64,000 nt of DNA from Gordionus sp. m RMFG-2023. Its lineage: Eukaryota; Nematomorpha; Gordioida; Chordodea; Parachordodidae. This document shows positions 1-64,000 of this stretch, one piece after another. Position numbers and translations under genes: made by a program. The stretch's first letter is position 1. Each line of letters begins with the position of its first letter. The stretch is taken from NCBI RefSeq assembly GCF_954871325.1, contig NC_088778.1, forward strand, positions 33,492,730-33,556,729, given 5' to 3'. The notes under the pieces were generated by a model that was given only the letters and a program-made list of their open reading frames with translations, was not told the origin of the DNA and made no database searches.

Positions 1-315
1 TGGATTGGATTGGTGGGTCTGAGGTGTAGGGGTTGGAATAGAGTCAGGGTTGAAAAGAATTTATATATTAAATACAATTTTTTAATTCATACAAACATAA
101 AATGGATATATTATCAAATATATGTTTTTTTTTAATTATAGTCTTAATTGTAGAAATAAAAAAATTAAATTAAATGCTTAATTAAATATTGATTTCTTAA
201 TTGAAAAGAATAAGGGCACTAACGATATGGCGCGAGGTGCGAGTCAGTAAAAATATATTTTATTAACTAACTTCTTTTTCTTTTCATAAGGTATATATAC
301 ATTTTTATAAGTCCA

Positions 316-466
316 AATTAGAATACAAACAAAAAAGTAAAAATATTATAAAATATAAAAAATAAGGTTACGCCGTATGGTTACGCAATAAAGTTATAAA
401 ATAATAAAAATTAGATTTAGAATACAAACGAAAAAGTAAAATAATATAAAATATAAAAAATAAAAT
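316..466. repeat. imperfect direct duplication, AT-rich
   Basis: A segment starting AATTAGAATACAAAC at about 317 recurs, slightly diverged, at about 409-465 (AGATTTAGAATACAAACG). The unit is about 50 bp. A short island, GGTTACGCCGTATGGTTACG, lies between the two copies. No coding signal is visible. Confidence 0.5.
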
Positions 467-499
467 AAAAATTAGATTACAACGCAACACATTTGGTTC

Positions 500-600
500 A
501 AAGGGGGGTGGTGAAAAATCAATATAAATATCGGATCAGTATCGGATCAGTTTTGAAGCAATATCGGATCGGATCGATCAAAAATATGTGGATAGGAACA
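500..600. repeat. ATCGG-rich repeat fragment
   Basis: The motif TATCGGATC(A/G)G occurs several times within 90 bp. Related ATCGG/CCGAT motifs appear at 17945-18060 and 35215-35285. This looks like a dispersed, eroded repeat family. No ends or target duplication could be defined. Confidence 0.35.
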
Positions 601-1081
601 GCCCTAAACATAAGCAATTAAATTATACTACAGTATTGGGCTGAATATTAGTTTTGGTTCAAAGTAATATATTGAGTTTTTTAAACAATATCTTCTATCT
701 ATTTCTTGTTATAGTATTGCTATTGGTTTGACTATAATTGTTAATAAATTTAAAAAATAATTTAAAATTTTGTTTAAATAATATATAAATGGAATAGTGG
801 CATAGCCAGGATTTATCCAATAATAAAATTTTACAGAGAATTTCATTATAGATTTTATTTAATATTAAAATACTATATATAACATCCCATTATGTAGCCA
901 GATGTATTGAGCACTAAGCGCTCTTGTTTGATTGATCAAAATTTTGAAATCAATTGTTGCTAAAAATAAATAAAAAATTGATACATAAGATGTCATCTTA
1001 TAATATATTATTTTTGTGTAATTTTATTTATATTATAATTGTATATATGAGAATTTTTTTATAAAACGATCTTATATATTC

Positions 1082-1188
1082 TTTTTGTATAGTTTTATTT
1101 TATTATATATATATATTCGGAAAAAATAAATATTATTTTTGTATAGTTTTATTTTATTATATATATTCGGAAAAAAATAAATATTATT
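1082..1188. repeat. tandem duplication, unit about 54 bp
   Basis: TTTTTGTATAGTTTTATTTT, followed by an AT run and TATTCGGAAAAAA, is present twice in direct succession (about 1082-1135 and 1136-1188) with very few differences. It is AT-rich and non-coding in appearance. Confidence 0.7.
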
Positions 1189-1206
1189 TTTGTATATATT
1201 TAATAT

Positions 1207-1285
1207 TTATAAGTAACAACGGTAACGCGTTACTTTTTTCAGATGTAACGAGTAACAGTAACGCGTTTCTTTTTTGTAGTAACGT
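1207..1285. repeat. GTAACG-rich repeat fragment
   Basis: Several copies of GTAACGCGTTAC-like and TAACGAGTAAC motifs lie within 80 bp. A related GTTAC-rich stretch is at about 50220-50330. This is probably the eroded end of a DNA-transposon-derived repeat. The family was not identified. Confidence 0.35.
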
Positions 1286-1357
1286 TTACAGCACTACTTA
1301 TAACATTTTACCTACAAATTTATTAAGTATTTTCAGGGTGTAAATTACCTATTTAAG

Positions 1358-3724
1358 ATACTAGATATCTAATACTGGGTAAGGTGAGAGAACATTTATA
1401 TTAATTTGATCAAGCATATTTATTTAAAAAGATATTTACGATATAAATCGTTTTAAGGAGACGATTATATGCAAATGAAAAATATATATTTTATTTTTAA
1501 ATTTTTTTTACTCTAAAGCTGTAATGACAAATAGATTAGGTTAGAATATTTTTTTTACTAAAATATAAGTTCCCTTTAATTTTCCATAATAAAAATCTAA
1601 TTTTCTTTTTCAAAGTAATTGTTAATCCCGCTCACATATTCATTTGTATTATACTATTAGGCAGTATTTAAAAATTTTCACAAATGTAATAAAAACTAAT
1701 ACAATAAGTGTTTCTTTTAAAAAAAATTTAGAACATATAGACACCCTTGCAATATCTATAGGTTTTCTTATACATTATTGACATAAATATTTAAATTTTT
1801 ATTTATAATAAACAGTCATTTCATTATTAATGAATTATGAAATACAATAAACTTTATAGTTTTAATTTTCATTGAAAATCCAAAATTTTCTCTTTTAATA
1901 GGTAACAACAAGTTCCGTAAACCAGGTTTCTAATATTAACTATACGATGGGATAATCAATTTAATAACATTTTAGCCTTCTGATACATCGAAATTATTTC
2001 CTATACATTAAATGCCAACTAGCTTATTTAAAAAATTAATTATTTTAGCAATTAAGTAGTGAGTTGTATTGCGGTAATTAATTCGTAGAGGTTTAATAAA
2101 TTAAGGTAAATGCATAGCTTTGGAAGTTATTGTTTTTTTTAAAAATTTGTTCTTGAGCAAGTATTAGATACTATCGTAAAAAAATTTATATATATGGCCT
2201 TTTTGTTAAGCTTTATTTGAGAATGCGCTAAGAAAAAATTTCCTTCTGTTCAGAGCTCTTTAGTAAAGAGGATAGATTAAAATTCTATTCCCCTCAATTT
2301 TTTTTATATATAAGTTTACTTAAATTTTTTTTAATTTTATGTTTATATAATATTTGAACATTTATCAGCAGCGATAACAGATATGAATCTGAGAATTATT
2401 TATATATGAGAATAATATTTGGGTTTGATAGAATTTATTATTAGGTCGCTAGACGTATAATTATTTAAACATTTTATAAAATTATAATCAATTTGTTCGT
2501 CAAAGCCTATAATCTTATAGATAAATATTATGGTTTAGCAGCAACCCTATTCATCTATTAAAATTGATATTAAATTTGCAAAAGATTTATTGTACAATGC
2601 ATGCATAAAATTATATCCTATTTTTTTATTTTTCAGAAATATTTACGAATTGTTATACCATATCTAATTCATTTTTGCGATTTTGGAAAATTTTAGTTTA
2701 AAATTTTTATATATTTTTTTATTCTTTCTTTAAATATAAATTATAAATATAATAGAAGAATTATTTTGTACAAATTAAATCATAATGAATAGAATAAATA
2801 TTTGGCTAATGTCAAATTCACGCTTGGATTTAGGTTTTCTTGTTTTCTTATAGTTACCAGTGTTTATTTTATATAGGTCCTGGTAAGAACACATTTTCAC
2901 ATATCTGATTTCTTGAGATTTTTTTAAATTTATTTGCCTGATTATCAATAATTTTTTTTAAAATATCTGAATAAAATATAGAACATAATCTATATTTATT
3001 ACCTATATGCCTAATTTAATATTTTCTTTAAATCATGATTCAGCTCGTATTCTAATTTGTAGGCACAAAATTTATTCGAGTAAGCCATATTTAATTTATT
3101 GCTAGTTTTAATTAAATATAAATAATTAAATCTAGCTTACATGTGTGAAAAAGAAGGTATATTTATTCAATAAAAAGAAGAAATTTTTCTATATAATCGA
3201 TATAATATTTGTTTATAGATGGAGATATTTTATATACTACCAGAGGTTTATTAATAATTACAAAGTTTGGAAATAATATCTAATGTATTTCATTAATTGT
3301 AACTTTTTTTTTGATAATGTGGTAAAATTGATATTTTGGCCTTAATAAACAATATGGAAGATGCTAAAAAGGATTATTAGCAAGACTTTGATATTTAAAC
3401 AAACTCTTATAACAATTTACATTTCCTATAGAATATTTAAATAAAATGGATCATATCATCGAAAGTATCTATTATTTATTTTTTTTGACTTTATAAGAAT
3501 TTAATTTAATATTTATTCATCATTTCTATAAAATATTTTAAGCTTCAAATTTGTTGATCGGAATAAGTAAAAATTTTTTAAAAAAAATAAATTCTTATGT
3601 AACAATTATAAATTAAAAACAACAGAGCGCAATGAAAATCTTACTCTTGAATTAGGTATGAAATTTTTAGGATATTTTTTGTAAAAACGCGATCTTAATG
3701 TAGATCAAGACGACAATCCCAATA
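1358..3724 (+). CDS. micro-exon gene, paralog A (partial, some exons broken)
   Basis: Function unknown. Firm exons, each between AG and GT, all phase 1-1 and multiples of three: 3044-3079 (RILICRHKIYS), 3136-3156 (YMCEKE), 3219-3245 (GDILYTTR), 3432-3464 (YLNKMDHIIE), 3543-3566 (SNLLIGI), 3626-3655 (RNENLTLEL), 3704-3724 (QDDNPN). Each has a counterpart of similar peptide in gene B. Exon 1902-1925 (NNKFRKP) matches B and C. Less certain upstream exons of the same type are 1358-1378 (TRYLIL), 1519-1539 (VMTNRL) and 1732-1761 (HIDTLAISI). A possible 6-nt exon is 2874-2879. The counterpart of B's 36-nt exon (from 1976) has an in-frame TGA and no donor, and that of the next exon (about 2050-2074) has lost frame. 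Copy A may therefore be partly pseudogenised, or may skip those exons. Start codon, signal peptide and stop were not found. Confidence 0.6.
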
Positions 3725-4923
3725 GTAAATTTTATAATGTTATAAATTGAGATTGAAAAAATATATATTATATGCACTTTTATTATTATATTATAAAACA
3801 GGAGCCCCCAAAAAAAATTTTTCTTCTTGTTCAGTTTTTCTAACATATTGATATTTTCCAATTCAGTTCCAAATTTTAGAGCCCTCTGAAATATCCTAAA
3901 TAATATTATACTATTTTATTCCTATTTTATTAATACAGAATTTTTATACATATTAGTCTTCATATTTTAAAATCAAGCTAATATATTAAGATTATTATCT
4001 ATAGAAATATAAAATTTATGTAATTTAAACTTATTTATTCATTTTATAAAAATTTGGAAACTATGTTTTAATACATTTCCAGTCCAATCAAAATTTACAA
4101 CTTTCAATATGGTGAATAATAAAAGAAAATAATCAAGGATATCATATTCCAATTTAACATATAGGTATTCAGCGAATCGGAACATTTAATAAACCTTGTT
4201 TCAGCATGTAAAAATTATCTACCATGAATAATTTTGCTATGAACATTCGAAAAACTCTTTAATTTATATAAATTTTATAATATCGATTTTTCATATGAAT
4301 TGGAAATTGTCTGAAATTGATAGGAGAGAATTTCTATATATGACACTGTATACGATTCCAACAAATTCAGGTGTTTAAGATTTTTTAAAACCATATAACC
4401 CTAAATTTTTTAAACACCTAAGATATATATTTCTAGTAGCTATCTAAGAAATTTCAGGGACATTCTTCGTTTTATTAAATTGGTAAAACTTGGAATGATC
4501 TACAAGGCGATTTTTTTTTAATTTTGAGAGGCATTATTTTGTGGGAAACGAAATGCAACATATCTAGAGTTATTGATCTGCGATTTCAGACAATTTTATT
4601 GATACATTTAATTTAAACCATATATATACATTGAAAAAATGTTTCAAAAGTTCTAAAAAAAATGTTTTTACAGAAATATGTTCAAAAGTTTTTAATGCAA
4701 ATTTTAATTTTTAGCAATTTTTACGTTTTTACTAACAATTTTTTTTTTATATAAAAGAATCTATATTAAACATATAGATTTAAAAAAATATGTAAAATGT
4801 TTTAAGATATTCTAATTAAAGAATTATTATTTCCATAAAACGATATCACACTTTTTCAAATAGTTTCTAATGTGAATAATCATAATGCTATAAATCTATT
4901 TTAATATTTAGTCTTTCTAACAG

Positions 4924-4941
4924 GTTTCAACATTAAACCAG
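4924..4941 (+). other. possible stray micro-exon between genes A and B
   Basis: An 18-nt phase 1-1 segment between CTAACAG and GTAGAT reads FNIKP. It resembles the NNKFRKP exon of gene A at 1902-1925, and its context (AAACCAGGT, then AACATTTTAG shortly after) also matches that region. The following gap to the next AG is only 23 nt, too short for a safe intron. It may be a fragment left by unequal crossing-over. Confidence 0.25.
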
Positions 4942-5004
4942 GTAGATTACCTTTAACATTTTAGACATACTTAGTGACGTGGCCTTTATAAATCAAGATT
5001 ATAA

Positions 5005-5320
5005 AAGTTTGGGAAATAGAAGAAAATGGGAAGAAAGGAAAAGGATAAGAAGGAAAAGAAAGGAAAGCAAAATTAAGCAAAGTAAAGGGAAGAAGAGCAA
5101 AATGAAGGAAAGCAAAAGAAATAGAAACAAAATGATGTGCAAAAGAAAGGGAAGGAAAAAAAAAAGAAAAGAAAAGAAAGGTAAAGGAAGAAAGGTAAAG
5201 GAAGAGAGGTAAAAGGAGGGAAAGGAAAGTAGGGAAGAGAAAGTAGGGAGAAAAGGAGATAAGTGGGGAAGGATGGTTGAAGAGGAAGGGAAGAGAAAGA
5301 TGGCAGGTGGAAGGAGTAAA
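5005..5320. repeat. polypurine low-complexity tract
   Basis: About 300 bp are almost pure A/G on the + strand, built from degenerate GAAAGGAA-type words. The ORFs on both strands here are by-products (Lys/Arg/Glu-rich or Leu/Phe/Ser-rich) and are not called. Confidence 0.85.
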
Positions 5321-5439
5321 TAATTTATTTGCTACATTGCGTGAAAGGCAATACGAATTTTTTTTTAAATGAATGTTAGTCAATACTTTTATATAGACGA
5401 AGGTGTTTCTATAGTATTGTTAAAAAGACTCATTTAAAA

Positions 5440-5640
5440 CAATTTAAAAAATAACAACGCGATTAGGATTTTAGCCTAAATAATTTGATGCAAACCTCGA
5501 GAGGTGTCAAGTAGGTCCTAACCTTTCTGCAATCTATGAACAAAATCTTCAGGCTTACACAATATTATTTTGGTTAAAATCTGAATATAGGGTCATACGC
5601 AAAAATAGGCCTAAATCGGACTTAACAAAGCTAGTGTTCT
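5440..5640. mobile_element. degenerate hAT-like MITE, family B
   Basis: The core contains AACCTCGAGAGG, a run resembling ACCTTTCTGC, then AACAAAATCTTCAGGCTTA and CAATATTATTTTGG. These match, in order, the centre of family B (compare 25955-26153). The termini are too diverged to define a target duplication. Confidence 0.4.
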
Positions 5641-6692
5641 CTTCGGGTTCGTAACTCTGGTAAAAAATATAGATGTGAAGAGAAAATTGAAGAAAAGTAA
5701 GGATGTAATAATTTGTTATTCTTTTATTTTATTATAATTATAAAAAAAAGATGTGGTAGAAAAACAATTAGGTATATATATTTTTCTTAAATTTTATATG
5801 GCTTAATTTCTAAACTTTTTATATAAAACGAGAATTGAAAAAGAATTTTATTAGTATATATATATGCTATATATAAAATATTATGTGTTCATTAATATCT
5901 AGATCATGTGAATGGGACTTTAATAATATCTATAGGTATCGATGTTAAGAACAATGTATTTATTAAAATTTTATCCTCCACTGTTCAATATCTCCTCCTT
6001 ATTCTACCAATTATTACTGTTATACATCGTCTCACATATTTTGGCAACGACCTACCGTTATTATGCTTAATAGACAATACAATTTAAATCCATTTTTAAA
6101 ATAATTTTTGGATTCAATAATTTTAAACAATATTTTTTATATTTGTTTCAAGTAATTATTAAGATTATTTTTTTCATATATGTTTGAAAATTAATAGGAA
6201 TGCCATTTATCTGTGGGGGGATATATTTTTTGGAAAAAAATTATAAATTTTACCAATACTTTCTTTGAATGTTGTTACTTGGCATAGGAAAAAAAAATAA
6301 AAGCTTAAATAAAAATATCATACAATCAATTAGGGAAATTAATAAAAATATTAAAATAATTTGAGGATTATATGATATTTTCCACTGTAAGGCCGAAAGG
6401 GCTTAAATTAATAATCGTAAGCTATTTTAGTGGCGATCCCTGAGATTTAAATAATAATTTAAAAATGAATAAAATTTAATTAAAAAAATGTTTTTTAAAT
6501 TATGCAAAAAATAAAAGTTTCTTAAAAATAATAAATGAATATATGAGAATTTTCAGAAATAAAGTATATATTTTAAGTAGTAATTTTCAATATTTTCTAA
6601 TGTGAAAATTGCGATATATTATTTATAACTAAAAGATCAAATTCCAGCTCACTACCAATACCATCGTAAATAATAGAATTTTTTTTTTATAG

Positions 6693-8701
6693 GAAATAAA
6701 ATTTTTTACGAAACAGGTATATTATAACGTAAAACATTATAATATAATAAATATCCTTTATTCTTAATATTTTAGTATTTGGGTTAATCAATATTATAAC
6801 TAATATAGAAAGTAAACAAAATATATAAAACTACCAAATTAATATGATCTTATATAATAAATTCTTTTGATAGCTAATTCACTTCTCTTTCCTAAACCAT
6901 ATGGTAATTTTTCGGATATCAATAATAAAATATTTGCACTACTTTGCCAATAATCAAAAACCGATCATCATGAAAAAATAGAAATGAACGACTTCATTTT
7001 CTAATAAAAAATATAAAAAATCCCTCTATAAATCTCTTTATTACAAGTGGATTTTGAGATAAACTTTTGAGAATCGAATCTTACTCATTTAAAATATCTA
7101 TGAAATCTTTTACGTTTTTATTACAATTATTTTAAATATAACTTCCGTCATATTTGTTAAGGCGTACCTTGTGGAGTGTGTTAGGGCCTGATCGGCTGTA
7201 ATATTATTGAATATAAGTGGATCTATGCTGTGATAAAATAATTATCGGTGTGGGCCTATCTTTTTATAGCTATCCGCGATCAGTATTGTTCGATTTTTAC
7301 CTGGGAGTTTATATAGGAACCGCGGTTCATCGGCTAGAAATTTTCGTTGCCATATTTTCGAATTTTTCTTACTTAATTTTTTTTTTTTTATAATTTATGA
7401 ACACTAAATTTAATCATTAATTCTAATTTTTTTTTTTGAAATAAAGTTTATTTTTCAAATACCAATATGATACTTTAAATTAAATTTATAAAATAGTAGT
7501 TATATAAAAATTATTTTATTTTAATTGAAAGAACATAGTCTGTAAAACTTTGGCAATGAAGCATTACTTTTCTTAAAAAACAAAGAAAAAATATACTATT
7601 ATAATCGGTGCCCGTGAAACAAAATGTTATCTCTAAATTTATAGATTTTATCCATGATGATTCATGGATCTATGCTTTAGCAATATTAATTGTTTCTTTT
7701 TAATTGTAAAATTTTTCCATGAAATGTTTTTTAGATATATTCCTATTTTTTTTAAAATATATCTTATTAGTTTTAGGGTATATTATTATTTTATTAAATT
7801 TTTAATGAAGAAATATTGAAAATAGAAAAATTCCAATCAGCAAATATGTATTTTTGCCAAAAAAATATAATAATTTTAAACTAATATTTTTAAAAATATT
7901 GATAATTTAAACTAACGTTATCTTCTTTTATTTTTTTATATAAAATATTAAAAAAACTTATTTAGTTAGAAATGTGATGAGGTGTAGCAAACATTTTTAT
8001 CCGAGTAAGACACTAATTAATATTAGTTAAAAATTATTAATGAAAAAAATTTATTTCAGATGACTTCATGTACACATGCGAAAAAGATAGTATTATTATC
8101 AAAGAAACTTCTAAAATTTTTTGAATTATAAAATTTATTTATAGATGGCCAAGTTATAAACACCACTTCAGGTTTATCTAATTACTGTTCACTTTATTTT
8201 TAAAAGTTTTACCAGTAAGAATGCTAATGTATTATATTTATGTTATTATTTTAATATAGAACATATAAAAAAGGAAATAAAAAGTTAGTTTCTTATAAAA
8301 ATTGTAATTATAAAAATATTTATATTTCTGATAGATTACTTAAAAAATGTGGACTATTACATCAGAGGTATATATATATATAATATATTATTCAGACCAA
8401 ATTTTTACCTATAATATTCAATAATTGTTTAATAAATAACTTTAGCTTCGAATTTGCTGTTCGTAATAAGTAAATTAAGCAAATATTATATTTTTTATCT
8501 AATGATTTTAATTTAGGATTGGAAAATAAGAACCTCACTATTGATATAGGTATTAAAAAAAATTATGTGTATGTATTTATGTGACATATTTATAATTTAA
8601 TTTACTAGAACAAAATAACGCACCTGTTGGTAAAAATATTGTTTTCTAACAAATTATATTTTTAAGATACAATAATAATTATTGTCATTTTGTATTTTTA
8701 A
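6693..8701 (+). CDS. micro-exon gene, paralog B (best preserved copy)
   Basis: Function unknown; no family recognised. Exons, all AG/GT bounded and phase 1-1: 6693-6716 (NKIFYET), 6776-6811 (FGLINIITNIE), 6874-6903 (NSLLFPKPY), 7966-8004 (RNVMRCSKHFYP), 8060-8089 (DFMYTCEKD), 8145-8171 (GQVINTTS), 8335-8367 (YLKNVDYYIR), 8446-8469 (SNLLFVI), 8517-8549 (LENKNLTIDI), 8609-8629 (QNNAPV). A possible terminal exon at 8667-8701 encodes 11 residues, mostly hydrophobic, then TAA. Lengths are 24, 36, 30, 39, 30, 27, 33, 24, 33 and 21 nt. Most introns are 37-78 nt. The 1062-nt intron 6904-7965 probably hides more exons. Conserved Cys occur in the 7966 and 8060 exons. Exons pair with gene A (8) and C (3). 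First exon and signal peptide not located. Confidence 0.65.
7140..7350. other. GC-richer island inside the long intron of gene B
   Basis: This stretch has clearly higher GC than its surroundings (for example GGGCCTGATCGGCTG and ACCGCGGTTCATCGGC) and lies in the longest intron of gene B. It looks like an inserted element fragment. I could not find paired ends or a second copy. Confidence 0.3.
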
Positions 8702-9428
8702 TGTCCCTGTAAAAGATTTATTGGAAAATTTATTTCGCCTATTTTTATATCAATTTTCATAACTACAATAAGAGGTCTTTATTAAAAATAAAAATATTGA
8801 AAGATAATATGTAAAATATAATTATATAGGAAAGTAAATCACAAATATAGTCTTCTTAAAAGAAAGAAATTAAGGCATAATAAATAGCAGAGAAAATTTA
8901 TTTTAAGCTCAGAGCTATGTATAAACTCTCGAGGCTAATAGTACTCGTATCGATTTATCATGGACAGTAAATTTAGTAAGGAAATATGTTGAAAATGACT
9001 ATAATTTGTTGAATTCGCTCTTTTTTAAAGTTGTAATAAATTACATAAAAGTTTGTATTTAATTGCCAATATAAATGGATAAGGGAATGGGATGAGACAG
9101 TCATCTTTATTGCAGGGTTGGTATATCTCTTCGATTTTATTTATATTTTAGCTTAAATAGCTCATTTTATAGCCTTCGCGTGAATTATTAATTCTACACT
9201 CTTTATATAACATGGGCCGATATATGACAATTATAATTATATCTTGCCTATAATGGTATATTAGAAAAAAAACCAATTTGGTATTAAAATGTCAATTAAA
9301 TTATAATTCCAAAATAAAATGTTGATAATAAATTAGACTTTGATATCTTTGATCTTCAATTTTAAATAAATCTAAATGGATTAATTAAATGTAATGAAAG
9401 ACATATTTGTTTTAAAAACATTATTTTG
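8702..9428. other. spacer with no recognised feature
   Basis: AT-rich sequence downstream of gene B. Isolated AG/GT pairs occur here, but none pairs with an exon in A or C, so none is called. Confidence 0.4.
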
Positions 9429-9558
9429 CGGAGTTGCTAAAAGATACTTTTTAAATGGATCTAGATACAGATACATCGTTCTAAAATAATATCTAGACAC
9501 AGATAATCAAAAATCTATCTAGATACAGATACCAAATTTTACCTAGATCCTAACTCTA
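9429..9558. mobile_element. hAT-like MITE, family C, with perfect 8-bp target duplication
   Basis: The element begins CGGAGTTGCTAAAAGATAC, contains several CTAGATACAGATA words and ends TAGATCCTAACTCTA. It is flanked by TTATTTTG at 9421-9428 and 9559-9566. The near-identical but longer copy at 58816-58977 defines the ends. It is non-autonomous, with no ORF. An 8-bp duplication is the hAT hallmark. Confidence 0.85.
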
Positions 9559-9879
9559 TTATTTTGTGTTTGATTTTGATCTACTGATTTTAAAAAAGAA
9601 ATTTTGGACCTAAATATTTTAATAAAAATAAGAAAATGAGAGGTTTAATATGAATCTGTAATGAAGAATTTAGACTATTTATGAATCTTACGGTTCTGAA
9701 GAATTTTATTTTGAAGATACAACATTCCCACAATATATCTAAAAAACATTTTTTTTTTAAAAAAAAAATTAATATCGCTACTTTACCGAGCTTAATTTTT
9801 TTTTTTTTAAAATTAAAATTTAAATAAATGAAATATACATTTATTTTTTTGAATATTTTTAAAGGGGTTCAGGGGTGGC

Positions 9880-10065
9880 TAGTGTTGTTAATAGGCTAAC
9901 TCAATATTTTAGATAGAAAAATACTGCCTAAACATTGAGATTTCTCTAATATATGACTTTCCATATATGAGCCAAATCTTTAGGATCGAGTCATATTTTT
10001 GTGGATAAAATATTGAGGTCGCCGTTCTTAAAATTCGGCTCAAAACGAGCCGATTAACAACACTA
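9880..10065. mobile_element. hAT-like MITE, family B
   Basis: It runs from TAGTGTTGTTAATAGGC to CGATTAACAACACTA. The terminal inverted repeats carry the family marks: TAGTGTTGTTAA, CTAACTCAATATTTTAG near the left end, and CGGCTCAAAACGAGCCG near the right end. About 186 bp, no ORF. The flanks do not show a clear 8-bp duplication. Confidence 0.75.
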
Positions 10066-10407
10066 GTAAGCATTTTCCTAAAGTGTTTCTTATGGAAGTT
10101 TTTCTTCTTCTTATGGATTTCCCTAGAATTTTTTCCGGAATTGTCCTTTTTAAATATTTTTTTTTTCTTCCTAGAATATTAAATTTCAGATTAAATTTTT
10201 TCGTTTATTATTTATATAAAGGGTATCATAATAAATATAAAATCTATTTTTTTAGAAATTCCAACATCAAATAATCGTGTGATTGATGTTTGTTCTGATT
10301 ATACCACTCATTCTTTTCAACATAAATAATCTACATATCTTTTATATTCACTGTTTTCTTGTGTTAAGTTTCTATCCGTTTTTTATTTGAACTCACACTT
10401 AACAATA

Positions 10408-10606
10408 CTCTGGTGGGGTATATGGAACCCCAGGCATGCTAGAAATGATATTACATAAAAACGGTTAAATGTTATGATCTGAATTCTTCAGTATCTTCAT
10501 CAAATATATCTTAGAATCTATATTCCAAATTTCATATATTTCAGCTGGATAGCTTTTAAGATATAGCATTTTTTGACTGATTGGGGTTTGTGAGACCCCA
10601 CCAGAG
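10408..10606. mobile_element. MITE with CTCTGGTGGGGT inverted ends
   Basis: Left end CTCTGGTGGGGTATATGGAA pairs with right end GAGACCCCACCAGAG. GGAACCCCA on the left also mirrors TGGGGTTTG on the right. The dinucleotide TA flanks both sides (10406-10407, 10607-10608), which would fit a Tc1/mariner-like insertion, but TA is common here. No ORF. A diverged end-like fragment is at about 10930-10965 (GGGGTCTATTAAACCTCACC). Confidence 0.65.
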
Positions 10607-10965
10607 TAAATTTGTATGTTTATATTTTTTTTTTATATTTGAATGTTTTAGTGTAATTTTTTTTATATTGAAGAATAAAGATCCATATTATGAATTATCA
10701 TGATTATATGATGGATAAGTTATTTTTTAATTTTATACTTGAAATTAAAAAAAGTAAGCTTTTTTAAAAAAAATTTTGGCACAAATTATAATTATCCTCG
10801 TCATCTTTAATCTAGGCTTAAGAAATAGAAATATTTAAATATTTTATCAAGCTTAAGGTTAGATCTATCTTATATTCAAAAATCAAATGAAAATAATGAA
10901 TATTACTGGAGATATATACATTTGAAATTGGGGTCTATTAAACCTCACCCAAGTAATAACGTCAT

Positions 10966-11340
10966 TTTTTTCACCGGAGTATTGAAGGGTTGATCTTGAC
11001 TCTTTAGCTGAAATTCAAAAGAGTCGGATTGGATTACATAACGATTTTATATACATCTCAACCTCCTAAATAAGACAACAATTACAAAAATGTCATTTTA
11101 CCAACATCTATCATTCATACTTTTTTTTATCAAAGTTTGAAACCGGAAATAGAATCTGGAACTCTCTGAATAAGGACAAATCTAAGAACCGGAACGAGAA
11201 CCTAGAACTTCCTTTTTAAAAGTTAGATGAAATAGAACAGAAAAAAAAACATAAAACTAATTTTTAAAATTTAAATTACTCCAGTATTTATAAAAGTGCG
11301 AGTATTTTCTATATCGTTCAAAATGTGGTTATTCTTAAAG
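10966..11340. other. spacer with no recognised gene
   Basis: AT-rich non-coding sequence. The only notable part is the poly-G run that follows at 11343-11353 (11 G). Confidence 0.4.
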
Positions 11341-11601
11341 GAGGGGGGGGGGGTCTATTGCTTAAATATTTTTGATTTACTTCAAACAGATTTTGGGACC
11401 GAAAACCAGATTTCTTAAATTTAGAAACCGGATATCCAAAAATTCATTATTAGGGACCGGAAATGGCAATATTTTCGGTCCATATTCCAAACTTCGAATT
11501 ATATATACCATTAATTTTGTAGTAAAGGATTTGAAAACAATACAATCTGATTCGGGTAGAATTTAATTTCAACATATTTTGAACCAATATATTCATATGA
11601 A

Positions 11602-11917
11602 ATAAGGTGCGAAGTATAAGAATACTAGGAAGTTTAAAGGTAGAGCCCTAAGACTGAGATAATGGTAAACAGACTTAGGTTCCATGGGCATACAATGAGA
11701 ATGCCTATGAACTATATAGGAAATAAAGTTGAGAGTTTGGAAGTGATGGGTAAACGTAAAAGAGGAAGGCCAAAACTTCAATGGGGGCCATAAAGTTAGA
11801 GCCAGCATGAAGAAGTATAAATTAGATTAATGAGATAGTTTGAATAATATAAAGTGGAGAGAGATATTGAAGGAGCTTACCACCAGAAAAGGTGAAAGCT
11901 AAAAGAGAAAAAAAAAA
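11602..11917 (+). mobile_element. 3' end of a non-LTR retrotransposon (LINE)
   Basis: The + strand is a paralogue of the C-terminal end of the LINE at 19633-20668. It starts at GATAAGGTGCGAAG-like sequence and reads through the RLRFHGHTMRMPM, YIGNKVESLEVMG and KRKRGRPKLQWGP blocks typical of the region after the RT domain. It continues through a 3' UTR with TACCACCAGAAAAGGTGAAA and ends in poly-A. The copy is 5'-truncated and frameshifted. The GRPKLQW block is followed by a stop. Confidence 0.85.
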
Positions 11918-12299
11918 TATTCATTTGACGGAATGAATTAATGTAAAAAAAAATATTATTTCTAATTTATAAAATTTTGTTACGATGAAGCTTTTCTGAT
12001 AAAACATCTTGGTAAGATCATTTTCTTTAAATAATATTTTACTAATTGCAATTAAAATCATTTCCTAACAAATTAAATTATTGTCATTTGGGAGGAGCCT
12101 TAATTGATCACATAGAATATTTTGATATTTATTTTAACTGCAGAAGGTATGAATGGTACCCTAATAGTATCCATAGGTAAAATCATATATAATAGATGTT
12201 TTTTTTTAAATTTAAATCAGCTCTATATTACACTCAATAAATCAACTATTGAGAGGGGAGGTGGTTAAAGTGTTGAGATGAGGTACTTGTAACGTAAGA

Positions 12300-12692
<393 letters not shown>

Positions 12693-12693
12693 A

Positions 12694-12897
12694 GAGTGTT
12701 GTCAAACACCTCAAATTTGAGCCAATATTTAAAAACGGCTTACTCATAGCTTTATCCAGTAAAATCATATGTACCTGAAGACTATGATCATAGATGGCAA
12801 AAAGATTTAGACATCTATTAGCTAACTCTCGATTATGCAATATTTTTCTAGCTGTTGAGTCAGTCATTTTTGAAAATCTGCTCGTTATTATCAACTC
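12694..12897. mobile_element. hAT-like MITE, family B, next to a microsatellite
   Basis: It begins GAGTGTTGTCAAAC and has TTTGAGCC, AAAAACGGCTTACTCATA and CAATATTTTTCTAGCTG in family B order, ending near ATCAACTC. The (GAAA)n/(AAAT)n array lies exactly at its left end. Confidence 0.6.
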
Positions 12898-13246
12898 AAA
12901 TTTTTATTTTACACTATGATATTTTAAACATTTATTAAGTTAACTAAATAAAATAGACATATGATTTTATAAGAGTTTTTGCAAAGACAGCAAAAATCAC
13001 TTAAAAATTTTAAAAAAAAACTATCATATAGCTTATCTCTATCTATTTTTTTTTCGCCAAATGTTAATTTTTTAAAGTTTTTAATACATTGTTCATGGAT
13101 TTGATTATTTCTTTATATTTGATTTTATATAATTCATAATGCTAGTCTACAGTTGATAATGGAGTCTGACAACCCTGCTTAAAATATCAATCATATATCA
13201 GGGCAAAATTTTAATATATATATTTTTATAATTTTCCTCTTTTTAG

Positions 13247-14143
13247 GATATAAAACTTTTCGTGAACAAGGTAAATATTATAATTTATATAATAATGGCC
13301 CAATAATTTTTTCTCAATACGTATTTAGTTTCGGGGAGTGTTCAAATTACAAGCAATATAATAGGTATATATTTTAAAAAAATAAGTTTTCTGAAAATTA
13401 ATTATTTTAAAAGCTAAACCTTATTCACTGCAATATAATGGTAAAAATACAATATATGGTAAATTTTATGACAAATCAACAAAAAATAACACGGTTTTCA
13501 AACCGAGCCTATCAAATTTTTCCAAAAATTAAGAAGATAATAAAAAATCTAGTCTCCAACTCCAAACCGGTTGAGATTTGGGGCTGTAAATGTGGAAAAA
13601 ATGAGGAATTATTGGCAATATGCTATTCCACTTCAGATATAATTAAGCTAGAATTGTCATGTATATTACTTTATATTTTATTCTATTTCTGGATTTTAAC
13701 GTTAGAAACATTTTTACAATATTTAGTAATTTTGAAGGTCCATCTATTATTTTAGAAAATTTTTTAAAACAGTATATTTGAATATAGAATATGTAAAGAT
13801 AATTTAAAAATTGTAAATATAAAATTGAATGTACAATTGGAAATTTTTAAACACAATTATGCTTGTTTTTTAGGTACATTTTCATTATTGAATTTAAGCT
13901 CTTTTTAGAGCCTTCCATACTATTAATATATATATTATTATTTAGTAATTTATTATATTTAATATATTTAATAAATATTTTTATACAGTTATTATTTTAA
14001 TTGTTCTTAAATTTGCTTACAATTTAAAACTTTCAATTTTACCCTTATAAAATTTGACATTTACACAATTATCTCAACCTCTGATTGGAGTTGGAAGCTA
14101 AAATATTAGTTATTTCTTTGTTTTATAGCATGTACAACCTTTG
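13247..14143 (+). CDS. micro-exon gene, paralog C (partial)
   Basis: Function unknown. Three firm exons match gene B in order, phase and spacing: 13247-13270 (YKTFREQ; 24 nt as in A and B), 13329-13364 (SGSVQITSNII; 36 nt as in B), 13414-13440 (KPYSLQYN; 27 nt against 30). The introns are 58 and 49 nt, against 59 and 62 in B. Downstream, 14129-14143 (CTTF, acceptor TTTTATAG, donor GTAAAA) may correspond to the CEK exon. A segment at 13874-13908, after the strong acceptor TTGTTTTTTAG, reads 11 residues to TAG. It has the same length as gene B's proposed terminal exon. Counterparts of B's YL, SNLL and LTIDI exons were not found, so C may be truncated. Acceptors are T-rich and donors are GTAAAT/GTATAT/GTAAAA. 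Confidence 0.5.
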
Positions 14144-14906
14144 GTAAAAATTTTAGAAAAATCTAAGGGCATCAGTTGAGATTTCTCGTGGAATCCATCA
14201 TATATTCATGATATCGAAAATTTAAAATGACATATATAATATATATGTGAGGAAAAACATTTCCTATTTTAATTTTATCTTTTTTCTTAAAAAGCATGTA
14301 TATAGAAGAAAGGGTTCATACATTACAATGATTTACTCTTGGCTAGGGGGTGAAAATTCGTCAAATCAAAAATTTTAAAAATTATAAAGGAGCCTCAATA
14401 TTTTTATAGCCAGAAAAACATTACCTAAATCTTAAAAAAATTTTTTTAATAGATATCTAACCCTCAAAATCTTCAGGAACATCAAATCCCTGAATCTTGA
14501 GAAATCCTCCTTTTGACTTTATTAGAATAGATATATATATATATGTATATATTTTGCCTCATGTATATGGGAAAATTAATGTTAAAGAGCATTTTAAGAA
14601 ATTGGTTGTAATTTTGATAAAAAAGAAGAAAAATAATAAATTTTTGTTAAAATGCATTCATCTCTATCTTAAATGCTATGGAGATTGTGTATTTAGGGCT
14701 TCTTTGACCTAAAGGTGTGAAAAGAGATTTAGTCTTTTTTTTAACAGGAGTTGGCTAAATGTTTGATTATTAACAACTCTTCTTGTTGAACAATTAAAGC
14801 ATTTTTTTTATCGAATATTTGGTGGCTTCATCATTTTTCTGACCATTTCATTATTATATAGGATATAATTATATTGTAATACAAATTTTGTATTTTTAAA
14901 ATTTCT

Positions 14907-15001
14907 CTTAGCTTCTCTTCTCTTCCTCTCTCTTCTCTTCTCTTCTCTTCTCTTCTCTTCTTCTCTTCTCTTCTCTTCTCTTCTCTTCTCTTCTCTTCTC
15001 T
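14907..15001. repeat. (TCTTC)n microsatellite
   Basis: A pyrimidine-rich pentanucleotide array, TCTTC with small interruptions, about 95 bp. The Arg/Glu-rich reverse-strand ORF across it is an artefact. Confidence 0.95.
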
Positions 15002-16169
15002 TTGTAATACAATTTTGTATTTTTAAAATTTTAGTTTCATAATCGCTCACTAGTCGATTTATTTATTAAATTTTGATTCAAAAAAATGCTTAAATTTAAA
15101 GAGATCTACATATCCAAATTATTTATACTTATTACATTTATATTATATAGGAATAAATATAATCTAGAAGGAAAGAAAAATTTAATTTGAGATATACTAT
15201 TTTATATTTATTATGAATTAATTTTGGGGTTTTCGATTATCATATCAATATAATATATATTTTTTTAAAGAATATTTTGTTTTATAATTGGTTAATCCTG
15301 GGTTTTCATATTTTAATTGGATATAATAAATTTTAATGGAATTGATCATTTTATCAATAAAATATTTTACATTCAAGCTATGATTTGTTGTATGTTATTA
15401 GATAATAAAACCAAATTTGGAGGGGAAAATTAAAAAAATAAAAGATTTGTGTAATTTTTGTTCCCAAAAATTAATTTAATCCATATATTAATAAATAAAT
15501 ATAACACGAGACTCAATTTAACACGTGACATTGAGCTGCAATTAATTTAAATGCATAAATAAAATCGAAAACGAAAATATTAAGAATAAAACATATCTTG
15601 TAAATCAGTAATGTAAATATGATACTAGATTGGCCTATCATTCATTAAACACATAAAATATTCATACATGGGGAGTCAGCTTTAAACCATTTTGTGGTTT
15701 GTACTTTCAATTTAACTACTTTAATGTGCCACAAAATTTCACTATGTATTTAGACCTTTAATTAAGGAATAATTCATGTAGTAGTATATATATATCATTG
15801 GAGTATTTCCAGAAAGATACAAACAGATATATTGGATGAATGTAAAATTATTCAAGGATGGGCTTAGAGTAAGCCCATTTATATTAAAAACGAACATAAA
15901 AGGAAAATGTAATTAAATTACATTGATAAAAAAAGTATAAAATATTTTTAATAGAATTTATTCATATTTTTACGGTTAAATTTAACATTATAAAATATAA
16001 AATATTTATATTATTAACAATTAACAAACAAGCTAGATAACAGAATTTGATTTGCATTTCTCTATAATTAATTTATATACGAACTTTTTGAAATAATTCA
16101 CATTTGAAACCATGCAAAAATGTTTATCAACTTGGTAGAGGCATATAATTTTGATATTATATTTTTTAG

Positions 16170-16202
16170 GAGTTCTTATTGTGAATTTGCTCTGTAGTGC
16201 AG
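16170..16202 (+). CDS. possible hydrophobic micro-exon (signal-peptide-like)
   Basis: A 33-nt phase 1-1 segment lies between ATTTTTTAG and GTTTCG and reads VLIVNLLCSA, like the core and cleavage region of a signal peptide. Just downstream, a short ORF at 16228-16305 begins MIIILSWFEHSF and ends DAELTV before TAA. Neither has a paralogue elsewhere in the window, so coding status is unproven. It lies 2 kb after gene C and could belong to another member of the array. Confidence 0.25.
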
Positions 16203-17290
16203 GTTTCGTTGAAATAAATACACGATAATGATTATAATATTATCTTGGTTCGAACATTCCTTTGAACGCAAAAAAAATCTTCCGGATGCTGAATTGACTG
16301 TATAAGAGTTACAGTTAATGGTTATATTAAAAGACAGCTATATGTCCAATCGTTGTTGCAAATTAATTTTGTATATAACTTATTATTTAAATAATACATC
16401 TTTTTATTATATAAAATAATTTTGTGAATTAGAAATTTTTAATTGAAAATTTAATAAAATATTTTGAAAAAAAATATGCGACATAATAATATTTATTTGC
16501 ATAGAAAAGAAAATATCACAATATAATATGAATTTATACTTAAGGATATATATTAAAATAATATAGGGGGAAAGACTAGAGAACATGAATTGGATGGGAG
16601 AATATAATATCAACATAAATGTAAATCTGATTTTACCCGTCCACAAAAGCAAAGTGAATTCATTTAAAGATTATTAAATAAATACATGTTTTAAGTAGAT
16701 AGTATCCAAGTAAAAATTAAACAACAGATATAAAAATATGACTATTACAGAGGAGGGCATTATCTAATGACATAACAATATATTTAAATCTTAATGTAAC
16801 GAGTTTTTGAATAAATTTAGTATGATTTGGGCTACTTAGTTTAGTTTAAGTTTACAATTTATAAAAAATTAATCTAAATTACTTTTATTTTATTCTTATT
16901 ATTAATGATTTCACTTTTTATTTAAATATCTCGCTTGAATAGAGGATAAACTTGAAACGGATATCCTACTTTGATGGGAACAACAAGAAAAAGATTTATT
17001 ATATATTTTGGTAATCCTTCGCTCTTTCCTATCAATGCTAGATCATCACCACTATCTCCGACATAGGGTTTTTAACACTCATTCTCTTACTAAAATAATT
17101 AACTATTTATTTAACTCATTTAAAATCCCATGCAATTAAGTAATTTATTCATGAGAGTAGGAAGAGTCTTATTTTAAATAATAAGTAAAATTGACATTTT
17201 ATTGTGAATTCTTAAATTATATTGATAATCCATCAAAAATAATTTATTATTTTTGAATTTAAAAAATAATTATACAAGAATGAATTAGTA

Positions 17291-17333
17291 TTTTTTTTTC
17301 TCTTTAGTTTTCACCTTTTCTGGAGGTAAGCTT
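17291..17333 (-). mobile_element. LINE 3' tail stub
   Basis: The reverse strand reads AAGCTTACCTCCAGAAAAGG, then TGAAAACTAAAGAG and a poly-A run. This is the same 3' terminus as the LINE copy at 11602-11917. Only the last 40 bp are present, an extreme 5' truncation. Confidence 0.8.
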
Positions 17334-17337
17334 AGTT

Positions 17338-17475
17338 TTGTTAATTGGTTGGTAGTGTAGAACCCAGACCGGATTTGGGTCTAAATAATTGACCAAACCA
17401 GCTCTGAGCACGAACCCCCGAGCACCGGGTTCAGACCTGAGGTCCAGACGACCTGGGGTTTAGTTCCACCTATGA
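17338..17475. mobile_element. GC-rich repeat end (GGTTGGTAGTGTAGAACCC type)
   Basis: TTAATTGGTTGGTAGTGTAG, followed by CCCAGACC and GGGTCTAAATAAT, is inverted relative to 19098-19163, which ends CCAACCAATTAAACAACACT. The two may be ends of one large element or of two related MITEs. GC content is well above background. Confidence 0.45.
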
Positions 17476-17944
17476 ATTACACCTGGAGCTCGGATTAATG
17501 AAAAGTAAAAAAAAAATTTCATTTTTTAATCTTAGGTTAAATCTTATTCTTATCTTATTCATTCTAAATTAATAAAGCTTTTAATTCTCATTTTCTTACC
17601 ATTTTTGGGGACTTTCTTTTGATCAAAATTTTTATGGTAAAATAAAAATATCAGTAAATATTCAAAAAGAGTAACCCATGCATGACGGATAAAAAATAAA
17701 ATAGTAAAATTTTATTTTAACACATATTGATATTGTAATTAAATGTAGACGAATATAAAAATTAAACGTCATTCATGCATGTATAAATAATAAAAAGAAA
17801 TGTAAATTTATAATTTGTGATGAAATATTGGCCAATAAAAAGTTTTTCTTTATTATATTAAAGTTATATTCCAAATATTATATATGTCATAATTCTTAAA
17901 GGGATGTGAACTATCCAGGATCACCACGGGTTTTAAAGGTATAA

Positions 17945-18060
17945 CTAATAAATTTGGATTTTCAGTAGGTTTGTACCGATATCACTTTTTGGAGGCCTCC
18001 GATATTCCCGATATTAAATTGATATCGACCGATTACCGATCCGATATCATATCTAATTTT
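17945..18060. repeat. ATCGG/CCGAT repeat fragment
   Basis: Repeated ACCGATATC, CCGATATTCC, TCGACCGATTACCGATCC and GATATC words suggest an eroded palindromic repeat, related to 500-600. Confidence 0.4.
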
Positions 18061-18446
18061 TATGTCATTTATTTAAATATATTATAATGATCAGTTATAG
18101 TTTATATTCAATTCTATTGCAATTCTAAAAGTATATAAAATATTTTTATTGTTAAATAACTTTTATATAAGTAATAAGTAACATTAATCTATATATATAA
18201 TAAATAATAAACAAATATATTTTGAAATTTGAATAAATATTTTAAACAATATTTAACATTAATAAATCGAAGATTTCTTATTAGAAATACCAAAATTTAT
18301 TTATTTATCAGAAATCAGTTTACGTTTACGGCGATGTTAACTGTCAAGTCAATATCATCAAATTCACTAAAAACAGATTCTGAAGAGATTATCGCACACT
18401 TTTATAAACAGAATGCGCAAAAATATTAATTAAAAAATATGGACTT

Positions 18447-18489
18447 AAGGGTCGTAAATTTTACGACCAAGCAAATTAACAACACTAGT
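18447..18489. repeat. solo transposon end ending AACAACACTAG
   Basis: GGGTCGTAAATTTTACGACC is itself a palindrome. It is followed by AAGCAAATTAACAACACTAG, matching the TAGTGTTGTTAA ends of family B. The same palindrome and AAGCAAATTAACAA recur at 19597-19629, so this is a dispersed terminus. Confidence 0.6.
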
Positions 18490-19097
18490 TGATGGGAATA
18501 TTTTTAAATAGATCTAATCAATTTTATGTTAAATATTTTATGTAAAATAAAAATATTTTATTATATTTATAGAAACTAGAGACGCTAAGCCACTCGTTAA
18601 TATCAATCACATCTTTATTTTAGATTTTAAAATCATGTAGAAATATAATTTACTTTTTTTATCACATAAGAAAATAGGGGATTTTATTAAAAAAATTAGC
18701 TACAGATACTTAATTTTATTATTAAAAACCCGAAAATAATAATTATATTTTAATTAAATATATTATTAAATATTCATACTCTAGTTGATGAAAATAAATA
18801 AATCCTGTCAGAAAGTTCGTATCTAATTCTGAACTAAGATCAGGATGGTATAGAAATAATCTATAAGCAAACCTACATAATAATTTATTTTAATTATTTC
18901 CAAGCCCTAAGTAAGTGGTCCCGATTAAAAAATTTTTTAGTCATAAGCTGAGTTGCTTGCAGGATTTTCCTATTTAAGTTCGATATTATTGATAAATAAT
19001 TTTTAATTAAAATATTTGAAACGACATTATTTATGGGGTCTAAGTTAATGCTGGCTTATTTCTTATACAAATATTGCTAATGTAGATCGCAGTGATT

Positions 19098-19163
19098 TTA
19101 TTAGACCCAAACCACCTCGGGTTTGGGATTTACACCACCAACCAATTAAACAACACTACCCAT
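19098..19163. repeat. end of a GC-rich DNA-transposon relic
   Basis: CCCAAACCACCTCGGGTTTG, then GGATTTACACCACCAACC and AATTAAACAACACTAC. The inverted partner is at 17338. The terminus resembles the TAGTGTTGTTTAA-type ends of family B. Confidence 0.45.
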
Positions 19164-19534
19164 ATCGATATTTTGTGTTAATAAGAATATACCTGAGCCC
19201 CCAAGACCTATACCCGCCCTGTATGAGTGATCATTATTATTATTACAAAAAAATATTTTTATTTCCATATCAAAAAATATTATTTTTCACACCCCCCCCC
19301 TCCCACCCCCTTCATCCACCTCCAAAACCAAGTCATACCCATCAAAATAAAAAAATGAATACTTTCAATCTAAATATATTTAGATTATATTTTACCCATA
19401 TATCGATATTTTGTTTTGATAAATTATTCCTGACCCCCCAAGACCTAGACACGCCCTCTATCAGTGATTATTATTATTACAATAAAAAAATATTTAATTA
19501 TCAACTTGTTTATTAAATCGTTACACGACACGAC

Positions 19535-19632
19535 CCGGGTTTGAACCCGGGTCTGAACCCCGGGTCTGAACCCAGGTCGGCCTGAGCACATAAAAGGGTC
19601 GTAAATTTTACGACCAAGCAAATTAACAAGCT
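19535..19632. repeat. GC-rich CCCGGGT(TT/C)GAAC repeats and transposon end
   Basis: ACCCGGGTTTGAACCCGGG and GGTCTGAACC words are repeated in tandem, then the GGGTCGTAAATTTTACGACC palindrome seen at 18447, then AAGCAAATTAACAAG joined directly to a LINE fragment at 19633. Confidence 0.5.
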
Positions 19633-20668
19633 CTATCTCTCTCCACTTTATGTTATTCACGGTATCTCTTTTATCTAATTTATACTTCTTTATATTGGCT
19701 CTAACTTTATGGCCCCATTAAAATTTTGGCCTTCCTCTTTTACACCATCACTTTCAAACTCTCAACCTTATTTTTTCCTATATAGTCCATAGGCCTTATT
19801 ATTGTGTGCCCATACCAAATAAGTCTGTTCACCATTATCTTATTTTTAATGGAAACTACCTTTAAACTTCCTAGTATTCTTGTACTTCGCACCTTATCGT
19901 TTTTTGTTACCCCAGCAATCATCCTCGGCATTCTCATTTCCATAATTTGTAGTTCTCTCGTCTGATTCTTTGGTTGGCCAAGTTTCCGAACTATATAGAA
20001 TAGTTGGTTGTACTATGGAACTGTAAATCTTTCTCTTTAGTTTGTGTGGGATTCCTTGTCAAAGAGCACTTCAGATAAAGATCTCCACTTTAACCACCTT
20101 TGATTAATTTTACTATTTATCTCTTTCTCTAATGTGTTGTTTGTATAATGAAGCCCAAATTTTGCACCTTTCAATAGCCGATATCTGCCATTCATTTATT
20201 TCAATGCTCTCTGTTTCATCTCCTCCTATTACCATATACTCCGTCTTTTCTTTATTTAATTTTAATCCGTGCTTTTCTAGGATATTTATCCAACTCAATC
20301 TTTCTTTCATTTCATCCTTGGATTCGGCAAGTATCACAATATTCAAATATCATATTCTACGGGACTGTTTGTGGTATGGACTGTGCTAATACATCTATTA
20401 CTGTTATGAAGAGAAGTGAGCTGAGAGGCGACCCTTGATGAACTCCCTCGGCTATCGTGAAGTCTGTTGAAATATCAGTTATGACCATTGTTGTATGGCC
20501 CATACACATATCTTGTATAATACTTATATATTTTTCGGGAACCTTTTTGTGGCGTAGCGTCCATTATATAAGTTTTCTTGGATCTTCCAGGAATAAAGCC
20601 AAACTGAGTTTTTCCTATTTCGATTATATCTTTTTTCTATTATTTTTTCTTAGAGTTTAAGACAGTGT
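19633..20668 (-). pseudogene. non-LTR retrotransposon reverse transcriptase remnant
   Basis: The reverse strand encodes, from 20668 downward, EKIIEKR, an RT block like QFGFIPGRS, VPEKYISIIQDM, EGVHQGSPLSSLLF, then a degraded catalytic block where the usual F/Y-ADD reads FEY before a frameshift. Next come VILAESKDEMKERL and EKHGLKLNKEKTEYM, the post-RT block MEMRMPRMIAGVTK, and NRLIWYGHTIIRPMDYIG. This order is typical of LINE ORF2-type proteins carrying a GVT..D..R and RW.GH.-R.P tail (RTE/CR1/Jockey-like; clade not decided). There are stops, frameshifts and a gap between PGRS and VPEKY. The 3' end is cut off at 19633. It is non-functional. Confidence 0.88.
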
Positions 20669-21002
20669 TACAATAAATATAATGTCCCATAAATACTGGT
20701 TCACTACATTTCCCATTCGTAAAATGATTTTTTAAAAATATAAAATTCTCCTTATACGTTTATTTCTTTATAAAAAATTTTTTCTTAACTATTTTATATT
20801 GATGTACATTCATGGGCAGTCGAAATTTTGTTGCGTTCTAATAGGACTTGGGTCCATTTACTTTGACGCTGCGTTTATAACGCTGCAAAAGTTAAAGGCT
20901 TTAAATGCGACAATTTTTATCATCTCCCTTTGAACCTCGAAAAACGTTTTTTAAAAGGCAGGGTTTAAAGATGTAGATCTTAAACAGAACTTATAAAAAA
21001 AA

Positions 21003-21012
21003 NNNNNNNNNN
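21003..21012. other. assembly gap (10 N)
   Basis: Ten Ns between AAAAA and TAATTATT. The true distance across this point is unknown, and the two sides may not be adjacent as drawn. Confidence 1.
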
Positions 21013-21393
21013 TAATTATTTTTGCAAATATTATCATTTTATATGAATGGGTTTAAATTTAATCGTCAATATGTTTCATTGAATCATCACAACACTTTAC
21101 TTACAAGTGAAATAAATACTAAATCTTGATATTGCCACTTTCCTATCTAACACCATATCATCAATCAATTTAAAATATCACAAATATAATACACTTTTTT
21201 CTCTGACCAATTCACACAATTATTTGTTTTTAATATCATTTGCGTTTTGTAAAATAATAAGTATAAATTGTATAATTTTATTTATTTACTAGTAGAGTAA
21301 AATAATATCGTTTTACTATCTTATATAATCTTATATTAATTATTCAAAAAAAAAAATACATATATACCATTTTATTTACCACAATTTATATAC

Positions 21394-21465
21394 GCATTAG
21401 TGGTATAAAGGTTAGAATTGCTGCCTTCCAAGCAGCAGATCCGGGTTCGATTCCCGGCTAATGCA
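21394..21465 (+). tRNA. tRNA-Gly (anticodon TCC)
   Basis: A complete 72-nt cloverleaf. Acceptor GCATTAG pairs with CTAATGC at 21458-21464, with discriminator A at 21465. The anticodon stem GCTGC/GCAGC encloses loop CTTCCAA, with TCC at 21427-21429. The T arm CCGGG-TTCGATT-CCCGG pairs perfectly. The A box is TGGTATAAAGG and the B box GGTTCGATTCC. There is no intron. A T run from 21469 can serve as the Pol III terminator. CCA is not encoded, as expected for a eukaryotic nuclear tRNA. It lies in a gene-poor stretch just after the assembly gap. Confidence 0.95.
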
Positions 21466-21598
21466 CATTTTTTTTTTTGCCTCATAAATAAAAATCTTAT
21501 AAATATTTTATTTTTTTTTTAAATATTATTTTCTTCATATCTTAAAATCTCTTCCATTCTTTTTATTTCGAATGTTATCAATTATGGTATGGCCATGC

Positions 21599-21724
21599 CA
21601 ATGACCTTCGTTGAATGTCAGCTGGACCCGCCATTTTGGTAACTCATATAATAGTAATTATTAAAATTTTTAATAATGATAATGTGTAATCCCAAAATGG
21701 CGTCGGTATTATCATATGTCATTG
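21599..21724. mobile_element. short hAT-like MITE, family A variant
   Basis: It runs from CAATGACCTTCGTTGAATG to GGTATTATCATATGTCATTG. Internal family A marks are kept: CAGCTGGACCCGCCATTTTG on the left and CAAAATGGCG on the right. Only 126 bp remain, so the TIR tips are internally deleted. Confidence 0.65.
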
Positions 21725-22484
21725 AGTTATCCATCCGAATGTCATTTAAAAAAATTCTCCCAATTATGTTGACATAATAAGCGTCAAAATTTTTGTTTAA
21801 TTCATTCATGTCACATTGGAAGATCGTTTGTGACAGGCAAATCAAAAGTAAGTCTTATTCATAGTGGCATGAAACCTAATATCACTTTTTTTAAAACTTT
21901 TATTCTTAATTATTTGGGACAATATATTTTTAATTTCAAAAAAAAAGACAAGGTAAAATTATTAAATAATTTACATTTTATCAAACAATTTTATTAGAAA
22001 TATATACTTATATATATATGTATATAATTTGTGCATTCAATATGTCAAAAGAAGTATAAATTTTATATGTTTTTTATAAGAAATTTAAATATTTTAAATA
22101 TCATATGACTTATAAGACGCATTTTATAAATTTTAATAGTTTGAGTTCTTATATAAAAACACAATATTTGAGCATTTTCAAATGCTATTTTGTTAGAGAT
22201 GAAGTCTACACATAATTTAATGAAATAAAGTATACATATTAAATCTTGTTTTGTTTCTCTCCCTTTTTTAATGCATTCTCAATTTATTAAAACGATTCGT
22301 AAAAAAATGAAAAATTTGCACAAACATATTGGGCCCTTATGTTAGACGGTGCCAAGTTCATCATAAATTTACTAAAAAGCTTCCAATATGACCCATTTTT
22401 AATACGTATTATATATTAAAAGATGTGGATCACCACTGCCAAACATGGTTATAATGTATATAAAATAAATATAAACGAGTAATG

Positions 22485-22545
22485 TATGTGGCTCAGTCGG
22501 TGATTGGGAATCTACTTGAGAACTTCGAGGTTTGTTCCCATGCAG
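22485..22545 (+). other. tRNA-like sequence (possible SINE head)
   Basis: TGGCTCAGTCGG at 22489-22500 is a perfect Pol III A box. GGTTTGTTCCC at 22529-22539 resembles a B box at tRNA spacing. The D, anticodon and T stems do not pair well, so this is not a tRNA gene. The following 550 bp (to about 23050) are less AT-rich than the surroundings and contain a second B-box-like GGATTCGATCC at about 22626. I recognise no gene there. Confidence 0.3.
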
Positions 22546-23869
22546 GAAGGATTTTTTTCTGAAGCTAACCTAGGTGATTGGGGTAGAGGTTTTAAAGGAA
22601 CGGGATCAAAGAATCGACGGTCCTGGATTCGATCCACATTTTGGGAATATGGCCTGAAACGATGAATCTCTTTCAAAAATGAAGATAGTGATAGAGATCA
22701 TTGGAATATTTATCACGACAATGTTTACTGACTGCGTAAGTTATTCCACAATTTTTTTAAACATTGAAGGAATAACTAAATGAAGTTAAAGATGCCGATA
22801 TAGAATATCGTTACGATTCTCGTGGAAATGGTAAATAATAGGCAAAATTAAATTCTTGCCTTGGATTACTAAAGGGAACGGATTTCCTTGACTTTACGCG
22901 GACCGCAACATTATAGCAGCAGTGGTTTTATCTAAGTCCTCAAGGGGAACTGGCTCACATTAATCTGGTTACAGAATTAAAGATGGGCTTCATTTTGAAA
23001 AGCCAGTCAAGTTCTAATCAATCATTGTGATTCGAATTCCCATGATCATTACTATTATGGATGATGAGGCATAAAACTTAAAAAACTTTTTATGTTAAAT
23101 TTCGCTTAATAATTTTTGATATAATAAATCTTTGCCTTAACGCTCGCTCCTCATATGGAACGCTTGTTTAGTAACAAGCATAAAAACGTTCCCAATGAAA
23201 GATGAAAGACGTGTGTGCGATTAAAAACAATATTAATTTAGAAAGGAGAAAAAAATTATTATTCAAGGTTAATAAAAAGAATTATAAATATTCCAAATTA
23301 AAATTGTGATCAATATTTGTCTTCCGAAGTTTTCAAAAGTTTTAAAACTTTTGGAAACAAGTTTTGGTCGCAACCTTAGAAAGAATTTAAATAAAACATA
23401 CGGTCCTTCGCAGTATTGGACCGGATGCGTTCCAAATACGCTTATCCTCGAACGAGACACGTCTCATTTCTATATTTTTCCGCCCCGACAATTTTTTTTT
23501 AAAATTTTTTTATTAAATCACAATGTTATTGGTTATGGAGTAGGAAAAATAATGTAAATTAATAGTCTTTGTATAATAGGACATCCCAATTTATGGTTTG
23601 CTGTATTAACTTAATTATATGCTTGGAGTCATGATGATAAAGTAAGAATCGTGAAATTGTGAATTTTATGGTATAATTTTAGGTTACAATATGATGCTCT
23701 ATTAACTTATAATTTATGCTGTACTATATACATATAATTCCATCTATAGTATATATTTTAGGGGGGGGGGGAACAATTTGGCAATTGATTCGGGGTTATG
23801 ATGGAACGAGGGATTGGGAAAAATTGGGTTTATATTTTTGAGCAAGGATCGGAAATATTATGTTGTTGT

Positions 23870-24192
23870 CAATAACATATTAAGTGACGATGCATTCATT
23901 AAAAGTTGTACACCAATGAAAACAGCTGGGGACGTCATTTTGATTACCCATATCATTCCTAAAAATTTTAAACGAGACCCCAATTTATTCCTATGTCCTG
24001 ACGCAAACTTAATTAAAGAATTGCCTGTTCATCGAGATGATAAGGAAGCAATTTTTTCAATTTTGATAGTAGTTTTTAACAAGAGAATGTGATTACTATA
24101 TGAATTATTAAAATGGCAGGTCCAGCTGATTTTGTTTCAACGACGCTTTAAGATACATTATTATCGTAAGTCTAAGTATTATTATTATGTCA
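23870..24192. mobile_element. hAT-like MITE, family A
   Basis: It begins CAATAACATATTAAGTGACG followed by ATGCATTCATTAAAAG, then AAAACAGCTGGGGACGTCAT. The right half has AAAATGGCAGGTCCAGCTG and ends near ATTATTATGTCAT. The right tip runs directly into a LINE 3' tail (24193). The ORF across it is not a gene. Confidence 0.75.
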
Positions 24193-24237
24193 TTTTTTTT
24201 TCTTTTTTTAGCTTTCACCTTTTCTGGTGGTAAGCTT
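24193..24237 (-). mobile_element. LINE 3' tail stub
   Basis: The reverse strand reads AAGCTTACCACCAGAAAAGG, TGAAAGCTAAA and poly-A. It has the same terminus as the LINE at 11602-11917. It abuts the right end of a family A MITE. Confidence 0.8.
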
Positions 24238-24310
24238 CTTCACTTATCTATTATAATATTAATCTTGCTATCTATTTTTATCTTTGTATTTCTGATCAAT
24301 TTCACTTGTA

Positions 24311-24629
24311 TCGATCACCGGTGTATCATTTATGAGGCCAAAGTATCTTGAACTCCCACCGGTGTATGAAATCAGTATCGACCATCGATCACCGGTGTAT
24401 CATTTTTGAGGCCAAAGTATCTTGAACTCCCACTGGTGTATGAAATCAGTATCGACCAGATATCCTACCTGAGTATTCCCAACACGGAGTTATCAAATCG
24501 ACAGATATCCCAATCCTGATCTCCCAATATTTGTATTTCTGATCGATTTCATTTGTATCGATCACCGGTGTATCACGAGGCCAAAGTATCTTGATCTCCC
24601 CCACCGGGGCATCAAATCAATATCGACCA
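24311..24629. repeat. 74-bp minisatellite with ACCGGT motif, three units
   Basis: Units are 24311-24384 and 24385-24458 (both 74 bp, adjacent, nearly identical) and 24558-24629 (72 bp, more diverged). Each begins TCGATCACCGGTGTATCA, carries GAGGCCAAAGTATCTTG and a second ACCGGTGTA-like word, and ends AATATCGACCA or similar. The segment GATATCC(T/C)ACCTGAGTATTCC follows units two and three, so a larger unit was also duplicated. Confidence 0.85.
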
Positions 24630-24659
24630 GATATCCCACCTGAGTATTCCTCACAATGT

Positions 24660-25954
24660 CATTGGTTGTATATAATTTTTAGAATATATCAACTAAATAT
24701 TTTGCCTGAATTGTTATTTTAATAGATAATAATTATTGTTAATGTTGATTTTTAAAAAAAAAAATGAATTGATATTTTTGAAATCTTAATAGGACTATTC
24801 GATGGATTTTGTTTAGCCAGTCTGCTCTCGGGTCTTCTCATTGGATTCTTTGGTTTCCGGAAAAACTCATTCGATAGACCTTAATTTAGTAACGAGACTG
24901 GAGGATTGAGCAAATCTCCTTATAAATATATTTAATTCCAATATAATAATTGGATTTTTTAAAAATGAGTCATAACTACAAAACTGTTAATAATTTGTAA
25001 TTTTTAGTTAAACCACTTCTGTTTTACCGACTTGTCCGCGGGAAAATTTTCTCCCGCCTTTTCATATTTTTCCCTCGAAATAAAATTTGCCCTGGCTTGT
25101 GCTGTATGTGATGCCATGTTAATTTTATCTTATCTTCGGACGTTAGTCTACCAGGCCTGCCCAGTTATGAGTGAATTTTGAATTATACATAACTATGTCT
25201 CTTTAAACAAATTAAATTGTGTCTATTTGAACTGAGTAATATAGCCAACTAGAACCTCTATGATTTCCCCTTAGCTTAAAGTATTTGGTAAAAAACGGAT
25301 GACTTTATTCATAGAAACAGTTTAAATTATCATACACAATTAATTTCTCAATAATTCAATTATAGAAAAGACATGACACCTCTCATGAACATATTGCATC
25401 TTTTATTCTGACATGATCATATCAGAATTCAGTTAAATAATTTTATATTAGGTGAGTTAACATCAAATACTCTATATAAATATAATTATTATTTTGCATT
25501 TGATAAGTAAAAATCACTCAACTTAAATAAAAATTAATGATGTTTTATTCACTATTCCACCACCCTTTATTATAAATATTTTAAAAACTTTAATATGATC
25601 CACAAAGATGAACTCCATGTTAAATATATACTTTTTATTGAGTAATTATTTACAAAATATTCGATATATATATATATATACATATATAATTTTCAAAATA
25701 TGTCTAAGGCAATTATATATATATAGTATAATTATGATATATGAATATAGAATGTGTGTGACAATGTAATAATAATTCTTTAAAATATTGCACTAATAAT
25801 ATAAATGACTATAGAATTAATTATTAGAAATATTGAGTATCTATTTTTTACATGTTGTGGGGTCTTAATACATTTTTGATGGAGAGGAGAAGATTTAAAA
25901 AATATATATTGTGAGATCAAATGGAATGTTATGGTGGATTAATAATGTCTCGAT
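24660..25954. other. spacer downstream of the GPCR gene
   Basis: AT-rich, with no gene recognised. A TATATA run is at about 25660-25690. A GACTATTCGATGGATTTTG/CATTCGATAGACC pair at 24790-24882 hints at a small eroded inverted repeat. Confidence 0.35.
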
Positions 25955-26153
25955 TAGTGTTGCTAAACGGCGGCTCGTTTTGAGCCGAAAATTTAAAAAC
26001 GACTAACTCGGTATTTTAACCAGAAAAATATTGTAAACCTCAAGATTTCGACAATATATTTCTAGACCTTTGTCCCTTCTATGAGCAAAATCTTCAGGCT
26101 TGGGTATTTTTTCTGGATGAAGTTCTGAGTTTAGCCGCCGTTTAACAACACTA
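25955..26153. mobile_element. hAT-like MITE, family B, with 8-bp target duplication
   Basis: It runs from TAGTGTTGCTAAACGG to GCCGTTTAACAACACTA. Flanks GTCTCGAT (25947-25954) and ATCTCGAT (26154-26161) match at 7 of 8 positions. The long inverted ends contain CGGCTCGTTTTGAGCCG. The centre holds AAATCTTCAGGCTT. It is 199 bp with no ORF, and lies 80 bp past the GPCR stop codon. Confidence 0.85.
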
Positions 26154-26235
26154 ATCTCGATCAATAATTTAAGCGACTACTATCTCCGTGATTAATTTAT
26201 ATACAAAAGTAATTGAATAATATCTGCGACTAATT

Positions 26236-29200
26236 TTATATATAAAAGTAATAATTTGGTTTATGGTAACTCTTTAGAGTTGGTTGAATATCGTCTTTAT
26301 GGAGATCTCGATTTTGGAACATTTGGGGATTGATGAGATCGTGCAGAAAGGGTAAACGAGGCTCCAAAGGGGTCGAGCCTGTCATCCTAGACATCACATT
26401 TTTAACCGAACATTTATTGACATTTAAATTGGCGCCGGTAAAGCCATTCGAAGCGATTTGGCATTTTATCGCCTCCATTTTATGGAACGAAGACGCGCCA
26501 GTGTAATATTTAAGTAGCAGATCGATACAATTCATAGTCAAATTATTGCGCGAATTATTCCTTCTTAGTTTGAATTTCATTTTATCGCGGGTATTAATAC
26601 TGTACGCCTTCGATATGTTGTTGGACAACATTTTTGGATAGCTATCATCTCGCGTTTTATGAAGGTGGACGTGATTTGCCTTTCTGTCAACAAATAACAT
26701 TTCTTTGCAACATACTAGTCTGGCTGGAATATTTTGATACCCAAAAGGTTTTTTACCATCACCATCGCTATCTTCATCATCTTCATCATCTCGATAAGAG
26801 CGTTTAAATTGATAGGATTCGCATTTCACGTTATCATTTTGATATTCTGCTGCTTGTTCCATAGAATTGCCATCCTCAATCTTAAAGCTAACACTTCTAT
26901 CGACAACTTTGAGAAAGGTATGATGCCTCTTCGACATTATACTGCCGTTTTTCAAATAACCCTCCTTACATCGTTTTTCTGCCTCATCTATATTGACTAT
27001 GAGGGACAGGTTGTCATTGTTAGGAAAGCCGTGTTCCGATTTCGTATCCACCCCAATATTTTCTTTCCACACTCCATCATCATTTCTTCTATATAAAACG
27101 GTTGCTTCCTTTTCATTTTTATTTGGGCCATAAGTGTTGTTCGATAATTCGAGGTTGGACGATATTCTTAGGTATATTTTGTCATTCGGTATGGAATTGG
27201 TATTGTCCTTCATGTTGATACTTGGTTCGAAGGTGCTTATTATGCTCCCTTTCATTATGCCAGAACTATTAGGCGGTATATTACCATTCATGACTAAAAA
27301 CTTTTTCATTATCTTCCTTTGGACTTGTCTGATGGCTTTTTGAAAATTTGTTCCCGATGCACTATATAAAAAAACATTTATAGCATAACTAATGTGCCGG
27401 AGGAAGTACGGTAAAGTTATCCAAATAGGACTTATGTGAAATATCATATCATTTTCATGGTTATTGCTACGATTTCGTTTCAAGGAATACATGAATAAAG
27501 CGAATCGCGAGGCGTGAAAGGGGGTGTGGAAAAGCAAAAATACCGTTGAAACGATGAGCAACATCTTTGTGACAGCCATTTGCGATTTGGAGTTTTTCCC
27601 CCTAGAATCTATTATCCCTGTTGTACTGACTGCTTGGGACACCTTTTTGAACTTTTGCTTAATTTTTATCTTATTATAACATTTGGATTTAGGGTCATGT
27701 TTCTGGTCATCGATAGACGAGTCAGCATTCGTGGTGTTTGTAGTGTTAGATTTGTTCGAGTTCCTAGGGGAATTAATGTAAAATTTGTTCATAATCTTGT
27801 AGAAGCTGATGGACTTGCCAACATGACAGGAGGAATCAATCGATTGTTGTTCGCCAAAATTCAAAATATCCTTTACCGGGTTAGGAGTTACAATATCATT
27901 CTCACCCAACGTTAGAACATCAATCTTTGTATCGTGAATATTATACGTATCCCTTTCATTTTCATTTTTTGCCAAGCTATCATTATCAAGATTAGCATGA
28001 TTGAGAACTAGATTATTATTAGGATGGCTATTTAAGTTGAGAGTGTTGTCGTATATACAAGTTAGCAACGAAAATATAGAACTTTCTCTTTTGCACAACT
28101 TTATCAAGGTATTATGTTGAATGGACTTAGTAACATATGGCTCATCTTCGTTTACGCTACAGTTGAGATTTGAATGGATCGATGTATCGCCATTTTGGAG
28201 GAAATCGCTGCTGCGCGGAATGAGGGGCTTTTGTGAGGAAGACGAGGGAATTCTCTTGGGCTTACGATTGTCAACGTGTTTGGTCCTATTAAAATTTTCG
28301 TTTTTTTTCTTATTGCTTCCTTTTCTCAGAATTTTTAAAGGATTCGGGTAGGCCCTTATACTGGCGTTCTTTTGATTGATACGTTTCCACAGCCCGCGAT
28401 AATTGATCAATTTGCGGGCTATCATGATATTGCAGAAAACTATGATAAACAGAGGTGCTATTAGCATGACAGTTGTCTCTATATTCTTGAGAACGTAGGA
28501 TGTGTATTCGTATTCAGGATCTATGTCGCACCCGTAGTCATTGAAGGATTTTGGAATAGATTTGGGTGTCGTTGATGGTATCTCTCCCGTTCTAAGGTCG
28601 TTGATTTTTAGAAGACTCCTTCTCAGACTCTCTTGCTTGGTGATATTTAATGACAAATTATGAAAGATTTTTTCAAAAAAGTTGAATATGCTAGATGAAT
28701 CAATATTCGGTTTGGTAGAGACGCTTAGGGGAAGAATTGTGCTGTTGTCGGATATATTATTGCGCTCTTTATTCGGATTAATTATAGCGTTAGTAGAATA
28801 ATTCTGGTGATTGATAAACATCGTAACGAGCCCGTTGTATACCAATTTTTGGATCTTGAAGGTGTAAGAAAACCACAACGCCGTGATACCCGTCAAAGTG
28901 AAAATGACTTTGTTAGCTCTCGACATCGAGACCGGTTTCATTTCGCTTAAACGACTCCCTTTCTTCCAAGGGCGGCATATTACTAGAAATCTTTCTACCG
29001 TAAACATAACTATGATCCACACGGAGAGAGATGCGAATACCTCGTGGAGATAACTCAAGATCTGGCACATGCCGTCGCTGTTGAAAAGTGCCCACGCCAC
29101 GCCATTTTTGAAATAAGGTGAGGACGAGATTATTATAATCATGGTGGTGCAGAGAAAGCCAAAATCGCTTAAAGAGAGGGCGGCCAGATAACACCAGCAA

Positions 29201-29901
29201 GGTACCTTGAGCAAAAAAGAATTGAAAAATACTATGACTGTCAAAACGTTACCCAGTATTCCCACACAAGTGATAACGGGTAGGACATAAAGGATGAGGA
29301 ACATGCTAAGAACATGTACATTTGTCACGTGGGTTGACATCTTCAATTTTATGTTGGCGGGAGAAGCATCTAGGGATGATGGGGTATTGTCACCATGATA
29401 ATTATTCTTGGTGTCGTTCTTTATCAATATGAGGGTGTTGAGATGAATCTCGACCAGAGGCGGACCAGACACCCCTTCAAATGGCGCGATTATTTTATGT
29501 TCTTTATAGTCATTGCCCATTATGATACGCGGACCGCCCCTGAAGTTTGAAGGCCATTTAACCCCTTTTTTCTTTTTTCTTTCCCGGCTTTGGCTCGGTT
29601 CGTCATACATTTCTTGGTAATAATCATCTGTGGGTAATCTATTGCTGTAATAGAATAGGTCTCTGTGGCTAAAGGCGTCGGCTATAAGTTTATCACCGGT
29701 TATAACCTTATGACTTATATCATCCATGGCCACTTTTTTCTTATCGCGGTATCCCATTATCCCTTCAGGTCCCGACTTGGCGAATGATCCTTCCAAACGT
29801 TCCTTATTATCGTTATTATCATCATTGATATTCTGGTCAAAGTTGTAAAGGTGTAACCAATTTTTAGCGTTCAGCAGTAAAAGAAACGTAATATTGGTCA
29901 T
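26236..29901 (-). CDS. class A (rhodopsin-type) GPCR, peptide-receptor-like, single exon
   Basis: A 1221-residue plasma-membrane receptor predicted to couple to G proteins; ligand unknown. TM1 is about 198-226 (GNVLTVIVFF), TM2 235-258 (LAALSLSDF), TM3 282-308 with MCQI Cys and ERF in place of DRY, then VICRPW. TM4 is 332-350, and ECL2 is about 120 residues with the partner Cys in YGCDID. TM5 is 473-497, TM6 776-804 (FLLFHTPFH in place of FxxCWxP) and TM7 824-847 (INVFLYSASG in place of NPxxY), then a basic helix-8 region. ICL3 spans about 280 residues and the tail about 370, both Asn/Ser/Lys-rich. Such motifs fit invertebrate neuropeptide/FMRFamide-type receptors. The reading frame is unbroken and GC is higher than around it. 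The long N-terminus (190 residues) before TM1 lacks a clear signal peptide. A shorter start at Met188 is possible. Confidence 0.92.
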   Translation of the reverse strand: MTNITFLLLLNAKNWLHLYNFDQNINDDNNDNKERLEGSFAKSGPEGIMGYRDKKKVAMDDISHKVITGDKLIADAFSHRDLFYYSNRLPTDDYYQEMYDEPSQSRERKKKKGVKWPSNFRGGPRIIMGNDYKEHKIIAPFEGVSGPPLVEIHLNTLILIKNDTKNNYHGDNTPSSLDASPANIKLKMSTHVTNVHVLSMFLILYVLPVITCVGILGNVLTVIVFFNSFLLKVPCWCYLAALSLSDFGFLCTTMIIIISSSPYFKNGVAWALFNSDGMCQILSYLHEVFASLSVWIIVMFTVERFLVICRPWKKGSRLSEMKPVSMSRANKVIFTLTGITALWFSYTFKIQKLVYNGLVTMFINHQNYSTNAIINPNKERNNISDNSTILPLSVSTKPNIDSSSIFNFFEKIFHNLSLNITKQESLRRSLLKINDLRTGEIPSTTPKSIPKSFNDYGCDIDPEYEYTSYVLKNIETTVMLIAPLFIIVFCNIMIARKLINYRGLWKRINQKNASIRAYPNPLKILRKGSNKKKNENFNRTKHVDNRKPKRIPSSSSQKPLIPRSSDFLQNGDTSIHSNLNCSVNEDEPYVTKSIQHNTLIKLCKRESSIFSLLTCIYDNTLNLNSHPNNNLVLNHANLDNDSLAKNENERDTYNIHDTKIDVLTLGENDIVTPNPVKDILNFGEQQSIDSSCHVGKSISFYKIMNKFYINSPRNSNKSNTTNTTNADSSIDDQKHDPKSKCYNKIKIKQKFKKVSQAVSTTGIIDSRGKNSKSQMAVTKMLLIVSTVFLLFHTPFHASRFALFMYSLKRNRSNNHENDMIFHISPIWITLPYFLRHISYAINVFLYSASGTNFQKAIRQVQRKIMKKFLVMNGNIPPNSSGIMKGSIISTFEPSINMKDNTNSIPNDKIYLRISSNLELSNNTYGPNKNEKEATVLYRRNDDGVWKENIGVDTKSEHGFPNNDNLSLIVNIDEAEKRCKEGYLKNGSIMSKRHHTFLKVVDRSVSFKIEDGNSMEQAAEYQNDNVKCESYQFKRSYRDDEDDEDSDGDGKKPFGYQNIPARLVCCKEMLFVDRKANHVHLHKTRDDSYPKMLSNNISKAYSINTRDKMKFKLRRNNSRNNLTMNCIDLLLKYYTGASSFHKMEAIKCQIASNGFTGANLNVNKCSVKNVMSRMTGSTPLEPRLPFLHDLINPQMFQNRDLHKDDIQPTLKSYHKPNYYFYI

Positions 29902-30162
29902 TTAATTTATGATATTTTCTACTACTTTAGAAATCCGAAACCCATTATTATAAGGGTTTATTTAATTATTTTTTTGCTAATAATACTGTATCATTTTTGG
30001 TGTTAGTACAAGATGTAGTGGTTTTTCTGTCGATATTTTCTTCTTCATTGTTTGATTTTCGTTGCAGTTATTCTAAAGACTATTTTGTTTTTAACCCCAA
30101 AAAATATATATATATGTTTTGAAAGAAAACTATTTTGTAAATATATTGTATATGTTAGCGGG
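29902..30162. promoter_or_regulatory. upstream region of the GPCR gene
   Basis: AT-rich sequence 5' of the GPCR start codon on the - strand. No TATA element stands out from the AT background, and no specific site is claimed. Confidence 0.2.
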
Positions 30163-30515
30163 CAATGTGAATTTAAAAATCTGGTTTTGCCGGAAGTACA
30201 TTCCATTCATGTTTGGAATACCTATCTTATGAACTATAAACAATTTCGTGGTTAACCTTTGGCTCATTTATAATTTATATATAAAAAATATATAAAAAAA
30301 ATTTCGATATAAACTATATTAAGTTTAAAAGTTCCTAGAAAAAAAATTTTTATTGTCTGAAATTTATAAGGTAAGATATTCCTAAATTTTTTAAAAAAAC
30401 GAGCTCGAAAAATGATTTAAAGTTGGAAAAATATAACACATTTCCGGGGAAAAAAACACATTTCCGGAAAAAAAAGCACATTGTCGCTAACATATATAAT
30501 TTGAATTTAAAAGAC
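30163..30515. repeat. dispersed repeat, copy 1 (uninterrupted)
   Basis: It contains TTGCCGGAAGTACATTCC, TCATGTTTGGAATACCTATC, TTATGAACT and, further on, GATTTAAAGTTGGAAAAATA and AACACATTTCCGG. The same order appears at 32018-32700, where a MITE splits it. It provides the unoccupied-site sequence for that insertion. A short ORF inside is not called. Confidence 0.7.
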
Positions 30516-30838
30516 AAAATCCTATGGATCCGAGCTAAATCTCCTCTCAAATTATATGGTATAAATATCGTGAAACAATCTTATAATCCTGAAATAATAA
30601 TTAAAAAATAAATTATTGATTGATTGAAAATATCGAAACAACATGGAGGTAAGTGGTTACAATGTATCTGACTCAACGCGATCAAAATTTATGGCTATAT
30701 TTATTCTTTTAATATTTATCATAATAAAAGAATAAAAAATAAATTATATAACTGTTATAAATAATTTTATTTTTTAATATATATATATAAAAAAACCAAT
30801 ATTTCTTCTTTTTTTTAAATGAAAAGTGGAAAAGAGGA

Positions 30839-30860
30839 GGGGGGGGGGAGAGGGGGGTGG
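30839..30860. repeat. G-rich run
   Basis: Ten G followed by AGAGGGGGGTGG. It is one of several long G runs in an AT-rich background (others at 11343, 23761, 36321, 37376, 47090, 48228). Confidence 0.9.
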
Positions 30861-30999
30861 CGAGGAATTTATTGAGGATCAATTCTTTCCATTCGTTTTT
30901 CCGGAAATTGCTTTAAAATAAGTGTCAAACGAATTTTTGCAAAATATATTATAGAAGCATTTTGAAATTTGGTCGATAAATTATTGGCCAACTTATTTG

Positions 31000-32017
31000 T
31001 GAATTTTTAAATGAACTAATTTTATTTTTTGATGATTTCGCGCCTTCTTTGATCCATTTAAATTTAAAAATATGCATTAACTAAAAGCTTTTAACTGGTT
31101 ATTCGGACAAAGTTAAAATTCCGTACTTAGTCACTCGCGGTAGCCTAGCTGCCCAACGTTTCCGTTGTGCTATTGACTAGTCTCATTTAAAAAAACTTGA
31201 AGTTAGCCAAAGAAATTTTTTCATAAAACGACTCTAGAGGTTCTGCACACACATAGATTTACAGAAAAGTTCGCCTCCCTCTTTTGATCAGATCCTTCTA
31301 GGGCCTCATTTAGTAATATTTTTGGCGCTAAAATCTTTATTTTATTCGTTTTTGAAAAATAAAAATTAACAGAAATAGGGGATGGATTTAACACGTCTAC
31401 CACTGATATAATTCAAATAAAGTTAAAAAGGGGGGAATTTATAGCTAACCAATTTAAAGTTTTTTAGGAAGAAAAAAAAACGCTTATGGGTTATATTTTA
31501 TATCTAGGATAAACGGGCCTCGAAAAGGCTCAGACTGACCCCCAAAAAATTTTATTAGTCTCTTTTTTTAAAAAAAAAGCAGTGACTTTGGGATCAAGTC
31601 AGCTCGTTGGGATTCCATATTTATTTATTTTTAATTATATTTAGAGCAAGTCCTTCAAAACTTTGAACACCATTCAAATATCAGCCATTTGTAGATCTCG
31701 TATCAGATTGTATGTTGTATATCATTTTTTACTTCTGGAGTGGCTAACTTATCCCATTATCCTCACTTTGAAGGATTATGTGAAATTTTCCGTTTTAGAA
31801 TCATTTTCACGTGAGAGATTTCTATAAAAATACTGATTTTTATCGGGGAGATAAATAAGTTTATACTCTAGTGTATTTCAGGACAATTTCTTCCCTGTTT
31901 GGGGTATATTTTTTAATTCATACAAGGAAAAATGTATTATGTTAGCGTCAATGCGTTTTTTTTTCGATATTTACAACTTTAATTCGTTTTTTTTGGCGCG
32001 TTTTTTTTTAATTTATA
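31000..32017. other. spacer with no recognised gene
   Basis: AT-rich sequence. The short ORF at 31221-31403 on the - strand shows no recognisable motif and no supporting context. Confidence 0.35.
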
Positions 32018-32700
32018 AATTCGGATTTTACCGGAAATAGATTCCATCATGTTTGGAATACCCAATGCCATATATAATACCTAGACTGACGATTCATTCA
32101 TTAAAAGTGTTACATCAATGCAAATCGGCTGAAGACGCCATCTTGTTTACACTAATCATTATTAAAAATTATAAACGAGAGCCTAATTTATTCCTATTAT
32201 ATCTGATGCAAACTTTATAAAAGAATTACCGGATCATAGAGATAATAAGGAAACTAGTTATCAATTTAATAGTAGTTTTTTAACATGTGAATAATTACTA
32301 TATGTGACCAAAATGGCAGGTATGCTTTTAACGACACTTAAAAATGTATTCTAATGAATGAATCGTCAGTCTAGGTATTATATATGTCATTAGGAATACC
32401 TATCTTATGAATTGTAAGACATTTACACCGTTAAAACCATTGAGTCATTTATAATTTATATAAAAAGATCTATGGAAAAACTAATATAAATTATTATTAA
32501 GTTCAAAAGTTTACGGTAAAATTGTCTGGAATTTATAGGGTAGGTATTCAAAAGATGATGGAACGTATTTCCGGTAAAATCAAATATTTTTAAAGGTAAA
32601 AAAAGGAAGACTTTACTCAAATAAGTGATTTAAAGTTGAAAAAAATAACACATTCTCGGGAAGAAAAAAAACATATTGACACTTTATAACATATATAAGA
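32018..32700. repeat. dispersed repeat, copy 2 (split by a MITE)
   Basis: The left part (about 32018-32062) has TTTACCGGAAATAGATTCC and ATGTTTGGAATACC. The right part resumes at 32393 with GGAATACCTATCTTATGAA and continues to GATTTAAAGTTGAAAAAAAT and AACACATTCTCGG. It is paralogous to 30163-30515. Confidence 0.7.
32063..32392. mobile_element. hAT-like MITE, family A, with perfect 8-bp target duplication
   Basis: A 330-bp element. It begins CAATGCCATATATAATACC, then TAGACTGACGATTCATTCA, and ends with the inverted TGAATGAATCGTCAGTCTAG, GTATTATATATGTCATTA. GGAATACC occurs on both sides (32055-32062, 32393-32400) and only once in the empty paralogous site near 30205. The first five bases CAATG fit the hAT terminal pattern YARNG. 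It is non-autonomous and has no ORF. Confidence 0.9.
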
Positions 32701-32851
32701 AATAAGATTTTATAGTTCAAAATTTTAAGGAACAGTTTCTTAAGAAATACGCATGCACGCCCTCGTGGAATGATTTACCGAATAAACTTACCATATTTCA
32801 TAATTAATAAGGGTGGTCATTAAAAATTTTTAAAAAATGACGTTATTTAAG

Positions 32852-33270
<419 letters not shown>

Positions 33271-33480
33271 TAGTAAAAAAAGAGAAGCTTTTAAGTATAT
33301 ATTAAATAATTCTTTAAAGAATAGAATTAAAAAGATATATAGCTTCAAAATGGAACCACTATACATAGGAATAGGGGAAAAGGATTTGTCCCTTTGAAAA
33401 AATTGTGAGAAGCGTATATATTATGTCAATTTATTATTTTACTGTGAAAATAAGATTAAGATATTCAGTGATCACCTACA

Positions 33481-33650
33481 AGTGTTGTTAAACGGCTCTG
33501 AGTCTATTAAAAACGGCTAACTCAATATTTTATCCAGAAAAAAAATAATTATGCAAGCCTAAAGATTTTGCTCGTAGATGGTACACAGGATTGAACATCT
33601 ATTGGCCAAATTTCGATGCTTAGGTCAATATTTTCCCGAAGAATAAACTT
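33481..33650. mobile_element. hAT-like MITE, family B, right end missing
   Basis: AGTGTTGTTAAACGGCTCTG, AACGGCTAACTCAATATTTT and AAGATTTTGCTCGTAGATGG follow family B order. The matching right terminus is absent after about 33650. Confidence 0.65.
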
Positions 33651-33754
33651 TAAAAAAATTATCTTATAAAGGCTATCGCCAAAATATCATAATCATTTAG
33701 GATTATATATTTACTACTATTTATAAAAAAAAAATATATGTATATAAATATACG

Positions 33755-33806
33755 AATTAGAGATCTGAAAAGGAAATCCGGCCCTTAGTCAGCCCGGCCT
33801 GATGCA
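33755..33806. mobile_element. family D end fragment (GC-rich)
   Basis: TTAGAGATCTGAAAAGG, then CCGGCCCTTAGTCAGCCCGG. It resembles the terminus of the GC-rich family D (compare 54687-54835). Confidence 0.45.
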
Positions 33807-33899
33807 GATAACTAATACGAATGTAAGTTACCTCCTTATAAATATAATGTATTTAAATTGAAGTTGAAATAAAACTCTTTTGAAGATTAAAGGCCAGGA

Positions 33900-34797
33900 A
33901 GTCTCTTTTTTTTTTTAAAAAAGAATTAAATTAATAAATATTTTCTTATATCTAAGTTATAACTGTATACCGATTTGTATAATAAGAGGCTTATTTTTTT
34001 TTTGAAAAATGTTTTCGCATTTATAACATGATCTGTCTCTACAAGACAGTTTAGGGACGGATAACACTAACCGATATTTCTAAGACCTCATCTTATTCTT
34101 TGAGTCTGAACCCATCGAGCAGCATCATCCAAAATTTTAAAAAAAAATTTTTTGATTCATTCTTGTAAAAGATTTTTTGCAAATTAAAATTCCGAATTGT
34201 AAGCTAAAAATCTTTAAAATTTTTTTAAAATTATTTAGCATTTAAAACTTTGGTTTGAACATAGCGTTCATTATAAAACCCTGTTATGCTGTATTTTTTT
34301 TTGTATTTACCATCGCGAATTCGTGCTAATTTGTTTTTTATCGTAATAATCAAGATCAAAAAAAAATAAATACAAATTGTCTAATTTTTATTAAAATCGA
34401 AATGTATATAATCATTTTTAATATATATAAATACCAAATAAATTTATTTTTAAAAACCTTATTAGCCATAAATTTTTTTAAAATTTAATAACTTATTAAA
34501 TAGCGCTCATAATTGTATATATGTATATCTAATTCATGGAAGTTTTTTTTATTGATATGTCCATCCTAACGGGATAAGGAATTTAATATGGATTTGGAAT
34601 CTATCAATTTTTGAAATCATTTTTTACGTAAGGAAAGATTTTTATATTTTGAGAAAAATTTTATTTTGGCCCGAAAAATGTATATCATATAAAAGTAAAT
34701 TTACCCTTACGAATTTTAAGGTATGAAAAATCCCATTCTTAATAATTTAAAAAGAAATTATGAGCATAGTTTCTCCAGTCAAATCAAATGGCATATG
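33900..34797. other. spacer with no recognised gene
   Basis: Very AT-rich, with A/T homopolymers. No coding or repeat structure that I can define. Confidence 0.4.
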
Positions 34798-34870
34798 GAC
34801 GATGCATTCATTAAAAGTGGCACATCAATGAAAAACAGCTGGGGACGCCATTTAGTTTATCCCCAATGAT
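34798..34870. mobile_element. family A MITE fragment
   Basis: GACGATGCATTCATTAAAAG, TGGCACATCAATG, AACAGCTGGGGACGCCATTT. Only the left subterminal region is present. Confidence 0.75.
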
Positions 34871-34993
34871 CAAAATCCAGTTACTATATATTATGTACTA
34901 TTTGAAATATTTTTTTTAAAAAAAATAGCATGCTCTATACTCTAATAATAAAAGATTTACAATTTGGTTCTTGGTTTGTTCGCCAACTGAATA

Positions 34994-34995
34994 TT

Positions 34996-35047
<52 letters not shown>

Positions 35048-35057
35048 TTTTTCTTTC
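34994..35057. repeat. (CTTT)n microsatellite
   Basis: About 60 bp of TTTC/CTTT units, the reverse orientation of the GAAA arrays elsewhere. Confidence 0.95.
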
Positions 35058-35214
35058 ATTTTTATTTAAAATTTCAAAAAAAAAATAAATATATATAAGG
35101 GGGTTTTGTTTTAATTTTTTTTAAAATATATATATAAATTTAATATATACTTTTCTGGGGAATAAAAAAAAACTAACGTAAAAGGGTATTCCACAAAACA
35201 AACTAAAGATGTAT

Positions 35215-36360
35215 CGAAATGTTATCGTTTAAGTATCGGCCGATACTATTTATGTTTACCGATAATACCAATTGGCCGTGATTTTTTTTTTAAATTGAGA
35301 TTTATCTCGCGCCATCTTTTTCCTTTGATTGAGGCCTCAAGAAAGTTAACAATTTTATTTGTTTTTTTTTCTTCTTTCTTTTAAGGTCTTATAAAAATTA
35401 TTTCTCACGCAACCATATAAGGGCGCGGTCTTTGCAAGCAGGAATCATAATAATAATTAAAGGAGCTATTTTCTACTAATTACCATTTATATCTATCCAT
35501 CATATTTATCAGAAAATAATAATATATTCCTTTCATAGGTCTTAATGCATCATACGTTTATACGATTTTATAACTATAAAAATATATAAATTATGAATGT
35601 AATTGTTCATCAAAATTATTTTAAGATAATTGGTAAAGATTAAAAATAAAATTAAAATTTTTTAAATACCTTTAATAAAAATTAATAAAATTTACATCCA
35701 AACGATGAATTTTATTTATTATTTATAAAAGACAACCCATTATACTTAATATGTTATAATATCTTCAAAAATTAATCAATATTTAAAAATTTGAAATTTT
35801 ATAGTAAGGAAATATACTGGTAAAAATAAAATAATATTAATAAAAATTTATTTTATATTAACTTATTACATTAATACATATTTTCATTAGAAATAAAATA
35901 ATTTTATGCTTTCTGGGTGTGCGTAATTTCTAAAAATTTATTTTTATTTAATAACAAATTACAAAAAAATTTTAAACTGGCAGGGTCAGAAACGTGCTTA
36001 ATTTTGTCTAGATATTTTAGGGGATTATCCAGCCTATAATTTCACTTCGGTGTCTTCTTGACCCAATCCTCTATGCCAAAAAAGAGCTTCAACTCTACTC
36101 CTTAATCAATCATTTCAATGACGATTCGATCCTCACCCCTCACCCCCCCCCTATCTCTCCACCATCTGAGCTTCTAGTCAGCGTGGTTCCGCTGCCCTTC
36201 GCGTGAAGCTCTAGCGCAATACGAATCACTTTAAACTCCGCCAACATTACAACAACAAAAATTTTAATAAAATTACAAATTATGCTTATTTGGTTTCTCA
36301 TAAAAACCGATAAATAAGGTGGGGGGGGGGGTTATATTGTATAAGTCATTATAAAATTAG
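35215..36360. other. spacer, with a GC-richer part at about 35990-36240
   Basis: 35215-35285 has ATCGGCCGATACT-like words, as at 500-600. The part at 35990-36240 is less AT-rich and C-rich on the + strand (CCCTCACCCCCCCCC), but translation gives no recognisable protein. G11 is at 36321-36331. Confidence 0.35.
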
Positions 36361-36364
36361 AAGA

Positions 36365-36565
36365 GACCTACAGCCTGGCCCTAAATCAGTCCGGGGTTAC
36401 ATGGACCAAGCCCTATTTTAATTTAATTTTTTTTTAATTCGACATTATCATCTATAAAAATTAAATGTATTATATATTTAAAAATATCCGGGTCGGGCCT
36501 GGAAAAAAATCAGTGCCGGGTCGATTATAAAAATATAAATCCGAAGCGGACTCGGCCGTTCTAAT
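36365..36565. mobile_element. GC-rich family D-like element, diverged
   Basis: It starts AGAGACCTACAGCCTGGCCC, which matches the family D end CAGAGACCTGCAG. It contains CCGGGTCGGGCCTGG and GTGCCGGGTCGAT. The right end is not clear; it runs into a family B fragment. Confidence 0.5.
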
Positions 36566-36569
36566 GATA

Positions 36570-36745
36570 CCTCTCTTAATACTTCATCTAGAAATGTACT
36601 ATACAAGCATGAAGATTTTGCTCATAGAAGCAACAAAGGTTCTGACATCTATTGGCGAAGTTTCCAGGCTTAGGCAATATTTTTCTGGGTAAAATATTGA
36701 GTTAGCCGTCTTAAAAAATCGGCTCAAAACGAGCCGTATATAAAA
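36570..36745. mobile_element. family B MITE, left end missing
   Basis: GAAGATTTTGCTCATAGAAG, AGGCTTAGGCAATATTTTTC, ATTGAGTTAGCCGTC and CGGCTCAAAACGAGCCGTAT. It keeps the right inverted repeat only. Confidence 0.7.
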
Positions 36746-37375
36746 AATGCCAATTCTCTACAGTGGATTCCTGTTCCAAGATCTCTTAGATTCCCCCCGA
36801 CATCAGAGATAACTAGTATAGCTTTAAACTTTGTACCACATTATTTCTTTCGTGAAAGGTAGTTGGAAGGGGGGAAGTGAATATAAAGTGAATGAATGTG
36901 ATGGGTTAGGAAAAGGGGAAATACAGATTTTAAAAGGAATAGATTATATTATAAGGGATAAATGGTATCCATCATATAATCTAAGGAATTTATAAAAAAG
37001 ATTATAATTAATACAAATATAATATAATATCTCGTCTAGTCTAGGAACTAGACTGTCTTGGTTAAGTTTCTGTTCAAAAAATAAAATATTAATCAATCAA
37101 TTAAAGCATTTATTTTTGATGGTATGAGCTATTAATTATGATTTATCTGTACTCTTATTGATCATCAACAATTCTACCTCCTTGTGTAATACAAAGATAT
37201 TTAATATAGGTTAATAATTTTAAATCATAAAAAAAGTGTAGTGGGGGAAAAAAATTTTTGCTTTATATTTATTAATAGTTTCAATTAAGTTTCTCCAAAA
37301 TTTGTAATATGGGATTAAGCTAAGAATAGAAAGAATTTTTATATATATAAACGATTTCAGTGGAAGGATGGAAAA

Positions 37376-37391
37376 GGGGGGGGGGGGGGGG
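37376..37391. repeat. poly-G run, 16 G
   Basis: Sixteen consecutive G, preceded by GGATGGAAAA. Length is uncertain because homopolymers are error-prone. Confidence 0.85.
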
Positions 37392-37642
37392 TTAAATTTT
37401 TAAGCTGTAGTTTATATATATTTCATTTTTATATATCAAATATAAAAAAATATATATAACACTATAGAACTTTCTTACACAACATTTAAGCTTTAGTAAT
37501 TGAATTGTCATCATGCCATAAAACACCGACGTCATTAAAAGCTTTTATCGTCATGTTTTTACATTACCTTTAACATAAAAAAAATTTTCATTCAATTTTT
37601 AAATGATTTATATGTAAATTAAATATAAACAAAAATGGTCAT

Positions 37643-37777
37643 TAGTATTTGGACCGACCGGACCGGACTGGACCTAAGGTCGTACGGTCTGGTCTCATTT
37701 GACTTAGCGGTGCATTGGTCTGGTCTCGTTTTAGAAATAAAGGCCCGAACCGGAAGATCGGATCGTTGCAAACACTA
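37643..37777. mobile_element. GC-rich hAT-like MITE, family E, perfect 8-bp target duplication
   Basis: It begins TAGTATTTGGACCGACCGG and ends CGTTGCAAACACTA. ATGGTCAT flanks both sides (37635-37642, 37778-37785). The 135-bp body is rich in GGACC/GGTCC words, unlike the AT-rich flanks. Ends TAGTA/CACTA fit hAT termini apart from the fifth base on the left. Confidence 0.85.
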
Positions 37778-37785
37778 ATGGTCAT

Positions 37786-38590
37786 TCTAATTAAAACCGC
37801 TTAATATCAACTGTTTTTAGGGGAAAAAAATCTCTGGGTTCTGGCAATGACCCTCGAGTTACGTCTTGTATGTCTCCTAGGGAAGGGATAAGTTTTTGAT
37901 TCATCATACATCAATAGCGATTTGAATTGACATTTGTGGGAGACACTGAGAAGCTCCGAAATTAAGGATTTACGTGAAGACTAAGGTCACTGAAATTAAA
38001 TCACCTGTTCTCGGGTCCCCATCTGATGACAAAATAGCATTCTCTAAAATGTACCGTTCGTTGGCCGCCGCGTGTCTTATATGGTCGGCCTTGACATATT
38101 ACGTATATGGCTAATAGATTTTATATCTATTGGTGGCATATTCTGATAAACGGTTAAAATAGGTGGCGGCTTTGCAATGCTTCCAACCACATTTATAGCT
38201 AATGAAAAATAAGAATAATCCAACTTTATTTGTAATGGTATCACAAATAGCGAATTATAACGGTATATAGGATCATGGGGTGATTAACTCGGATAGTAAA
38301 TACTAAGAAATTTAAATAATTGATCACAAAAAGAGGTGTTTTTGTTTATTTTTACATGATGAAAAAGGTTATCTATAGGAAGTGATAAAGGGAAGATATC
38401 ATCATGCTATTCATTCAAAGTTGATGCCAAAAAAAAATGAAGACACGATATAAGATTGAATGATCATAAATCTTAGCCTTCCATATTTTGACCATCTAAA
38501 ATCTCCCAATTTAATATTTAAAATATTTTCTAATAGATTTAATAATTTTATAATATAAAAATGTGTTTAAAATTGGTAATTTTATTTAAA
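37786..38590. other. spacer with a less AT-rich stretch
   Basis: 37850-38110 has intermediate GC and could be an old transposon body. No frame gives recognisable protein over a useful length. Confidence 0.35.
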
Positions 38591-38985
38591 AATTACGGCA
38601 AAACGTAAACGCTCAATTTTAAAAAGCAAGACAATCTCAATTTTAAATATGGTATGCGTTACGTTTTTTTTTATATTATAGAAGCACAGCTAAACCCGAA
38701 CGGTCAATTTTGTGAGCGTTGTTAGGGTTCAATTATGGTAAACGAGTTATGTTCAAGTGTCGCGTTACATAACGCTACTGAAATAAATCACGGGTGATTC
38801 TTGATGGTGTCAATAATTATTGAAAAATACCGCTCAAACATATGTTTATTTTCCAAATTTCATCGTAGCGTTACCATCATAGCGCTCTATATTTATAAGT
38901 TATATACTTATTTATCGGCTTGATTTTGTTAATAAAAGCTACGTTAAATAACGCAACGCTTGAACATAACGCGTCTACTATAAAT
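38590..38985. mobile_element. possible Harbinger-related non-autonomous repeat
   Basis: The reverse complement near 38600-38620 reads ATTGAGCGTTTACGTTTTGC, close to the subterminal ATTGAACGTTTGCGTTTGC of the Harbinger element at 60045. CGTTA/AACGC words recur across the region (38655, 38760, 38940-38975). Clean termini were not found. Confidence 0.35.
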
Positions 38986-39008
38986 GAGGCCAGCAGTCTC
39001 ATAAAATG

Positions 39009-39232
39009 CAGTGTTGTTAAGCGGTTCCAATTCTAGCCTATTTTTAAAAACGGCTGACTCAATATTTTATCCCAAATATTACGCAAGCCCTAAGATTTTT
39101 CGCTCATAGAAAGGCACAAAGGTTTTGAACATCTGTTTGGAAGAAATCTTGAAAGCTTAAGCAGTATTTTTTCTTGGCCAAAGTATTCAGGTAGCCGTTT
39201 ATAAAAAAATTGCCTCAAAATAACATGTATAT
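39009..39232. mobile_element. hAT-like MITE, family B
   Basis: CAGTGTTGTTAAGCGG, AAAAACGGCTGACTCAATAT, AAGATTTTTCGCTCATAG and AGGTAGCCGTTTAT. The right tip is eroded. Confidence 0.65.
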
Positions 39233-39254
39233 TTAAAATATATGTACACCATTA

Positions 39255-39395
39255 TAGTGTTGTTAAATTACTTGACCATCTCTATTGTGGCGTCTGAGTC
39301 TCTCAACTTGGAGATTTGATTGGAATATTGTTGGAATAAAAAACATGGATACGCTGTTTTATATTTGACTAAAGTTAGGTAGTTAAACAACACTC
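39255..39395. mobile_element. short MITE with TAGTGTTGTTAAA ends
   Basis: It begins TAGTGTTGTTAAATTAC and ends AGTTAAACAACACTC. The interior is unlike family B, so this is a different deletion derivative or family sharing the same tip. Confidence 0.5.
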
Positions 39396-40178
39396 ATCTC
39401 ATTATATTTGCGACTTGAGTAAAATTTTTAAATAAAAATTAATATTGCCAATACGTGCTCGATTAAAAATTAATATTAATTTTAATTTTTTTTTATAAAT
39501 GGGGGAAAATTAAAAAAATCTAATTTCTTATAGTAGTTGCATGGGCGGATGTTAGAAATGTTAAAAAAAAATAACTAATAAAATGCAATTAGGTCCACAT
39601 AAAAAATGCGTGTGTTTTTTTTTAAATTTTGATATTTGTTAAATATTATATAAAGTTGTATATCGATTTTTATATATATATTAAATGGATAAAAAGACAT
39701 ATTTTTAAGATATTCGGTTGCTTGCCATAAAGACAATTAAGTGGGGAAATGCGATGACATTAATAGTAACCTATCCTGGCCATTAATTTATCAAAAATGT
39801 GTTTACATTGATATCAGCGGATAATGATGTCATTTGATTGGTGTAGATATATTTCGCCTAAATGCCTTTAACATTTACTAAATGACTTGCTCACCTTTCA
39901 ATGCATTTTTAAATGAATAAACGGTCATAATTCATTCGAGTAAAAATCTATTATTTTTTTTAAAAACAAATTTTTCGCACCATATGTTTTTTCTTCCATT
40001 TTTATATTTCCATTTAAATTCTACAAATTAAATTTTTCCAGTTTTTTTAAAACGTATAGAAAACAAAAAAAACAGAACAAAACAAAAAAGGGGGCAATAA
40101 TTTAATTTGAATTATTTGTGGGAGTGAATTAATCATAATGGACAATATTTTCAATTCCTTCAGATAAATGTTCTGATG

Positions 40179-40334
40179 TAGTGTTGTTTAACGGCTGTTC
40201 GTTTTTAGCCGATTTTTAAAAACGGCTAACTCATTATTTTAGCTAGAATATTGCCTAAGTCTCAAGATTTTGCTAATAGATGTTCAAACTTTTGTTCCTT
40301 CTATAAACAAAATCCGTCTAGATTAAATATTGAG
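40179..40334. mobile_element. family B MITE fused to a family A MITE
   Basis: TAGTGTTGTTTAACGGC, AAAAACGGCTAACTCATT, AAGATTTTGCTAATAGATG and AAATATTGAGTAGCGTCG. The last bases pass without a break into family A sequence (CGTTGAATGCAAATCAGCTG), so the right end of B and the left tip of A are both lost at the junction. Confidence 0.75.
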
Positions 40335-40613
40335 TAGCGTCGTTGAATGCAAATCAGCTGAAATCGCCATTTTGGTAAACCCTTATATCAATATATTATC
40401 ATTTATTAAATGGTTAACCTTGCATCCTTATCATCCCGATGATCGGGAAATTCTTTAAGAAGTTTGCGTCGAGATATAGAAATAAATTGGTCTCTCGTTT
40501 AAAATTTTTTAAATAATGATACGGGTTATCAAAATGGCATCCCCAGCTGTTTTTCATATACGTAAACTTTTAATGAATGCATCGTCAATCTAGGTATCAT
40601 TATATGTCATTTG
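40335..40613. mobile_element. hAT-like MITE, family A, truncated at the junction
   Basis: TTGAATGCAAATCAGCTG, TCGCCATTTTGGTAAACCC; the right half has CAAAATGGCATCCCCAGCTG, AATGAATGCATCGTCAATC, TAGGTATCATTATATGTCAT. It is in reverse orientation to the copy at 32063. Confidence 0.8.
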
Positions 40614-40768
40614 GGTTATTTATGATTTATAAAACAATGGACCCTTTGGATTTTAGCTAAAAAAAAGGACCAATCTTATTAAACCATTTATGTGCGCTTA
40701 TAAATGACATTCTTTTAAACTTCCCTTCCCCCCCCCCACCACACCTTGCCTATCTAACCTTCTAACTC

Positions 40769-41023
40769 TAGTGTTGTTAAACGGCTAGTTATGAGTCGAT
40801 TTTAACGGCTAACTCAATGTTTTAGCCAGAAAAATTATCCCTAAGCCTCGAGATTTCGTTTGATATATGTCTAGACCTTTGTTCCCTCTAAGATTAATAT
40901 ATGTCTAGACCTTTGTTCCCTCTAAGAGCAAAATCTTCAGCCATAAGTGCCATTTTTCTGTATGAAATATTGAGTTAGCCGTTTTTAAAAAATCAGCTCA
41001 AAACGAGCCTTTTAACAACACTA
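40769..41023. mobile_element. hAT-like MITE, family B, with internal duplication
   Basis: It runs from TAGTGTTGTTAAACGGC to CCTTTTAACAACACTA. CTTCTAAC occurs at 40759-40766 and 41024-41031, two bases removed on the left, consistent with an 8-bp target duplication. The segment ATATGTCTAGACCTTTGTTC is tandemly duplicated inside (about 40863-40930), which explains the longer length. Confidence 0.8.
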
Positions 41024-41183
41024 CTTCTAACCGTCCAAGAAATTCGCGGAAAAAATTTTTTTTTCAAAATAAAATATGCCACCTTTGGGAGAAATGAAAA
41101 AATTTTTTTTTCATATTAATTGAAAATATAATCATTTACATTACCTTTTAATTAATTAATTTACTAATGTAAAATTAAAATTT

Positions 41184-41360
41184 GTGTTTGTTTAACGGCA
41201 CGTTTCGAGCTGAATTTAAAAAAAAAATACGGTTAACTCAATATTTTATCCAGAATACTATTACGAAAGTCCTGAAGGCTTTGTTTGTAGCAAAGGTTTT
41301 AATCTCGAGGCTTAAAGCAATTTCTGGCTAAAATAATGAGCGAGCCGTTTGACAACACTA
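41184..41360. mobile_element. diverged family B MITE
   Basis: GTGTTTGTTTAACGGCACG, GGTTAACTCAATATTTTATC and GAGCCGTTTGACAACACTA. Both ends are present but diverged. Confidence 0.65.
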
Positions 41361-41557
41361 CTTGTTTACGTTACAAGAAAATAAATTAGAAACTTAGATG
41401 ATAAAGTAAATAACTAATTTATTCTACCTTCGGCATTCGCAGGTTAATCGAAGTGTTTACAGTTTTAATAAAAATTTCCTTCAAAGTTTTAAATTTCGAA
41501 AAAAAAATTCACAAGATTCTCAAATTCGAAGAAAAATTAAGCGATAAAAATCAGATA

Positions 41558-41669
41558 CCTCCAGCCCCGGTCCGTTATACCCGGGCTAAGTCGGTCTGGG
41601 CAAAAAAAAAATTTTTTAAATTTCTGGGCCGGCCAGTGCTAATGGCACATCTACAGGTCTCTAATAATA
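41558..41669. mobile_element. GC-rich family D-like element
   Basis: CAGATACCTCCAGCCCCGG on the left and CATCTACAGGTCTCTA on the right form imperfect inverted ends like family D. The body has CCCGGGCTAAGTCGGTCTGG and GGGCCGGCC. The ORF through it (41453-41710) is not a gene. Confidence 0.55.
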
Positions 41670-41699
41670 TTTTAAAAAATGATAATTACTGCCCATTTC

Positions 41700-44156
41700 T
41701 TATTGTCTAGAATAAAAACCATGTTCCGAAATTAGTTATTCTTTTTTAACGAAATCTTGAAAAATTTAATTTTTTTTCTTAATAAAATAAATAAATGGTC
41801 AACAACCACAAACATAGCAAAAATGAGAAGGTTATTTAAAAATATTGTGAATTATGGAATTAAAAACCCCGACAAAATATTGGTAGATTATGGATTATAT
41901 TTTAGATTATTTTGCGATGATTGAAAAAAAATTCCCCAATAAAATATTGTCGATTATTATATGTAACTGTAAAAATTAAAAGGGATAAACTGACTTATAT
42001 TGGAATAATATAATGGATTCGTGCTTTTGAACTTACAAATAAAATAAGCTTGAACCCCTCTCTTCCTTCCGTGCCAAACAACCCCTTTATTGTATCACCC
42101 TAGGTCTGTTGGCGTATAATCTTTTTCCGTATATTATGCCATTTAGAAAATCTTTTCTTATTTCTCCGACCTTAATTATTGTTACCTCGATATCTTTTCA
42201 TATCACATTAATCATTATTTGGTTCATCAGACGGGAAGAGGGAAAAAATTATTTTGAAAAGAGGTTAATAGAATATATTTGGTGATTGCTTAGGAGCGCA
42301 TATAATAACGCGAACAATAAGTTCTCCCGATTTACAGACTGGCAGTGGAGTAACAACTGGGGATGTAAGAAATGACCGCAGTTGAAAACGTACGTAGGGG
42401 GTCCTTTAATGATTCAATTCCAAATCGGCATCGATGTTTAACTGAAAAATCTTACTTTCCCTACTATGGCTTTACACTTTAATACAAAAAAATAATAATA
42501 ATCACAACAAACGATAGTTCTGCGAAAGCAAGATACACAATTTAGATATTACGCTAATCTGAGCTTAGCACACACTGGGTCTTGAGCTGAAATTGCAAGG
42601 CATTTTTAATACATTTTCTGTAATGAATTCCCCATAATGTTTTAGCGATAATACCCGATTCCCTTAATATTTCCGCCATAAGAAGAAATGTGAATCGCGA
42701 TTATATTTGCGTTTAAACTCATTGACTCCGCGTTTATATATTTACATCCGTTTTAATAATGCAATGAGGGTAAATGTTTTTCGTTACATAATATATAAGC
42801 GGAAAGCGTTAGCGGTTAATACCAAACGCTAATAATGTATTCGCGGAAAATTTAGCGATAGCGCCAATATATATGTAAAGTATTCTTAAATTTTTTCTTA
42901 AACAAAACCTAAGAATGAAGAATTGAAAAAAAATGTATAATAATTTTTTTTTAAACACTTACTTACAACGTTTTAATTTCTCAAGAATTATTTATTTTAT
43001 TTTTTTTGAAATTTTGAAATGAAGATCTCCAGGAATATAAGAACATCCAAATATCGTAAAATACTTAAAATAATCTTCTATAGAACTACCTTTTTTTAAA
43101 TAAGTATGAATATAATTCAGTAGAAACGATCCTCAGGTTTCTAAGAATCGAAAATTTATAAATTATTTTTAAAAATATACAACCAAATTTTATATTTTCT
43201 TTAATAAAATATTTATTTATATTATTTATTGATTTTAAAAAATGTTTTTTAAAAACTTTTGAATATTATAATAAATATTAGATTATATAATAATATAAAT
43301 TTAAGTAGTGGTGTATAATAATTATACAATAAATATAAAATATATTTTTACAAAAAAGTGTTTCCCAAAAAATGTGCTAGCCATATTTAATTACCAGTTT
43401 TTTTTTGTTTAGAATTTTAATTAATAATTTTTATATACAAAAAAAAATAAAATAGCAATATATTATTTAGCGTAAAAAGGAGATAGGGGGTAATGTTGAC
43501 CGGGGTTGGAATGAATGGCCTTCGATTTAGGAAAAATCTAAACTATTAAATGTTGTCAAAAAATAATAATATTTAACATCATTTAATATATAAAAAATAT
43601 ATCATGAAAAGGTTCATAAATTTTTAATAAAACACATGTAAATATTTATATTATTAATATCCTATTTTTTTAAAAACATTCCCCATTGGGTGAAAAAAAA
43701 TACATTTATATAATCACGTTTTAGAATCGATCAGACTTTTTAGTAAATATTCTTAGAAAACTTTGATAGAAAGATTAACAAATTATACAAACATTCAAAC
43801 AACTTCACATTTATCCCAAACTCTAAGACATATTTTACACCCGTCCCCACCCCCTCTCCTCCTAAGCCCTGCAAATAATAAAATATTTGGTGGGAAAATG
43901 TATGTTTAATTAACAAGATTCTTTCTGAATCGCACGGAATTATTATTGAACCACCCTATTGCTACAATCTTAATATTTTCTAAAGATGTGAAACCATATG
44001 TAAACGAGACGCCAACACAGGACCTTACAGCCACGTGACATGAAACTAATCGACGTTCGATTCGGGGAATTTATTGGAACTCAAATCTCTCGACAGCGAG
44101 TTTGATAGATCCCCGCTAATTCCATTAAATCTTAGGAGTGGCGCACGTCTTTCATG
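41700..44156. other. spacer with no recognised gene
   Basis: Mostly AT-rich. 42030-42860 and 43960-44130 have intermediate GC. The former contains repeated GCGTT/AACGC words (42690-42860) like those at 38590. No coding segment was recognised. Confidence 0.35.
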
Positions 44157-44328
44157 ATATAATAATTTTCGAAGAGAAAAATATTGTGCAAGCCTTAAGA
44201 TTTTGTTCTTGGGTGGCACAAAGGTTTGGACATCTATTAGCGAAATCTTGAGACAATATTTTTCTGACTAAAATATTGAGTTTACCGTTTTCAAAAATCG
44301 GCGCAAATAGAGCCCTTTAACAAGACTA
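44157..44328. mobile_element. family B MITE, left end missing
   Basis: GAAAAATATTGTGCAAGCC, TTAAGATTTTGTTCTTGG, GACTAAAATATTGAGTTTAC and CCCTTTAACAAGACTAA. Confidence 0.65.
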
Positions 44329-44689
44329 ATAGGTACTTTATATATACGCTCGAAAACTGTAGCTTGCGCTTTAATTGATAAATTTACAAATTTTTTCTTT
44401 AAAATGAAAACTCAGATTTGCTACAAACCACTGAGTCGTAATTACTAATGTAGAATTTATACTCTTATAACCCAGAGATTTCTAGCTTTCGTCTCACAAC
44501 AAGAAGAAGAAGAAAAATATGGAAAAAAACGTATTTAATTTTGAAATCGCAACTCCTAGTATTAGGTAATCCCAGTTCATCCTCAGTAACCCTATCCTCC
44601 TCCAACCTCCAACTCCTAAAAAATGTAACATTTTAAAAGGAAGAAATAGAAATAGGTGTTATAAAATAATAAATTATTTAGTAGTAATT

Positions 44690-44915
44690 TTTCAAGCCCA
44701 GCCCGGCTCGAGTTTATTCAAATATAGAAAATTATTTTTCTTGTAATTACTCAAAATAAACGATATATATGTTATACGGAGTCTAGTTTCTATAAATAAA
44801 ATTTAAATATTTTTCTTTATTTAAAAAAATAGGTCCAGCCAGACCAGACCGAGCCCGTTCTGGCTGGGCCGGGTACGGACCGGGTACGGACCGTGCCGAC
44901 TTTTGCAGATCTCTA
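44690..44915. mobile_element. GC-rich family D-like element
   Basis: CCCAGCCCGGCTCGAG on the left part, an AT-rich middle, then GGGCCGGGTACGGACCGGG and a right end TTTTGCAGATCTCTA. GGTACGGACC is tandemly repeated. The left tip is not resolved. Confidence 0.5.
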
Positions 44916-45159
44916 ATTTATGGTATGTGTATCCTAATAAAACGTAAGAAAAGAGATCCCAGATTGTAGTTGGGCTTCCAAATTTTGATTTCTATCTTTA
45001 ACCAACTGTAAAACGGCTTGGGCCAGTTTTTATTTTCGATGAAAAATTCCTCTCAATTCTTTAATCTGTGGATTCTCCACTTAGATATTTAAGTTAGTAT
45101 TTTTAGGCTAAGGTTTGGCGAGACAATTATTAAGTTGGCGAAGTTTACCAGATCTACAA

Positions 45160-45300
45160 TGACATAATAATACTACCTAGATTGGACGTTTTACTGATTA
45201 ATAAGTTGGTACGCCATTTTTGTGTAATAATTTTTAAAAAAAAATTTATTCGAAAAACCAAAATGGGCATTTGATCAGCTGATTTGCATTTTAGGCGACA
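45160..45300. mobile_element. diverged family A-related MITE
   Basis: CAATGACATAATAATACTACC then TAGATTGGACG matches the family A tip. GGTACGCCATTTTTG and CAAAATGGGCA, then GATCAGCTGATTTGCATTT, match the inner repeats. The right tip is missing. Confidence 0.6.
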
Positions 45301-45507
45301 ACTTCAAAATATATATTTTTTTAAAAAAAGCATCATATATCATCATCAGAGATTTGGCAACCCTCTTTTGGTATCAAAAAAATTTCTGCGGAAAAGACTC
45401 TACGACTATAATATAGGGAAGAATTCAGAATAGAAGACCTGGTTAGATTGGTTATTAGAATATGAGTAGGTTCTATTAAAAAAATTTTCCTGTGAATATT
45501 GTTAGCT

Positions 45508-45839
45508 CAATGACATACAATAATATCTAGACTGACGATGCATTTATAATAATGCATTGGAAAGTATCGTTGAATGCAAATCAGCTGGACCCGCCATTTT
45601 GGTAACCCATGATACAGTACTTCTTCTCATGTTAAAAACTACTATTAAATCGATAACGTTGCTTCCTCATTTATCTTTATCATCAGGCAATTCCTTAATA
45701 AAGTTAGAGATTGGCCTCTCGTTACAAAACTTTTAAGAAATGATATGGGTTGCACAAAATGGCGACCCCGGCTGTTTTTCATTGATGTTCACTTTTTAAT
45801 GAATGCATCGTCAGCCCTAAGTATTATTAACTGTCATTG
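45508..45839. mobile_element. hAT-like MITE, family A
   Basis: It begins CAATGACATACAATAATATC and ends TATTATTAACTGTCATTG. Flanks TGTTAGCT and CGTTAACC share only 5 of 8 bases, so this is an older insertion. Inner marks CAGCTGGACCCGCCATTTTG and CAAAATGGCGACCCCGGCTG are intact. The ORF overlapping its right end is not a gene. Confidence 0.8.
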
Positions 45840-45846
45840 CGTTAAC

Positions 45847-45965
45847 CAGAGACCTACAGAGAGGTACCATTTGCACGGCGCGGCTCAACCCGGATTTTTC
45901 TTTCAAAAATTTCTTAATACCCGGCCCGGGTTTTTATATTTCAAGGCCCGACCCGGCTTTTTTAA
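45847..45965. mobile_element. GC-rich family D element, right end unclear
   Basis: CAGAGACCTACAGAGAGGTA, CCCGGCCCGGG and GGCCCGACCCGGC, starting eight bases after the right end of a family A MITE. The close copy at 54687-54835 has CAGAGACCTGCAGAGGTACC. Confidence 0.6.
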
Positions 45966-46039
45966 AAATATATTATATTTATTTTTGATTTTTAAAAATA
46001 TTGACGATTTCAAATATTTTAGTTAATACAAAAAATCTT

Positions 46040-46113
46040 TGCTGGGATTCGAACCCATGACCCTCATATTTGTAAACGACGCTCTTGCCGATTAGACCAT
46101 AGACGCTATTCAA
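46040..46113 (-). pseudogene. tRNA pseudogene or SINE head, Val(TAC)-like
   Basis: The reverse strand reads TATGGTCTAATCGG (A box), TTTACAA (anticodon loop with TAC) and TGGGTTCGAATCCCA (perfect T arm and B box). The anticodon and acceptor stems do not pair, so it is not a working tRNA. Confidence 0.5.
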
Positions 46114-46129
46114 AAAACGTGAATTTTTA

Positions 46130-47089
46130 AATATATATTATAAATTGTGACATTGTGACAGTGACAGTGTGACTGTGACAAGGCTTTTATATATATTATA
46201 GATATTAAAAAATTTAAAGAGGGTTTCATGAATACAAAAGAAATGAAAGCAAAATTTTGTCTAGATAACAATCAGGCCCGATTTAAGGTTTTTTTGGGGG
46301 GAAATAGGGGAGGACCGTAAAAATTAATTTTTTAAAATATAAATGAAGAAGAAAATTTTCATAATTCCAAGGTAACGATATGCAAAATATAAAAAAAAAT
46401 TTTTAACATTTCATTATAATACTTTTAAAAAAAAATCTTATATATTTATATATCTATATATCTATATTCTATATTTTCAATGTCAAATTTTTGGATTTCA
46501 AATTATTTATTTTATTATTTGACCAAAATTATACATTTGGTCGCTTATACAAATAAAATTTGATTTATATTATATTACCATATCATACATCTATTTACCG
46601 CTGAGTTATCCCATAATCATTATAATTTTCATTTTTAGAATATTTATAATTATATATGATTCTTTTTAATATATATTATGAATTTTAAATTTTTAAATGA
46701 GATACATACTCCTCCAATCGTTTCCCATAAATTTATTTTCTGTAGTATTATATAGTTTCATTTAACAGTTATTTTGTATCGGGATATTTTATATTCAATA
46801 TTAAATTTTGTTTATGATATAGAAGAAATAATAATATATTCAAAATATATTCAATTTAATCAAATTTTTAAAAAACTACTTTTTTTTAATTTTTTGATTA
46901 TAAAAAAAATAAATGAAAAAGGTCACAAATTTTATTTTTTTTAAAAAAATAATGAAAAGGAATTTATATTGCTTTTACGGAAGATTTCTCTTCAATTTCC
47001 GGTTGAGCCATTTGCAAAAAATATATTTATTATTTATTTAAATTACCTTAATTATAATTTTTAAAAAAAACGTGAGTGGGCTAAAGGAT
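46130..47089. other. spacer with no recognised gene
   Basis: Very AT-rich. A GTGACA repeat (GTGACATTGTGACAGTGAC) is at about 46147-46180. Otherwise featureless. Confidence 0.4.
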
Positions 47090-47106
47090 GGGGGGGGGGG
47101 GGGGGG
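47090..47106. repeat. poly-G run, 17 G
   Basis: The longest G run in the window. It lies exactly where the left tip of a family A MITE should begin. Confidence 0.85.
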
Positions 47107-47462
47107 TACATATATTAATACCTAGACTGACGATGCATTCATTAAAAAGTGTACGTCAAAGAAAAGAAAAACAGCTGGGGACGCCATTTTGCTTACCTAT
47201 TATCATTATTAAAAAATTTTTCACCGCGAGGCCAATTTTATTCCCTATATCTGACGCATAACTTTATGAAAGAATTGCCTGATCATCGAGATAAATAGGG
47301 AAGCAAAGTTATCAATTTAAATGGTAGTTTTTATAACATGAGATCAATCACTAATATGGGATACCAAAATGGCGGATCCAGCTGATTTGCATTTCAACTA
47401 CGCGTTCAAAATGCATCATTATCAATGCACCCTTCATTCTAGGTATTATTTATATGTCATTG
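47107..47462. mobile_element. hAT-like MITE, family A, left tip replaced by poly-G
   Basis: TACATATATTAATACC, TAGACTGACGATGCATTCA, AACAGCTGGGGACGCCATTT; right half CAAAATGGCGGATCCAGCTG and end TTATATGTCATTG. The expected CAATGA tip on the left is missing and G17 is there instead. Confidence 0.8.
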
Positions 47463-48227
47463 TCTATCTCGATAATTGATATTTTGGGAAGTGTTGTTAA
47501 ACATCCCAATAAGGAGATTGCTCGATACATTTGCCAAATCTGGGAGTCTTAAATTTAATATATTTTGGCTAAAATCTCAATATGATACTTTTTTTAGAAA
47601 ATATCGACCCTTTTTTATCGATACTAATTTTTGGGGGGATAGTAGGAAAAAATTTCCAGTTACATTTTTTTATCTTCCTTCTTTTCCCGACTCACTTAAA
47701 ACAGCAACATATGGTCTTTTTACGAACGATGGGGGTGAGGGAAGGGTGGGCGAGGGGGTTAATTCCTCTATTTTCCTTGATTTTTTTATTTTGTTTCGAG
47801 GATAAATATTTTAAAAAATCAACTTTTACCGCCATTATTCGATGATATATAAAAAATTAACTCCTCATTTTATAAAAAAAAATAAATTAATTATCATATT
47901 CCAATACAATGATTATTTATTTTATTTTAAAAAAATTTTTTTACCATTAAATCATTTATTCCTAATTTCTGCGGAAATAATTTTAATTGGGCATAATTGT
48001 ATTTGTTCCCTTTTTACACCCTTGGGTGAACAAATGGCATCGATTAAAAATTTCCCTAAGAGTTCATTTATAAAAAAAAATGGAACATTCCCGAAAATCT
48101 GACGCAAAAAAAATGGTTCTATTTATAAACGTGTTTTTTATCATAAATTTTTTTTTATCGTAAAATTTATCGGAAAAAATTGAAAAAAAGGTGGCGAAAA
48201 TTCGCGATTTTCGTCTTTATTCGCGTT
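47463..48227. other. spacer; short ORFs not supported
   Basis: ORFs of 86-109 codons occur here (47476-48102) but overlap each other in different frames. They are Phe/Ile/Lys-rich and show no motif, start context or splice support. Confidence 0.35.
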
Positions 48228-48242
48228 GGGGGGGGGGGGGGG
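48228..48242. repeat. poly-G run, 15 G
   Basis: Fifteen G after TCGCGTT, followed by AGTTGGGAAAGGGTGGTGGG, a strongly G-rich strand segment. Confidence 0.85.
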
Positions 48243-48505
48243 AGTTGGGAAAGGGTGGTGGGGGTGTTGTGGACTTATAAATTTTGACTAATCCTTTAGA
48301 TTAAAGAGGTGTCCAATAAGAAATATTATAACATATCTCACTTTCGTACTTCTGTCCCTTCTTCCCATTCTTTCCAAGACCATATTGAATTTTTCTTTTA
48401 GCATTCTCGACTTTCACCCATTCTCTGTTCTATATTCCTTCCATTTTTCTTTACATGGAGAGATACATGTTTACCGACCCAGACTATTATTAAAGATTAG
48501 AAGTA

Positions 48506-48736
48506 TAGTGTTGTTAAACGGCTCCATTAGAGCAGATTTTATTAAAAAGGGCTAACTCCATATTTTAGCCAGGAAAAAATATTGTTTAAGCCTCGTGATT
48601 TCGGATAATATATGTCCAGATCCTTCGTTCCTTCTAAGAACAAAATCTTCAGGGTTGCGTAAACAATCTGGATAAAATATTGAATTAGCGGTTTTTTAAA
48701 AATATCGCCTCAAAACGGAGTTATTCAGCAACACTA
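48506..48736. mobile_element. hAT-like MITE, family B, with near 8-bp target duplication
   Basis: It runs from TAGTGTTGTTAAACGGC to TTATTCAGCAACACTA. ATTAGAAG (48496-48503, two bases left of the tip) and ATTAGAGG (48737-48744) match at 7 of 8 positions. The interior is typical of family B. Confidence 0.78.
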
Positions 48737-49008
48737 ATTAGAGGCCTCGTTGTGCCGCCTTTTCTTAAAAAAATTTTAAACAAAAATTAGAGTCATTTTT
48801 TCCCCCTTTAGATACCAAAACAGTAAAAACAATAATTATGATAAGTTTCGCATTCGTGGTACATATTGAACGCGCAAATGATATTTCACCGAAAGGTAGC
48901 ACAACAAAATTTTAAATGATTGTATACCAGGGATGTGAATTCTAACCAAGTGTTCAGGAAACTAATAAATTGTTTGGTTGGGCATTTTGAAACCACAGAA
49001 CCAAACAG

Positions 49009-49110
49009 AGACCTTCAGAAAGTCTCACTCAACCCGGGGGTTAAAATGGACCTGGGGCAGGTTCGGACCCCTCTTAGGAAATCGGTTTCGATCAAGTTCC
49101 TGTTATCAAA
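49009..49110. mobile_element. GC-rich family D-like fragment
   Basis: CAGAGACCTTCAGAAAGTC on the left, then CAACCCGGGGGTT and GACCTGGGGCAGGTTCGG. The right end was not found. Antiparallel ORFs here are not called. Confidence 0.45.
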
Positions 49111-49303
49111 ATTTCCGTCAATGAAATTTAAAATTCTTGAACTCGGGTTCGAGTTCACATCCCAAAAATTCGAAAAATGAGTTCGGTAAAAAATCGACCC
49201 GAAATAAAATCCCGAAATGAAAAGAAAAAATGCTTCAGGAATATTCTCTTCTCTTCTTTTCTTTCTTTTCAAATGAATCTAATTTTACCGGAAATGTAAT
49301 CCA

Positions 49304-50600
49304 CTATTGAAATTTCAGAACAATTTTCCCGCTAACTTTTGACATTAGTTTGATCTTTATGATTTTAAAAAAAATTTTTGAGCCCCCTAAATTTCTGTCT
49401 TCAATCTTTATCTTTATTAGCGCGCTGGTCCTAGACCCGCCCCCGCAAAGGTTGGCGTATACGCGAATTATATGAAGGCCCTTCTCCATATAATTTTGCC
49501 GATTATTTTTTTCCTCGAGGATTCCCAACAAACCTTGTAGTAACCCCTCAGATACGAAGTTTTATTTAAAGGTGGAACTACACTAAGTTTATAGCAATGA
49601 AAGAAGTAGAATATAAGAATGCGAAAAAGGTACAAAACTTATTCAAAAAAAATGGACATATAAAGTAACGGCAGCATATGAATTTTCATTTTTGAGGAGA
49701 TGGGGAGCAAGAGGGGGGGATTGATATATATTATAATAAATATGTAAATGTTTCAATTTTATAAACCCACAAAATCACACAACAAAAAAAAGATAAAAAT
49801 ATTTATAAATAGCTTTACAATTTACCTCTTGGGGTTTAATCAGTAAAATAAAAATAGGTCCAATCTTAATTTCTAAGTTTTTTTAGAAATCGTGGAATAA
49901 TCTTTTCAAAATTTGCTAAAGAATACAAAAAATATTTATTATTTACACATATATAGTGTATACATATTAAAATTAAATTAACCGGAAGAAAAAGAAAATG
50001 GGAACTATTTTTATCTATCTATAACTGATAAAATTAATTTGTAGAGAATGAGGATTGGATTGGGATATGCTGATTGGAATCAAATTAAGATTTTTTTTTT
50101 TTCAAATATAAAAAATTTATATATATATAAAATGAGACACATTTAATAAAATGAAGTTATTTGGTTTAAGTTAATATAATTTAGGTGTTAGTTTTTAAAA
50201 AAAAAAATTTTAGAAAAGTATCTAGTTACAATTTAGGAGTAACTTTTGAAAAGTAGCTAGTTACCGTTACAAATTTGTATCGTTAGAAAAGATAACTAGT
50301 TTACAATTTTTCTCGGAAGGTTAATAATTATAGTTTTTTTTTGCACGAAATTAATACAGTAGGCATTTATTTTTATTTTTTATAAGATTATTAATACATT
50401 ATGTTTTTTTAAATAGCTGCCGAATTCGTTTTCGTTCCGAACTACTAAAATTTTTTTTGCCCCGGCCCTAATTAACCCCCGTTCCATCTAAACTGATTAT
50501 TTTAAATATAAAATTTGATATATTTAATTTAATTTTTCCTAGTGGCATAAGAAAAAAATAATAATTTTTAAGAGGAGACTTATCTCGCAAATTAAATTAT
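49304..50600. other. spacer; GTTAC-rich part at 50220-50330
   Basis: No gene recognised. 50220-50330 repeats CTAGTTAC and GTTACCGTTAC words like those at 1207-1285. Confidence 0.35.
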
Positions 50601-50615
50601 TATACAAGACACAAC

Positions 50616-50927
50616 CAATGACATATAAAAATATCTAGACTGACGATACATTCATTTAAAAGGTGCACACCAATGAAAACAGCTGGGAACGCCATTTTTG
50701 GTTGCCCATATCGTTATTAAAATCTGACTACTTTATTAAAGAATTGTCTGGATCATCGATGATAATAAGGAAGCAAAGTTATCAATTTAATTAGTAGTTT
50801 TAAAACCTGAGAATAATGAATTATATGGGCCACCAAAATGGCGGGTCCAGCTGATTCGCTTTCAACGGCGCTTTCAAATACATCATTATGAATGCATCGT
50901 CAGTCTAGGTATTATGACATGTCATTG
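50616..50927. mobile_element. hAT-like MITE, family A, with 8-bp target duplication
   Basis: It begins CAATGACATATAAAAATATC and ends ATTATGACATGTCATTG. Flanks GACACAAC (50608-50615) and GACACAAA (50928-50935) match at 7 of 8 positions. At 312 bp with both ends intact, it is the best single reference copy together with 32063-32392. Confidence 0.9.
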
Positions 50928-51414
50928 GACACAAAACCTTAACGCGCCATAAAATAATTTTCTTTCTTTCTTTCTTTTGTAAAATCATTTAAAGTTATAT
51001 TTTATTTTATTTTTTTTTGCCAAAAAAAAATTCACATTTTAAAATTAAGAAAAAATATTGTTTAAGAAAAGAAGAAAAAATTTAGCAAAGAGTGAAAAAG
51101 AAAAGGAAAAGAAAAAGAGGCAGTGAATATAAATTAATAATAAATAAATAAATAAAATATATAAACTTTATAAAAAAAAATTAAAATTTTAAATGATTTA
51201 TTTAAAGTATAATGTCCCAAATATGCCATTAATTTTTTATGCAAATTATTATATATTTTTCTATTTTAACACCAATTTTAAAGAAAGAACTCATCTAATA
51301 AAAATATAATTAAAATTCATAAATCAATAAAAAGGAATGAATGTGAAAAATAGAAATTGATTGGGTTCTTAGTTTAAAATAGTTTCAAAAAAATAATCAA
51401 TATTTTAATTTTTG

Positions 51415-51553
51415 CCATGAATCCGGTCCGGCCCGAAATTTTTTATAAAACCGGCCCGGCCCGAATACATTTTAAAATGTATAGGAAATTAAAACTCTTT
51501 TTAAAAATATTTATAATTTTATTCAAAATAAAAGACATTTTACAGATCTCTAA
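51415..51553. mobile_element. GC-rich family D-like element
   Basis: GGTCCGGCCCGAAAT, CCGGCCCGGCCCGAATAC, AT-rich middle, then TTTTACAGATCTCTAA. The right end matches TAGAGATCTG at 33755. Confidence 0.5.
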
Positions 51554-51921
51554 TTGTAAGCCCATAAATATATTGGAGGATAAATGATCCCGTTTTTACC
51601 AATCGCATTCCCTAAGAATAGAATAGAATCATTTCCCGACAATAGGTCTCTGTAGGGAAAATAGATTTATTCGTATTCCGATTTCGTTATCAATTTCGAT
51701 TTCTAAATTTTACCCAATAATAAAGTGGAAAAATTTACGAAAAATTTTATTAAATGTATATTTTATATAGATATAACTCATAAATTATTCCATCATTTTA
51801 TTTTAAGAGACGTATTGGTCACGTACAAGATATTCCTTTTTTTTGTAAATAACACGAATCCACAACTCAATATATTTTTTTTTATCCCCATAGGGATGGA
51901 ATTAGAAATAATTATTAAAAA

Positions 51922-52311
51922 AAGAGAAGAGAAGAGAAGAGAAGAGAAGAGAAGAGGAAGAAGAAGAGAAGAGAAGAAGAGAAGAGAAGAGAAGAGAAGA
52001 AGAAGAGAAGAGAAGAGAAGAGAAGAGAAGAGAAGAAGAAGAAGAGAAGAGAAGAGAAGAGAGAAGAGAAGAGAAGAGAAGAGAAGAGAAGAGAAGAAGA
52101 GAAGAGAAGAGAAGAGAAGAAGAAGAGAAGAGAAGAGAAGAGAAGAAGAAGAGAAGAAGAAGAGAAGAAGAGAAGAGAAGAGAAGAAGAAGAGAAGAAGA
52201 AGAAGAAGAAGAAGAAGAAGAAGAAGAAGAAGAGAAGAGAAGAAGAAGAGAAGAGAAGAAGAAGAAGAAGAGAAGAGAAGAGAAGAAGAAGAGAAGAGAA
52301 GAGAAGAGAGA
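51922..52311. repeat. (GAAGA)n/(GAA)n microsatellite
   Basis: About 390 bp of GAGAAGA and AGAAGA units on the + strand. The Arg/Glu-rich ORF is an artefact. Confidence 0.97.
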
Positions 52312-53550
52312 TTTTTTTTTATGAATTACAGGAAAAACTGTTTTATCAATAATTTTAATTTATTTATTTATTTCTAATGAAACGGCTAGACCCTTTACTC
52401 GTTACAATTTTATCAATAATTTATAATAAATTCTTTCAAAGTTATTTATAATTGACAAATTTTTGGTTGAAAGAAGAAAAAAAAATACGTTAGATTCCAC
52501 GTTCTTTTACACGAATTTCTAACAGATAGTTTTCCTGGACAAAAATATTTTTCCGGAAAAAACTAATTTTAGAGAATTTATTAAATGCCCAAAATATGGA
52601 TAATTTTAATCATTTCTCCATTTTCTTTCTAGAACATTCTATTGGAGAAACTTTTGGGCGTCTTTTGGTCCTAAGTACTTTTCCCAGGGATACGTGGTGA
52701 AACATTGTGAGCGTTTTTAACTAACTGTCCAACTACGAAGGAACGCTAATTCAAGCATTTTTCTTTTTTACAAAAAAAAATTCTTTATAAATAGTCCACT
52801 TACGGATATAAAGTTATATTTAAAAAAAAAAAAATTATTTAGGAAGGGGCATTATGGGATGGGTCAATATGATTTTTTATTTTTTTATTTTATTTTTTAA
52901 AAACTATAAACCCAACCTTAGTTTAACTTCTTCTATTTTTTTAGACCTGACAGAGTCTCGCCCGACTTTTTCAAAATTTTTCAACTCGCTCCTCCCCCTC
53001 CTATTGGTTCCACCTGCATGACTGTTGCGCCAAAAAAGAGAGAGTCACTATCTCACTAACACTCTGTTTTCCGTCAAGCTCTCAAAACCTGGCTAATTTT
53101 TTGGCATCAAAACGTTTGACTTATAAAAACGAAATTATATTAATAATTTGTGTTTTTTAAAAAACAATTATTATATCAACATTATACAAAATAAACCATT
53201 TCAATTGATTTAAACTCATTGGTCCGTGTTATAACTATGGTGATTTATATTTTTTTTTGGCCAGAATATAGGATTCTGAAAGATTTTTTTTTTTAGGATA
53301 CGAAATATTCTTTTTATTTTTTTTTTAACTTTATTAATTATAGATTTTATGTTTTTGAAATTGTGCCAAATAAAAATCGTATATTTTTGACTGAAATTTT
53401 TTTTGCGAAAAAAAAAACTAAATTTTAATTTTAACGAAAAAAAGTTTACAATAGGGAAAGAAATGTATAATCTAAAATTTATATACGATACACTTGTATG
53501 AGGAATAAAGTATTGTTCCCATGATCGTTATTATAAATAATTATCGTTAA
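52312..53550. other. spacer with no recognised gene
   Basis: AT-rich with long A and T runs. No gene and no definable repeat. Confidence 0.4.
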
Positions 53551-53741
53551 TATGGTTATTGTAAAAAAATTACATTTGAAAAAGAACTTTAAAAAAACGA
53601 CAAAACTTATAGTAAATTTATTTAAAAAAAAAAATAATAATTAGTGTATGGTTATTGTAAAAATTAAAAATTAAATTTGAAATATAACTTTAAAAAAACC
53701 ACAAAACTTATAGTATATTTATAAAAAAAAAAAATTAGATA
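53551..53741. repeat. direct duplication, unit about 96 bp
   Basis: TATGGTTATTGTAAAAA through ACAAAACTTATAGTA and an A run, then TAAGTGTA-like sequence, occurs at 53551-53646 and again at 53647-53741 with moderate divergence. Confidence 0.75.
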
Positions 53742-53833
53742 AGTGTATAATGTAGGAGTGCGTGTACCTCATCAAAGAATCGCGGTAGACTTCTGACTGA
53801 TTTATATGAGGGGACCAAAGCATTTCTGTGCTA

Positions 53834-53870
53834 CGGTCTATATGCGCATAGATATAGTGGATATAGACCG
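53834..53870. repeat. hairpin-capable inverted repeat
   Basis: Arms CGGTCTATAT (53834-53843) and ATATAGACCG (53861-53870) pair perfectly around a 17-nt loop. It lies in a 190-bp stretch of intermediate GC. Role unknown. Confidence 0.7.
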
Positions 53871-54431
53871 GGGCATGATTTAGACCAAACATTCACTATT
53901 GAAATAAAATACCGATCTAATCGACAAATGTAAAGAAGTCAAAAACTCCCGAGCAAAAAGACACTGAACCAAACCCATGTTTTGGGGAATTTTTTTTGCA
54001 ATGCTTAGAAACTTTTGAATCTCTGATAGCGTTCCCAAAATTGGTGCCCAAGACGCCTTATAAATATTTTTGCTTGCCTTTATTTTTTAGCTCTTTATTG
54101 GCACTCCTAAAATTTCTGCTTCGAGAAGCCCAGATTTTCTCTTTTGGCGAGCCTATATTTCGTTCGTCGTTCTTTTGCTCATTACTCAATAACAATGGTC
54201 CCAGGAAAGACTCAGTTTATTGGCCTCTGATTGATATCGGTAGACGATATTGGTAATGAAAATAAACGCGATGGTGATATAAATTGATCTATTTTATTTT
54301 AAAAAATTATGCGATGCTTTATCTAAACTATGCCCTTCCCTTAACTCCCCAAAATTAGCCATGAAATTTTCTGGCATAATTAGTAATTTAACACAAAATA
54401 GTTATACTAATGTTATATTTGAACACCTTGG
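53871..54431. other. spacer with an unsupported ORF
   Basis: The ORF at 53996-54256 (86 codons, + strand) has more balanced base use than its surroundings but no recognisable motif. It could be part of an old transposon. Confidence 0.3.
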
Positions 54432-54650
54432 TAGTGTTGTTTAAAACGGCTCGTTTTGAGCCGATTTTTAAAAACGGCTAACTCGATATTTTAGCCAGAG
54501 AAATATTGCCTGATGCCTCAATATTTCGCTAATCGATGTCCAAACCTTTATTCCTTCTGCAAACAAAATCTTCGGGTTTGCGTAATATTTATTCTAGACG
54601 AAATATAGATAGACGTTTTTCAAAAACCGGCTCAAATCGTGCCGTATCCG
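54432..54650. mobile_element. hAT-like MITE, family B
   Basis: TAGTGTTGTTTAAAACGGC, TCGTTTTGAGCCG, AAAAACGGCTAACTCGATAT and, on the right, AACCGGCTCAAATCGTGCCG. The right tip is eroded. Confidence 0.75.
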
Positions 54651-54686
54651 ATAACAAAAATTGTTAAATTCGGCCGGTATTTTATT

Positions 54687-54835
54687 CAGAGACCTGCAGA
54701 GGTACCTTTTGTATGTTCCGGACCGGATTTAAAAATAAACTTTTTCCGGCCCGACCCGGCCCGGCCGGGTTTTTAAAAAAAAAAATATTCAGGTCTATCC
54801 CGTATTTTTTTTAGGGCCGGGCCTGTAGCTCTCTG
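54687..54835. mobile_element. GC-rich hAT-like MITE, family D, perfect 8-bp target duplication
   Basis: It begins CAGAGACCTGCAGAGGTACC and ends GGGCCTGTAGCTCTCTG. ATTTTATT flanks both sides (54679-54686, 54836-54843). The body is CCGGCCC-rich with an A run in the middle. CAGAG fits the hAT YARNG rule. It is the reference for the GC-rich islands at 33755, 36365, 41558, 44690, 45847, 49009 and 51415. Confidence 0.88.
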
Positions 54836-54843
54836 ATTTTATT

Positions 54844-55387
54844 GATCTATGGAAGATAGATAAATTGACATAAATTACGAACGGCTTATATTTATTAAGT
54901 TCCATGCTTTTTTTCGTTATTCGCAGTCAATAAAGTAAATATTAACTCATTAGTATGACATAACATTACTGAATTTCTGTTTTTGCTAAAAAAAATGTAA
55001 TAATTAATTATAATCTAAAAAAAACATTTAATTTTTTTAAAAATATTAATAATTATAATTATTTTTGCGGATTTTAATTATGAATATTTTATCAATATAA
55101 TCTATAAATGATAATATATCAGTTTTTTGAGTCACAAAAATTTATAAATAATATTAATTAATTATTTTTAAGACGCAAAACAAACTGTAATTTATTAGCA
55201 TAAGACCTGAATAATCATTTCTCGTTACATTCGTCAGAATAGGAAAATAATTAGAGAAAAATAAACATGTAATAATATTTAAGTTATAATTTTTAAGTAA
55301 GTTTTTTAATTAATAATCTCTAAAAAAATAAAATAATTGTTATAATGATTTAAACATTATTTTTTAACATTCAATCTCAGTTGGACT
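54844..55387. other. spacer with no recognised gene
   Basis: Very AT-rich; nothing definable. Confidence 0.4.
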
Positions 55388-55611
55388 TATAGTTCGGTAA
55401 TTACTATATTTTTCTTAACCGTAGTTTAGCCGATATTTAGCCGGCTAAAAAATTGGCTAAACCACGGTTTTTTAGCCATAAACTATCACTTTAAACCTCG
55501 AGATTTGCCCAAATTTGAAAGAAGCTAATATAAATTAAAGCGCCTTACAATTTCTCCGGCAGATCCCTGAAGATTGTGCAGAATTTAGCATTTAGCGATT
55601 GCCCAACTATA
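55388..55611. mobile_element. MITE with TATAGTT ends
   Basis: Left TATAGTTCGGTAATTACTA and right TAGCGATTGCCCAACTATA are imperfect inverted repeats (about 14 of 19 positions). The interior has GCCGATATTTAGCCGGCTAA and a central palindromic part. No second copy was seen in the window. Confidence 0.6.
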
Positions 55612-56784
55612 ATTAGGACGCAAAATTTGTATCAATAAGTTTACATTTCATTTTGGTTCACGTTCAAAATAGCTAAAAAGAAAATGGGCTAAGAAATTTG
55701 TGAATCTCGTTTATATCTTCCTAGAAAATTTAATATTGAAAATAATATTAATAGATGCGAAAAAAGTAAAATTTCTGAATTGAGATTTTTTTTAAAAAAA
55801 TTTGCTAAAATAGTGGAAATATCACTTAAGTTTCCAATGGGAATTTTTAAGATATTCCTCCATTTTTAGCCATTTTTATATTCTAGAACTTATTTTAGAT
55901 ACAAGTGTTTACTTCCCTAACATCATTCCCTTTAAAAAAATTTCTAGGAACATATAAGGGAAATTCCAAATGTTTTAGCGAATTTTGTTTTTTCCTAGAT
56001 TTAGAATCTATCCTTCTGATTGGTTCCCATTTGATAGCATGTATAACATAGTATAAGGTTCAATAAGCGATTTGTTAATTATAAAGACTAAATTATAACC
56101 ATAATTGGAAAATAAATTATTATATTATCTAATATTATAAAAAAAGTGTGTATTCTCTTAACGTAATTAGAAAGATCTTCCATGGCCGGGGTTTTAACCG
56201 GCCCGCGTTTAGGTTACCCCTCCCATCCTCCCCTCAAGAGTTTTTATTAAATTATTCTATCATTGCAATGTAAAATATAAAATTTATATGGTAGGATGGA
56301 GTTACTATTTTTTTAATCAAGATACGTATCTTGTATCTCTACCAATTTCATAACTGAATCATTTTATATTTTTGTCTTTCAGGGGAGATGGGCGGCATCA
56401 TTAGTTTTCTAAAGGGCTCTAGTTAAATTTTTAAAAATTTTAGATGAACGAAACAAAACTTATATCCTAACTGAAATTGTCATTCAGATTATTTTATATC
56501 TAAATTCCCCCCCCTCTCTCTTTCTTTCAAATAATCTTAGAATACATTTTGCCAAGTTAATTATCAATTTTCTAAGTTTTGTTTGGACAATTTATATAAT
56601 ATAAGATCAAAATGAAAATATTACAAAACACAATAAAAATTTTAACTATGTAATTAGAGATATATTTCATAATTGAAGTTTCCAGAAAGGAACCATGATT
56701 ATGTCTAGAAATTTCAATTTTTATGGCGCATATATAAAAATTCTCTGGACTTATAAAAAGCCGTATTTTATTAGAGGGCCATTA
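55612..56784. other. spacer with no recognised gene
   Basis: AT-rich sequence. C runs are present at 56505-56515. No coding support. Confidence 0.4.
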
Positions 56785-57086
56785 GAGAAGAGAAGAGAAG
56801 AAGAAGAGAAGAGAAGAGAAGAGAAGAGAAGAGAAGAGAAGAGAAGAGAAGAGAAGAGAAGAGAAGAGAAGAGAAGAGAAGAGAGAGAAGAGAAGAGAAG
56901 AGAAGAGAAGAGAAGAGAAGAGAAGAGAAGAGAAGAGAAGAGAAGAGAAGAGAGAGAAGAGAAGAGAAGAGAAGAGAAGAGAGAAGAGAAGAGAAGAGAA
57001 GAGAAGAGAAGAGAAGAGAGAGAAGAGAAGAGAAGAGAAGAGAAGAGAAGAGAAGAGAAGAGAAGAGAAGAGAAGAGAAGAGAAGA
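56785..57086. repeat. (GAAGA)n microsatellite
   Basis: About 300 bp of AGAAG/GAGAAGA units, with GAGAGAA interruptions roughly every 50-60 bp, indicating higher-order duplication. ORFs on both strands are artefacts. Confidence 0.97.
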
Positions 57087-58183
57087 TTGTAAATTTGTTG
57101 GCTCCAGATGGTTTCGGAATGTGGGCGGCTGTCAAACTTAGACTTATTTCAAGAAAAAAAAACTCTTTGCCTGTCGAATGCATAATTTTTTTTATTGATT
57201 TTTTAATTATACTTTTTTCCTTTCTTCTTTTTAACTTCTTTCACTAAAATTCAACATTTTTTTTTCGTGGAATAATTATGATAATTGTATATTTTTTTTT
57301 GAACTTCTAACAAATGTTTTGTCATTTTTTTATCTTTATTTTATTTTTTGAAAAATGAATTTTAAAAAAAACCTTTTATATTTTTTAAATTTCATTAACT
57401 TAATTTTACCTTGGACACCGTCCAAAAATTGTGATCAAATAGCCTTTCGATAAAATATTTTGGCAAAGTGAGTATACCTATTTAAGCCGGTTATTATATA
57501 ATATATATATATATTTCTTAAAATAATTATATGGTTAAGTGAATTGCTAATTACCCTTGTTATTATTATTATTATTTATTTTTTTTAACTTTTCCCTTAG
57601 TTCTATAGAAGGAGTTGTAAACATATTTTTCTTGGAAGTAACCTCATCAAACGAGGTCATTAGAGTCAAAAAGAATCGTAATCGTAGATAGTGGCTCAAA
57701 TAGCTACCCACCTTGCCAGAAAAACATATGGACCATTATCTAAAGCCCAGAGATTCTAGAGATTATACCTCAATTTTTTTTTTTTTAAAGTATTGATTCA
57801 CACTCTTACTCCATATCTTTTATGGATTCGGACAAGTTAAGGAAAAGGTGAAATGTCTAATTTATGTAAGTTTTGATTGTCACCGCGAACTTCGCTTTCA
57901 ATAAAATGATGATTTGGGTTTGAACTCCCAAATAATTGCGTCTCCGTACAGGTCTATGAGGTCTGCATGTTAAACAAAATTTATAGATAAATGGGATGTA
58001 GGGCCGGTAAAATATTTTAAAAAAGTATTATAAATGGGTAAGCACGCGGATTTAGAAAATAATTTAAAACAACGAGTGGGAGGGCCTTTTTTGCTAAAAA
58101 GTCGCCCATTGCAGACCTCTGCTATGAATACCCGGGGGGCCACTAGACTTTTCGGTTTAGTTTGTTGAGGCTCTTGGGAGCCC
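57087..58183. other. spacer; GC-richer island at about 58000-58180
   Basis: TAGGGCCGGTAAAATA, GTGGGAGGGCC, CATTGCAGACCTCTGC and CCCGGGGGGCC suggest an eroded GC-rich (family D-like) repeat. The - strand ORF through it (57970-58185) is not supported. Confidence 0.4.
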
Positions 58184-58352
58184 AAAATCTAGAATTTAAT
58201 AAACAAAATCTAGAATTTAATAAACAAAATCTAGAATTTAATAAATAAAATCTAGAATTTAATTATAAAAATCTAGAATTTAGTAACAAAATCTAGAATT
58301 TAATAAACAAAATCTAGAATTTAGTAACAAAATCTAGAATTTAATAACAAAA
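58184..58352. repeat. 20-21 bp minisatellite, 8 units
   Basis: Eight consecutive units of AAAATCTAGAATTTAATAAAC and shorter variants (AAAATCTAGAATTTAGTAAC). Each contains TCTAGA. Confidence 0.95.
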
Positions 58353-58359
58353 TCAATGC

Positions 58360-58807
58360 TTCCTTTTTTTTTTAAATTTTTTGCTTAGAGATTTGTCATT
58401 TTGAAAAGAAAAATTTTAGTTAGAGTCCCAAGAATTTGAACCAGATATGAACTCCCTCAACCAATCCTTATGGATGCCCATGTGCAACACTTAAAATACT
58501 CCTGCAATTTAAAAAAAAAAAAAATTTTTTTTTGAGGGATGTTACGGATTCTTTATTGATTGTAATGTACATAAGTTATACGCATCGTTTCAGCTGGGTT
58601 AATCATTTAACCAAACAGGAAATGGAATAATCTATTAGGGTAAAGATAGGAATGAGTTTCCGTGGCTTAAAAATCTCTAAAGTTATATGCTTAATTCATT
58701 TAACTCTTTGTTTTAAAAAAATTCCAATGAATAGTATAAAAGGATAAATTTATTTTATAGTTAGATGCTTTCGGCATTGGAAGATAAACTATCACACATT
58801 TATAATA
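58360..58807. other. spacer with no recognised gene
   Basis: AT-rich. A B-box-like GGTTCAAATTC on the reverse strand near 58435 has no tRNA context. Confidence 0.4.
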
Positions 58808-58815
58808 TCATGTAG

Positions 58816-58977
58816 CAGAGTTGTTAAAAGATACTTTTTAAATGGATCTAGATACAGATACATCGTCTAAAATAATATCTAGATACCGATATTTTATTCA
58901 AAAATCTATCTAGATACAGATACAGATATCACATTTTTATATCTAGATACTTGTATCTAGATCCTTTAACAACTCTG
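58816..58977. mobile_element. hAT-like MITE, family C, with 8-bp target duplication
   Basis: It begins CAGAGTTGTTAAAAGATAC and ends GATCCTTTAACAACTCTG. Flanks TCATGTAG (58808-58815) and TCATTTAG (58978-58985) match at 7 of 8 positions. The interior is built from CTAGATACAGATA words. CAGAG fits the hAT YARNG rule. Confidence 0.9.
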
Positions 58978-58985
58978 TCATTTAG

Positions 58986-59783
58986 CAATTGATCTCGCTT
59001 AATATATAATCGAATTTGTGAAGCAATTTTGACCAATTTTGTAGGGCATAGCGACTTTATATTCAGTTTTAATTAAAACTGCCCTCCCCGCACGTTATGA
59101 CCTGCTTATTTGATTCCTCCATGTGGTAACCTTATAGGATAATGGTGAACACCAAGTTTTTTTTTTCGTAATAACGAAAAGAATTAATCAAAATAAAAAT
59201 AGGTTTTACTTGCCTTAGAGATTAATTTCAAATGCATTATCAAATTAATTTTACGAAAAAAACAAACAAATTGAGGTATAATCTGTTCAAATTCCATTAG
59301 AAATACGAGGATAGAAAACAGTTTTGCTAGGTGAAAAAAAACAAACTTATATATTTCTGTTTTTTTTAAATTGTTTTTTTTTAAAAATTAATATTAAGGA
59401 TTCTTTGATGAAAAAAAATCCACCAATATTTTGTTGCAAATTTTTCATTCAACTCATTTTGTTAAATTGTGTCATGTTTACTAATTTAAATATATTTTTT
59501 TAAAGAAATTTAAAAATTTTGTTTTTATAAAATGATATTTATTTTATTTTATATTTTTTTTTACCGTATTTTGCCATTTTTTTTAATATGTTTAAAAAAA
59601 ATAGAATATAATTTGATTTTGTTTTTTTTTTGTTTTTTATGATTTTTTTAAATCCTTAGGTCTACTACATTTAAATAAAGTAAATTGCGGACTAAATGTC
59701 GAGATCTACATCTCCCTCCCTTACCTCTTCGGTGGAAGCCAATTTTTTCTTACCCCATTCTTCCATCTATTCATGTAGACATC
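58986..59783. other. spacer with no recognised gene
   Basis: AT-rich, with long T and A runs. Confidence 0.4.
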
Positions 59784-59835
59784 AGTGTTGCTAAGAGGCC
59801 TGAAGATTTAGCTCATAGAAGGAACAAAGGTCTAG
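59784..59835. mobile_element. family B MITE fragment
   Basis: CAGTGTTGCTAAGAGG then CCTGAAGATTTAGCTCATAG and GGAACAAAGGTC. The outer tip is joined to the core by an internal deletion. Confidence 0.6.
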
Positions 59836-59985
59836 GATTTGGGTCTATTTTTTAAATTTTGAAAGACCTCATTCTTTTTACCGAAATCATATTCATAGCC
59901 ATGCACAGCTTTCATAAGAATAACCAGACTACTTCTGTTTTACATTTGTTTAGAGAATAAATGAGATAAAGATTCAATAAGTCCC

Positions 59986-60014
59986 ATCACGGAAAACCCG
60001 GGGTTTTCCGTGAT
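59986..60014. repeat. 29-bp near-perfect palindrome
   Basis: ATCACGGAAAACCC and GGGTTTTCCGTGAT are perfect inverted arms around a single G. It lies 30 bp outside the left end of the Harbinger element. Confidence 0.9.
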
Positions 60015-60167
60015 TTAGAAAAAGGACCTGCTATAAATAATTTATAGTGCGCACAAATTGAACGTTTGCGTTTGCAGTACGTTTTTTAACGTAACTCATC
60101 TGTGTTAAAATTGAAAGCAGTACGTTTTTTCTTTATTTTAAAATTGAAAACATTTTTATTAAACAAT

Positions 60168-61174
60168 ATGGATTTTTTTTAGTTTACAAGATAAGCAACT
60201 AATTGCTTTATATTTACTAAAGAGAAGGAAATCTACGAAGACAAGAAGGAAGACCTCAAAAATATTTATGGAGAGAAATTTATTTTCAGAGTATATTACT
60301 ATAAAAGCAGATCTTACTCCATCCCAATTTTTCAATTATACAAGGATGAGGAGAACGACTTTCTCCTATATTCTGAATCTCATAAAAGACGATATACAAC
60401 CTAAGGTGACGAATTTCAACAAGCAAATAGATGCAGAGGATCGTCTATTTCTGACCTTAAGGTAAAATATGGTAATTTAACACAAAATTATTTATATTTA
60501 AGGTTTCTTATAACTGGAGTTTCCTTCTCCCAGTTGGCATTTAGTGCAAGGATATCCAAATCCTGCATAGCCTATATTGTGAAATCTGTGTGCAGGGCTA
60601 TATGGAAAGCTGCTTCAGAGGAGCATATGTCCAAACCTACAAAAAAAGATTGGGAAAGAGTAAATACTTTATAACATATTATATATTTTGTTTATTTAGA
60701 TTTCCCAAGAGTTCATGATGCATTCAGGGTTTCCAAATTGTTTTGGGAAATTATCTAATGAAACCTTTTCCAAAAAAAAATCTGACATTAGAGGAGATAA
60801 AATATAATGCTAGATTGTCCCATGCAAGGGTAAGTGTGGAGAGAAGTTTTGGAGGGATTGTTAAAAAATTCGATACTCTTAACAAACCTATGGAAATTGG
60901 TGTTGATTATGCAGAAATAATAGTTAAGTGTATATGTATTTTACACAACATTATCATATCCTTGGAGGGCTTACCTGATGATGTTGATCAGATAGGTATT
61001 TAAAAAATATTTAATATAAATTGGATAAATCTATATTTTGTTATTTTAAAAAATATATTTACAGATATCACGAAATTGAATGTAAGACCTATGTCTGTTA
61101 TTAGGGACAATAATGTATCATCTAATGAAGCAAGGAATATCAGAAATTCATTCAAAATTTTTTTAAATTCATAA
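60168..61174 (+). pseudogene. Harbinger DDE transposase, internally deleted
   Basis: Exons by homology and GT-AG sites: up to 60461, 60503-60659, 60700-60995, 61065-61174; introns 41, 40 and 69 bp. Exon 1 reads LIALYLLKRRKSTKTRRK, then FFNYTRMRRTTFSYIL and DRLFLTLR. Exon 2 reads FLITGVSFSQLAF, KSCIAYIVKSVCR. Exon 3 has FPNCFG, then jumps (frame change near 60742) to LMKPFPKKNLT, ARVSVERSFGG and CILHNIII. Exon 4 reads VRPMSVIRDN, NEARNIRNSF and ends in TAA. The probable ATG at 60168 is one base out of frame across a T8 run. The core between FPNC.G and MKPFP is missing, and with it the first two catalytic Asp. The Glu in VERSFG remains. Non-functional. Confidence 0.9.
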
Positions 61175-61798
61175 ATGATTTTATATTATTATTTATATAT
61201 TTATTTTATCTTAATATATTTTTATTTATAATCTACATATATTAATAAAAATGCTTAATAAATTTTGAATAATAATTTTTCTATTATAATCACATAAGGT
61301 GATGTCAAAAAATTAGCTCAATAAAATATAGTAAATATTTTCTATATAAATAGTCAATATCTTAAAAAATCATACACTATTATTCTTTTTACATTAATTT
61401 CTAGATAATATTGCCTAAACTATGGTTAAAAAAAATTGCAAAGGGCTTGTGATAAACATTGGCATATATTCCTAGAAAGGCATCAAATTTTGATCTCTAA
61501 TTATTGTTTCAAAATTTATAATATATATACTTACTAATCTTAAATTTACAATTCTCCCAACCATGATATCCCTGATATTTTTATTTATTAGATTTTCATA
61601 AATGTTAATTCAATCACATTCTTTCATAATTTGATATCCTATCTTATTAAAAAACTATATATTTTAATAAAAATGCCAAATGATAGTTAGCTCATTTATA
61701 TATTTTTTTGAAAAATGGACACTATTAATATTGAATACTACTTTATTTTATATATAAATATATATATTTACAATAATATTACAAAAATATAAATATTT

Positions 61799-62122
61799 TT
61801 AATAAAAATCCTTGAAGTTCTTCATCTTCTTCTTTATGCATGACACAGTTGTATCATGCTGAGGAAATTCAACTTCCATGCTATTAAAAATATAATTTCT
61901 TTAATCTTATATATATATTTATACCTTTGGCTAATGGATGATAAACCATTTAGCACTAATGTAGAATTTTTATGGTCTGGATGCTGCTGATTCCAGACCA
62001 TTTCTTGACTCTCTAATAAGGCACAGAATTTTTTTGTCACTATGTCGTCCCACACTCTAAATAACATATAATAATTATATAAATGTAAAATAATTAACTT
62101 ACATTTTCGCATTTGTTTCCAT
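61799..62122 (-). CDS. Harbinger accessory protein, MADF/Myb-SANT-like
   Basis: A DNA-binding partner protein, as known for PIF/Harbinger elements. Three exons on the - strand: 62122-62103, 62056-61925, 61880-61799. Introns are 46 and 44 bp, with donors GTAAGT and GTATAA and acceptors TTTAG and AATAG. The open frame is 77 residues plus TAA. It starts METNAKIVWDDIVTKKF, continues CALLESQEMVWNQQHPDHKN, SLNG-like GLSSISQ, and ends CIKKKMKNFKDFY. Key features fit a MADF/trihelix fold: W near the start, LW/VW-N-x-x-H-P-D-x-K-N in the middle, and K-K-M-K-N-x-x-D-F-Y at the end. It is shorter than usual partner proteins, so it may end early. The frame is intact, unlike the transposase. Confidence 0.8.
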
Positions 62123-62366
62123 TTTAAAATTTTAAAAAGTTTATTAAATATTTTTAATATATTACAATATGTATAATTATATAAAATCACTAAATAAAAT
62201 TAAAAATATATATTGGCGCGAAATAAAAACGCATAAAAAAATCAAACCAGTTTGCTTTTTTTTTAACGCTTGCCGTAAAAAAAATCCAATTTGCACAACA
62301 CCATTTAAAATGCATTATTTGCTTTTAAAACGGAGCGTTGAAAAGCTCAATTTGTACGCACTATTA

Positions 62367-63293
62367 CTCTTTTTTTTATGTGCCTAAATTATGGATCCAA
62401 CGAAACAACAGGCTGAATTCAGAATCCACGACCAGAAATCCCAGAACTAAAAGCCACGTGATAAAAATACCGGTGGACAAGAAGACACCGAACCAAATGG
62501 CCCCGAGCAAAATTACCCCATTTTTTTGAGATTTATCTAAAGGCTATAAAATGGTAGCCATTTAAAGGAAAATAATTTCTTCCCAATTTTAGGCTTTCTA
62601 ATCAATTTTTTTTTTCTTCTAAATTACGATATTTTTGTCCAGGAACTTATTTATCCGGGGAATTCTGTCCATGATTTCTAAATTCATTGAACACCTAGCT
62701 TCTTCTCGGATTTTGACCTAAAACACCAAAATGTGGTAGTTTTAATCAAGTTGGCATTTTTTTTTCCGTATTTCACTGACAGTTTTTTTTTTCTTCCGAA
62801 AGCAAAAGGCCAATTCCCCCGTAAAAAATTTTTCTTCTCGCTCCACAAATAGTCCTCACTTCTCATATTATCCCTTTATTTTATGTTTTATTACTATAAT
62901 TGAATTATTTACACCCAGTTAAGCCGAGCATTTAATTGATTATCTCCCCCCATTCAAAATTGGAGAAATAACATTTTTTTTTGTTTTTTTTTTGTTTTTA
63001 ATAATAAAATATCAATATTATATAATATATTAAAAATAAATATTTTATTTTTAAAAAAAAAAGGAAAAAATTAAATATTGAATCCTCCAGGGAGATTATC
63101 TCGAACTAATATAATAAGTCTAAGGGGGGAGGAGCTGCCCAAATTTGAACCAGGATTAGGTAATATGCATATACTCACTTAATTATTAAGAAGAAGAAAT
63201 AGCAGAAAAATGTCCGTTAATGAAATTCAATAAAACAAAATCAAAATCATCAACACGTTTAAATCGAATCGAATAATTAGTTTTATTACTATT
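62367..63293. other. spacer with no recognised gene
   Basis: AT-rich. Short ORFs at 62338-62529 and 62684-62866 show no motif or paralogue. GGAGGAGCTGCCCAAATTTG at about 63128 resembles a weak tRNA B box only. Confidence 0.35.
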
Positions 63294-63483
63294 TGTTGAA
63301 TGCAAATCAGCTGGATCCGCTATTTTGGTAACCCATATATTAAAAACTTGCTTCCTTATCACCTCGATGATCAGGCAATTCTTTAATTGATATGGGTAAT
63401 CAAAATGGCGTCCACAGCTGTTTTTCATCGATGTACACTTTCAATGAAAGCATCGTCAGTCTAGGTATCATTATATGCCATTG
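63294..63483. mobile_element. hAT-like MITE, family A, internally shortened
   Basis: TTGAATGCAAATCAGCTGG, CGCTATTTTGGTAACCC; right half CAAAATGGCGTCCACAGCTG, AAGCATCGTCAGTCTAGGTA, ending ATATGCCATTG. It lacks the left tip. The - strand ORF overlapping it is not a gene. Confidence 0.78.
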
Positions 63484-63489
63484 GTATAT

Positions 63490-64000
63490 TCGCACTTATA
63501 TTATTATTAAAAGTAACATAAAATGTTATATGAAGAGGTCTATCTGTCTGTGAATTTATTTTTAAATCCGCTACCAATGTGTTTCACCCGACCCCCGTTC
63601 CTGGTGGGTGTATATTATTGTTGTTTATATATGTCGCGACAAGGGCCCATATGGAGACCTAGACTCAGATTCTGACCAACGACGGTTTAGATCTATAATA
63701 AATATATAGCGCTAACCTCTTTCGGCCGGCCTCTTACCCCCCCCCCTAGTTAACTGTTAGCTCAACGTTCTTTTATCCCATCGCAAATGACAAGCGTATT
63801 TGGATGATGGATTTGCTTCAATAATAAGAATGCGTGCTAAAAAAAAAAGAGTCAACAAGGATACGGGAGTATTTAACTGCGACTCCGCTTATTCTTGCGA
63901 TTCTTATGCACCTGCTGAAGAGGCGGGAACGGGGGCGGGAGCGCAATTTCTAAAAATAATATTGACTAAGGTTCGGCCATATGTATTTTCGAATGATTCT
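63490..64000. other. window end, no recognised gene
   Basis: Slightly less AT-rich. C runs at 63737-63746 and GGGAACGGGGGCGGGAGCGC at about 63926. Nothing further can be assigned. Confidence 0.35.

Follow-up and report, generated by a model that had tools for sequence, protein, structure and literature searches.

The 64-kb stretch of DNA analyzed here in its full length (the window) originates from the horsehair worm Gordionus sp. m RMFG-2023 (Nematomorpha) and harbors, on the plus strand, a series of micro-exons that belong to two modules, A and B, and a half-module, C. A module comprises about 15 tiny exons in a fixed order, designated m01 to m15; their scores refer to outside profiles, i.e., profiles built from exon copies beyond the window and its duplicate array. 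In module A, m02 (1519–1539; 21 nt, VMTNRL) lies between AG and GT in phase 2, and its copy in the duplicate array (VMIKRL) has GA at the aligned donor. It is followed by m03 (1732–1761; 30 nt, HIDTLAISI; 33 nt in the duplicate array), m04 (1902–1925; 24 nt, NNKFRKP; score 10.7), m08 with a first Cys (3044–3079; 36 nt, RILICRHKIYS; score 25.2), m09 with a second Cys (3136–3156; 21 nt, YMCEKE; kept in the duplicate array), m10 (3219–3245; 27 nt, GDILYTTR; score 19.9), m12 (3432–3464; 33 nt, YLNKMDHIIE; score 28.1), m13, which belongs to a genome-wide pattern family (3543–3566; 24 nt, SNLLIGI; score 22.3), m14 (3626–3655; 30 nt, RNENLTLEL; 33 nt in the duplicate array), and m15 (3704–3724; 21 nt, QDDNPN; score 15.2). 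At 3358–3379 (limits approximate), m11 is present as a decayed remnant that has lost its splice sites and frame; intact copies of this exon occur in the module copies L022, L024, and L025. Convincing m01, m05, m06, and m07 were not found in module A.

Module B contains m02 (5751–5771; 21 nt, VVEKQL), which is identical in the duplicate array and has a weak polypyrimidine tract, m03, a member of a genome-wide family (5903–5935; 33 nt, HVNGTLIISI; score 30.9), m04 (6693–6716; 24 nt, NKIFYET; score 17.8), m05 (6776–6811; 36 nt, FGLINIITNIE; kept in the duplicate array), m08 (7966–8004; 39 nt, RNVMRCSKHFYP; score 18.9), m09 (8060–8089; 30 nt, DFMYTCEKD), m10 (8145–8171; 27 nt, GQVINTTS; score 17.8), m11 (8260–8283; 24 nt, HIKKEIK), m12 (8335–8367; 33 nt, YLKNVDYYIR; score 23.9), m13 (8446–8469; 24 nt, SNLLFVI; score 13.9), m14 (8517–8549; 33 nt, LENKNLTIDI; score 23.0), and m15 (8609–8629; 21 nt, QNNAPV; score 11.0), with convincing m01, m06, and m07 not found. 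Its m03, m09, m10, and m12 to m15 pair with their counterparts in module A, and its m05 pairs with that of half-module C. The latter consists of m02 (11991–12011; 21 nt, FLIKHL; VLIKHL in the duplicate array), m03 (12144–12176; 33 nt, GMNGTLIVSI; score 27.9), m04 (13247–13270; 24 nt, YKTFREQ; score 22.1), m05 (13329–13364; 36 nt, SGSVQITSNII; score 12.6), and m06 (13414–13440; 27 nt, KPYSLQYN; score 22.0), while m01 is a weak candidate only. An open hydrophobic tail is common to the window, where it lies 196 nt after m06, and the duplicate array, where this distance is 203 nt, and we propose a terminal exon at 13637–13756, which has an AG acceptor and encodes a hydrophobic C-terminal tail with a stop. 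The exons of A to C, each preselected as stop-free, join to 250 codons without a stop at the junctions; with the terminal exon, 290 codons are obtained, with the sole stop at the end.

The exon pairs named for A and B in the original prediction are all present as segments bounded by AG and GT, and the intron lengths given there (56/55, 62/55, 186/163, 78/78, 59/47, and 48/59) match exactly. The array had been placed at 1902–14143, but the series actually runs from 1519 to the proposed terminal exon. The 15-nt exon at 14129–14143 that had been taken as its last member was rejected, because its donor GT is lost in the duplicate array and it corresponds to no position in the order of exons.

The outside profiles yielded 19 matches in the window, 18 of which are exons of A, B, and C, in order and on the plus strand. 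The reverse complement of the window gave no match, and 30 Markov-2 random windows gave a mean of 0.43 matches (maximum 2). The micro-exons thus stand far above chance in a comparison for which the source copies of the profiles had originally been chosen with seeds including window peptides. This bears out the earlier claim of coding micro-exons that are invisible to searches for open reading frames, and we regard the micro-exons of the window as real.

Searches with single exon patterns revealed that the window belongs to a large and almost unannotated micro-exon family of the horsehair worm. Module copies marked by two exon patterns number 139 across the Gordionus genome, counted whether intact or not. 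The m13 pattern was matched 101 times and the m03 pattern 90 times, with no match to either in the reversed control, and the m12 pattern 70 times (1 in the reversed control). Among the matches listed, all 31 pairs of m12 and m13 within 200 nt are in the correct order and on the correct strand, spaced by 85–117 nt. Some copies (e.g., L027 and L032–L034) have few recognizable neighboring exons.

A plan for the gene was obtained from a paralogue on C3. There, the 72 exons of gene 1 join to 688 codons with a single terminal stop and about five modules; the 70 internal exons measure 18–45 nt, and all are multiples of 3 in one phase, as the exon finder demands. Gene 1 opens with an N-terminal exon that is hydrophobic and signal-peptide-like, from which three short exons lead to a half-module m08–m15; it continues with further modules and closes with m03–m06 and a hydrophobic tail exon, signal exon and tail having been called from hydrophobicity. 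The plan recurs at two gene starts and three array ends: in C3 gene 2, the signal exon is conserved with its reading frame and donor intact, and the ends of C3 gene 1, the window array, and its duplicate each have an open hydrophobic tail behind m06. Furthermore, an unnamed protein product among the NCBI proteins of Gordionus (P0123) corresponds to C3 gene 1, containing 24 of the 72 exons in order, including the signal exon; it omits the other 48, and its last approximately 70 residues are unrelated. These exon skips keep the frame and may be an annotation error. A second, uncharacterized NCBI protein (P0124, LOC135928788) was assigned by eye to a C4 copy. We consider both proteins to be fragments of the horsehair-worm micro-exon family. 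Their names give no hint of it.

The finder imposes phase 2 and a length divisible by 3 on internal exons, so that in all accepted ones the first base is codon position 2. Independent backing for this rule comes from substitution among copies, which peaks at the third codon position (0.379 versus 0.283 and 0.240), and from the P0123 junction residues, 22 of 23 of which are as predicted. We are highly confident of the exon and gene architecture on these sequence grounds. A phase-2 start combined with a length in multiples of 3 makes each exon a frame-neutral cassette, which could be kept or skipped in frame, and modules could be duplicated and lost as units.

Regarding the product, C3 gene 1 contains 23 sequons, and where both m08 and m09 are recognized they usually carry one Cys each. 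The protein is therefore probably N-glycosylated, and disulfide-bonded through what are usually two Cys per module. It would enter the secretory pathway, and its hydrophobic tail would carry it to the surface or hold it there, as a transmembrane or GPI-type anchor; a secreted or surface location is likely. The products would be fast-evolving secreted or surface glycoproteins, with exon skipping as a possible source of variation, and the outcome would be a fast-varying set of proteins most plausibly facing the arthropod host. Horsehair worms alter the behavior of their hosts, and we know of few candidate molecules for this manipulation; the 139 marked module copies, barely visible to standard annotation, constitute a concrete candidate set in such a parasite. 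To our knowledge, micro-exon families of secreted proteins have been described from flatworm parasites and from plant-manipulating hemipterans such as gall-forming aphids. A role in diversity at the host interface, suggested by analogy, has in our estimation slightly less than an even chance. Signal exon, hydrophobic tail, numerous sequons, and fast evolution would fit equally well with structural or reproductive surface proteins of the worm itself (cuticle, epidermis, or gametes) that have no role toward the host; nothing decisive speaks against this alternative, to which we give roughly one chance in three.

In two comparisons of recent duplicates, exons diverge as much as introns (0.106 versus 0.101 and 0.075 versus 0.083), and dN/dS is 0.78 and 0.80; constraint on residues is therefore weak. 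The original prediction had argued from conserved exons, frames, and splice sites against diverged introns: splice sites and frames are indeed kept, but the duplicate exons diverge no more slowly than their introns. It had also held that a lack of purifying selection on paired exons, compared with the introns, would count against the genes, and this divergence of the duplicates goes some way in that direction. Together with the dN/dS of about 0.8, the decayed m11, and the several exons not found in module A, it would suit an old, decaying family, i.e., a mostly pseudogenic array in which the window copy no longer functions. Against this, 53 of 54 splice dinucleotides are retained between the window and its duplicate, and 60 of 61 between C3 genes 1 and 2. 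A neutral simulation predicts 9.0 losses among the 54 (P of at most 1 = 0.0005), in a test confined to the 27 window exons recognized as intact, so that decayed exons, among them m11 of module A, did not enter it. Moreover, no exon of the duplicate copies contains a stop (3.4 expected, P = 0.03), and exon indels between duplicates are multiples of 3. The third-position bias among copies and the absence of junction stops from the joined, individually preselected exons likewise speak against a pseudogene array, which we consider improbable. Decay may affect a portion of the array, as module A lacks m11 and recognizable m01, m05, m06, and m07.

We interpret A, B, and C as tandem modules of one larger gene, because further modules, X and Y, lie upstream of the window, with X m15 and Y m01 separated by a 53-nt GT...AG intron, because two modules of the C3 gene are separated by a 225-nt GT-AG gap without an ATG, and because NCBI models span several modules, with P0123 crossing modules 0–3. 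This contradicts the initial reading of three separate paralogous genes. An array of independent genes, one per module and each with a promoter and start to itself, could draw on the sizeable gaps between modules (11.8 kb from Y to A, about 2 kb from A to B, and 3.4 kb from B to C) and on P0124, which, judged by eye, begins within a module. However, the 53-nt and 225-nt gaps are too small for a 3′ end, a promoter, and a signal exon, and genes open with m08–m15 and close with m06, so module borders differ from gene borders. We therefore judge separate genes very unlikely, although the large gaps, such as that from Y to A, could conceal a gene boundary. The start of the window gene was not found, the earliest exon detected lying 19.3 kb upstream of the window. 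In our best explanation, which we hold to be quite probable as a whole, the window represents the 3′ end of a multi-module micro-exon gene, comprising the bulk of two modules together with the half-module that closes the gene.

The original prediction had compared the array with the micro-exon genes (MEGs) of schistosomes and other flatworms. As described in PMC4350168 and PMC10526429, the coding region of MEGs consists mostly of tiny exons, mostly in multiples of three, and they form fast-evolving multigene families that encode a signal peptide, are predicted to be secreted or membrane-anchored, and are difficult for automatic annotation. The small symmetrical exons are indeed MEG-like, as they make up most of the coding region of C3 gene 1. 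Hydrophobic first exons resembling signal peptides are found in C3 genes 1 and 2 (that of gene 1 being present in P0123), and a hydrophobic exon likewise ends gene 1 and both the window array and its duplicate. MEG products also vary by alternative splicing; the in-frame exon skips of P0123 could correspond to this in Gordionus if they are not an annotation error. For the high dN/dS of MEGs, the Gordionus counterparts are the values of 0.78 and 0.80 between recent duplicates, taken by themselves rather than relative to the genome. The flatworm origin, by contrast, does not hold: MEGs are, as far as is known, restricted to platyhelminths, whereas this genome is nematomorph, and a protein search returned two matches, both from Gordionus, and none to flatworm proteins. 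Furthermore, the C3 gene, with 72 exons, repeated modules, and 688 aa, differs from MEGs, the longest MEG protein in the set of PMC10526429 having 189 residues (figure legend).

Bicycle genes, which are found in aphids, phylloxerids, and coccids, have, according to PMC9168663 and PMC13041983, many micro-exons (about 17 exons on average) with internal starts almost all at codon position 2, a signal peptide, rapid evolution, repeated units (uni- to tetracycle), and products with saposin-like folds. The Gordionus genes likewise have many micro-exons with internal starts at codon position 2, a phase set by the finder and independently supported. They differ in belonging to Nematomorpha rather than Hemiptera, in the 72 exons of C3 gene 1, and in the hydrophobic tail exon, and the Tyr between the two Cys of m08 and m09, which would match the C-Y-C motif of bicycle genes, is present in some copies only. 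AlphaFold2 models of P0124 with P0123 (mean pLDDT 28) are unusable for fold comparison. Although exon phase and repeated units recall bicycle genes and the family fits the MEG definition, divergent homology to either, by deep descent or horizontal transfer, appears most improbable given the different phyla, the two Gordionus matches alone in the protein search, the lack of any Pfam match passing its cut-off, and PDB profile matches of E 0.51 at best, MEGs and bicycle genes being set apart here by their descriptions.

We tentatively propose, as one possibility, that Nematomorpha have a third, independently evolved micro-exon diversity system beside flatworm MEGs and hemipteran bicycle genes, in which one gene of several tandem modules, with about 70 frame-neutral cassette exons, could yield potentially very many variant surface glycoproteins via exon choice, used by the juvenile against or upon its arthropod host. 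With this family, the reasons for the evolution of micro-exon genes in parasites become testable by cross-phylum comparison, and a design that shares the exon phase of bicycle genes in a third parasitic lineage, with no sequence relationship detected, suggests that symmetrical micro-exons have evolved repeatedly as a solution for fast-changing secreted proteins.

The exon pairs that the original prediction had named between modules A and B were confirmed in the window as segments flanked by AG and GT, and the six pairs of intron lengths given for these modules matched exactly on remeasuring. A first genome-wide pattern for the exon here called m13 matched 39 places, compared to 0 in the reversed control. 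Furthermore, 28 additional loci were retrieved, and wherever exons were recognised, they followed a single order from m01 to m15. The series reads m01, TVxxGxLFHL; m02, TMVKQL; m03, NVNGTLIISI; m04, NKTFQES; m05, SGFIKITS..; m06, KPYLLQHN; m07, VDMKDL; m08, RNVMICR...; m09, NFTCEKE; m10, GDIINTTR; m11, NVxxVIN; m12, YLNNTDHYIQ; m13, SNLLIGI; m14, LGNxNLTLNL; and m15, QDxKPN. Not all loci show all exons above the threshold: among 32 scanned m13 rows, which include one copy twice (L025 and L044), m12 was recognised in 23, m14 in 23, and m15 in 26, and all three were unrecognised by the scan at loci L027 and L032-L034.

Since the exon finder presupposes that exons are in phase 2 and have lengths in multiples of 3, a separate chance test was needed. 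The profiles for this test were built from copies elsewhere in the genome, with the window and its duplicate array (a copy of the window series at C4:32.32-32.33 Mb) left out. These profiles had 19 matches in the 64-kb window, 18 of which correspond to exons of modules A and B and half-module C, on the plus strand and in order; the reverse complement of the window gave 0 matches, and 30 Markov-2 random windows averaged 0.43 matches, with at most 2 in any one of them, in a test that is not fully blind, because the seeds used for picking the outside copies included window peptides. The earliest of the outside copies came from a single DNA pattern, for exon m13 only.

Several candidates were rejected. 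The exon originally placed at 14129-14143 was discarded, as its donor is not retained in the duplicate array, where the corresponding segment is stop-free when read in phase 2. Candidates for m01 of A, B, and C (e.g., 4165-4197 and 11523-11555) were not accepted, and a lone m02-like match (60915-60935) was taken as chance, as were single weak reverse-strand matches in both the window array and the duplicate array. Other features of the window include an intronless rhodopsin-type GPCR of 1221 aa with very long Asn-rich stretches (26239-29901, minus strand; PF00001, E 1e-11), whose residues 175-620 retrieved only the protein itself in a protein search, and long arrays of AAGA and AAGAG microsatellites of 300-435 nt (12296-12695, 32849-33283, 51922-52309, and 56784-57086). 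On reading the sequence, 11600-11900 (plus strand) and 19640-19990 (minus strand) gave the impression of retrotransposon tails. A short ORF (60163-60465, plus strand), which looks transposase-like, had no Pfam match at E 0.001.

A, B, and C had been considered separate paralogous genes; the evidence points instead to tandem modules of one gene. Two more modules, X and Y, lie upstream of the window, and the gap from m15 of X to m01 of Y measures 53 nt, with GT at its start and AG at its end. This gap is intron-sized and leaves no room for a gene border. On contig C3, tandem modules occupy a 33-kb stretch, all on one strand, with 0 matches on the opposite strand (27 kb tested). Here, a model of a first gene (gene 1) joins 72 exons into 688 codons with the sole stop at the end; the model is a hand choice among candidates, every exon being stop-free by selection. 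After exon 1 (MNFFLSTFVLSAIIT), the model has three short exons, then a half-module of m08-m15 and further modules, and it closes with m03-m06 and a hydrophobic tail exon; certain modules are devoid of certain exons. The 225 nt between two gene 1 modules run from GT to AG and contain no ATG. Moreover, a paralogue located 40 kb from gene 1 (gene 2) begins in the same way, its ORF and donor being conserved, and the arrays of gene 1, the window, and the duplicate array all end with m06 followed by a hydrophobic tail. Judged by their sequence, the window exons are predicted to belong to one multi-module gene.

Two NCBI protein models bear on these predictions. P0123, the model for gene 1, opens with the signal exon exactly as predicted and holds 24 of the 72 gene 1 exons in order. 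Its junction residues match the prediction in 22 out of 23 cases, and the sole exception fits an acceptor 6 nt further upstream. The last ~70 residues of P0123 (about 236-307) are unrelated, PF14802 being precomputed for this protein, and probably stem from an erroneous joining to an adjacent gene. The second model, P0124 (LOC135928788), likewise chains at least 2 modules and corresponds to a C4 copy, as mapped onto the exons by eye.

The family extends far beyond these loci. Genome-wide patterns for m13, m03, and m12 had 101, 90, and 70 matches, compared to 0, 0, and 1 in the reversed controls. The 100 m13 and 70 m12 matches listed include 31 pairs separated by no more than 200 nt, each of them with the expected order and strand and a distance of 85-117 nt; the union of these listed matches marks at least 139 module copies, intact or not. 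The 260 listed matches of all three patterns form 40 clusters (gap 60 kb) on contigs C1-C5 and C12, and neighbouring listed matches 0.2-30 kb apart share their strand in 159 of 172 cases. One region of about 590 kb (C4:2330649-2916821), with 40 listed family exon matches on the minus strand throughout, could be a single very large multi-module gene or several of them.

The original prediction had also looked to purifying selection on the paired exons relative to the introns. Between the window and the duplicate array, divergence was 0.106 in exons and 0.101 in introns for module A, and 0.075 and 0.083, respectively, for module B; the C/C1 intron value (0.407) was left out as an artefact of poor global alignment. 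The pooled dN/dS, calculated from ungapped exons after dropping A m03, A m14, and one m08 with in-frame indels, was 0.78 for this comparison and 0.80 for the pairs C3 gene 1/gene 2, L017/L019, and L018/L020. Exons thus diverge as fast as introns and their residues are weakly constrained, which partly refutes the expectation, whereas splice sites and frames are retained. Splice dinucleotides were kept in 53 of 54 cases between window and duplicate and in 60 of 61 between C3 gene 1 and gene 2; the duplicate copies contain no stops, and exon indels come in multiples of 3. Under a neutral simulation with 8.8% substitution, which covered the exons intact in the window and not the decayed m11 of module A, the loss of 9.0 of 54 splice sites (P = 0.0005 for at most 1) and 3.4 exons with stops (P = 0.03 for 0) would be expected. 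This m11 (window 3358-3379) has lost its splice sites and frame, copies elsewhere being intact, and is a single-exon decay within an otherwise open series; as the exons are symmetrical, such a loss can leave the frame of the others unchanged. In older copies, third codon positions are the most variable (0.379 vs 0.283 and 0.240), m14 alone among eight exon classes having slightly more first-position differences (943 vs 919).

The gene 1 product has hydrophobic N- and C-termini, 23 N-x-S/T sequons, and 11 Cys, and we infer that the family consists of putative secreted or membrane-held glycoproteins. No Pfam family exceeded its cut-off, a PDB profile search returned no relative (single match at E 0.51), and structure prediction for family proteins was unusable (pLDDT 28). 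A protein homologue search found only P0123 and P0124 and, at its sensitivity, none outside Gordionus.

A flatworm origin, and likewise the aphid or phylloxera bicycle genes suggested by the exon phase, can be dismissed, as COX1 and the NCBI proteins identify the genome as that of a horsehair worm (Nematomorpha). Read with code 5, a nuclear-located COX1 copy (L010, C5:18715870) matches Gordionus alpestris at 100% identity across 468 aa, Gordius sp. at 90%, and G. wolterstorffii at 85%, and P0123 and P0124 are filed under "Gordionus sp. m RMFG-2023". The genome is probably the one described as that of Gordionus montsenyensis. It contains 48 nuclear-located COX1-like matches (e.g., L010-L013), L010 being the best and full length; many of the remaining stretches carry TAA or TAG stops.

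Among the literature matches listed, no title concerned micro-exon genes in Nematomorpha; the two hairworm genome papers may mention the family. The definition of flatworm micro-exon genes (MEGs) rests on exons that are small and symmetrical together with a signal peptide; their products are predicted to be secreted or membrane-anchored, and the genes are apparently restricted to platyhelminths (PMC4350168; PMC10526429). The hemipteran bicycle genes contain many micro-exons, with codon position 2 as the start of nearly all internal ones, and carry uni- to tetracycle repeats (PMC9168663); saposin-like folds are described for their proteins (PMC13041983). A role of the Gordionus family at the host interface is plausible by analogy with MEGs and bicycle proteins, with a structural or reproductive surface role as a serious rival. 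The likeness to MEGs originally noted holds for the design and not for membership: the Gordionus family resembles both MEGs and bicycle genes in design, but by taxon and sequence it is a member of neither.
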